Positions 1 to 35,975 of a stretch of 35,975 nucleotides of DNA are shown one piece after another. The notes beneath the pieces were generated by a model. The model had not been told where the DNA came from, made no database searches, and saw nothing but the letters and a program-made list of their open reading frames with translations. This DNA comes from Luminiphilus sp. (lineage in GTDB: Bacteria > Pseudomonadota > Gammaproteobacteria > Pseudomonadales > Halieaceae), in assembly GCA_012270045.1 (NCBI GenBank), contig JAAXJC010000222.1:1-35975 (forward strand), given 5' to 3'. A program made the translations under genes and the position numbers. How positions within the stretch are numbered: position 1 is the first letter of the stretch; every line of letters starts with the position of its first letter.

Positions 1-53
1 TCCCGACACCCAGGTTCGAAGCCTGGTGCTCTATCCAGCTGAGCTACGGGCGG
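1..53 (-). tRNA. tRNA-Arg (anticodon TCG), 3' part cut by window start
   Basis: Read on the minus strand this starts with a 7-nt acceptor strand CCGCCCG, then TA, a D arm of GCTC/GAGC, a 5-bp anticodon stem CCAGG/CCTGG and the loop CTTCGAA, giving anticodon TCG (reads CGA, Arg). The variable loop GTGTC and the first bases of the T stem follow; the rest, including the T loop and the 3' acceptor strand, lies outside the window. The body closely matches the usual bacterial tRNA-Arg pattern. Position 1 reads as C where G is more common, so the 5' end could shift by a base. Confidence 0.93.
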
Positions 54-386
54 AGGGTTGGCAAGCCTAGGGATACTGGGCCTTGTAGTCAAGCATTGCG
101 GCCTTTCTGGGCCTTGCAACGAGGCTTTGGTTCGGCCGCCAATGAGGGGCTCTGCGGTCCTGCGTCGCCACAGAAACTTCCGGCCCACATCAGGAATCCA
201 CCTTCACCGCTGTAATAAATCCCGGCGAGCCGCGACTACCCTCCAGATCCGGTACCTAAACCGACTATCCGCAGGAAGCAGCCACGGTGGGGAGCCACAT
301 TGAATTTGACGATAAAAAGCAACCTTTCGGCCATTGGCGCATCAGATACGGGGAAGCTAGGATGGCTGCACCTGTGGAGAGCGTCT
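54..386. other. Intergenic region between tRNA-Arg and the ECF sigma gene
   Basis: This stretch of about 330 bases holds no convincing gene. The open frame at 58–303 starts beside the tRNA, has no good ribosome binding site and resembles no family I know. The region serves as upstream DNA for the tRNA (minus strand) and for the sigma gene (plus strand). Its one clear element is the promoter-like motif at 211–238. The remainder would be a leader of roughly 140 nt before the sigma start codon. Confidence 0.6.
211..238 (+). promoter_or_regulatory. Predicted ECF-sigma promoter, copy 1 (autoregulatory)
   Basis: The element is TGTAATAAATCC, six variable bases, then GCCGCGACTA. The same two blocks with the same spacing recur at 1206–1233 before the RiPP precursor gene. 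The spacing between TGTAA and CGACTA (17 nt) fits a -35/-10 pair for an ECF sigma factor. Copy 1 lies 148 nt before the preferred sigma start, so the sigma factor probably transcribes its own gene. That the local sigma factor recognises it is inferred from position and duplication. Confidence 0.72.
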
Positions 387-1016
387 ATGCCCGAAACCCC
401 CAGCCATCAAAGCGTCTCATCGCCACACCCGGCGGCGCTTCTGGATAATGAGGAACTGTCAGCACTCCGTGAACCCATGCTGGCCTTTGCCACGGCAAAA
501 TTGGGTGATCGCAGCAAGGCAGAGGATTGTGTGCAGGACGCGCTGCTGGGGGCCCTGCAGTCCGCCAGAAATTTTCGTCGCCAGAGCACTCTGAAAACCT
601 GGGTGTTCGCAATCCTACGCAACAAAATCGCGGATGCCCTGCGTCTGCAACAGCGCTTCGCCGAGGCCGACGCCATAGTTGATGGCAGCGAGGCCGCCGA
701 GAGCTTTTCCGGTCTTTTTGATGATGCCGGTCACTGGCATGACGACACCCTGCCCCAGCCCTGGGCGACCCCGGATAAAACACTGGAGAGCAGCGAATTG
801 GGGACTATTGTCGACCAGTGCGTTGAGCTGCTCCCGGCCCAGCACGCCGAGGTGTTCCTGATGCGGGAAGTTCTTGAACTCGACACGGATTCCATCCTCA
901 AGGCGACAGGTCTCAGTCAATCCAATCTGAACGTTTGCCTGTATCGAGCGAGAATGCGTCTGCGGGAGTGCCTGAGCCTCCGCTGGTTCAACGCCGGCGA
1001 GGAATCAATCACATGA
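387..1016 (+). CDS. ECF-type RNA polymerase sigma factor controlling the downstream RiPP locus
   Basis: This 209-aa protein has a sigma-70 region 2 at about residues 25–90, with the AEDCVQDALLGAL helix and the STLKTWVFAILRNKIAD core-binding stretch. Region 4 lies at about 140–200 and ends in a helix-turn-helix (ILKATGLSQSNLNVCLYRARMRLRE). The linker between them is long and rich in acidic and Trp residues (LFDDAGHWHDD, LPQPW), as in the small ECF group modelled as TIGR02943. I start it at ATG 387, which has GTGGAGAG upstream; an in-frame TTG at 300 would add 29 residues of poor character. It overlaps the anti-sigma gene by 4 nt (ATGA). It probably directs transcription from the elements at 211 and 1206, in answer to a metal or redox signal released through the anti-sigma factor. 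Confidence 0.9.
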   Translation: MPETPSHQSVSSPHPAALLDNEELSALREPMLAFATAKLGDRSKAEDCVQDALLGALQSARNFRRQSTLKTWVFAILRNKIADALRLQQRFAEADAIVDGSEAAESFSGLFDDAGHWHDDTLPQPWATPDKTLESSELGTIVDQCVELLPAQHAEVFLMREVLELDTDSILKATGLSQSNLNVCLYRARMRLRECLSLRWFNAGEESIT

Positions 1017-1210
1017 TGAACTGTCGCGAAGCCACTGAACTGATGTCCCGGGCCCGGGAAGAGAAACTGCCCCGCGGTCAGCGCATGGGCCTGCGCCTGC
1101 ACACGCTGATCTGCGCCGGATGTCGGCGCACCCGGGAGCAATTTGAGCTGATCGGGCAATTGGTGCGGGGTAAGCCACAAAAACAAAAAAATAATTCAAA
1201 AAACCTGTAA
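1013..1210 (+). CDS. Small zf-HC2 anti-sigma factor
   Basis: This 65-aa protein carries the zinc-finger anti-sigma pattern: an early Cys (MMNCREATELMSRAREE), then H-x3-C-x2-C in LHTLICAGCRRT. In zf-HC2 (ZAS-type) anti-sigma factors these residues bind zinc, and the helix next to them holds the sigma factor until metal or oxidant loosens the site. No membrane segment follows; the tail is short, basic and polar, so this is a soluble cytoplasmic form. The start ATG overlaps the sigma stop (ATGA), the usual arrangement for translational coupling of a sigma/anti-sigma pair. Its TAA stop lies inside the promoter element for the next gene. The signal it senses cannot be read from sequence; thiol-reactive metals or oxidants are the likely class. 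Confidence 0.85.
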   Translation: MMNCREATELMSRAREEKLPRGQRMGLRLHTLICAGCRRTREQFELIGQLVRGKPQKQKNNSKNL

Positions 1211-1233
1211 TAAATCCTCTGCTGCCGCGACTA
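1206..1233 (+). promoter_or_regulatory. Predicted ECF-sigma promoter, copy 2, before the RiPP precursor
   Basis: TGTAATAAATCC, six variable bases and GCCGCGACTA match the copy at 211–238 at all 22 block positions, with no match in the spacer. It overlaps the anti-sigma stop codon and ends 46 nt before the precursor ATG. A start near 1240 would give a short leader containing an 11-nt inverted repeat (1253–1263, AACGG-T-CCGTT) and the ribosome binding site AAGGAGA. This suggests the precursor gene has its own strong, sigma-dependent promoter. Confidence 0.75.
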
Positions 1234-1279
1234 ACTCTTTGAATACGGATCCAACGGTCCGTTACACAAGGAGAACGTT

Positions 1280-1633
1280 ATGAAGAATAGGATTTCACCC
1301 CTCAACGCCCTCGCCTCCAGCAGCCTGGTGGCTCTAGCCCTGGCCACCGGTGCCAGCACCGCCCTGGCGGATAACCCCTTTGCGGCAACCAGCCTGGATG
1401 CGGGCTACCAGGTGGCAGATCACCACAAGAGCAAGGAAGCCAAGTGTGGCGAAGGCAAGTGTGGCGGCGAGGCAGACCACAAATCCGCCGAGGGCAAATG
1501 CGGTGAGGGCAAGTGCGGCGCCGAAGAGGGTAAAAAAGCCGCCGAGGGCAAATGTGGCGAAGGTAAGTGCGGCGCCGACCACAAAGCCAAGGAAGCCAAG
1601 TGTGGCGAGGGCAAGTGCGGTAGCGCTGCCTGA
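1280..1633 (+). CDS. hvfA: HvfA/bufferin-like Cys-rich RiPP precursor peptide (four paired KCG repeats)
   Basis: This 117-aa protein starts with a Sec-type signal peptide: a basic start, a hydrophobic core at about 10–25, and a likely cut after ALA at residue 30. After a spacer come four repeats of the form (A/G)KCGEGKCG, with Cys at 56/61, 74/79, 92/97 and 108/113. The linkers are rich in Lys, Glu, Asp and His. In the HvfA and bufferin families, Cys in EGKCG motifs are converted by a DUF692 iron enzyme to copper-binding oxazolone/thioamide or thiooxazole groups, and the product goes to the periplasm. The next genes here encode that enzyme and its partner, which supports the call. The ATG has AAGGAGA 5–10 nt upstream. 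The exact modification and the bound metal are inferred from relatives. Confidence 0.9.
   Translation: MKNRISPLNALASSSLVALALATGASTALADNPFAATSLDAGYQVADHHKSKEAKCGEGKCGGEADHKSAEGKCGEGKCGAEEGKKAAEGKCGEGKCGADHKAKEAKCGEGKCGSAA
1430..1626 (+). repeat. In-gene tandem repeats encoding KCGEGKCG units
   Basis: The 3' half of the precursor gene repeats variants of AAGTGTGGCGAAGGCAAGTG four times, with period 54, 54 and 48 nt. The repeats differ at synonymous positions (tgt/tgc, ggc/ggt) while the encoded Cys spacing is kept, so selection acts on the protein. The repeats open long frames on both strands that are shadows, not genes. Confidence 0.85.
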
Positions 1634-1644
1634 CGTCTCATCGC

Positions 1645-1670
1645 CAGGGGACGGGCTGACCCGTCCCCTG
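1645..1670 (+). terminator. Perfect 11-bp hairpin between precursor and enzyme genes (attenuator or RNA-stability element)
   Basis: CAGGGGACGGG pairs exactly with CCCGTCCCCTG across a CTGA loop, 12 nt after the precursor stop. Only CGTTATTCC follows instead of a T run, so it is more likely a partial terminator or a block to 3' exonucleases than a full stop. Either would leave more precursor mRNA than enzyme mRNA, as suits a peptide needed in large excess over its modifying enzyme. Confidence 0.75.
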
Positions 1671-1721
1671 CGTTATTCCTACAACCTCCCCTTAGTTCCC
1701 CGGGCACCCAGAGAGCTCCCC

Positions 1722-2612
1722 GTGACACCAGCGAGTAACACCACAGTACCTCATTCGATCGGTCTCGGCCTGCGCCGTAGCCTGGTGGAGGAATGGCGTG
1801 ACCTGGAGCAGCAGGGCTACGGAAATCAGCCCCGCCCCGAATTTATTGAGGTGACGCCGGAAAACTGGATGGGGCTGGGCGGCAAGTTTCGCCGCAACCT
1901 GGCCTATTTCACCGAACGCTATCCGGTGTATGCCCACGGCCTGTCACTGTCCATCGGCGGGCCCACCGAATTGGACATGGCGTTCGTCGATCGCCTGAAA
2001 ACCTTTCTGGATGACTGTGGCGTCATTGAGTTCAGTGAGCACCTCAGCTACTGCACCGACCACGGCCACCTCTACGACCTCATGCCCATCCCCTTCACCG
2101 AAGCGGCGGTGCAACGGGTCTGCGAACGTATTCTTCGGGTTCAGGATCGTCTCAAGCGACAGATCGCACTGGAAAACGTGTCGTTCTATGCCATGCCGGC
2201 ACCGGAGATGACCGAGGCCGAATTTATCTGTGCCGTGCTTGAACGGGCAGACTGCAAGCTGCTGCTGGACATCAACAACGTCTGGGTCAACAGCGTCAAC
2301 CACGGCTATGACCCCAAGGCATTCATAGAGGCCATGCCGGGAGCAAGGGTGGCCTATCAACATATTGCAGGGCACCTGCAGATATCCGACCGGCAGATCA
2401 TCGACACCCACGGCACCGACGTCAGCGATCCGGTGTGGGATCTGCTCGCCCATGCCCAGGCCACCCTGGGTCCCCGGCCCACGGTGCTGGAGCGGGACGG
2501 CAATTTCCCGCCCCTCAGCAGCCTGCTGGGTGAGCTGGCGGAGATGGGCCACATCCTGAATGGCACTGCCCGAGGGACTCCCGGGGACGCGCCTGCAGAG
2601 ATAACGGTCTGA
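1722..2612 (+). CDS. hvfB: DUF692 multinuclear non-heme iron oxidase (MNIO), HvfB type
   Basis: This 296-aa TIM-barrel enzyme belongs to the DUF692 family (relatives MbnB, TglH, HvfB), which uses two or three iron ions and oxygen to rebuild Cys residues in precursor peptides. Family marks seen in order are FIEVTPENW, FSEHLSYC, ALENVSFY, LLLDINNVWVN, AYQHIAGH, IDTHGTDVSDPVWDLL and LERDGNFP; their His, Glu, Asn and Asp residues are the expected iron ligands. The frame stays open back through the precursor gene, but that part is a shadow. GTG 1722 is the sensible start, just before the conserved SIGLGLR region, with GAGAG upstream. It overlaps the next gene by one base (TGATG). It should act in the cytoplasm on the precursor before export. 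Confidence 0.9.
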   Translation: MTPASNTTVPHSIGLGLRRSLVEEWRDLEQQGYGNQPRPEFIEVTPENWMGLGGKFRRNLAYFTERYPVYAHGLSLSIGGPTELDMAFVDRLKTFLDDCGVIEFSEHLSYCTDHGHLYDLMPIPFTEAAVQRVCERILRVQDRLKRQIALENVSFYAMPAPEMTEAEFICAVLERADCKLLLDINNVWVNSVNHGYDPKAFIEAMPGARVAYQHIAGHLQISDRQIIDTHGTDVSDPVWDLLAHAQATLGPRPTVLERDGNFPPLSSLLGELAEMGHILNGTARGTPGDAPAEITV

Positions 2613-3403
2613 TGCAGAGCCAACAGGAACTGCAGGAGATGCAGCTGGCCTTTGCCGCCGCGATACGCGATCCCGATCTGGATACCCACTTTCCCAATGT
2701 GTCGCCGGAGCAGTTGGCGGTTTATCGAGAACTGTTCTGGGACAACCTGAAAGCCCTGCTGGATTCCGCCTGCCCAGTGGCCCGGGACGTACTGGGCCAG
2801 GACACCTGGAACATGCTACTGGGCCGGTTCTGGAAGGAGCATCCGGCGAGCACCCCGGAATACACCCGCATGCCCTTCGAATTCGCCGACTGGATTGCCG
2901 GGCAAAACCTGGAGGACGGGGGACTGCCACTCTGGCTGGCAGAACTGATCCGCTGGGAGGTCGCTGAACTCGGGGCTATGTTCGCGCCAGAGAGCAAAGA
3001 CGCGCCGCCCACCGGATCGGATATCAGCGCCACGCACATTGCACCCTCTCTGCAGTTGCACGCCTTCGCTTGGCCCGTGCACCGCATCGGCAAGAACTGG
3101 CAACCCAGCAGCCCGGAGACCACCTGCCTCGCCTGCTACCGCACGGCAGAACTGGATATTGCCTTCATGGAACTGACGCCGCTGGGAACCGCCCTGCTGG
3201 AACTGCTGCTGGCAGAGCCCGAGGCGGGTCTGGCGGGCGCCACCCGACAACTCGCCGACGCCATGGGGACCGATGCAACTGCCCTGGAGACTTCCATGGC
3301 GCCGTTTATCGACGACCTGTACGAGCGCGGAGTACTGGGCAACACCCATCGAAAGGGCGGAATGGAACACAGCCCAGCAATCGACACATCGGAGAACCCG
3401 TAA
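2612..3403 (+). CDS. hvfC: DUF2063 MNIO partner protein, HvfC type
   Basis: This 263-aa protein begins with the DUF2063 domain (about residues 5–95): LQLAFAAAIRDP-like helix, then VYRELFWDNLKALLDSACPVARDVLG and the RFWKEHPASTPEYTRMPFEF stretch. The domain was once called DNA-binding, but in MNIO pathways such proteins recognise the precursor and present it to the iron enzyme. A less conserved C-terminal half (about 130–250) ends in a winged-helix-like segment that resembles RiPP recognition elements. Its ATG overlaps the DUF692 stop, and its stop overlaps the start of the next gene (TAATG), so the three genes are translationally coupled. Its role as precursor-binding partner is inferred from family and context. 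Confidence 0.86.
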   Translation: MQSQQELQEMQLAFAAAIRDPDLDTHFPNVSPEQLAVYRELFWDNLKALLDSACPVARDVLGQDTWNMLLGRFWKEHPASTPEYTRMPFEFADWIAGQNLEDGGLPLWLAELIRWEVAELGAMFAPESKDAPPTGSDISATHIAPSLQLHAFAWPVHRIGKNWQPSSPETTCLACYRTAELDIAFMELTPLGTALLELLLAEPEAGLAGATRQLADAMGTDATALETSMAPFIDDLYERGVLGNTHRKGGMEHSPAIDTSENP

Positions 3404-4002
3404 TGACCTGGCTACTGAAACTGCAATCCCTGCTGGACAGCACCCGACGGATCGATTTTCTGGCACCCCTGGCCCTGCGACTCTATCTGGCGCCCGTCTT
3501 TTGGATGGCCGGCAGCAACAAACTGGGCGACATTGAGAGTACCGCGGCCTGGTTTGGCAATCCGGACTGGGGCCTGGGCTTACCCGCGCCACTGCTGATG
3601 GCCTGGCTGGCCTCGCTCACCGAAGCCGGTGGTGCCATCTTGCTGCTGCTGGGCCTGGGAGTACGCTTCATTGCCCTGCCCCTGATGTTCACCATGATCG
3701 TCGCGGCCACCACCGTACACTGGCACAACGGCTGGCTGGCCATTGCCGAAGGCCCCGGCAGCCTGTTTGCCACCGAACGCACCATCGCCGCTACCGAACG
3801 CCTGCATCGGGCCAGGCCCATTCTCCAGGAGCACGGCCACTACAGTTGGCTGACCGAACACGGCAATTTTGTGGTACTAAACAACGGCATCGAGTTCGCC
3901 ACCACCTATTTCGTCATGCTGCTGGCCCTGTTCTACCTGGGTGCCGGCCGCTGGGTCAGCGTCGATTACTGGGCCTGGCGGCGCATCGATCCCGCACACT
4001 AG
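3403..4002 (+). CDS. DoxX-family membrane protein of the RiPP operon
   Basis: This 199-aa protein has DoxX-type transmembrane segments at about residues 20–40 (LALRLYLAPVFWMAGSNKL), 65–85, 88–108 and 165–185. Between the third and fourth lies a long charged loop (about 110–160) with several His residues and two HGH/EHG-like clusters. DoxX proteins are common last genes of HvfABC, buf and gold-induced (gig) loci; their role is not settled, with electron transfer to quinone or peptide handling at the membrane proposed. The TAATG overlap with the upstream gene shows it belongs to the operon. The extended loop is longer than in the plain 130-aa DoxX protein at 31931. Confidence 0.85.
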   Translation: MTWLLKLQSLLDSTRRIDFLAPLALRLYLAPVFWMAGSNKLGDIESTAAWFGNPDWGLGLPAPLLMAWLASLTEAGGAILLLLGLGVRFIALPLMFTMIVAATTVHWHNGWLAIAEGPGSLFATERTIAATERLHRARPILQEHGHYSWLTEHGNFVVLNNGIEFATTYFVMLLALFYLGAGRWVSVDYWAWRRIDPAH

Positions 4003-4147
4003 AAGAGGCGGCCCGTAACGCCAGCGCTTCGTGTCGCCATTGACCCGGGACGCCAGCAGTGGTGTGCTTCCCGAACACACTCAGGACATACCATCACAGC
4101 GGCGGGCCGATAGACCCCGCTGCGGTTAGCACCCCAAGGTCATTGCC

Positions 4148-4792
4148 ATGCCACGACTGCGCGAAGTACCCCGAGCCGATGCCGACCCGATCGCCCTCAG
4201 CATGTACGACATGCTGTTTGGCCAACGCGACCCCGTCGCAGAGCCGGGCACGGCCACCGGCACCCCGGGCAACTGGTGGACGGTGTTCGCCCTGGTACCC
4301 GACTGCCTGAAACATGCCCTGCAGGGTTTCCAGTTTTATCGCGATCCCAAACGCATCCTGGACCCGCAGCTGCGGGAGCTGGGCCAGACCCGGGCCGGCT
4401 ATGCGCGCGGCTCCCAGTTTGTCTTTTCCCAACACTGCAAATCCTGCCGGTCGGTGGGGCTGACTGACGAGCAGATCAGCGCTATTCCCCACTGGTCGGT
4501 CAGCGATGGGTTCACCGCGGTGCAGCGCGCGGTACTGGCCTACACTGACGCGCTGGTGCTGGAGGGGGGCCGGGTGCCGGATCCGGTCTTTGCCGCCCTC
4601 AAGGAACATCTGTCGGATGAGGCTATTTTGGAGCTCACCTACGTGACCACCCTCTACGACATGCACGCCACCATGGCCCGGGCACTGCGCCTGGAGTACG
4701 ACGATGTCGACGAGCGCATTGTCGAAGTGCCCGCCCCCAGCGAGGCCGCCAACCGGGACGTGATGGCCGTTGTCGACGGAGATCAAAACTGA
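4148..4792 (+). CDS. Carboxymuconolactone decarboxylase (CMD)/AhpD-like family protein
   Basis: This 214-aa protein has the all-helical CMD fold: a helix with NWWTVFALVPDCLKHALQGFQFYR at about 39–65, then QLRELGQTRAGYARGSQFVFSQHCKSCRSVGLTDEQI at about 75–115, which holds a C-x2-C pair preceded by His. In AhpD-like members this pair is a redox-active dithiol used in peroxide or thiol chemistry. A second helical block (about 125–190) ends in LTYVTTLYDMHATMARAL. It lies 145 nt after the DoxX gene on the same strand and overlaps the following VOC gene by one base, so the two are co-translated. Whether they belong to the RiPP regulon is open. Its substrate is unknown. Confidence 0.78.
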   Translation: MPRLREVPRADADPIALSMYDMLFGQRDPVAEPGTATGTPGNWWTVFALVPDCLKHALQGFQFYRDPKRILDPQLRELGQTRAGYARGSQFVFSQHCKSCRSVGLTDEQISAIPHWSVSDGFTAVQRAVLAYTDALVLEGGRVPDPVFAALKEHLSDEAILELTYVTTLYDMHATMARALRLEYDDVDERIVEVPAPSEAANRDVMAVVDGDQN

Positions 4793-5316
4793 TGGCTTAT
4801 CACCACCTGGCCATGGCGGCCACCGATATGACCGCTATCCATCATTTCTACGAGACCGTGCTGGGCTTTGAACTGGCCAAGGTAGAGGTTGCCCCGGTGC
4901 CGGAGGGGGGCTGGGCGAAGCACTTTTTCTACCGCATGTCGCCCGACGACACGGCATTCATTGCCTTTTGGGAAATGCACGACGTGCCCGGGGCCGACAA
5001 GGTCGAAACCTCGCTGTCAAAGGCCGCCGGCGTACCCGACCAGATCAACCACATCGCCTTTCAGGCCACCGATCGGGAAGATTTACAGCGCCGATGCAAG
5101 GAATGGCAGGCCGCCGGGTTATCCGTGCTAGAAATCGACCACAACTGGTGCCACTCCATCTATACCAAGGACCCCAACGGCAACCTGGTGGAATTTTGCA
5201 CCACCACTGGCACCCTGTCCGCCGATGACCGTGCCTATGCGCTGCAGGCGCTGGGCACCGACGACCTTCCTTTTTCCCCGGACCCCGCCGCCATCACGGT
5301 ACACAAGCCCCAGTAG
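4792..5316 (+). CDS. VOC-family (glyoxalase/dioxygenase fold) protein
   Basis: This 174-aa protein has two beta-alpha-beta-beta-beta units of the vicinal oxygen chelate fold. The first starts with YHHLAMAATDMTAIHHFYETVLGFEL at about 2–28; the second with INHIAFQATDREDLQRRCKEWQAAG at about 85–110 and closes with SIYTKDPNGNLVEFCTT at about 125–142. Likely metal ligands are His4 or His5, the His of INHIAF and the Glu of VEF, as in glyoxalase I and extradiol dioxygenases. A tail of about 30 residues follows the fold. It overlaps the CMD gene by one base (TGATG). The substrate cannot be named from sequence. Confidence 0.8.
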   Translation: MAYHHLAMAATDMTAIHHFYETVLGFELAKVEVAPVPEGGWAKHFFYRMSPDDTAFIAFWEMHDVPGADKVETSLSKAAGVPDQINHIAFQATDREDLQRRCKEWQAAGLSVLEIDHNWCHSIYTKDPNGNLVEFCTTTGTLSADDRAYALQALGTDDLPFSPDPAAITVHKPQ

Positions 5317-5554
5317 GCGACGCCTGAGTCCCCACCGGGTGCACTGACCGGGGCCCGAAGCAGATTCTCGGCGGGCGGCTCAGCGGCTATCGATCAGGCC
5401 TCGCTGCCGAAGCCGCGGATATTTCGCCCATCATCTGTCCAGGTTGCTTTGCGGCTTTTTGCTCCAATTAGGATTTTTTCTGCATATTAAATTGCGTTTT
5501 GAAATCTATATTGCGGCAAAATAGTGTAAACCGTTGACAGGAAAGGATTAAGGC

Positions 5555-7540
5555 ATGGGCTCCAATACGTGGTGGGCTTACTTTAACCCCAATAATCTCT
5601 CAGTGAAGGCGCTGCTGACCCAGGCCGCGGTCTGGATCGTGCTGGGCAACCTGACTGTGCTCGGCGCCTTTGTGGTGAGCAACTCCCTGGCCAATACAGC
5701 TCGGCTGGAGAGCGAGCAGGCCCGGGTTGCCAGCGACAAGGTCGGGGCCATCGTCAATGAGGTTTTCCAACTGGCCGCCATCGAGGAGCGACTTCTGCGG
5801 CTCAAAGACCTGTCACTGGCCGAGGCACACGGCCAACTACTGAACAATGCCGCCGTGGATGTCGATGAGTTAAGCGTTCTACTCCAGGGCAACCCCGAGT
5901 TGGAGAACATCAGCGCCGAACTGGCCACCGCATTGAACAGCTACCGAGACGCCATGACCGCCCTGGTGACCACCCAGGAACGGGTGGGCGTGTCACAGGA
6001 CACCGGCCTCACCGGCGAACTGGGGGCCGCCTCCGCCGCCATTGAGTACAACACCAATGCCATTGGCGATACCCGGCTCAGCATGCTGCACCGCCGGCTT
6101 CAGGGCTCAGAGCGGGGTTATACCCAATCCCGGGATCCCGACTTCCTCATCCCCTTTGAAAAGTCCCACCAGCGCTACGCAGGGGCCCTTGCCAAACTGA
6201 CGATTGAGCCCAAGCTGCAGACTGAGATCACAGCCGAACTCAGCCGTTATCTGGAGGCCATGCGCAATCTGGTCACACAAGAGACCGAACTCGCCAACAA
6301 CCTGGCCACTCTGCAGGACATTGCCGGGCGCGTGCCGCTGCTGGTGGCGGACATTCGTACTATCACCGCCGCTGAGACAGCGGCCGCCCAGAGCCGGGCA
6401 GCACGAACCGGCGACACCGCTCGCTGGATTGTGATCGGGTTATCCGTTTCGGTGGCGGCCTTTCTTACCGTCGGTGCGTTCTGGCTGCGCCGGCGCATTG
6501 CCCCGCCCCTGGAGCGGGCGGCCAAGGTCTGCAGCGCCATCGCCGAAGGCAAGCTGGATGCCGAGCGCCCGGATATGGAGCGCCCGGATGAAATAGGACA
6601 ACTGGAGCAGGCCCTGCATGCCATGGCGCTACGCCTGCGTGGCATTGTCGGAGATGTCCGGGAGGGCTCCGGCATCATGTTTCAGGGTGCCAGTGAGATA
6701 TCCCAATCCAACGAACACCTCTCCAGCCGCACGGAACAGAGCGCGGCCAGCCTTGAGGAAACCGCCTCAAGCATGGAGCAAATGACCGTCACGGTAAAAC
6801 AGACGGCAGACAACGCCCTGAAGGCCAGCCGCCTTGCCAGCGAGTCCCGGGCCAAGGCCCAGGAAGGTGGCGATGTGGTGCGTGAGACGGTTCAGGCCAT
6901 GGGCACCATTGCCCAAACCAGCGAGCAGGTGGAAAGCGTCATCGGCGTGGTCGATGGCATCGCCTTCCAGACCAACCTCCTCGCCCTCAATGCGGCAGTG
7001 GAAGCGGCCCGGGCGGGCGAGGCCGGACGCGGCTTTGCCGTGGTCGCCTCAGAGGTCCGGGCCCTGGCCCAACGCTCCGCTGAATCGGCCAAGGAAGTGC
7101 GTCAGCTGATTTCTGTCTCCACCGACAGCGTCAAGGCCGGTGAAACCCTGGCCGAGCGCTCAGGTCAATTCCTCGCCGAGATCATCGACGATACCGAACA
7201 GACCGCGTCCCTGGTGAAGGAAATCGAAAGCGCCACCCGGGAACAGAGCGAGGGCATTGAGCAAGTCAACGCTGCCATCATCGAGATGGACCAGGTCACG
7301 CAACAAAACGCCGCCATGGTGGAGGAAGCCGCGGCGGCGGCTCGGGAAATGGAAGATAAGGCCCGCAGCCTCAATGACCTGATGGCCTTCTTTGATTTCT
7401 CCGAGCAGGGACAGGTCGCATTGGCGGCAGAGCAACCGTCACAGCCCGCAAAGGCGCTGTCGAACCAGTCGACGACACCGGCAGCCCCCCGAACGCCAGT
7501 GGCCGCGGCTGCCAAGACCGCCGTGTGGGAAGCCTTCTAA
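5555..7540 (+). CDS. Methyl-accepting chemotaxis protein (transmembrane chemoreceptor)
   Basis: This 661-aa receptor has a first membrane helix at about 20–43, a periplasmic helical sensor to about 287, a second helix at about 288–311 (WIVIGLSVSVAAFLTVGAFWL), a HAMP domain at about 312–365 and a cytoplasmic signalling rod to about 620. The hairpin tip that contacts CheA/CheW is plain (GIAFQTNLLALNAAVEAARAG). The sensor is a four-helix-bundle type with no recognisable ligand motif. The protein ends in VWEAF after a linker rich in Ala, Pro and Thr, which fits the W-x-x-F tether that recruits CheR/CheB. AGGAAAGG lies before the ATG. It stands alone, with no che or flagellar genes near. Confidence 0.93.
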   Translation: MGSNTWWAYFNPNNLSVKALLTQAAVWIVLGNLTVLGAFVVSNSLANTARLESEQARVASDKVGAIVNEVFQLAAIEERLLRLKDLSLAEAHGQLLNNAAVDVDELSVLLQGNPELENISAELATALNSYRDAMTALVTTQERVGVSQDTGLTGELGAASAAIEYNTNAIGDTRLSMLHRRLQGSERGYTQSRDPDFLIPFEKSHQRYAGALAKLTIEPKLQTEITAELSRYLEAMRNLVTQETELANNLATLQDIAGRVPLLVADIRTITAAETAAAQSRAARTGDTARWIVIGLSVSVAAFLTVGAFWLRRRIAPPLERAAKVCSAIAEGKLDAERPDMERPDEIGQLEQALHAMALRLRGIVGDVREGSGIMFQGASEISQSNEHLSSRTEQSAASLEETASSMEQMTVTVKQTADNALKASRLASESRAKAQEGGDVVRETVQAMGTIAQTSEQVESVIGVVDGIAFQTNLLALNAAVEAARAGEAGRGFAVVASEVRALAQRSAESAKEVRQLISVSTDSVKAGETLAERSGQFLAEIIDDTEQTASLVKEIESATREQSEGIEQVNAAIIEMDQVTQQNAAMVEEAAAAAREMEDKARSLNDLMAFFDFSEQGQVALAAEQPSQPAKALSNQSTTPAAPRTPVAAAAKTAVWEAF

Positions 7541-7551
7541 GCCAGATCGCG

Positions 7552-7570
7552 GGACCGGGCCACCCGGTCC
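7552..7570. terminator. Hairpin between convergent genes
   Basis: GGACCGGG pairs exactly with CCCGGTCC across a CCA loop in the 40-nt gap between the chemoreceptor stop and the end of the minus-strand membrane protein gene. There is no T run on either side, so it may work weakly or through Rho. Its position suits a two-way terminator. Confidence 0.5.
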
Positions 7571-7580
7571 GCCATTCGCC

Positions 7581-8093
7581 TCAGTCGTGCCGGAAGCGCC
7601 GGGACGCCCGGTAGATCAGTGCCAGTACCAGCAACAGCAACAGGGCCGGAATCAATACCGTGCCCTTGCACCAGGTGAAAAAAGAAGCCCACTGGATTTG
7701 GCCGTCGGCAATGTCCGGGTAGCTGAGCAACAGCAAGGTAATCTGCAGGTTCTCAGCCAGGTCCCAGACCCCCACCAGCAATGGCAGCAAAGCCAACCAC
7801 CACCTCCTCTCGGGCAGCCCACAACGATGAACCGCCCCCGCGAAAAAGGTCACGTAGCACAGGGGCAGCAGGGTATCGAGGGTGGGGCTGGCAATGGCAT
7901 AGAGCCTGCGACCCTCAGGACCGTACCGGGCCAGAAGCTCACGGGCTTCCACCGGGCTATAACCCGGCAGGGTATCCAGCAGGGGAGCTCCCAGGGGTAA
8001 GGCGGGAAACACCACCAGCAGCAACAGCGCAGTCACTATAAAGGACAGCAGCAGTACCGGAGTCTTCGCTGAAAAAACCAGGTAACGACGCAT
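7581..8093 (-). CDS. Small integral membrane protein of unknown function
   Basis: This 170-aa protein has about four membrane helices: near residues 10–30 (TPVLLLSFIVTALLLLVVFP), 70–90, 98–120 (WWLALLPLLVGVWDLAENLQI) and 140–162. I chose the ATG at 8093 because GGGGGAGGG precedes it; the open frame runs 39 residues further but that part is not membrane-like and has no binding site. I do not recognise a named family. It is the last gene of a minus-strand group with a cupredoxin and a cytochrome c, so a link to membrane electron transfer is possible but unproven. Confidence 0.7.
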   Translation of the reverse strand: MRRYLVFSAKTPVLLLSFIVTALLLLVVFPALPLGAPLLDTLPGYSPVEARELLARYGPEGRRLYAIASPTLDTLLPLCYVTFFAGAVHRCGLPERRWWLALLPLLVGVWDLAENLQITLLLLSYPDIADGQIQWASFFTWCKGTVLIPALLLLLVLALIYRASRRFRHD

Positions 8094-8229
8094 ATACCCT
8101 CCCCCAATGCCCGACCAAGAGCCTCTGGAGCCGCAGTGTACGGCAGATGCCTCGGGTGACAGTAGCGAGGCTTGGGGTAGCTGGTCTGAGCGGGGTGGGG
8201 CACCGACCAACGGTCGGCGCCCGAATACC

Positions 8230-8913
8230 TCAGTATTGTCGGGTGCGCAGATGGCGCATGGAGTAAAGGTGCAGGATGACGGACTGGATCTGGGTCTCAG
8301 TCAACTGCTCTGAGAACGCCGGCATGATCTCAGATCGACTGACAGCACCGCCGCCGCCGGAAATGATATTGGTGAGATAAGCGGCCGGCATGACGCTGTA
8401 AACCAGCGGGAAGGGTGGTGGATCCTGGTAGACCTTGGCCATGCGACCGTCGCCATGACCCTGCTCGCCATGACAGCGGGCGCAGTAGGTCTTGAACAGC
8501 ACCCGACCCTCGACGGGGTTCGCAACGCTGGGTGGACGGGTCTCATCCAGCAATGCAAAAGCAGCGTCCCGATCGTCTCGCAGCAACGCCACCAGCTGCG
8601 TCACCGCGTCGATTTCTTCGGCACTGAGCTCATCCCGCCAGGGCGGGCTGTGGACGCTACCGCCTTCGGAACCGCCAACCTCCACCACGTGACGAATCTC
8701 ATCGATGGTGGTCGCTGAGCGCGCCCTTACCAGCGCGGTGTTGGGATAGTTGCCCATATACATGGGTAACAAGCCGTCTCCATAGCCGCTGGCGCCGTGA
8801 CAGATGGTACAGCGCTCATGATAGGTTTCAGCCCCCAGCTGCAGGGCATCGCTGGCCTGGGCCACGTTGCCCAGGCCCATCAGAACACACAGGCCAATAA
8901 GCCATTGCCTCAT
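8230..8913 (-). CDS. Secreted two-heme cytochrome c
   Basis: This 227-aa protein has a signal peptide (cut near residue 20, after AQA) and two cytochrome c domains, with heme-binding CTICH at 35–39 and CARCH at 144–148, each followed by the usual GxxGxGDG turn. The second domain keeps the axial Met in EIMPAFSEQLT near residue 199. In the first the matching place reads VHSPPWRDELS, with no Met, so heme 1 may use another ligand such as His88. It should carry electrons in the periplasm. It follows the cupredoxin gene by 41 nt on the same strand, which suggests that the copper protein and the cytochrome exchange electrons. Confidence 0.9.
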   Translation of the reverse strand: MRQWLIGLCVLMGLGNVAQASDALQLGAETYHERCTICHGASGYGDGLLPMYMGNYPNTALVRARSATTIDEIRHVVEVGGSEGGSVHSPPWRDELSAEEIDAVTQLVALLRDDRDAAFALLDETRPPSVANPVEGRVLFKTYCARCHGEQGHGDGRMAKVYQDPPPFPLVYSVMPAAYLTNIISGGGGAVSRSEIMPAFSEQLTETQIQSVILHLYSMRHLRTRQY

Positions 8914-8954
8914 AACCTCCCCTCCCTGGAAGTAAACCGCCGCGGCTGGACTAC

Positions 8955-9275
8955 TTACTCCTCAACCGTAATTGTCATGTTCATCAACGGGTGGATCGTG
9001 CACTCAATATCCACGGTTCCGGGCTTGTCGAAGGTCACCGAGCGCTCCTCGCCGGACGGAAAGTTGCCAAGGTCAAAGGTTTTGGCCTCGGACATGCTGA
9101 AGACGTTGTGGAAATAGGGGTCGTCGTTGGTGAAGGTGACGGTATCACCCACTTTGACCGTCAGGTCTCCCGGAGCGAACTGCTTATCGATTTGTGCAAC
9201 CGTGTGCTGACCCCAGGCCGTGCCCGCAGACAAAATCCAGACGAATGCCACAACCAGCGAAGTAAATCCTTTCAT
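8955..9275 (-). CDS. Periplasmic cupredoxin (plastocyanin/MauL-like type 1 copper protein)
   Basis: This 106-aa protein has a signal peptide (cut near residue 22) and a single cupredoxin domain. The type 1 copper ligands are visible: His56 in PYFHNVF, then Cys92, His95 and Met98 or Met100 in ECTIHPLMNM. The strand FTNDD before His56 and the VTFDKPGTVDIEC approach to Cys92 are typical of plastocyanin-like proteins. It is the first gene of a minus-strand group with a two-heme cytochrome c and a membrane protein. The region upstream carries two related palindromes that may be an operator. It is a second copper-related element in this window, but nothing shows shared control with the RiPP locus 5 kb away. 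Confidence 0.88.
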   Translation of the reverse strand: MKGFTSLVVAFVWILSAGTAWGQHTVAQIDKQFAPGDLTVKVGDTVTFTNDDPYFHNVFSMSEAKTFDLGNFPSGEERSVTFDKPGTVDIECTIHPLMNMTITVEE

Positions 9276-9340
9276 TGCTCAAAGCCTCCATGGCGTCATT
9301 GTTAAACTAGGTTCAGTGTATGCCCACGTGGCGACCTGTC

Positions 9341-9374
9341 AACGCAAATTGCATTATTTAACGCATTTTGCGTT
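9341..9374. promoter_or_regulatory. Paired palindromes in a divergent promoter region (probable operator)
   Basis: AACGCATTTTGCGTT at 9360–9374 is an inverted repeat of AACGCA and TGCGTT around three T. A related, less perfect site, AACGCAAATTGCATT, lies at 9341–9355, so the centres are 19 bp (about two helical turns) apart. The gap separates the cupredoxin operon (minus) from the esterase gene (plus). Two matching half-site pairs on one DNA face suggest a dimeric repressor or activator; none is encoded beside it. Confidence 0.5.
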
Positions 9375-9491
9375 GCATAACTAAACAAAACATGGACAAC
9401 AAGTTAGCTAGGTCCGGATGGAACGAAAGCTCTAGGGCAGGACCGGGCCAAAACCGCTATGCTCACTATCATTTGAAACAAGACGTTTCTG

Positions 9492-10364
9492 ATGACGCTT
9501 TCCGTCGCCCGGCCCCTGAAACTCCCTACGATTGTTCTGGCCATCATCCTCAACGCAGTTACCGCCGCTGCCCGCTGCGGGGAGGTTGACACCGCCAACT
9601 TCGACTCGGAAACCCTGGATAAACCCTACCCCTACAGTATCTATATTCCTGACGAAGCTCCCGCGAATGGCAGTACCTACCCCGTGGTTTACCTTTTACA
9701 CGGCTCCTTTGGCTCGGCAACAGACTGGCTGGAACAGGGCGCCCTGGAGGCCACAGCCGATGCGCTGATCCGCGAGGGCATCATTCCACCGACAGTGGTC
9801 GTGATGCCAGGCTGCCAAAGCTGGTGGCTGGACGGGCACAACGAGGCTGCCGCTACCGCCTTCCTCAGTGACCTCATCCCCCACATCGAGTCAACGTATC
9901 CTGTGAGCAAGGAGCGGTCCGGGCGCTTTGTTGCCGGCTTGTCCGCCGGCGGCTACGGCGCCACCCGTTTCGCCCTGATGCATCCGGAGCGCTTTGCCGC
10001 CGCCGCGGCCCTGAGCCCCGCGACCTATGTGCCCCTGCCACCGGCCAACTCCTCCGCCTATCGACACCCGGCGTTCCTCGATGGGGCGGGCGACTTCGAC
10101 CAGGGGCTATGGCAGCGAAACAACTTCACCGCCTACTGGGATGACTACCGCGACAGCGGCCTGACCGTGGCCTTTTATATTAACAGCGGCGACCACGACG
10201 AGTTCGCCATTGCCTACCACGCCGCGGTGCTTTATGAGACGCTGCGCCAGCATCAACCCGACGCCGTCGAACTGCGCATTGTTGACGGCGCCCACAACTG
10301 GGAGGTCTGGCGCAGCACCCTCCCCGACACGCTGACCTTTTTATTGAGCCACTACCGACCGTGA
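9492..10364 (+). CDS. Secreted esterase-D-type alpha/beta hydrolase
   Basis: This 290-aa protein has a signal peptide of about 27 residues and an alpha/beta-hydrolase fold of the PF00756 putative-esterase family (esterase D, ferulic acid esterases, antigen 85). The stretch PVVYLLHGSFGSATDW at about 63–78 forms the oxyanion region. The nucleophile Ser near residue 152 lies in AGLSAGGYGA, and the other triad members are probably the Asp of SGDHDEF and the His of DGAHNWEVW. It should cleave carboxylic esters outside the inner membrane; the substrate is unknown. Its stop overlaps the PPK2 start by 4 nt (GTGA), an odd partner for a secreted hydrolase. Confidence 0.85.
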   Translation: MTLSVARPLKLPTIVLAIILNAVTAAARCGEVDTANFDSETLDKPYPYSIYIPDEAPANGSTYPVVYLLHGSFGSATDWLEQGALEATADALIREGIIPPTVVVMPGCQSWWLDGHNEAAATAFLSDLIPHIESTYPVSKERSGRFVAGLSAGGYGATRFALMHPERFAAAAALSPATYVPLPPANSSAYRHPAFLDGAGDFDQGLWQRNNFTAYWDDYRDSGLTVAFYINSGDHDEFAIAYHAAVLYETLRQHQPDAVELRIVDGAHNWEVWRSTLPDTLTFLLSHYRP

Positions 10365-11170
10365 ACGCACCGTCACTCGACAGACTCCCCGACACCGGCA
10401 TCGAACTGGCGTCAAAGAAAGCCTACCGCAACCGGCTGCGTCGCCTGCAGGTGCAACTGCTGAATATCCAGCAAGCCCTGTTTCGCAGCGGCGGACGGGC
10501 GGTGCTCGTTTTCGAAGGCTCGGACGCCAGCGGCAAGGGCGGCACCATCCGCCGCATCACCGAATTGATGGATCCCCGGGGCTATCGGGTCCATCCCGTC
10601 GGTCAACCCAACCCGGAAGAACAGGGCAGGCACTATCTTTGGCGGTTATTTCGCCACCTGCCGCCGGCGGGCGGGGTCGCAATATTCGATCGCAGCTGGT
10701 ACGGCCGAGTACTGGTCGAGCGGGTGGAGGGTTTTGCCCGGCCCGCCCAATGGCAGCGGGCGTACCGAGAGATCAATGAGCTGGAACGCTGGCTGGTGGA
10801 CGACGGTGTGCGACTGTGTAAGTTCTATCTCAGTATCGACCGCGAGGAGCAGGGCAAACGCTTTCGGGCCCGCCTCGATGACCCGCTGAAGAACTGGAAA
10901 TTGACCGACGAAGACCTTCGCAACCGAGCGCGCTGGGATGACTACCAGGATGCCGCCAACCAAATGTTTAGCGAAACCCATACCGAAACAGCGCCCTGGC
11001 AGCTGATCAATGCCCAGCGCAAGCGGCCGGCTCGAATTGCGGTAATGCAGCGGATTGTCGATGTGCTGGGTAGAGACCTGGATACCTCGCCACCTGCGGT
11101 AGACGCAGACTCCCTGGCGGCGGCCCGAGAGGCTTTGGGCCCGGCAACCGACGAGGCAGCACAGGAATGA
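10361..11170 (+). CDS. ppk2: Polyphosphate kinase 2 (PPK2 family)
   Basis: This 269-aa protein transfers phosphate between polyphosphate and nucleotides. The Walker A loop is GSDASGKGG at about 53–61, the Walker B/lid region is FDRSWYGRVLVERVEGF at about 109–125, and the family stretch DDPLKNWKLTDEDLRNRARWDDYQDA lies at about 165–195. It is one domain, the usual short PPK2 length. The wording around HYLWRLF and WYGRVLVERVEGF reminds me of the AMP- or NMP-phosphorylating classes more than the classic class I enzyme, but I would not fix the class. The GTG start overlaps the esterase stop by 4 nt. PPK1 is encoded 7 kb away, so the cell holds both enzyme families. Confidence 0.92.
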   Translation: MNAPSLDRLPDTGIELASKKAYRNRLRRLQVQLLNIQQALFRSGGRAVLVFEGSDASGKGGTIRRITELMDPRGYRVHPVGQPNPEEQGRHYLWRLFRHLPPAGGVAIFDRSWYGRVLVERVEGFARPAQWQRAYREINELERWLVDDGVRLCKFYLSIDREEQGKRFRARLDDPLKNWKLTDEDLRNRARWDDYQDAANQMFSETHTETAPWQLINAQRKRPARIAVMQRIVDVLGRDLDTSPPAVDADSLAAAREALGPATDEAAQE

Positions 11171-11232
11171 CCCCTGACCCGCGGCGCCATCCATGCCACA
11201 CCACCTGCCATTAACCACGAGAGATAAACGCT

Positions 11233-12090
11233 ATGAGTGACAGCGACGAGTACACCCCACCCCGTGTCTGGCACTGGGACAGTGAGAACGGTGGCCGCTT
11301 CGCCAATATTAACCGGCCCACAGCAGGCGCCCAGTTCAAAGAAGAATTGCCGGTTGGCGAGCACCCCATGCAACTCTATTCACTGGGAACCCCCAACGGC
11401 GTCAAGGCCACCGTGATGCTTGAGGAGTTACTTGAACGGGGTGAAAGCGGCGCCGAGTACGATGCCTGGATCATCAACATCCAGGAGGGCAAACAGTTCT
11501 CCTCGGGCTTCGTTGGCGTCAATCCCAACTCTAAAATCCCGGCACTGATGGATCGCAGCGGCCCCACCCCCGTGCGGGTGTTTGAGTCGGGGGCGATCGT
11601 CCTGCACCTGGCGGACAAGTTCGGGCATTTCATTCCCAGTGACGGTGCCTCGCGAGCCGAGGTTCTGAGCTGGCTATTCTGGCTACAGGGATCAGCACCC
11701 TACCTGGGCGGCGGCTTTGGCCATTTCTACGCCTACGCGCCCAGCAAGATGGAATATCCCATCAATCGCTTTACCATGGAAGTCAAGCGGCACCTAGACC
11801 TGCTGAACAATACTTTGGCTGAGCGTCCCTATCTCGCGGGGGATGACTACACCGTAGCCGACATCATCACCTGGCCCTGGTACGGCGCACTGGCCAAGGG
11901 TGTGATTTATGAAGCGGGCGAATTTCTTGACGTGGCCAGCTATCATCACGTCCAGCGCTGGACCGATACCATCGCCGAGCGGCCCGCCGTCAAGCGGGGT
12001 CGGCTGGTCAATAAAGCCTGGGGCGACGAGGATAAACAGCTGCTTGAAAGACACAGCAACGCCGATTTTGACAACATCAGCTGGCGCTGA
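11233..12090 (+). CDS. yghU: Glutathione S-transferase, YghU (nu-class) type
   Basis: This 285-aa protein matches E. coli YghU closely along its length: W-x-WD-x5-G-x-FANINRP near the start, then PVGEHPMQLYSLGTPNGVKATVMLEELL at about 41–68, the SSGFVGVNPNSKIPAL glutathione-binding region at about 92–107, FESGAIVLHLADKFG at about 117–131, and a helical C-terminal domain with WLFWLQGSAPYLGGGFGHFY. YghU-type enzymes bind two glutathione molecules and reduce disulfides and peroxides. The ATG follows GAGAG. It is separated by 62 nt from ppk2 and seems to be its own unit or part of a loose plus-strand run. It should be a soluble cytoplasmic enzyme in thiol redox control. Confidence 0.93.
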   Translation: MSDSDEYTPPRVWHWDSENGGRFANINRPTAGAQFKEELPVGEHPMQLYSLGTPNGVKATVMLEELLERGESGAEYDAWIINIQEGKQFSSGFVGVNPNSKIPALMDRSGPTPVRVFESGAIVLHLADKFGHFIPSDGASRAEVLSWLFWLQGSAPYLGGGFGHFYAYAPSKMEYPINRFTMEVKRHLDLLNNTLAERPYLAGDDYTVADIITWPWYGALAKGVIYEAGEFLDVASYHHVQRWTDTIAERPAVKRGRLVNKAWGDEDKQLLERHSNADFDNISWR

Positions 12091-12212
12091 CTTACCCTGC
12101 AAATAGGTTAGACACCAGCCCCCCTGTCGGTGGTACACTCGCGCCCCGCTGACCCCAAAACAACAATATCGGGCAGCGACAACACTGACTGAGTCAAGCA
12201 AAGGGGGTGACA

Positions 12213-12566
12213 GTGTCAGATCTCGACCGGGTGGCCAGCGCCACGCTGTTTACTGATCAAAACAAGGATCTTTTGGCGAAAATGCTGGAAAAGGCCCTGC
12301 TGCAACCGCTGGTTCCCATGGAGCCCGCCGCCGCGCAGAAGTATATGGAACGAGTGGCGGTGCGAACGGCGACAGATAACCAAACAGACATTGAGCTGTT
12401 CCAGACCGTACAGATGAGCAGCAGCGAGTCCACCTATGTCATGCGGGTCGCCCTGTTTGGCAACCACCAGGCCATTGGTCTGGACATTATGGACGCCGAA
12501 AACGGCCAGTTCTTCATCCCCGAATCCTGCCCGGTATGCCAACTCGCCGAACCAACGATCAACTGA
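12213..12566 (+). CDS. Small protein of unknown function with C-terminal CPVC
   Basis: This 117-aa soluble protein has a helical N-terminal half (about 1–50) and a probable beta-rich half (TDIELFQTVQMSSSESTYVMRVALFGNHQAIGL). It closes with ESCPVCQLAEP, a C-x2-C pair six residues before the end. Two GTG codons compete; I prefer 12213, which has AAGGGGG at a good distance, over 12207, where the same site is too close. The stop is 7 nt before the transporter start, so the two are probably co-transcribed. I do not recognise a family. The terminal dithiol could bind metal or be redox active. Confidence 0.62.
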   Translation: MSDLDRVASATLFTDQNKDLLAKMLEKALLQPLVPMEPAAAQKYMERVAVRTATDNQTDIELFQTVQMSSSESTYVMRVALFGNHQAIGLDIMDAENGQFFIPESCPVCQLAEPTIN

Positions 12567-12573
12567 TCATCAT

Positions 12574-13767
12574 GTGAAAGAGCGAATTACCTTCGCGACG
12601 CTGGTGGGACTGGTCGCCTACGCGGCCATCGCCACCGACCTCTACCTGCCCGCCATACCCGCCCTGGTGGCCGAATTCGGGGCCACCGCTTCGGACGGAC
12701 AGATCACACTGTCGGTGTTCATGCTGGGTATCGCCGTCGGCCAGCTCCTGTTTGGGCCCCTATCGGACTATTACGGCCGCATTCCCGTGGTGACCTTTGG
12801 CACCCTGCTGTTCCTGGGCACCTCCATCGCCTGCGCCCTGTCCTACTCCATCGAATTCATGTGGCTTGCCCGGCTCGCCCAGGGCTTGGCGGCCGCCAGC
12901 GGCCCGGTCATAGCCAGAGCCATCGTCAGGGACCGCTATGAGGGCGATCACGCGGTTCGGGTGATGGCCATCCTGTCCGGCGCCATGGCCGTTATCCCCC
13001 TGATCGCGCCGACCGTGGGTTCCTGGATGCTGATTCTGGTGGACTGGCGAGCGACCTACCTGACCCTCGCTTTCTTCGCATTCCTGGTGCTACTGGGCCT
13101 GCGCAGCGGCGATGAAGCCGCGCCTGCCAGTGGCCAGGGCGGCATCGGCATTAAACCCATACTGGAGCATTTCGCCATTTGCCTGGGTAACCGCCGTTTC
13201 ATCGGTTACCAGATCTGCGGCACCGTTTCCTTTGGCGCCATCATGGCCTATCTGTCCACCGTATCGTTCTTCATGACCGACGTGTTCAACGTGCCCACCC
13301 GGCACTTCGGTACCGGGTTTGCCCTGACAGTGGCGGGTTACATGACGGGAGCCCTATTGTGCTCCCGGGTGGTCATGGTGCTGGGGATGAACCGGACCCT
13401 GGCCTTGGGTACCGCCCTGACCCTTCTGGCGGCTGTCGGTCAATGGCTGGGGGCCGACTATCCACAACCCTCGGCGGTATGGATGGGGAGCTGTTCGTTC
13501 CTGTTATTCCTGGGGGTGGGCTTTACCTCCGCCAACGCCTCCATGGGCGCTATCTCCCTCTTTCCACGCTACGCGGGTGCCGCATCGGCGGTATACGGCT
13601 GCACCCAGGCGATTGTTGCTGCCGGCATCGGCGCAGCGGCCGGTTACCTGTATGACGGAACCCTGATTCCCACTACCGGCATTATGCTGCTGTGCGCCCT
13701 CGTGGGCGCCCTGGGTCTGCCCCTGACCCGGATAAAAAATTCCCCAGGGAGTAGCCCGGCGGCGTGA
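12574..13767 (+). CDS. Bcr/CflA-family major facilitator drug exporter
   Basis: This 397-aa inner-membrane protein has 12 predicted helices. The first helix ends in the family mark ATDLYLPAIPAL; the loop between helices 2 and 3 carries the MFS motif as GPLSDYYGRIPV, followed by RLAQGLAAASGPVIARAIVRD in helices 4–5. Bcr/CflA members export bicyclomycin, chloramphenicol or sulfonamides with protons, and some export Cys or dipeptides. The GTG at 12574 is the sensible start because ITFATLVGLVAY begins the first helix; the longer open frame reads through the preceding gene. The binding site is poor, so coupling to the upstream gene may help translation. Its real substrate is unknown. Confidence 0.88.
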   Translation: MKERITFATLVGLVAYAAIATDLYLPAIPALVAEFGATASDGQITLSVFMLGIAVGQLLFGPLSDYYGRIPVVTFGTLLFLGTSIACALSYSIEFMWLARLAQGLAAASGPVIARAIVRDRYEGDHAVRVMAILSGAMAVIPLIAPTVGSWMLILVDWRATYLTLAFFAFLVLLGLRSGDEAAPASGQGGIGIKPILEHFAICLGNRRFIGYQICGTVSFGAIMAYLSTVSFFMTDVFNVPTRHFGTGFALTVAGYMTGALLCSRVVMVLGMNRTLALGTALTLLAAVGQWLGADYPQPSAVWMGSCSFLLFLGVGFTSANASMGAISLFPRYAGAASAVYGCTQAIVAAGIGAAAGYLYDGTLIPTTGIMLLCALVGALGLPLTRIKNSPGSSPAA

Positions 13768-13829
13768 GTGGGCCGATAATACGCGGGTCATGCAGCGGGG
13801 CTAAAGCCCCCACCCTTTAGGAGAGAAAC

Positions 13830-15176
13830 GTGCACGAAATCAACAAGGACACGGAAGTTCTGACCCAGGCCATTGTTCGCTATGCCATCGACCGACTGCG
13901 GATGGATCCACCAACACTGGACGCCGAGCGGCCGGAAGCCGAACTGTCTGCCATGGCTGGCCAAACCGTAACCGAGGACGGACTGGGGGGTCTGGAGGCC
14001 CTGCGAATCTTCACCGATATTCTGGCTCCGGCTTGCCTGTCGGTGGACCACCCCCGATTACTCGCCTTCGTACCCGCCGCACCCACCGAAGCGGCGACCC
14101 TGTTTGACCTGGTGGTAGGCGCATCGAGCATTTTTGGCGGCACTTGGATGGAGGGCTCCGGCGCGGTCTACGCCGAAAACCAGGCCTTGCGCTGGATCGC
14201 GGACCTGGCCGGCTTTCCCGACACCGCAGGGGGCGTATTCGTCAGCGGCGGCACGGCGGGCAATCTCTCGGCACTTACCGCAGCGCGCCATGAATGGCGG
14301 CGGCAGGACACCAGCAAACGTTCCCTGCGCGGTCTGATCGTCTCATCCAAAGGCGCCCACGCGTCCATCGCGCAGGCGGCCCATGTCATGGATGCCGACC
14401 TGGTGGAAACCGGCGGCCATCGCCTGACCGGCGAGGATGTCTCCAAAGCGATTGCGGAACTGTCCCCGGAAGATCGATCCCGTCTCTTTGCCGTGGCCTG
14501 CACCGCGGGCACCACCAATCTCGGAATTATCGATGACATGGCCGGCATCGCCGATGCCTGTGAGCGGGAATCCCTATGGATGCACGTGGACGGGGCCTAT
14601 GGTGGCGCCGGGCTGGCCGCGCCTTCGGTGCGGGACGATTTCAACGGCATTGAGCGGGCGGACAGCTTTATCGTCGATCCGCACAAGTGGCTGTTCGCGC
14701 CCTTTGACTGCTGCGCCCTGATCTATCGGGATCCGGCCACCGCGCGGCGCGCCCACCAGCAAAAAGGCGACTATCTTGAGGTTCTCTACGACGGCGTCTG
14801 GAACCCCTCCGACTACGCCCACCACCTGTCACGCCGCGCCCGCGGGCTGCCCCTGTGGTTCAGTCTCGCCACCCACGGCACCCAGGCTTACGCCGAAGCG
14901 GTGGAGCGCAGTCTGGAGGTGACCAAAGCCGCCGCTCGCATGATCGATGAGCACCCCAATCTGGAAATGGTGGTGCCCTCGCAACTGTCCATCTGCGTGT
15001 TCCGACGCCCCGGCTGGTCCCCCGAGGACTACGCGGCCTGGAGCGATCAGCTGCTGGCCGATGGCATCGGTTTTGTCACTCCGACAAAACACGAGGGGGA
15101 AACGGTACTGCGCTTTTGTATTGTCAATCCGAAAACCGGTGTCGAGGACATACGCACCATCCTGGATACCCTGTAA
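13830..15176 (+). CDS. PLP-dependent amino-acid decarboxylase (group II)
   Basis: This 448-aa protein has the fold type I core of aromatic-amino-acid, glutamate and diaminobutyrate decarboxylases. The order seen is MEGSGAVYAENQALRWI (about 108–124), VSGGTAGNLSAL (about 135–146), the PLP-facing His in GAHASIAQAA, the pyridine-binding Asp in WMHVDGAYGGAG, and the Schiff-base Lys near residue 286 in VDPHKWLFAPFDCC. The GTG start has AGGAGAG 7 nt upstream. Related proteins act on Phe, Tyr, Trp, diaminobutyrate or Cys-sulfinate, so the substrate is left open. A WYL regulator starts 3 nt after its stop, so the two share a transcript. Confidence 0.87.
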   Translation: MHEINKDTEVLTQAIVRYAIDRLRMDPPTLDAERPEAELSAMAGQTVTEDGLGGLEALRIFTDILAPACLSVDHPRLLAFVPAAPTEAATLFDLVVGASSIFGGTWMEGSGAVYAENQALRWIADLAGFPDTAGGVFVSGGTAGNLSALTAARHEWRRQDTSKRSLRGLIVSSKGAHASIAQAAHVMDADLVETGGHRLTGEDVSKAIAELSPEDRSRLFAVACTAGTTNLGIIDDMAGIADACERESLWMHVDGAYGGAGLAAPSVRDDFNGIERADSFIVDPHKWLFAPFDCCALIYRDPATARRAHQQKGDYLEVLYDGVWNPSDYAHHLSRRARGLPLWFSLATHGTQAYAEAVERSLEVTKAAARMIDEHPNLEMVVPSQLSICVFRRPGWSPEDYAAWSDQLLADGIGFVTPTKHEGETVLRFCIVNPKTGVEDIRTILDTL

Positions 15177-15178
15177 GT

Positions 15179-16039
15179 ATGGGCGAGGGCCTGCCCCACC
15201 GCTGGGACCTGCTACTGCGCTACCGGTTTATTGAGTGCATTGCCCTGTGGGAAGGCCGATTAACGACCCGGCATCTGGTAGAGACGTTTGGCATAGGCCG
15301 GCAGCAGGCCAGTAAAGACATCAACATATACAACAGCACGGTCGCGCCGAATAACCTGCGCTACGACAAATACCTGAAAGGCTACGAGCCCGCTGACGAT
15401 TTCCAACCCCAGGTCACCCGGGGCCTGGCGGAGGAATATCTGCAACTACTGGCCAACCGCAGCGAACTGCATCGGACCTTCTCCTCCCTGGCGCTACCCC
15501 AGGGACATACCGAGGTGCTGGAGCCCCCGGCGCGCCCGGTGTCCCCCGCGCTGCTCAGGCCTATCCTGCAGGCTGCCCGGGATCAGCAACGCATCGAAGT
15601 TGACTATGTATCCCTGAACAACCCGGATCGGGAGGGCAGAATCATCGCACCCCACACCCTGGTCTGGACCGGTCTGCGCTGGCATGTCCGGGGCTGGTGC
15701 GAAAAAAACCGCGACTTCCGCGACTTCGTACTGAGCCGGTTCAGGGGCGTGCCTGAACTGCTGGGGGACGCCGAGCAAAGTGCCGATGAGGACACCGACT
15801 GGAACACCCTGATCGAATTAACGCTTATGCCTGACCCGCGACTGACCGAGGAGCAGCAGGCCGTGGTCGCTGACGACTTCGGCATGCGGGACGGCAAGCT
15901 ACAGCTGGAGGTGCGGGCGCGTCTGGTCAGCTACCTGTTGCAGTTGCTAAACATCAATGCCGGCGCTATCTTTGCCGACCCGAAAGCGCAGCAGGTGGTC
16001 ATTGCCAACCGCGAAGCGATAGCGCAGTGGCTAATCTGA
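15179..16039 (+). CDS. WYL-domain transcriptional regulator (BrxR/CapW-like)
   Basis: This 286-aa protein has an N-terminal winged helix (about 8–65: RYRFIECIALWEGRLTTRHLVETFG, then IGRQQASKDINIY), a middle WYL domain (about 130–195: IEVDYVSLNN, HTLVWTGLRWHVRGWCE, FRDFVLSRF) and a C-terminal WCX-type extension ending QWLI. The order and wording resemble BrxR/CapW, repressors that sit before BREX and CBASS defence operons and sense a nucleic-acid or nucleotide ligand. No defence gene lies within this window: upstream is a decarboxylase, downstream a small unknown protein. The ATG is 3 nt after the decarboxylase stop, so it may control that gene or act at a distance. Confidence 0.8.
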   Translation: MGEGLPHRWDLLLRYRFIECIALWEGRLTTRHLVETFGIGRQQASKDINIYNSTVAPNNLRYDKYLKGYEPADDFQPQVTRGLAEEYLQLLANRSELHRTFSSLALPQGHTEVLEPPARPVSPALLRPILQAARDQQRIEVDYVSLNNPDREGRIIAPHTLVWTGLRWHVRGWCEKNRDFRDFVLSRFRGVPELLGDAEQSADEDTDWNTLIELTLMPDPRLTEEQQAVVADDFGMRDGKLQLEVRARLVSYLLQLLNINAGAIFADPKAQQVVIANREAIAQWLI

Positions 16040-16186
16040 ACAGGGAATGGTCAGGCTCTGCATAACCCAAGGTTTGCAGCGCGGTAGTGTGACGGCACTC
16101 ACAAAACAGAATGGCGGTACTTTGACCCACTACGACCGTTGGCTACATTGGACGGGGAAAGAGAGGCAAGCTGGGAGAAGTAAGCA

Positions 16187-16468
16187 ATGAATGCATCAGC
16201 AGGGCTGCAGGCCCAGGCATCAGTAGCCGAGCGCCGCGGGCGTCAACCCGCCGTGCCGGAGCAACTCGAAAAGACACTGAGCTTCGAGCAGTCGGTGACC
16301 CTGACTGCGAAAACCCAGTTTGGCTGGACCTTGGCTTTTGTTCGCCGGCCGCTGTTTCAGGATATCGAAGTGGTCATCACCAACCCCGATCGCAGCGAGT
16401 ACATGATGATCGACGAGGACGGCTCTACGCGTCCGTTCTACAACGTGCGCAGCGGGGACTTCAGCTGA
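16187..16468 (+). CDS. Small soluble protein of unknown function
   Basis: This 93-aa protein has a basic, probably disordered start (about 1–27) and a compact beta-rich remainder: VTLTAKTQFGWTLAFVRRPLFQDIEVVITNPD, then YMMIDEDGSTRPF. The ATG has GGGAGAAG upstream and a clear terminator follows the stop, so it is a one-gene unit. The coding look is good. I do not recognise a family; the PLFQDIEVV and EDGS elements look conserved enough to find relatives. No membrane segment or signal peptide is seen. Confidence 0.65.
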   Translation: MNASAGLQAQASVAERRGRQPAVPEQLEKTLSFEQSVTLTAKTQFGWTLAFVRRPLFQDIEVVITNPDRSEYMMIDEDGSTRPFYNVRSGDFS

Positions 16469-16495
16469 CCAGCGCCACCTGACACATACCCGAAG

Positions 16496-16521
16496 ACGGC
16501 TCACCTTGGTGGGCCGTTTTT
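16496..16521 (+). terminator. Intrinsic terminator after the 93-aa protein
   Basis: ACGGCTCAC pairs with GTGGGCCGT (one T·G pair) across a CTTG loop and is followed at once by a run of five T. It lies about 30 nt after the stop at 16468 and before the DUF429 gene. Confidence 0.8.
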
Positions 16522-16565
16522 CGTTGGGCCCGTTACACTTGGCCTTTTGACGCACGCATACGATC

Positions 16566-17264
16566 ATGAAAACACTGGGCATTGACGGCTGTCGCGCGGG
16601 CTGGGTCGCCATCACCCGCAGTGCCCGGCGTCTGTCCTGGCAGGTGTCGGAATCCCTGACAGATATCCTTGCCCCACCCTACCCCGCCAGGATCTTTATC
16701 GATATGCCCATCGGCCTGTCCGAGACCGGCCGCCGTGAATGCGATGCACTGGCACGGCGTATGTTGGGGCCTGGATTTTCCAGTTCGGTTTTTCCCACCC
16801 CGGCCCGTGGGGCACTGCAGGCAAAAAGCTATCCTGAGGCAAACGCCTTGAACAGGAAGCATGCCGGACAGGGGCTGAGCAAACAGAGCTATTTCCTGTT
16901 TCCCAAAATCCGGGAGCTCGATGGCTGGCTGGCAAGGGCCGAGAGCGGTGAGCGACAACCGCGGGAAGCCCATCCGGAGGTGGCGTTCCTGGGCATTAAA
17001 GGGGAGCCTCTGCAGCACAAGAAGAAAACCGCCGCGGGCTTCAGTGAACGTCTGTCGCTACTCTCTGGACTGGATGCCCGAGTGCCGGAGCTGGTCGAGG
17101 ATGTGCTCGCCGCCACGCGGCGTAAAGATGTGGCGGCCGACGACATTCTGGATGCCTGCTGCCTTGCCCTCATGCCCCTGGCCGGACGGCTGCGCAGCCT
17201 GCCTAAGCGCCCGGCACGAGATGCCCGGGGACTGGCAATGGAAATTTGCTACTGCGGCTCCTGA
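16566..17264 (+). CDS. DUF429 family protein (predicted RNase H-fold nuclease)
   Basis: This 232-aa protein carries the DUF429 marks: IDGCRAGWVAI at 6–16, IDMPIGLSETGRRECDALAR at about 44–63, SSVFPTPARGAL at about 73–84, SYFLFPKIRELD at about 108–119, EAHPEVAF with a likely catalytic acid near 136, and DDILDACCLAL near 195. Early Asp, middle Asp and late Glu/Asp fit an RNase H-like metal site, but activity in this family is a prediction. It is a single gene on the plus strand after a terminator. It converges with the yedI gene 57 nt downstream. Confidence 0.83.
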   Translation: MKTLGIDGCRAGWVAITRSARRLSWQVSESLTDILAPPYPARIFIDMPIGLSETGRRECDALARRMLGPGFSSSVFPTPARGALQAKSYPEANALNRKHAGQGLSKQSYFLFPKIRELDGWLARAESGERQPREAHPEVAFLGIKGEPLQHKKKTAAGFSERLSLLSGLDARVPELVEDVLAATRRKDVAADDILDACCLALMPLAGRLRSLPKRPARDARGLAMEICYCGS

Positions 17265-17321
17265 ACCGGGACTGCCCGAGGGCCCGCCTGGTTCGTTAAC
17301 GGCCCCGTATTGCTGCCGACC

Positions 17322-18239
17322 TTAGTGGCTGTTACCCCGTAAACGGGCCACCAGTTCAAACACCTTCACCAGCAGCACCCCCGCCAGCAAACCCAGGACG
17401 CCGCCAACCAGCATGGGCAGCAGTCCCGCCAGGTACTGGAACTGGGAGCCAAAGTTTTCAACTGCAACGGTCAGGGAATGGGAAGCATGCAGCAAGATGC
17501 CGCCACCCACCAGAAACATGGCGACGGTGCCCACCACGCCCAGGGCTTTCATCAGCCAGGGTGCGAAGCGCAACAACCCCGAGCCCAAACCTCTGAGCAG
17601 CCGATTCAGAGCACCCTCCCCGGGTTTCTGGTTGAGCATCAGTCCCAGGTCATCGATCTTGACGATGCAGGCGACCAGGCCGTACACCCCTATGGTCATC
17701 AGCAGGGATATGCCCGCCAGCACCAGCAGTTGGGCGAGCACCTCCTGCCCCTCGACCACTCCCAGGGTCAACACGATAATTTCCGCAGAGAGAATAAAAT
17801 CCGTCCTGATCGCCCCCCGGATTTTGGTCCGCTCCAATTCCGCGAGATCGCATTCCGGGTCCGATAACCGCTGCACCACCGCGTCGGACTCTTCACTGGA
17901 ATGTTTGCCGCCACCGTGAAGCAGCTTCTCGGCTCCCTCAAAGCACAGATACAGCCCGCCGCAGACCAGCAGTGGCATGATCAGCCAGGGGATAAAGGTC
18001 GCGATCAACAGGGCCGCGGGCACCAGAATTAATTTGTTGATGAAAGAGCCCTTGGCAACCGCCCAGACCACCGGCAACTCACGGTCGGGCCGCACACCCA
18101 GCACCCGCTCTGCATTGACCGCCAAATCGTCGCCCAACACCCCGGCAGTCTTTTTGGCCGCGACTTTGGTCATCAGTGACACGTCATCGAGAACCGCGGC
18201 GATGTCATCGAGAAGCGCGAGCAGGCTGCCCATGGCCAT
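17322..18239 (-). CDS. yedI: YedI-type (DUF808) inner-membrane protein
   Basis: This 305-aa protein opens with the family mark LLALLDDIAAVLDDVSLMTKVAAKKTAGVLGDDLAVNAERV, very close to E. coli YedI, followed by ELPVVWAVAKGSFINKLILVP. Several membrane helices follow at about 70–100, 150–200, 228–250 and 270–298. The job of DUF808 proteins is not known. It starts 4 nt after the ppk1 stop, so it is the last gene of a usp–ppk1–yedI operon; the pairing with polyphosphate synthesis is worth noting but says nothing sure about function. Confidence 0.9.
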   Translation of the reverse strand: MAMGSLLALLDDIAAVLDDVSLMTKVAAKKTAGVLGDDLAVNAERVLGVRPDRELPVVWAVAKGSFINKLILVPAALLIATFIPWLIMPLLVCGGLYLCFEGAEKLLHGGGKHSSEESDAVVQRLSDPECDLAELERTKIRGAIRTDFILSAEIIVLTLGVVEGQEVLAQLLVLAGISLLMTIGVYGLVACIVKIDDLGLMLNQKPGEGALNRLLRGLGSGLLRFAPWLMKALGVVGTVAMFLVGGGILLHASHSLTVAVENFGSQFQYLAGLLPMLVGGVLGLLAGVLLVKVFELVARLRGNSH

Positions 18240-18243
18240 AAGG

Positions 18244-20448
18244 TTACTGCCTCTTGCGTCGCACCGAGGGCCGGCGCATTTTGGTCTTGGGATGGCGGGG
18301 CACTTTACCGGTACTCAGGTACCTGTGAATGCTTTCCTGGGACCGGATGTTGGCCGCCTTTTTCTTTGGCTTGGCATAGCAGTTTTCCTGGTCAGCATCG
18401 AGGACGCGGCCCTTGACGTTGTCATACCACTGCTGGTCCAGGATGTGCTGCAGGGTTTCCTGGGCGGCGGTATCGCGCACTGGGCACAGCACCTCCACCC
18501 GGAAGTCCACGTTACGGGTCATGAGGTCTGCAGAGCCCAGGAAGTAATCCGGCTGACCGCGGTTATGGAACACATAAACCCGCGGGTGCTCCAGATAGCG
18601 ATCGACAAGACTGATGGCGGCAATGTTGTCCGACAGGCCCTTTACCCCGGGCAACAGGGAGCACATACCCCGAATGATCAGTCGCACCTTGACCCCGGCC
18701 TGACTGGCTTCGTACAGCTTGCGGGTGAGCTGCTGGTCCACCACGTTGTTGCACTTCAACAGGATCTCCGCGTGGTAGCCCTCCCGGGCATGGCGGATCT
18801 CCCGGTCGATCATCGCGGTGATGCCGGCTCGGGAATTGTGGGGAGAGACCAGCAGGGAGCTGTAGTCGGGACGGCGGTAGGGGTATTTCAGGAAATCAAA
18901 GACCCGGGCCAGATCACGACCGATGTCCTGGTCAAAGGTCAGCAGGGAAAAGTCCGTATACAGACGCGCCGTCTTTTCGTTGAAGTTACCGGTGCCCACG
19001 TGGCTGTAGTAGCGTAGCTCCTGATCTTCCCGCCGCTCGATCAGAAAGACCTTGCTGTGCACCTTGAGCCCCTGGATACCAAAGGTCACCGCGATACCGG
19101 CGTCGGTCAGACGCTGGGCCCAGGCGATATTGGCCTGCTCGTCAAAACGTGCCGCCAATTCCACAACCACCTGCACGTACTTGCCGTTGTCCTTGGCGTT
19201 AAGCAGGGCATCCACAATCCGGGAATTTCGGGCCACCCGATACAGGCAGATACGGATGGACACCACATCGGGGTCCAGCGCCGCCGTCTTGAGCACGTCG
19301 ACGATGTAATCAAAGGGATGATAGGGAAAATACAGCAGGACATCCTGTTCCCGTATTTTCTCGAAAATACTTCCCCCCTGCTCCAGGCGCGGAATCGGTA
19401 TGGTTGGCAGCGGCTTGAATTCCAGGTAACGCGGGCCGGCGTTGGGGAAATCGATAAAGTCCTTGGAGTTGTGATAGCGGCCGCCCGGGATCATGCTGTC
19501 GTATTTTCCGAAACCAAAGCGTTTGCGTAAATAATCGAGCAGGCGCGACGGCATGGTTTCATCAAATACAAAGCGCACCGCATCCGCCCGCTTGCGCTGC
19601 TTCAGGCTCACCGCCATTTTCTCGATCAGGCTCTCGTTGATGCCCTCGTCGATCTCGAGCTCGGAATCCCGGGAGAACTTGAAGCAGTAGGCCGATACCG
19701 ATTCAATCTCAAAGACGCCCCGGAACACCTGGGCCAGGCAGGCCCGAATGATGTTATCGAGCACGATGTACACCCTGCCCTGACGCTTGCCGCTACTGGG
19801 GATCTCGATGAATCTACCCAGGCGATTGGTGGGCACCTCCAGCAGCGCGTATTGGGGGCCGGTACTGGTGGCAATGTCCACGGCAAGATACAGGGACTCA
19901 TCGGCCAGGTGGGGAATGGGTTGTTCGTCCCTGAGCAGAATGGGCTCCAGTTCCGGCAATACTTTGTCGGTGAAAAATGCCTGCACAAAAGCCAGCTGCT
20001 CCCGTTGCAACTGCTGCTCATTGATCAGGTAAACGCCGCGGCGGGCAAGTTCCCGCAATGATTTTGCGTAAACCAGCTCAAATTCCTGCTGCAGCGCCTT
20101 GACCCGATACTGAATCGCAGCCAGTAGCTTTTTGGCCCGTTGGCGCTGCCCTCCCGACGATACGGAAATCATGCGACGGACTTCGGCGACCCGAACCCGG
20201 AAAAACTCATCGAGGTTATTGGAAAATATGCCCAGGTAGCGCACCCGCTGTATCAGCGGTACGCCGGGATCATCGGCCTCTTGCAGCACCCGGGCGTTGA
20301 AGCTTAACCAGCTCAGTTCCCGGGGGTAGGTGTTGGGCTCGTCCAGGTCGGCCAGCAGTTCTTCAATAGGTGTCTCGCTCAGGGGTAACCCGGCGGGCTC
20401 CTCGGGTTTCTGGGCGTCTTCTGGCTGTAGCATCCTGGACCCGGCCAC
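18244..20448 (-). CDS. ppk1: Polyphosphate kinase 1
   Basis: This 734-aa enzyme makes polyphosphate from ATP through a phosphohistidine. The N-terminal domain starts at YPRELSWLSFNARVLQEA (about 41–58) with FSNNLDEFFRVRVAEVRR; the head domain follows, then two phospholipase-D-like catalytic domains. The autophosphorylated His is in KVHSKVFLI near residue 460, with YYSHVGTGNFNEKTARLYTDFSL after it; the second essential His is in YVFHNRGQPDYFLGSADLMTRNVD near 625. The length is slightly above the usual 690 because of tails at both ends, the last being basic. GTG 20448 lies 5 nt after the usp stop; an ATG at 20433 is also possible. It forms an operon with usp and yedI. Confidence 0.95.
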   Translation of the reverse strand: MAGSRMLQPEDAQKPEEPAGLPLSETPIEELLADLDEPNTYPRELSWLSFNARVLQEADDPGVPLIQRVRYLGIFSNNLDEFFRVRVAEVRRMISVSSGGQRQRAKKLLAAIQYRVKALQQEFELVYAKSLRELARRGVYLINEQQLQREQLAFVQAFFTDKVLPELEPILLRDEQPIPHLADESLYLAVDIATSTGPQYALLEVPTNRLGRFIEIPSSGKRQGRVYIVLDNIIRACLAQVFRGVFEIESVSAYCFKFSRDSELEIDEGINESLIEKMAVSLKQRKRADAVRFVFDETMPSRLLDYLRKRFGFGKYDSMIPGGRYHNSKDFIDFPNAGPRYLEFKPLPTIPIPRLEQGGSIFEKIREQDVLLYFPYHPFDYIVDVLKTAALDPDVVSIRICLYRVARNSRIVDALLNAKDNGKYVQVVVELAARFDEQANIAWAQRLTDAGIAVTFGIQGLKVHSKVFLIERREDQELRYYSHVGTGNFNEKTARLYTDFSLLTFDQDIGRDLARVFDFLKYPYRRPDYSSLLVSPHNSRAGITAMIDREIRHAREGYHAEILLKCNNVVDQQLTRKLYEASQAGVKVRLIIRGMCSLLPGVKGLSDNIAAISLVDRYLEHPRVYVFHNRGQPDYFLGSADLMTRNVDFRVEVLCPVRDTAAQETLQHILDQQWYDNVKGRVLDADQENCYAKPKKKAANIRSQESIHRYLSTGKVPRHPKTKMRRPSVRRKRQ

Positions 20449-20453
20449 CTGGC

Positions 20454-21320
20454 TCAGGGTTTCAGTGTCAACGTGTCTGCGCGCAACAAACCGAGCACTT
20501 CCTCGGCCGTATTGCCCAGCACCTGGGCACGGACACCGCGCCGACCCACCGTACCCATGACCACCAACTGGGCTTTCTTGTCCGCGGCCTCGGACACAAT
20601 CGTCTTGGCCACCGGACCCCGCTTGAGCTTGAATCGGGACAGGGGTAACCCGGTTTGCTCGGCCAGCTTTTCCAGGGTTGGCCGCAATTCCTGCTCCTTG
20701 GCTTTCGCATATTTTCTGGGATCGACCAGATCAAGATCGTTGAGCAGGGTCGGCACATCGATCACACACAGCACCAGCAACTCTGTCTCCAGCATCTCCG
20801 CATAATGTCGCGCCGTGGTCACCACATCGACATTGAGGGCCTGCTTGGCCTTGCTGCCGGCGTCGAGATCGACGGTCGCCAAAATCAGGCCGCCCTTACG
20901 CCATTTGCGTTTACTGACCAGCAATACCGGCGCACTGCACTGCCTGAGCAAATGCCAGTCTGTGGAGGTGTGACCAAAGGATTCGGATTGATGGCGGGTC
21001 TTCACAACAGCGGCGTAATCTCCGGCGGCGCGCTTGATGATCCAGTCGTGAATGGTCTCAGCCCACACCACCTGAACCTTCACCCGGCGGTTGGGGTCTG
21101 CGAGTTTTTCCACCTGGGCGGTCACGGCGCTGCGGCGCTGATCCATCAACTGCTTTTTGACCGAGGCCGCCGCCTTGGCATCCAGCTTCAGGCGCTTCAG
21201 GTCGGCATAGACAAAGGCCACCACCTCGGGCTGCAGGTCCATCAGTTCGGCCAGTTCCAGCCCACGGGGTGTCGCGGAGCAGTTGCCCTCAACATCGGCG
21301 ACAATCAATAGCTTACTCAT
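20454..21320 (-). CDS. Tandem universal stress protein (UspE-like)
   Basis: This 288-aa protein holds two Usp domains, about 1–140 and 145–285. The second keeps a nucleotide-binding loop MGTVGRRGVRAQVLGNTAEEVL in the G-x2-G-x9-G pattern, with Asn where Ser/Thr is usual; the first has TRHQSESFGHTSTDWHLLRQCSAPVLLVS, a broken form. Two-domain Usp proteins of the UspE type help survival in stress and stationary phase, likely as ATP or AMP sensors. It is the first gene of the operon with ppk1, which starts 5 nt later; a joint role in energy-stress response is plausible because both relate to ATP level. It is soluble and cytoplasmic. Confidence 0.88.
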   Translation of the reverse strand: MSKLLIVADVEGNCSATPRGLELAELMDLQPEVVAFVYADLKRLKLDAKAAASVKKQLMDQRRSAVTAQVEKLADPNRRVKVQVVWAETIHDWIIKRAAGDYAAVVKTRHQSESFGHTSTDWHLLRQCSAPVLLVSKRKWRKGGLILATVDLDAGSKAKQALNVDVVTTARHYAEMLETELLVLCVIDVPTLLNDLDLVDPRKYAKAKEQELRPTLEKLAEQTGLPLSRFKLKRGPVAKTIVSEAADKKAQLVVMGTVGRRGVRAQVLGNTAEEVLGLLRADTLTLKP

Positions 21321-21413
21321 GGATGGTCCTCATCATACCCAGGCTGACAGTATAGGGTTGCGTTGGCTCCCCCGCACCTCCATTTGCCGCCCATGCGCCC
21401 CAGCCCAGCCGAG

Positions 21414-22262
21414 TTAGTCCACTGCTGCGGATCCTGATTGGGCCGACAAAAATTCTTCGATCAAACGCGCGCAGGGTGCGGGGTTCTCCAGCGGCACCAG
21501 GTGGCCGCCCTCCACCGTCTGCACCTCGACCTCCGGCACTGCCCGCCGCCAGCGGGCGATGCTCTCGGGCCTGAACACGGCGCTGTCCCGTCCTACGATC
21601 CCCAGCATCGGGATACGCAGACCGCCCAGCCTTCGAAACATAGAGGGTGCCGATCGATAGACACAGGCTTCCCAGTCCCCGGCCCAGCGCAGATCCACGC
21701 CCCCGGACGCCGCCGGCGCATGACCGGCGCGTACGTAATCCCACAACACCTCATCGGAAATGCGCTGGAACGGTCGCTTGCTGCGGTAAAAAGCAAAGGC
21801 CGCATCGTGGCTGTCAAAATGCCCGGGACGCCCCAGTGCCTGACGCACCATGGGCAGTTCTTTACCCACAGCCCTCAGGATCTGACTGGGGAGCCAGATG
21901 TTGAACGGAAGCAGTACCGGGTCCAGTGCCACCAGCCCCCTGAACCGCTGGGGGTTTTTGAGCGCCGCGAGCATACCGATGACCGCCCCCATGGAATGAC
22001 CCAGCAGAAACAGCGGCTCATCCAGCTCGCGTTCAAGGGTCGTCAGCAAATCATCGGCATAGACGGTCCAGGGTTGTGTGCGTGGGGCCGGACCCGCGTC
22101 CCAGAACGGACGATGCTCCACTGTCAGCACGCGAAAAGACTTGCTCAGGGGTTCGAGCAGCGTGCGGTAACTCTCGGGGGGATAACCGTTGGCGTGGGCA
22201 AACAGCACCGCAGGCTTATCGCTATCGGTTTGATCGGGGCCGAAGGGAGAAAGGGTTTGCAT
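21414..22262 (-). CDS. Alpha/beta hydrolase
   Basis: This 282-aa soluble protein has the fold in order: VLFAHANGYPPESYRTLLEPL (about 20–40, oxyanion region), the nucleophile elbow GHSMGA with Ser near 94, a mostly helical cap (about 120–210), IPMLGIVGRDSAVF with the acid near 230, and the catalytic His in GGHLVPLENP near 258. The wording HANGYPP is common in a group of proteobacterial hydrolases of unknown substrate. It stands alone between usp and the psp genes. Confidence 0.85.
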   Translation of the reverse strand: MQTLSPFGPDQTDSDKPAVLFAHANGYPPESYRTLLEPLSKSFRVLTVEHRPFWDAGPAPRTQPWTVYADDLLTTLERELDEPLFLLGHSMGAVIGMLAALKNPQRFRGLVALDPVLLPFNIWLPSQILRAVGKELPMVRQALGRPGHFDSHDAAFAFYRSKRPFQRISDEVLWDYVRAGHAPAASGGVDLRWAGDWEACVYRSAPSMFRRLGGLRIPMLGIVGRDSAVFRPESIARWRRAVPEVEVQTVEGGHLVPLENPAPCARLIEEFLSAQSGSAAVD

Positions 22263-22360
22263 AGAACCGGGCTGGAGGGCGTGGGGATGACCCCAACATT
22301 ACGTACCGGAGACTGCTTTTGGTTTAGCGCCGTCCCCTGTGCCGACCCCAGTAACGGCGA

Positions 22361-22383
22361 CGCCCCGGGCCAGACCCGGGGCG
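22361..22383 (-). terminator. Hairpin after pspC
   Basis: CGCCCCGGG pairs exactly with CCCGGGGCG across a CCAGA loop, 11 nt after the pspC stop on the minus strand. It lacks a T run, so it may stabilise the psp mRNA end or work with Rho. Confidence 0.45.
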
Positions 22384-22393
22384 GCAGTGCCTA

Positions 22394-22852
22394 TCAGAGC
22401 TTGGAAAACTCGCGGTTGAGATCGTAGCGTCGGGATGTCACGTATCGCTCCATCGATTCGACCCGGCCCAGGGCTTCATTGAGCCGTTGCTGGGCTTTTC
22501 CCAGCCGATCCGTGGGCGCATCGGGATAGTGGAATACGGTGCGCTTGCGGTAGGTGTGCCGGTCTTCGTCGTATTCCATTTCAATCTCGACTTCGGCTTC
22601 CTCGCGCTCCCAACGGGAGGGCCGTGGGCAAAGCGCGATCCAGGCTGCGATGTAGCCCCAGAACGCCAGCGACCCCGTGAATATCAGCAGCGCAATCGCA
22701 GCAAGCCGTACCATCCAGGTCGCAACTCCCCAGTGGTCAGCCAGACCAGAGCACACACCCCCGATCCAACCCTCGGATCGATTGCGGTACAGGTCCATGC
22801 CCCAACCGTTCTTACGTCGACTACCCAAACTTTCGCGCTTTTCCCTGCGCAT
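22394..22852 (-). CDS. pspC: Phage shock protein C
   Basis: This 152-aa protein has the PspC domain at about 17–80: LYRNRSEGWIGGVCSGLADHWGV, then one membrane helix region (WMVRLAAIALLIFTGSLAFWGYIAAWIAL). An acidic stretch (about 84–96) and a C-terminal helix (LGKAQQRLNEALGRVESMERYVTS) follow, as in proteobacterial PspC. PspC with PspB senses membrane stress and draws PspA from PspF. The ATG at 22852 overlaps the pspB stop (TGATG) and has AAGGAG upstream; a GTG one codon earlier is possible. Confidence 0.93.
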   Translation of the reverse strand: MRREKRESLGSRRKNGWGMDLYRNRSEGWIGGVCSGLADHWGVATWMVRLAAIALLIFTGSLAFWGYIAAWIALCPRPSRWEREEAEVEIEMEYDEDRHTYRKRTVFHYPDAPTDRLGKAQQRLNEALGRVESMERYVTSRRYDLNREFSKL

Positions 22853-23100
22853 CACTCGCTCCTTGGTTTTTCAGCTTTCCGCCAATCGGGGTGATCCGCG
22901 TCCAGGATCGACTCCAATGACACAATTCGGTGACTGAGCTTGTCCACGGTGGCCAGCATCTCATCCAGAGACTGCCTGTCGTCGTCACTCAGACTACGGC
23001 TTGACCGATTCAGACTCCGGTAGTGCATCACTATCCAGATCGGTGCCACGATCACCATAAACAGCACCATCGGTACAAACATCATTTCAAACGGATCCAT
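22852..23100 (-). CDS. pspB: Phage shock protein B
   Basis: This 82-aa protein has one N-terminal membrane helix (FVPMVLFMVIVAPIWIVMHY, about 7–27), a short polar link and a coiled-coil tail (DRQSLDEMLATVDKLSHRIVSLESIL) ending in HPDWR, the normal PspB layout. With PspC it signals envelope stress. I start at ATG 23100, which has GGGAG upstream; the open frame reaches 7 codons further without a good site. Confidence 0.93.
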   Translation of the reverse strand: MDPFEMMFVPMVLFMVIVAPIWIVMHYRSLNRSSRSLSDDDRQSLDEMLATVDKLSHRIVSLESILDADHPDWRKAEKPRSE

Positions 23101-23174
23101 GCTGTGGCTCCCTGCCCCCAATGCATAATCTATCTAGTGTAAACAGCCTTCCCTGGCCTTTCATCCCTGGCCGC

Positions 23175-23870
23175 TCAGGCCTCTTCCTTTTTCACAACAT
23201 CTTCGGCCTGCTCGGCCTGCATGGACTGTTTCAGAGCTTCCAGCTCCTCATTCAGTGAATCGTCCTCCCGCAGGGCATCAATCTCCGCCGCGAGACCACC
23301 TTCACGCCCCAGATCCATGGCTTCCAGTTCGCCTTCGAGGTTGTCCATCCGACGCTCGAACTTGTCGAATTTGTTGAAAGCCTCATCCAGCTCACTGCGA
23401 TGCACCTGGCGCTTGACTGCCATGCGCGAGTGCACCGTCTGGGAACGCATCAGCATGGCTTTCTGCTTGGCCTTGGCGTCCGACAGCTTCTGCTGCAGCT
23501 GCGCAATCTCGTCATTCAATTGACCGATATGCTCGTCGGTGGCGGCCAATTCCGTGCTGACCACTTCCAACTCCTGCTCGATCACCCGCTTTTCCTGCAG
23601 TGCCGCCCGGGCGAGATCCTCTCGTCCCTTGCTGATCGCAAGCTTGGCCTTCTCCTCCCAGCTGTTGACCTCCTGGGAGACCTGGGCCCGCTTGCGCTCT
23701 GCCGTCTTGCGGTCGGCCAGTACCCGGGCCGAAGAGCTGCGGACTTCAACCAGGGTGTCTTCCATCTCCTGGATGATGAGTCGGATCATCTTCTCGGGAT
23801 CTTCTGCACTGTCCAGCAGCGCATTGATATTCGAGTTAACGATGTCCGACATTCTTGAAAAGATACCCAT
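23175..23870 (-). CDS. pspA: Phage shock protein A
   Basis: This 231-aa protein is almost fully coiled coil after an amphipathic N-terminal helix (MGIFSRMSDIVNSNINALLD) that binds stressed membranes. The helices run from about 25 to 215 with ALLDSAEDPEKMIRLIIQEMEDTLVEVR as the family mark. PspA forms ESCRT-III-like oligomers that mend the inner membrane, and it holds PspF inactive in unstressed cells. ATG 23870 has AGGAGA upstream; the longer frame begins in the previous gene. It follows the 61-aa protein gene by 16 nt and precedes pspB by 74 nt. Confidence 0.95.
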   Translation of the reverse strand: MGIFSRMSDIVNSNINALLDSAEDPEKMIRLIIQEMEDTLVEVRSSSARVLADRKTAERKRAQVSQEVNSWEEKAKLAISKGREDLARAALQEKRVIEQELEVVSTELAATDEHIGQLNDEIAQLQQKLSDAKAKQKAMLMRSQTVHSRMAVKRQVHRSELDEAFNKFDKFERRMDNLEGELEAMDLGREGGLAAEIDALREDDSLNEELEALKQSMQAEQAEDVVKKEEA

Positions 23871-23886
23871 GATAGTTCTCCTGTGT

Positions 23887-24072
23887 TTAGCTTGCGGCGC
23901 CGGCGTGGCCGGAGTCTTCAATGACCCGCCCAAGCCAGTAAGCCAACTCAACACCTGCTGCGATGACCGCGAATGTAGCCGCGGCCGCGAAGCCGCCAGC
24001 CAATGCGCCTACCGCGCTGCAGATGAAGATGATTGCCGTGTAAACCGCGAAACGTTCGTCGATAGCGTCCAT
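23887..24072 (-). CDS. Unknown 61-aa membrane protein, first gene of the psp operon
   Basis: This 61-aa protein has a short acidic start (MDAIDERF), then about 43 residues of mostly hydrophobic sequence that can form two membrane helices joined by a Gly-rich turn (GALAGGF), and a short polar tail. AGGAAG lies 4–9 nt before the ATG. It lies between the sigma-54 promoter at 24157–24172 and pspA, 16 nt before pspA, so it must be induced with the phage-shock response. It matches none of PspB, PspC, PspD or PspG as I know them. A membrane-stress role is inferred from position only. Confidence 0.75.
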   Translation of the reverse strand: MDAIDERFAVYTAIIFICSAVGALAGGFAAAATFAVIAAGVELAYWLGRVIEDSGHAGAAS

Positions 24073-24156
24073 GTCTTCCTAATCCTTCCTGTTCAAGTTG
24101 GTTGGGCTTCCTGCCCTTCGAGGAACCGGCCACTCCGGCGCCTGCACTGGGTTTAT

Positions 24157-24172
24157 AGCGAGCCGCGTGCCA
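24157..24172 (-). promoter_or_regulatory. Sigma-54 promoter of the psp operon
   Basis: On the minus strand the sequence reads TGGCAC, five bases, TCGCT. The -24 half is perfect and the -12 half differs from TTGCT by one base; spacing is exact. It points to the 61-aa gene and pspA, and the divergent gene is PspF, the sigma-54 activator. Transcription should start near 24145. The AT-rich DNA from 24173 to 24304 is the expected place for PspF binding and bending by IHF, but I cannot fix a site. Confidence 0.85.
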
Positions 24173-24304
24173 GAAAAATAAAGTTCAGTATTTTCAATGA
24201 TTTATGCAAAATGAGATAGCTGCAACGCAGTTCGCGATGGTATTTTTAGGCCTTTTAAACTCATAGTATAGGTTTATTTACCCTTTTTAGAGTATATTTC
24301 CCCC

Positions 24305-25351
24305 ATGGATGGCAATGCACAGAACATGATCGGCCAATCGGCGGCCCTGATGGCCGCCCTGGACCATCTATCCACCCTCGCGGGTATCGACCGACCGGTT
24401 TTAATCCTGGGGGAGCGGGGTACCGGCAAGGAATTGGCGGCAGAACGTCTGCATTTCCTGTCCACACGCTGGTCTGAAATCTTCGTAAAAATAAACTGTG
24501 GCGCCATTACCGAGACCCTGCTGGAGAGTGAGCTGTTTGGACACGAGGCAGGAGCCTTCACCGGCGCGACCAAACAGCATATCGGGCGATTTGAACGGGC
24601 GGACGGCGGCACGCTGTTCCTCGACGAACTGGGCACCATGTCCCTGCGCCTGCAGGAAAAACTGCTGCGCTTGATCGAATACGGTGAATTCGAGCGGGTT
24701 GGGGGCGCCAAAACCATCAAGGTTGATGTGCGGGTCGTGGCGGCCACCAACGCCAATCTGCCCAAAATGGCTGACGCCGGGGACTTTCGCTGGGATTTGC
24801 TGGATCGCCTGACCTTCGATGTGGTGCGCCTGCCCCCGCTCAGGGACAGGCAGGATGACGTTATGGAGCTGGCGAACCACTTTGCGGTGAAGATGGTCGC
24901 CGAACTGGGCTGGGAGGTATTCACAGGGTTCGGTGAGGAGGCTGCAGCGGCGCTGTCCCAGCACCATTGGCCGGGCAACATCCGTGAGCTGAAAAACGTG
25001 GTGGAGCGCTCGGTATATCGCTGGGGTGAGCAGGACGAACCGGTGGCCGAGGTCGTCATCAACCCCTTTAGTGGTTTCGGTGATGAAGAACTGCCCGATG
25101 ATGACATGCCCGGGGATGCCGGAAACGAGACAGTGACTGACACTGAAGCTGACTCAGGGAGCGACGAGCCCGTGTGGCCGGTGGCGCTTCGCCAGTTACT
25201 CGATGACACCGAACTCGAATGGGTGGTCGCCGCGCTTGAAGAGGCCCATCACAGCCAAAAAGCCGCGGCGGAACTGCTGGGCCTGAGCTACGACCAGATG
25301 CGCAGTGTCATGCGCAAACACAATCTGCGTACCCGATCCGCCCGGGGCTAA
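24305..25351 (+). CDS. pspF: PspF, sigma-54-dependent activator of the phage-shock operon
   Basis: This 348-aa protein has a AAA+ domain from the start, with Walker A GERGTGKE (about 38–45), the sigma-54 contact loop ELFGHEAGAFTGA (about 76–88), Walker B GGTLFLDE (about 101–108) and the arginine-finger region FRWDLLDRLTFDVVRLPPLRDR. A Fis-type helix-turn-helix closes the protein (SQKAAAELLGLSYDQMRSVMRKHNL). There is no N-terminal receiver domain, as expected, since PspA does the control. The linker between the two parts is acidic and longer than in E. coli PspF (325 aa), rich in Asp and Glu at about 258–295. ATG 24305 has no clear ribosome site; ATG 24326 is an alternative. Confidence 0.94.
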   Translation: MDGNAQNMIGQSAALMAALDHLSTLAGIDRPVLILGERGTGKELAAERLHFLSTRWSEIFVKINCGAITETLLESELFGHEAGAFTGATKQHIGRFERADGGTLFLDELGTMSLRLQEKLLRLIEYGEFERVGGAKTIKVDVRVVAATNANLPKMADAGDFRWDLLDRLTFDVVRLPPLRDRQDDVMELANHFAVKMVAELGWEVFTGFGEEAAAALSQHHWPGNIRELKNVVERSVYRWGEQDEPVAEVVINPFSGFGDEELPDDDMPGDAGNETVTDTEADSGSDEPVWPVALRQLLDDTELEWVVAALEEAHHSQKAAAELLGLSYDQMRSVMRKHNLRTRSARG

Positions 25352-25516
25352 CTCGGCGCTAATGCAAGGCACTGCACGCCGCCGGCTGCAGGGGCATGGG
25401 CTGGCGAAGCGTCCTCAGGATCCGGGGACGCCGTATAGCCCTCCCCACACGCGGACACCGTAAGCGAATAGAACTATGGCAGTATGCTTGGGTATCTGCG
25501 CCCCCGGGAGAATCCG

Positions 25517-26395
25517 ATGAAAATTGGCACCGTCAAAGAGCTATGGCGTTACCCCGTCAAGAGCATGGCTGGCAGTCGCGTTACACAGGCGACAGTCGAT
25601 GCTTACGGTATGGTGGGAGATCGCTGCTGGGGGCTGGTTGAGAGCGCCTCAGGCGACATTGCCTGGGGCAAACGCTTCCCCAAAGTTATGAATCTCGCCG
25701 CACGCTATGTCGACGAACCATCCGAGCACCGGTCCTACCACCGGGATGACATTCCAGACGTCGCCGTGACACTGCCCGATGGCAGGGTCGTTACCGGTGC
25801 TGAGGCCATCACCCGGGCTGTGAGTGACTATGTGGGCACGGGCTTGAGCCTCGAGCCCTTCGCCGCACCCGAGAATCGCGAATTCTATCGCTGGCAAACC
25901 CCTGCAGACGAGGCCACCATTCTCAAGATCCTGGGCATCGGTCCTGACGATCCCATACCCGATCTCAGTATTTACGACGAGAGTGTCCTGGCGCTGTTGT
26001 CAGAGCATTTCGCACCCCCCGGCACCCTGCATGACATGTACCCACTGCACGCCCTGAGCCAACAGGCGTTGGACTTCATGACCCGGCAAAGTGGCACCGT
26101 GTTCAGCAAGGAACGTTTCCGGCCATCGATACTGATTGATACAGACAGCGAAGCCGGATTACCCGAGTTTGACTGGGTCGGCAAAAAACTCCGTGTGGGT
26201 ACTGCTGTATTGGAGGTTGCCCAGAAAACCGTACGCTGCTCCATGCCCGCCCGGGAACAGGCGCCTTATCAACTGGCTCAGGACAGCGGCGTCGCCAAGG
26301 CCCTGAATCGGGAAACGGGTCGCTTTTTGGGTATCTACCTGAGCGTGCTGGAGCCCGGCTCCATAAAGGAGAACGACGCCCTGGTTCTGGCGTAA
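25517..26395 (+). CDS. MOSC-domain protein (YcbX-like)
   Basis: This 292-aa protein joins an N-terminal beta-barrel domain (KELWRYPVKSMAG at about 6–18, GMVGDRCWGLVE at about 32–43) to a MOSC domain (about 140–290). The MOSC part has SKERFRPSILIDT and the conserved Cys in KTVRCSMPARE. MOSC proteins handle molybdenum-cofactor sulfur or reduce N-hydroxylated compounds; YcbX and mARC do the latter with a Cys-bound cofactor. I chose ATG 25517, preceded by GGGAGA, over the upstream ATG at 25484. It is a single gene after pspF. Confidence 0.83.
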   Translation: MKIGTVKELWRYPVKSMAGSRVTQATVDAYGMVGDRCWGLVESASGDIAWGKRFPKVMNLAARYVDEPSEHRSYHRDDIPDVAVTLPDGRVVTGAEAITRAVSDYVGTGLSLEPFAAPENREFYRWQTPADEATILKILGIGPDDPIPDLSIYDESVLALLSEHFAPPGTLHDMYPLHALSQQALDFMTRQSGTVFSKERFRPSILIDTDSEAGLPEFDWVGKKLRVGTAVLEVAQKTVRCSMPAREQAPYQLAQDSGVAKALNRETGRFLGIYLSVLEPGSIKENDALVLA

Positions 26396-26575
26396 CGCCA
26401 CTACAGCCACCCCGCTGACCCACAGTCCGTCACACAGCTGGCAAGCTGGACAGCCCCGTCCTGCTGCGGGTCGTCTGTTGCAGCCCGGACACCCCCAAGG
26501 CGGCCGGTTTTTGTGTTGTAATTTCCCGGGCGTGCTGAGGCCAGCGCCACTCACCAACTGTAGAGGATTCACCCC

Positions 26576-28039
26576 GTGCTACCTGAACTCAACAACAGCC
26601 GCCTGCTGCACACCCAGGCTTACATCAACGGTGAGTGGGTGGACGCCGATTCGGGCGCCCTGCTCCCCGTCAGCAACCCGGCCACCGGTGACATCATCAC
26701 CGAGGTGGCCAAGGTGGGCACCGAAGAAACGCGACGGGCCATTGAGGCCGCCGAACAGGCCATGATCCAGTGGCGGGCGACGCCGGCCAAGCAGCGCGCT
26801 CAGATCATGCGGCGCTGGTTCGATCTGATCATGGCGAATCAGGAAGACCTGGCCCGGATCATGACCATTGAGCAGGGCAAGACCCTGGCCGAATCGAGGG
26901 GCGAGGTGGCCTACGGAGCCTCCTATATTGAGTGGTTTGCCGAACAGGCCAAGCGGGTCGACGGCGATGTCATCCCGGCGCCCAGCCCCGACAAGCGAAT
27001 CGTGTGTATCAAACAACCCGTGGGCGTCTGTGCCTCGATCACCCCCTGGAATTTCCCCAACGCCATGATCACCCGCAAGGCGGCGCCGGCCCTGGCCGCT
27101 GGCTGCACCATTGTGATCAAACCTGCCAGCGAAACCCCGTTATCCGCGTTGGCCCTGGCGGAGCTCGCCGATCAGGCCGGCATACCACCCGGGGTCCTCA
27201 ACGTGGTGGCTGGCAGTTCCTCGGAAATCGGTGCCGAGCTGACGGGCAACCCCGTTGTGCGCAAGCTGTCGTTCACCGGCTCCACACCCATCGGGAAAAT
27301 GCTGGAAGCCCAGTGCGTACCTACCCTGAAAAAAACCTCCATGGAGCTGGGCGGCAACGCGCCGTTCATCGTGTTCGATGACGCGGATATCGACAGCGCT
27401 GTGCAGGGCGCCCTGATATCTAAGTATCGCAACAGCGGGCAGACCTGCGTCTGCTCTAATCGCCTGTTCGTGCAGGAGTCAATTGCCGAGGAATTCACCG
27501 CACGCCTGGTGGCGGCCACCCGGGAACTGAAACTGGGTGACGGTCTGGCCGACGACACCCAACTGGGCCCTCTGGTCAACGCGAAAGCGGTGGTCGACGT
27601 GCACGAACTGGTGCAGGGATCCATTGCCGCGGGCGCCAACCTGGCACTGGGCGGTGCGCCCAGCGATCTGGGGCCCTGCTTCTATCAACCCACCATCCTC
27701 ACCGGGGTGACACCGGATATGCCGGTGTTCCGCAATGAAATCTTCGGACCCGTTGCGCCCATCATCACCTTCACCAGCGAGGCGGAGGTTATCCAGCTGG
27801 CCAACGACACGGAATTCGGTCTCGCCAGTTACTTCTACACCCGGGATATTGGCCGGGTCTGGCGGGTCGCCGAAGCACTGGAATACGGCATCGTAGGTAT
27901 CAACGAGGGCATCATCTCCAACGAGATGGCGCCTTTCGGCGGCGTCAAGGAGTCCGGATCGGGGCGCGAGGGCTCCAAATACGGCATCGACGATTACCTG
28001 GAGATCAAATACATCCTCATGGGCGGCCTGAGCGAGTGA
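26576..28039 (+). CDS. gabD: NAD(P)-dependent succinate-semialdehyde dehydrogenase
   Basis: This 487-aa enzyme is a full-length aldehyde dehydrogenase. The cofactor-binding stretch PVGVCASITPWNFPNAMITRK lies at about 147–167, the general-base Glu in SMELGGNAPF near 257, and the catalytic Cys in NSGQTCVCSNR near 290, with ITF...NDTEFGLASYFYT near 400. GQTCVC and the GabD-like start (LLHTQAYINGEWVDADSG) favour succinate or glutarate semialdehyde. GTG 26576 has GAGGA upstream. A class III aminotransferase lies 2.3 kb downstream on the other strand; the two could act in GABA or polyamine breakdown, but they are not one operon. Confidence 0.9.
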   Translation: MLPELNNSRLLHTQAYINGEWVDADSGALLPVSNPATGDIITEVAKVGTEETRRAIEAAEQAMIQWRATPAKQRAQIMRRWFDLIMANQEDLARIMTIEQGKTLAESRGEVAYGASYIEWFAEQAKRVDGDVIPAPSPDKRIVCIKQPVGVCASITPWNFPNAMITRKAAPALAAGCTIVIKPASETPLSALALAELADQAGIPPGVLNVVAGSSSEIGAELTGNPVVRKLSFTGSTPIGKMLEAQCVPTLKKTSMELGGNAPFIVFDDADIDSAVQGALISKYRNSGQTCVCSNRLFVQESIAEEFTARLVAATRELKLGDGLADDTQLGPLVNAKAVVDVHELVQGSIAAGANLALGGAPSDLGPCFYQPTILTGVTPDMPVFRNEIFGPVAPIITFTSEAEVIQLANDTEFGLASYFYTRDIGRVWRVAEALEYGIVGINEGIISNEMAPFGGVKESGSGREGSKYGIDDYLEIKYILMGGLSE

Positions 28040-28082
28040 CTTTGTTACCGGGGATGAGAACGGCTGCATTCGGGAATAGCCA

Positions 28083-29339
28083 TTGAACTTGCCATCCAAC
28101 GCCGCGGCAGCCCCGGCCGGGGATAGCCGGTACGAGCGGCTGTCGGAGGCGTTTTTCGCCTGCCGGCGACAGTCCCTGACTCTCTGCGCCGGCCTGTCGG
28201 CGGAAGATCACATGGTTCAGGGAGCGGCCTTTGCCAGCCCACCCAAATGGCACCTGGCCCATACCACATGGTTTTTCAGCACCTTTTTGCTGGCACCACG
28301 GGCTCTCAGCCCAGAGGTCCCTGACAGCTGGCACACCCTATTCAATTCCTACTACAACGGCATCGGCACACCCCATGCCCGGGCGGAACGGGGCATCCTC
28401 AGCCGCCCACCCCTGGACGATGTAATCACCTGGCGGACCCAGGTGGATCACCAGATACAGGCTCTGCTTGACCAGGGCGCCTTCACGGATAGCGAGCTTG
28501 GGCTGCTGGAATTAGGCATCCAGCACGAGATGCAGCACCAGGAACTGATACTCACCGACCTGCTCTACAGCTTCTCCCGAAACCCGTCCCATCCGGTGTT
28601 CGATCCTGACCCCGTTGCCCCACGACCGCCGGCACCACCCCTGAGCTGGCATGAGTTTGATGGCGGCCTGATTGAGGTGGGTGCCCCGGCAGAGGGATTT
28701 TCCTTCGACAACGAGCACCCCCGCCATCGCCAGTTCCTGGAGCCCTTCGCGCTCGCAGGTCGCCTGGTAACCAACCGTGAGTATCAGGCATTCATGGCCG
28801 ATGGCGGCTACCAGGATCCCCAATGGTGGCTGTCAGAAGCCTGGGACACCCTGCGCAGTGAGGACTGGCAACGGCCCCTGCACTGGCAGGATGACAACCA
28901 TGTTTTCAGCTTGCAGGGCATCCAACGCATCGATGGCAATGCCCCGGTGAGCCACCTGTCGGGCTACGAGGCCGACGCCTTTGCCCGCTGGTCGGGCTGT
29001 CGGTTGCCGACAGAATTCGAGTGGGAGCACGCGGCCCAACGACTGGAAGTTGGCACTGAACCCGCGGGTCTGTCCCCTCGCGGATCGGCCTCTGGCTGGT
29101 TCGGCGATGTTTGGCAGTGGACCCAATCCGCCTATGCGCCCTATCCCGGATTCAAACCCGATCCCGGCGCGGTGGGCGAGTACAACGGTAAGTTCATGAG
29201 CAGCCAGTGGGTGCTGCGCGGTGGGTCTTTTGCCACACCCCGGGCGCAGCAGCGCATCAGTTACAGGAATTTCTTCTACCCACGGGATCGGTGGCAGTTC
29301 ACCGGCCTGCGACTCGCCAAAACCCTTGTCCCCGCGTGA
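28083..29339 (+). CDS. egtB: EgtB, hercynine sulfoxide synthase (ergothioneine biosynthesis)
   Basis: This 418-aa iron enzyme joins the sulfur of Cys or gamma-Glu-Cys to hercynine. An N-terminal DinB-like domain (about 17–155) gives three iron-binding His: one in PPKWHLAHTTWFF (57–63) and two in QHEMQHQELI (about 147–156). A C-terminal FGE/sulfatase-modifying domain (about 190–415) follows, with FALAGRLVTNREY, GCRLPTEFEWEHAA, WFGDVWQWTQSAY and WVLRGGSFATP. A TAG stop lies two codons before the TTG at 28083, so TTG is the first possible start; no ATG occurs before residue 44. It overlaps egtD by 4 nt. No egtA or egtC is near, so Cys may be used directly. Confidence 0.92.
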   Translation: MNLPSNAAAAPAGDSRYERLSEAFFACRRQSLTLCAGLSAEDHMVQGAAFASPPKWHLAHTTWFFSTFLLAPRALSPEVPDSWHTLFNSYYNGIGTPHARAERGILSRPPLDDVITWRTQVDHQIQALLDQGAFTDSELGLLELGIQHEMQHQELILTDLLYSFSRNPSHPVFDPDPVAPRPPAPPLSWHEFDGGLIEVGAPAEGFSFDNEHPRHRQFLEPFALAGRLVTNREYQAFMADGGYQDPQWWLSEAWDTLRSEDWQRPLHWQDDNHVFSLQGIQRIDGNAPVSHLSGYEADAFARWSGCRLPTEFEWEHAAQRLEVGTEPAGLSPRGSASGWFGDVWQWTQSAYAPYPGFKPDPGAVGEYNGKFMSSQWVLRGGSFATPRAQQRISYRNFFYPRDRWQFTGLRLAKTLVPA

Positions 29340-30319
29340 ACAAAAGCCCTGACAACCACATCAGACCGCCTAATCTGGTGTTTATCGACACCTCCAGGCC
29401 CGCCGTTGACGAAACCCGGGAAGTACAGGCATCCCTGGGCGATCAACGACCCAGCCTGTCCCCCAAGTTTTTTTATGACTCCCGGGGCTCGGAACTGTTT
29501 GAAGCCATTACCGAGCTACCCGAGTACTACCTGACCCGGGCCGAGGCCCAGATCTTTGAGCAACAGCTTGAGGACATCATTACAACCCTGGGTCCGGTGG
29601 ATGTGGTTATTGAGCCCGGGGGCGGCAGCTGCAGCAAGGTCCGGGTGCTCCTGAACCCCATGCAACCCCGTGCCTTTGTTGCCATCGACATCGCCGGGGA
29701 CTTCCTGCAGCAGGCGGCATCGGAGGTCGCCCGTGACTGGCCGGAACTGGAGGTAACCGCGATCGCGGCAGACTTCACCCGCAGCTGGGATTTTACCGAC
29801 GCCCTGCCCGCCGGGCGGCGGCTGGTGTTTTACCCGGGCTCCACCCTGGGGAATTTTGATCCCGAGGCGCAGGCCAGCTTCCTGGGGCAGCTTGCGTCCG
29901 TGGCGGGGTCAGACGGCGGCATCCTGCTCGGCGTCGACCTCCACAAGGACAGCAGCGTGCTGCACGCCGCCTACAACGACGCGTCCGGTCTGACCGCGGC
30001 CTTCAACCGCAATATGCTCAATGTGGTAAACGCCAGAACCGGCGCCGACTTCAGACCGGACGAGTGGCAGCACGAAGCCCGCTACAACCCGACCCGACGC
30101 CGGATTGAAATGGATCTGATTGCCAGCACCCGGCAAGCGGTAACCGTTGGGGGACGCGAGTTTATCTTCGAGTCGGGGGACGCCATTCGCACCGAGCACT
30201 CCTGCAAGTTCACGCTCGACGACCTGCAGCAGTTGGCCGCATCGGCACAGATGGCGTTAAGCCATCACTGGCTGGATTCAAGGGGCCTGTTTTGCCTGGC
30301 CCTGCTGGAACCGGCCTAG
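29336..30319 (+). CDS. egtD: EgtD, histidine N-alpha-trimethyltransferase
   Basis: This 327-aa enzyme methylates histidine three times with S-adenosylmethionine to make hercynine, the EgtB substrate. Family marks are LSPKFFYDSRGSELFEAITELPEYYLTRAE at about 42–71, the SAM-binding IEPGGGSCSKVRVLL at about 94–108, VAIDIAGDFLQQAA, VFYPGSTLGNFDPEA near 165–180, and ILLGVDLHKD near 200. GTG 29336 overlaps the egtB stop (GTGA); the open frame goes further back only through egtB sequence. Its last 4 nt overlap the end of the convergent aminotransferase gene. Confidence 0.93.
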   Translation: MNKSPDNHIRPPNLVFIDTSRPAVDETREVQASLGDQRPSLSPKFFYDSRGSELFEAITELPEYYLTRAEAQIFEQQLEDIITTLGPVDVVIEPGGGSCSKVRVLLNPMQPRAFVAIDIAGDFLQQAASEVARDWPELEVTAIAADFTRSWDFTDALPAGRRLVFYPGSTLGNFDPEAQASFLGQLASVAGSDGGILLGVDLHKDSSVLHAAYNDASGLTAAFNRNMLNVVNARTGADFRPDEWQHEARYNPTRRRIEMDLIASTRQAVTVGGREFIFESGDAIRTEHSCKFTLDDLQQLAASAQMALSHHWLDSRGLFCLALLEPA

Positions 30320-31662
30320 GCGGCCAGCCCCTCCGCAGTGACAAAATCAAGGGTGCTGTCCAGGGCCCGGCCCAGCTTGTCCATGATCTCGTCAACATGG
30401 GCCTCCTGGATGATCAGGGGCGGGCACATCGCAATGCGGTTGCCACCCAGGGGACGGATAATCAGCCCATTATTTTCCGCCGCCTTGGCGCAATACTGAC
30501 CGACCTTCATGCCCTCAAAGGGTTGCTTGGTGGCCTTGTCAGCCACCAGTTCCAACGCACCCAGCAGTCCGATGGTCGATACCTCTCCCACCAGTGGATG
30601 ATCGGAAAACTTCGCCAGACCCTGGGCCATATAGGCACCGATGGTGGCGGCATGGTCGAACAGTCCATCCCGAACATAGATATCCAGCACCTTACTGGCG
30701 ACTGCACACCCCAGGGGATGGCCGCTGTAGGTGTAGCCGTGCCCAAAGACCCCCATTTCCGCCGCGGGTCCGGCAATGGCATCGGCAATATCACCGCTGA
30801 CCACAGCCGCCGACAGGGGCACATAGGCCGAGGTCAGCGCCTTGGCACAGGCCATCATTTTTGGCTTCATGTTGAGTTTTTCAGCACCAAAAGCGGTACC
30901 GAGACGTCCGAAGCCACAGATGACCTCGTCGTCCCAGAGCAAAATACCGTACTTGTCCAGAACCGCCTGCACCGCTTCAAAATAACCTGCGGGGGGAACG
31001 ATGACGCCACCGGCACCGTTGACCGGTTCGGCGATCATCGCCGCGATCGTCTCGGGACCCTCGGCCAGAATCAATTGCTCCAGTTCTGCGGCGCGACGGG
31101 CAACAAAATCTGCTTCACTCTCCCCGGCCTCGGCACAGCGATAATAGTGTGGCGCACCCGTGCGCAGGATACCCAGGGCCTCAAAGGGCAACTGGAAGTG
31201 GGCATGGTTTGGGGGCAAACCGGTGAGGGCAGCGGACGCCAGACTGACACCGTGATAGCCCTTTTCCCGGGCAATGATTTTGACCCGCTCGGGCTGCCCG
31301 GTGGCCACCGCGTGATAGCGAACAAGCTTCACCAAAGTGTCATTGGCATCGGAACCCGAGGATCCCAGGAAGACCCGGGCATCCTCGATGGGCGACATCG
31401 CCGCCAGTTTGTCCGCCAGTTCAATGGCCGAGGGGTGGGTCTTGCCGCTGAACATGTGGCTGAAGCTCAGTTGCTCCATCTGGCGACGGGCCGTCTCAAT
31501 GATTTCCTGGTTGCCGTAACCCAGGGATGTGCACCACAAACCCGACATACCCTCCAGGTACTGCTTGCCGGTATCGTCGTAGATATAAGGCCCTTCACCC
31601 CTGGACACGATCATGACCTCGGTCGCTTCGGGATTGGTGGTGGGATAAATCATCGCGGTCAT
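30316..31662 (-). CDS. Class III PLP-dependent aminotransferase (omega-amino acid or polyamine type)
   Basis: This 448-aa enzyme has the class III marks: LEGMSGLWCTSLGYGNQEI at about 37–55, VFLGSSGSDANDTLVKL near 95–112, the PLP-binding Asp in GILLWDDEVICGFGRLGTAFG near 245, and the Schiff-base Lys in ACAKALTSAYVPLSA near 277, then GHGYTYSGHPLGCAVA. Such proteins use putrescine, beta-alanine, GABA or taurine with pyruvate or 2-oxoglutarate; LWCTSLGYG and the Trp-rich start favour the pyruvate-linked diamine or omega-amino group. I prefer ATG 31662 (GAGGGG upstream) to ATG 31695. The semialdehyde product would suit the dehydrogenase at 26576. Confidence 0.87.
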   Translation of the reverse strand: MTAMIYPTTNPEATEVMIVSRGEGPYIYDDTGKQYLEGMSGLWCTSLGYGNQEIIETARRQMEQLSFSHMFSGKTHPSAIELADKLAAMSPIEDARVFLGSSGSDANDTLVKLVRYHAVATGQPERVKIIAREKGYHGVSLASAALTGLPPNHAHFQLPFEALGILRTGAPHYYRCAEAGESEADFVARRAAELEQLILAEGPETIAAMIAEPVNGAGGVIVPPAGYFEAVQAVLDKYGILLWDDEVICGFGRLGTAFGAEKLNMKPKMMACAKALTSAYVPLSAAVVSGDIADAIAGPAAEMGVFGHGYTYSGHPLGCAVASKVLDIYVRDGLFDHAATIGAYMAQGLAKFSDHPLVGEVSTIGLLGALELVADKATKQPFEGMKVGQYCAKAAENNGLIIRPLGGNRIAMCPPLIIQEAHVDEIMDKLGRALDSTLDFVTAEGLAA

Positions 31663-31930
31663 GTCACGCCCCTCAATTGACAGTATTTTTGACAACGCTA
31701 CCCTGTCTGAAACAGCACGCCAAGTCCCGACTAGGGGAATTAGTCAGTTGCCATGGCGCCGAAATGGCCGCCCCGGGGTCCCTTGGGAATGATGGCGATG
31801 ACGCGCCCAAAATCGGCTTGCTGCGAATGCCTGCAGTCCTGCCCAGGGCATGCATACCCAAAAGGCGGTGGGGCCCACCATGGAGCCACAGGCGCCATCA
31901 ATTTCAACGAAGTGTGGAAGGTAAAAACCC
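31663..31930. promoter_or_regulatory. Divergent upstream region with short palindromes
   Basis: This gap between the minus-strand aminotransferase and the plus-strand DoxX gene holds no gene. It has two compact inverted repeats, TGCCCAGGGCA at 31840–31850 and GGTGGGGCCCACC at 31867–31879, either of which could be a regulator site. I see no confident promoter. Confidence 0.35.
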
Positions 31931-32329
31931 ATGATCGAACGTATTGCTGTGACCCTGGGACGCTGTCTGCTGGGACTTTATTTTTTCGCCCCGGGACTCT
32001 CTAAAATCACCAGCTACCAGGCCATGCTGGACTATATGACCCTGCACAACATCCCGGCGCCGGGACTGTTACTGCCCCTGACAACGCTGCTGCAGATAGG
32101 GGGTGGGCTGAGCCTGATGGCGGGCTACCGGATCAGGGAAACCGCGCTGATGTTCGCGGGCATGACCCTGCTGATCAACCTGGGCATGCACGATTTCTGG
32201 AACAGCTATCCGGAAACCGATCCGGGCCATGAATTGCAGAACTTCGTCAAGAACCTTGGCATCTTCGCCGGATTGCTGGTCATGAGTACGGCACACCAGA
32301 TTCCCCAGTGGCGCCTGGTCAAATCCTGA
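31931..32329 (+). CDS. DoxX-family inner-membrane protein
   Basis: This 132-aa protein has four predicted helices: CLLGLYFFAPGLSKI (about 10–25), LLLPLTTLLQIGGGLSLMAGY (about 47–67), ALMFAGMTLLINLGMHDFW (about 72–90) and FVKNLGIFAGLLVMSTA (about 106–122). The GLSKI and HDFW marks are normal for small DoxX proteins, whose role is not settled (quinone-linked redox or thiosulfate oxidation in a few cases). It is a single gene with an AAGG ribosome site. It is shorter than the DoxX protein of the RiPP operon and lacks that protein's long charged loop. Confidence 0.87.
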   Translation: MIERIAVTLGRCLLGLYFFAPGLSKITSYQAMLDYMTLHNIPAPGLLLPLTTLLQIGGGLSLMAGYRIRETALMFAGMTLLINLGMHDFWNSYPETDPGHELQNFVKNLGIFAGLLVMSTAHQIPQWRLVKS

Positions 32330-32363
32330 AGCCTGCCGGCGGGGGCGGTGCCCCAGGGCTGCT

Positions 32364-32387
32364 CTAGGCGCGCTCAAAGCGCGCTAG
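32364..32387. terminator. Hairpin between convergent genes
   Basis: CTAGGCGCGCT pairs with AGCGCGCTAG (one bulged G) across CAA, between the DoxX stop and the end of the TPR lipoprotein gene, whose stop codon lies inside the right arm. No T run follows. Confidence 0.4.
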
Positions 32388-34138
32388 TTGAGGACCACGG
32401 GCTCCGTCAGGACCCGGTCGGCATCCTGCCAGGCCGTCTGCCAGGCCGGCTCCAGGGACCCGGCGCCCTCGCTGTCACCCTGGGCACGCAAGGCCTGCAT
32501 CAGGCCAAACAGGGTCCAGCCGTTATTTTGGTTCCATAGCAAATCCCGCTCAAAGACCTGCTGAGCCTCCCCGGGACGTCCCGCCCGCAGCAGCGCTGTG
32601 CCCAGATAGAGGCGCATGGATTGGGGCCAATCCGGGGGCTCGGTGTAGTTGTTGGTGTCTTCCACCGCCACCCCGGCCCTGAAAGAGGCTATGGCCGCTT
32701 CCATATCGCCCCTGGCAAGCTGCAACTCACCGCGCAGGCCATGGGATGCCAGGGTCAGGATTTCTGCGGCTGCGGTCGCCCCGGGCCGATTACCGTCAGC
32801 GGCATTGCCGCCGGCCAGGGACTCGATGGTGGCCAGTTCTGTTTCTGCAGCCGCCATTTCACCTTTGGCAACCAGGGCACTGCCACGGACATAGGCGAGA
32901 ATCCCGTCCAAATAGGGGGTGCTTTGCTCCGGCGGCTGCAAGACCAAAATGGCATCCCACTCACCAAAGATTTTCAGCACCAGCCAAGGGGCGGCACGGC
33001 GCTTCTGGGCTCTACCCATGGTGGCCGCCATCGGACTGATGGCATTGGCCATCTGCCACGCCGACTCGCTGGCCAGCTCATAGTTGCCCTGCATGGTGGC
33101 CGCAAACCGAATGAAATCCAGTGCATGCCCGGCGTGCACCCGGTGGGACAGATTGTAGGTGCCGTCTGCGGGCAGCGGACGGTCGCCCCAGATAGCGGCA
33201 AATTCCTTGTCCACCGCCAGTGACCGGCGATTGTTGGCAATGGCCTTTCGATAATCACCGACACGAATATAAATATGGGCCGGCATATGCACCACGTGTC
33301 CACCAATGGGAACGGTGGCCTCAAGCGCATCCGCCGAGACCAGGGCACGGCCGGGGTCCCGGGACGCCTCGATCAGGTGAATGTTCAGATTCAGTACCCC
33401 GTGATGGCCCAGGTCCTCATCCATGACGGCCTCAAGGGCCTCGGCCACCGCCAGGGTTTCACCCCGGGGCTGCCCCTCCCCGTCCCAGTAGTCCCAGCGG
33501 CGGATCGACATATACGCAGCGGCATATAACGCAGCAATATCCGGGTCACCGGGATACTCATTGTTGAGGCTGCGCATGGCACTGAGGTAGGCCTGGTCCC
33601 GGGCATCGGCGTCGGGAATGGACGCGTCGTCATAGAGTACATGCAGCGCCCGAATCAGTGCAGCTTCCAACGGTTCTGCGCGATCAATCAGGGTCATGGC
33701 CTTGGTGATGGCCGCCTTGGCGACGCCCTCGGGGTCGTCGGGCATGCCCGCATAACGGGAATTGGGATTGGGGCCGGCCGCGTGGGCCAGACCCCAATAC
33801 GGCATGGGATGGGTGGGATCAAGCCGGGCGGCCTCCCGGTAGGAGGCCATGGCCTCCGGGAAATAAAATGCCCAGCTCAGCCGCAGCCCCTGGTCAAAAA
33901 ACGCTTGCGCTGCAGGGGCCAGCGTCGCGACCGACCGGGAGTAAGTACCGGAACCCGGGACAAGAATCGCCAGCGGGGCTGTCGATGGCTCAACATCGGG
34001 CTCCTGCCGATCACCCGCCGGGGGCTTGTCGCCAGGATCACCACAGCCAGCAATAGCCAGAATAATGACGACCCATGCCGCCGTCAGAAGCCGGCATGGG
34101 CCACGTCGATCTGTGTCCGAGCGCAGAGCTGCTGTCAT
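32384..34138 (-). CDS. TPR-containing lipoprotein
   Basis: This 584-aa protein has a lipoprotein signal: a basic start, a hydrophobic core (LLTAAWVVIILAIAGC) and the modified Cys at 32, with Gly-Asp after it. TPR-like helix pairs follow: AFFDQGLRLSWAFYFPEAMASYREAARLDPTHPMPYWGLA at about 80–120, and more at about 225–300 and 410–570. A middle stretch HMPAHIYIRVGDYRKAIANNRRSL resembles a group of proteobacterial TPR proteins of unknown role. ATG 34138 has GGAGAA upstream; the frame stays open far to the right as a shadow of the acylase gene. It is divergent from that acylase across 264 nt. Confidence 0.85.
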   Translation of the reverse strand: MTAALRSDTDRRGPCRLLTAAWVVIILAIAGCGDPGDKPPAGDRQEPDVEPSTAPLAILVPGSGTYSRSVATLAPAAQAFFDQGLRLSWAFYFPEAMASYREAARLDPTHPMPYWGLAHAAGPNPNSRYAGMPDDPEGVAKAAITKAMTLIDRAEPLEAALIRALHVLYDDASIPDADARDQAYLSAMRSLNNEYPGDPDIAALYAAAYMSIRRWDYWDGEGQPRGETLAVAEALEAVMDEDLGHHGVLNLNIHLIEASRDPGRALVSADALEATVPIGGHVVHMPAHIYIRVGDYRKAIANNRRSLAVDKEFAAIWGDRPLPADGTYNLSHRVHAGHALDFIRFAATMQGNYELASESAWQMANAISPMAATMGRAQKRRAAPWLVLKIFGEWDAILVLQPPEQSTPYLDGILAYVRGSALVAKGEMAAAETELATIESLAGGNAADGNRPGATAAAEILTLASHGLRGELQLARGDMEAAIASFRAGVAVEDTNNYTEPPDWPQSMRLYLGTALLRAGRPGEAQQVFERDLLWNQNNGWTLFGLMQALRAQGDSEGAGSLEPAWQTAWQDADRVLTEPVVLN

Positions 34139-34402
34139 GATTTTCTCCAACAATTTCGCCCTAAGCGGATGACCGTGCGCAACGGGTATAGACCCAGGCA
34201 ACGCAGATCGGCCGCCGCCAGTGTATCGGTTTTGATCACGGCGTGGTGGCGCGGCTGACCTGGTCAGGCAGCACCCGACTCTCAGTCTGTTTGCTGGTGA
34301 GAACGGGCGGGTGAGCACCGTTGCGGCGCAAATTTTCATCGACAAGGTCCGGCTTGTTGTCGCAGGATAGCGGCATCGACCCACGCCATGGAGGCGCCCC
34401 CG

Positions 34403-35975
34403 ATGCCGCACCTTGTCACCCGTTCGGGCCCGCTCGCCCGATGCCTTGTTCCCGCCCTTCTCACTGTCCTGCTGGTTGGATGCGGGAAGCGCCCCACGGA
34501 GACCCAGCCGCCAGCACCCCAGTATGAGGCTACGGTGGTGCGTACATCCCACGGCATCCCCCATATCACCGCCAACGATTGGGGCTCCCTGGGCTTCGGC
34601 GAGGCCTACGCGTCGGCGGAAGACCAGGTCTGCAATATGGCCCTCGCGCTGGTCCAGTCCCGGGGTGAGAGCGCCCTGGCCTTTGGTCCGGGCCACAACC
34701 AGCAAAATACGGCCCGGGACGTGGTCATCAAGGCCCTGGGCATCGGCGCGCGATCGCCGTCGGCGCTGCAGAGCCAACCCGAGGATATCCGCGACTGGCT
34801 GGCCGGCTATGCGGCGGGCTACAACCAATTTCTCGCCGAGCACCCGGACGGCACAGGTTCCTGGTGTGACGGTGCCGATTGGGTCAGGCCAGTGCAGCCC
34901 GAAGCGTTCATGACCCAATACCTGACCCTGCTGTATACCCTGCCCCGGGTGGCCCCTGCCCTGCTGGCCGCAACCCTGCCCGAGGTTACGGTAGAGGACA
35001 TGGCAGCATCTCGTGACGCCATCCCCGCACCGCAACTGTTGGCAACGCTGGCTGGACTGAATCTGCCCGATATGGGGTCCAACGCCTGGTCGCTGGCCTC
35101 GGAGCGCACCGAAAACGGCCGGGGCATCCTGCTCGCCAACCCCCACTACCCCTGGTACGGCACAGCGCGGTTCTGGGAAAAGCACCTGACCCTGCCCGGA
35201 CAACTCGACGTCTATGGTGTCGGCCTGATTGGCACACCGGGAGTGGCGCTGGGTTTCAACAAGGACGTCGGCTGGTCGCACACGGTGTCCAATTCCAAAC
35301 GGACCGTCATCTACCAACTGACCCTCAATCCGGACAACCCACGCCAGTACCGCTGGCAGGATGGCTGGCGGGATTTGCGGGCCGAAACCGTCACTGTCGA
35401 CGTAACCGCTGACGGCGTCGCGACCCCCTACCAGCACACGATCTGGTTCTCCCACCATGGCCCGCTGATTGCCCTGCCCGGTCTCAGCGACAACCCCCTG
35501 ACCGTCTTCGCGGTCCGGGATGCCAACGCCGAAAACAGCCAGACCCTGGCCCAGTGGCTGGCCATGGGCAAGGCGACAGGCATGGATGAATTTATCGACG
35601 CCCACCGCCAGTACAATGCCATGCCCTGGGTGAATACCATCGCCACCAGTGCCACCGGCCGCGCGGTCTACATCGATAATTCCACCGTCGGCGCACTCAG
35701 TGACGATACCATCAGCGCCTGGCGCGCCGGCCAGGCGGCCGTCCCCAAACTGCAGTACCTGTATCTGACCCAGGGTCTGGTCATTCTCGATGGCAGCACC
35801 GCCGACAACGATTGGCTGGACACCGGTGCCACCGTTCCCGGTACCGAACCCTTTGAACGCCGACCGCTGATCGAAAGCGATCAGTATGTCTTCAATGCCA
35901 ACGACAGCTACTGGCTCAGCGACCCGGATAACCCGGCCCAACCCCTGTCCCCCCTGTACGGACCCACCCATACGC
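34403..35975 (+). CDS. Penicillin-amidase-family acylase (Ntn hydrolase), lipoprotein, cut by window end
   Basis: At least 524 residues are visible of a family usually 700–850 long. A lipoprotein signal comes first (hydrophobic core then LLVGCGK, Cys 27). The alpha chain begins with VVRTSHGIPHITANDWGSLGFGEAYASAEDQ at about 45–75. The beta chain nucleophile is Ser226 in MGSNAWSLA, exposed when the proenzyme cuts itself before it. After it come ILLANPHYPWYG and GVGLIGTPGVALGFNKDVGWSHT. Relatives are penicillin acylases and the AHL acylases PvdQ and QuiP, so quorum-signal or amide breakdown is possible. ATG 34403 has GGAGG 8 nt upstream; an in-frame ATG at 34388 is less likely. A lipid anchor is unusual, as most members are free in the periplasm. 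Confidence 0.9.
   Translation, partial: MPHLVTRSGPLARCLVPALLTVLLVGCGKRPTETQPPAPQYEATVVRTSHGIPHITANDWGSLGFGEAYASAEDQVCNMALALVQSRGESALAFGPGHNQQNTARDVVIKALGIGARSPSALQSQPEDIRDWLAGYAAGYNQFLAEHPDGTGSWCDGADWVRPVQPEAFMTQYLTLLYTLPRVAPALLAATLPEVTVEDMAASRDAIPAPQLLATLAGLNLPDMGSNAWSLASERTENGRGILLANPHYPWYGTARFWEKHLTLPGQLDVYGVGLIGTPGVALGFNKDVGWSHTVSNSKRTVIYQLTLNPDNPRQYRWQDGWRDLRAETVTVDVTADGVATPYQHTIWFSHHGPLIALPGLSDNPLTVFAVRDANAENSQTLAQWLAMGKATGMDEFIDAHRQYNAMPWVNTIATSATGRAVYIDNSTVGALSDDTISAWRAGQAAVPKLQYLYLTQGLVILDGSTADNDWLDTGATVPGTEPFERRPLIESDQYVFNANDSYWLSDPDNPAQPLSPLYGPTHT

Follow-up and report, generated by a model that had tools for sequence, protein, structure and literature searches.

What does the six-gene block near one end of a Luminiphilus sp. 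contig encode, how would it be switched on, and how did it come to lie there? The window, that is, the whole stretch of 35,975 nucleotides analysed, carries this block of about 4 kb at 387-4002, with all genes on the plus strand. In our view it is very probably an EGKCG-type captophorin (oxazolin/HvfA) locus under a switch of the sigmaE-MseR type, with two promoters and a probable horizontal acquisition. The genes and their families, the ZAS and MNIO motifs, the promoter duplication with its unique exact pattern and the cassette-free site in congeners are all seen in the DNA sequence. The locus is a new example of an already known system; newly found is one bipartite candidate promoter that stands ahead of both the sigma gene and hvfA.

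Gene content of the locus

The block consists of the following genes.

387..1016, plus strand: ECF sigma factor (Pfam Sigma70_r2 and r4_2; TIGR02943)
1013..1210, plus strand: soluble zinc anti-sigma factor (ZAS), 65 aa, with C4/H30/C34/C37 (NF052368)
1280..1633, plus strand: hvfA-type precursor, eight KCG cysteines in four pairs (NF050137)
1722..2612, plus strand: hvfB, MNIO (DUF692) precursor maturase (PF05114, NF003818, PDB 3bww)
2612..3403, plus strand: hvfC, DUF2063 partner with NGO1945-type C-terminal domain (PF09836, PF22106, NF050145, PDB 3dee)
3403..4002, plus strand: hvfX, DoxX-type membrane protein (PF07681, NF050144)

An earlier note on this DNA had read six genes on one strand as a copper-RiPP locus of the HvfA type that encodes both an ECF sigma factor and the soluble zinc anti-sigma factor belonging to it. 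Family profiles recovered all six genes and upheld this description. The note's overlapping junctions were confirmed for three of the five (sigma/anti-sigma, B/C and C/X), but gaps of 69 nt and 88 nt separate the anti-sigma gene from hvfA and hvfA from hvfB, respectively. Five proteins and the paired-cysteine domain of the precursor scored above curated cut-offs: the sigma factor against TIGR02943 (207.7 bits, cut-off 162.2), the anti-sigma factor against NF052368 (60.4, cut-off 50), HvfB against NF003818 (374.6, cut-off 360), HvfC against NF050145 (178.5, cut-off 142), HvfX against NF050144 (230.8, cut-off 80) and the precursor, in four stretches, against NF050137 KCGExKCG_twice (98.3, cut-off 19.5). 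The Pfam zf-HC2 score of the anti-sigma factor was slightly under its cut-off (20.8 against 22.2 bits). The precursor stayed under the cut-off of the stricter HvfA equivalog model NF050188 (70.6 against 95 bits); it has a domain in common with HvfA, yet is no called HvfA equivalog.

HvfB aligns to PDB 3bww (E 8.3e-62) and retains the motifs HGLSLS, ENVS, LLLDINN, NSVNHG, HIAGH, DTHG and ERDGNFPP. In characterised HvfB, N175, D242 and H244 are each required for activity, and their counterparts are kept here by a manual count on the 3bww alignment that assumes a one-residue numbering offset. HvfC matched PDB 3dee (E 2.9e-5) and is divergent, with 24-38% identity to the sigma-linked loci L130, L182, L184, L278 and L305 and a best identity of 37-39% among 390 genomes of the order.

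One further element lies in the gap between hvfA and hvfB.

1645..1670, plus strand: hairpin with an 11-bp stem and a weak T tail (terminator-like site scan, not significant)

It is possibly an mRNA-end or attenuation element; the scan returned five terminator-like sites in 1-5600 against 4.5 expected from shuffles. A special RNA in this gap was considered and rejected, since despite the strong hairpin the region did not fold better than shuffled sequence (z -0.81).

The precursor and its cysteines

The precursor begins with a signal-like stretch (judged by eye) and gave no Pfam match up to E 0.1. Its cysteines are residues 56, 61, 74, 79, 92, 97, 108 and 113, at intervals of 5-13-5-13-5-11-5, exactly the number and paired spacing given in the earlier note; all eight sit within KCG, in six EGKCG and two EAKCG motifs, which agrees with its proposal of up to eight modifiable cysteines. 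Two of its other suggestions have to be revised. The pairing had been regarded as a departure from evenly spaced motifs, but the same layout, also published, occurs in 97 of 101 distinct precursors, a sample that favours the pair as it was retrieved by similarity to the window's precursor; the pairing is therefore a family rule. The oxazolone/thioamide chemistry of the note has been replaced in the literature, where the cysteine modification of HvfA-type peptides is now assigned as 5-thiooxazole. We also considered a leader motif as a hallmark of the sigma-linked type. Its strict form was found in 11 of 136 precursor rows and its looser form in 99 of 136 (six of the eight sigma-linked rows), so the looser form cannot distinguish this type.

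A sigma factor, its anti-sigma factor and a repeated candidate promoter

The anti-sigma gene lies directly downstream of the sigma gene and overlaps its 3' end, and C4, H30, C34 and C37 of the protein occupy the MseR positions. Judged by these features, the pair is of the meningococcal sigmaE-MseR type, a switch already known to govern an hvf gene set. Two candidate promoters were found with it.

210..238, plus strand: candidate ECF promoter 1 (GTAATAAAT, 12 nt, CGACTA), upstream of the sigma gene (29-nt repeat)
1205..1233, plus strand: candidate ECF promoter 2, ahead of hvfA and overlapping the end of the anti-sigma gene with its first bases

The two agree at 23 of 29 bases. The pattern TGTAATAAA-N12..18-CGACTA has just two exact matches among 3.36 Mb of genome, both at this locus, and the reversed-pattern control has none. 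Both sites agree in core and spacing with the neisserial sigmaE consensus GTMAGBWTT-12/13-CGTCTAAH, and ahead of both the sigma gene and hvfA the GTAA-like and CGTC-like cores lie 17 nt apart. GTAA-N17-CGWC was present upstream of the precursor in six of seven other sigma-linked loci (five of six when two identical loci are merged) against 2 of 119 sigma-less loci, while other spacers from 10 to 24 gave 0-1 sigma-linked and 0-2 sigma-less loci. L305, though sigma-linked, has no such core upstream of its precursor. The Fisher value for this comparison (5.3e-7) is descriptive, because the 17-nt spacing was first noticed on some of the loci later counted and the sigma-less set consists largely of loci from one family and one HvfB scan.

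Further targets of the sigma factor were sought and rejected. When up to three mismatches were allowed, the reversed control gave more sites in the genome (62) than the pattern itself (10), so no weaker promoter site is credible. The relaxed core GTAAT-N15..17-CGWCTA gave four sites against seven for its control, the two beyond the window both lying inside long open frames, and the window has one further GTAA-N17-CGWC (20899, minus strand). Only the long pattern and the position therefore carry weight.

Relation to characterised systems and the inducing signal

One close parallel is the sigmaE-MseR operon NMB2140-NMB2145 of Neisseria meningitidis, which, like the window, has an ECF sigma factor, a ZAS with the same four positions and a DoxX-like gene with three further operon genes; its autoregulated promoter resembles the candidate promoters here in core and spacing. 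The meningococcal genes form one polycistronic operon, with the DoxX-like gene as NMB2140 and rpoE-mseR as NMB2144-NMB2145, whereas in the window sigma and anti-sigma come first, DoxX comes last and a second candidate promoter precedes hvfA. Gonophorin, made by the gonococcal ngo locus, contains EGKCG repeats and bears 5-thiooxazoles. In Haemophilus influenzae, hvfABCX (oxazolin) has the same A, B, C and X families, and RpoE2/HrsE, likewise with a soluble ZAS anti-sigma factor (67 aa), controls the DoxX-hvf operon. However, the Haemophilus sigma pair is located elsewhere, in the msrAB region, while that of the window sits within the locus, and HvfA of Haemophilus has six repeated cysteines against eight here.

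The mmrABC genes of Microbulbifer (bulbicupramide) also encode two-cysteine cassettes, with five to eight cysteines across strains, a loss of 4H per cysteine and Cu(I) binding; in contrast to the window, the part of that report drawn on here describes no sigma factor, anti-sigma factor or DoxX. Loci with the complete set of sigma, ZAS, A, B, C and X within a few kb were found as L278 and L305, from the same class, and L130, from a MAG. Their gene orders are X-sig-zas-A-B-C (L278), sig-zas-A-B-C with a divergent X (L305) and A-B-C-X-sig-zas (L130), and their identities to the window are 52-56% for HvfB, 67-69% for HvfX, 36-42% for sigma and 24-38% for HvfC. Bufferin 1 (DUF2282) loci, too, have sigma and anti-sigma genes linked to an MNIO locus (PMC12452194), but with an NrsF anti-sigma factor and a DUF2282 precursor; Pfam and the anti-sigma models did not place the window locus among these bufferins (Buf1). 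Caulobacter sigmaF is reported to respond to heavy metals.

These relatives bear on the inducing signal. The locus might answer mainly to oxidative or chlorine stress, with the sigma-ZAS pair sensing thiol oxidation and the peptide acting as a redox or thiol buffer to which copper is incidental. In Haemophilus HOCl raises expression of the hvf-DoxX genes, for which RpoE2 is needed, the cysteine positions of MseR are those of redox-sensing RsrA (PMC2893595), and the related proteins of Microbulbifer went undetected with or without added copper, its authors being hesitant about a protective role. However, the characterised EGKCG peptides bind Cu(I). Moreover, an msr gene is a target of the sigmaE/RpoE2 type in Neisseria and Haemophilus, meningococcal sigmaE controlling msrA/msrB, but the one PMSR-family (msrA-type) gene of this genome (C60:517-978) has no GTAA-N17-CGWC core in the surrounding 2478 bases, and contig C60 has no match to the exact, up-to-three-mismatch or relaxed promoter patterns. 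We regard a locus driven mainly by oxidative or chlorine stress as unlikely, although it is the strongest of the alternatives.

Origin of the cassette

Three features define the insertion site.

1..53, minus strand: tRNA gene truncated by the contig edge, 5' part (tRNA-Arg by comparison with congeners; Rfam RF00005)
96..4134, no strand: cassette, approximate extent, edges uncertain by tens of bases (blastn with six congeners)
4148..4792, plus strand: CMD (carboxymuconolactone-decarboxylase) family gene, right flank outside the cassette (PF02627)

The tRNA fragment, missing its 3' end, scored 28.3 bits against RF00005 (gathering 29) without an ARAGORN call, and window positions 1-56 are identical to the end of tRNA-Arg(TCG) in six congeners. 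Similarity to these congeners stops at 56 to 95 on the left and restarts at 4135-4148 on the right. In all six examined, tRNA-Arg and the CMD-family gene are near neighbours and the cassette is absent, with 182-290 nt of other sequence in its place. A contaminating contig was considered and rejected: congener G034 has a PPK1 with 95% identity, the six congeners have CMD genes with 77-82% identity, and both genes lie on one contig in G007, G009 and G016.

Horizontal acquisition of the cassette, as a unit that brought its own regulation, is the probable origin. An ancestral cassette lost in the other species of the genus, with nothing moved, would be compatible with the other sequence at the congener site (replacement or loss), with the presence of an HvfB relative in 25 of 28 genera and in 67 of the 140 genomes drawn from the family, this genome among them, and with the equal G+C of cassette and remainder (0.61 and 0.611). 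Neither an integrase nor a transposase was found among 28 ORFs scanned with Pfam, nor a common direct word of at least 7 bases between 51-140 and 3996-4160. Against such an ancestry, none of the 48 other congeners (14 of them at least 90% complete) has an HvfB match, and, of the 63 family loci with at least 47% identity, the 60 examined gave no sigma or ZAS match. A single clade of the window HvfB with twelve family members was rejected (AU p 0.00015) in a test chosen after the first tree had been viewed; HvfB sits on a long branch and its pairing with L130 is weak (83/17). On this evidence ancestral descent is improbable. Since the tree evidence on acquisition comes from one protein, HvfB, and none of the relatives found shares the gene order, transfer in one block is what we infer.

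Working model and significance

By analogy with the characterised relatives, which guide us on sigma release, chemistry, export and copper binding, stress would cause the cytoplasmic zinc anti-sigma protein to free the ECF sigma factor. The freed sigma factor would transcribe from two nearly identical promoters, that of its own gene (positive feedback) and that of hvfA. HvfB with HvfC would oxidise HvfA, turning as many as eight of its Lys-Cys sites into 5-thiooxazoles, and the peptide, exported via its signal peptide, would sequester periplasmic Cu(I), HvfX contributing in some way. That the eight paired cysteines bind metal unmodified, like a metallothionein, while the MNIO acts elsewhere, would suit a Cys-rich peptide with a signal-like start whose modification is proposed by analogy, but it is very improbable, as all eight cysteines sit in KCG motifs and MNIO-DUF2063 pairs modify the EGKCG peptides of Haemophilus, Neisseria, Fontimonas and Microbulbifer. 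Against the main reading stand the two EAKCG motifs among the eight, the precursor score under the HvfA equivalog cut-off, the divergent HvfC, the undetected Microbulbifer proteins and the expression of meningococcal sigmaE, which oxidants left unchanged. Confidence is lowest for how the cassette was acquired and for what induces it, be it copper, HOCl or another thiol stress.

A more far-reaching reading is offered tentatively, at somewhat less than even chances: the locus may be a portable, host-independent copper-response module that is switched on when copper, or thiol stress caused by copper, directly attacks the anti-sigma factor at its zinc site. As some 4 kb would then hold all six genes, two promoters of their own and a sigma factor without other targets, it would work wherever it landed, in this case between tRNA-Arg and a CMD-family gene.

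The locus connects EGKCG copper peptides with a sigma-ZAS switch of their own, and does so in an environmental bacterium. Its promoter signature could flag further sigma-linked EGKCG loci, and so compact a system is suited to asking whether copper or an oxidant is the inducer.

Cassette genes and precursor layout

The window is the whole of contig C166, one of 225 that make up a 3.36 Mb genome, and carries six cassette genes in the following order:

387-4002, plus strand: ECF sigma factor, 65-aa anti-sigma factor, 117-aa precursor, HvfB, HvfC and HvfX

Five of the cassette proteins and the repeat domain of the precursor scored above the curated NCBIfam cut-offs; the precursor itself scored below that of the stricter HvfA equivalog and had no match in Pfam. 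Pfam assigned HvfB to MNIO, HvfC to DUF2063 plus NGO1945_C and HvfX to DoxX. The closest solved structure to HvfB was 3bww. HvfC matched 3dee with E 2.9e-5, and the adjacent match, to a designed protein, looked like chance.

The eight Cys of the precursor are spaced 5-13-5-13-5-11-5, and two of the eight motifs have the EAKCG form. The earlier note had contrasted this paired spacing with evenly spaced single motifs. Our survey covered 181 loci (60 from Halieaceae, 80 named, 40 sigma-anchored and the window) and yielded precursors at 136 of them, 133 distinct and 101 distinct with at least two KCG motifs. At least one KCGExKCG pair was present in 97 of these 101, found by similarity to the window's own precursor and hence biased toward paired ones; four pairs occurred in 25 and eight KCG in 21. 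Two-Cys cassettes, with five to eight Cys and 4H lost per modified Cys, are also described in PMC12538549. By these two observations the layout is ordinary. PMC12668002 and PMC13419390 identify the modification in fontiphorin, gonophorin and oxazolin as 5-thiooxazole, superseding the earlier oxazolone/thioamide assignment. HvfB and HvfC suggest that the window precursor would carry the same 5-thiooxazole modification.

The sigma/anti-sigma switch

C4, H30, C34 and C37 are the only Cys and His of the anti-sigma protein. Identical positions are found in MseR of Neisseria meningitidis, whose Cys were shown to matter, and NMB2140-NMB2145 form an autoregulated operon that includes a DoxX-like gene and three more whose function was not known at the time (PMC2893595). 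In Haemophilus, RpoE2 is held by the 67-aa anti-sigma HrsE and controls an operon in which DoxX is accompanied by COG3767, UPF0276 and DUF2063 genes; its authors liken this operon to the neisserial cluster (PMC7907618). Therefore, the gene set under this type of switch was already known. Four further meningococcal regulon genes lacked a common promoter, according to PMC3240639.

Candidate promoters

Two copies of a 29-nt repeat, identical at 23/29 bases, occupy 210-238 and 1205-1233. The pattern TGTAATAAA-N12..18-CGACTA had two sites in the genome, both in the cassette, and its reversed-pattern control had 0. The core GTAA-N17-CGWC fits the neisserial consensus at the latter's 12-nt spacer. 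Apart from the window, seven loci combine sigma, ZAS (soluble zinc anti-sigma) and KCG precursor. Six of them carry the core in the 250 nt upstream of the precursor, and L305 does not; as L182 and L184 are identical in this region, the count becomes 5/6 after merging. The 138 sigma-less loci gave 128 precursors, 119 with at least 150 nt upstream, and 2/119 had the core (5/6 vs 2/119, Fisher 5.3e-7). The short core is not rare, with one further window copy at 20899 on the minus strand; none was present in the 2478 bases surrounding the only PMSR-family gene of the genome. In L142, a named Marinobacterium locus with a DoxX gene, the core lay upstream of the precursor with no sigma match nearby; as with the Haemophilus operon, the controlling sigma factor could be unlinked.

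Spread of the arrangement

Neither sigma nor ZAS was found in the 60 family loci examined out of 63 matches (at least 47% identity), several of whose contigs end near the locus; DoxX was present in one, plus a weak second. Sigma and ZAS occurred together in three of the 80 named loci (L130, L182, L184). The sigma-anchored set was drawn from 369 genomes of the class (own genome excluded) and holds 40 of the 41 best sigma matches there; four of these had sigma, ZAS and KCG precursor (L278, L281, L286, L305). The order in L305 is sigma, ZAS, precursor, hvfB and hvfC, with DoxX divergent. L281 and L286 have a KCG precursor and a DoxX gene near the sigma-ZAS pair; HvfB was not found in the fetched stretch, and the maturase may be located elsewhere in those genomes. 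In six other loci (L274, L275, L277, L279, L285, L309) this sigma-ZAS type was paired with a more distant MNIO (35-42%), with no precursor match. Two MAG records titled Klebsiella pneumoniae (L172, L177) also carry an hvf locus; L172 fell among Alcanivoracaceae rows in the HvfB tree, and both titles may be wrong.

Other genes of the contig

The window further contains:

10361-11170, plus strand: PPK2-type polyphosphate kinase
18244-20448, minus strand: PPK1-type polyphosphate kinase
28083-29339, plus strand: Sulfatase-modifying-factor domain with DinB_2

The two kinase genes are separated by no more than about 10 kb, and a universal stress protein gene adjoins PPK1. The domain combination at 28083-29339 is one that occurs in EgtB-like sulfur-histidine enzymes. 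It is followed by a long ORF at 29207-30319.

Probable insertion site and origin

The contig belongs to the genus. HvfB had no match in the 48 other Luminiphilus genomes searched (14 at least 90% complete), and one more congener, from the family draw, had a distant match (38%). Nine regions around the carboxymuconolactone-decarboxylase-family (CMD) gene were compared. In all six from congeners, tRNA-Arg(TCG) was separated from the start of CMD-side similarity by 182 to 290 nt; in the window these flanks enclose the cassette and stand about 4.1 kb from each other, similarity stopping at 56-95 and picking up again at 4135-4148. The three regions from other genera had tRNA-Arg(CCT) at the site in one case and no tRNA-Arg there in two. 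In the HvfB tree, one group of the window and twelve family members was rejected (AU p 0.00015), and grouping with L130 and L278 was not (p 0.067); the nearest row was the MAG locus L130, with weak support (83/17) and the window on a long branch. G+C of the cassette gave no signal of foreign origin, no mobility genes were seen among the ORFs scanned and no direct edge repeat was found. Horizontal acquisition of the cassette is likely from these comparisons. HvfB alone was placed on the tree; from the site we infer that the cassette may have been transferred as one block.

The locus is known in kind. What the window locus adds, at the level of sequence, is evidence that it has a double promoter of its own and was inserted at a defined site.
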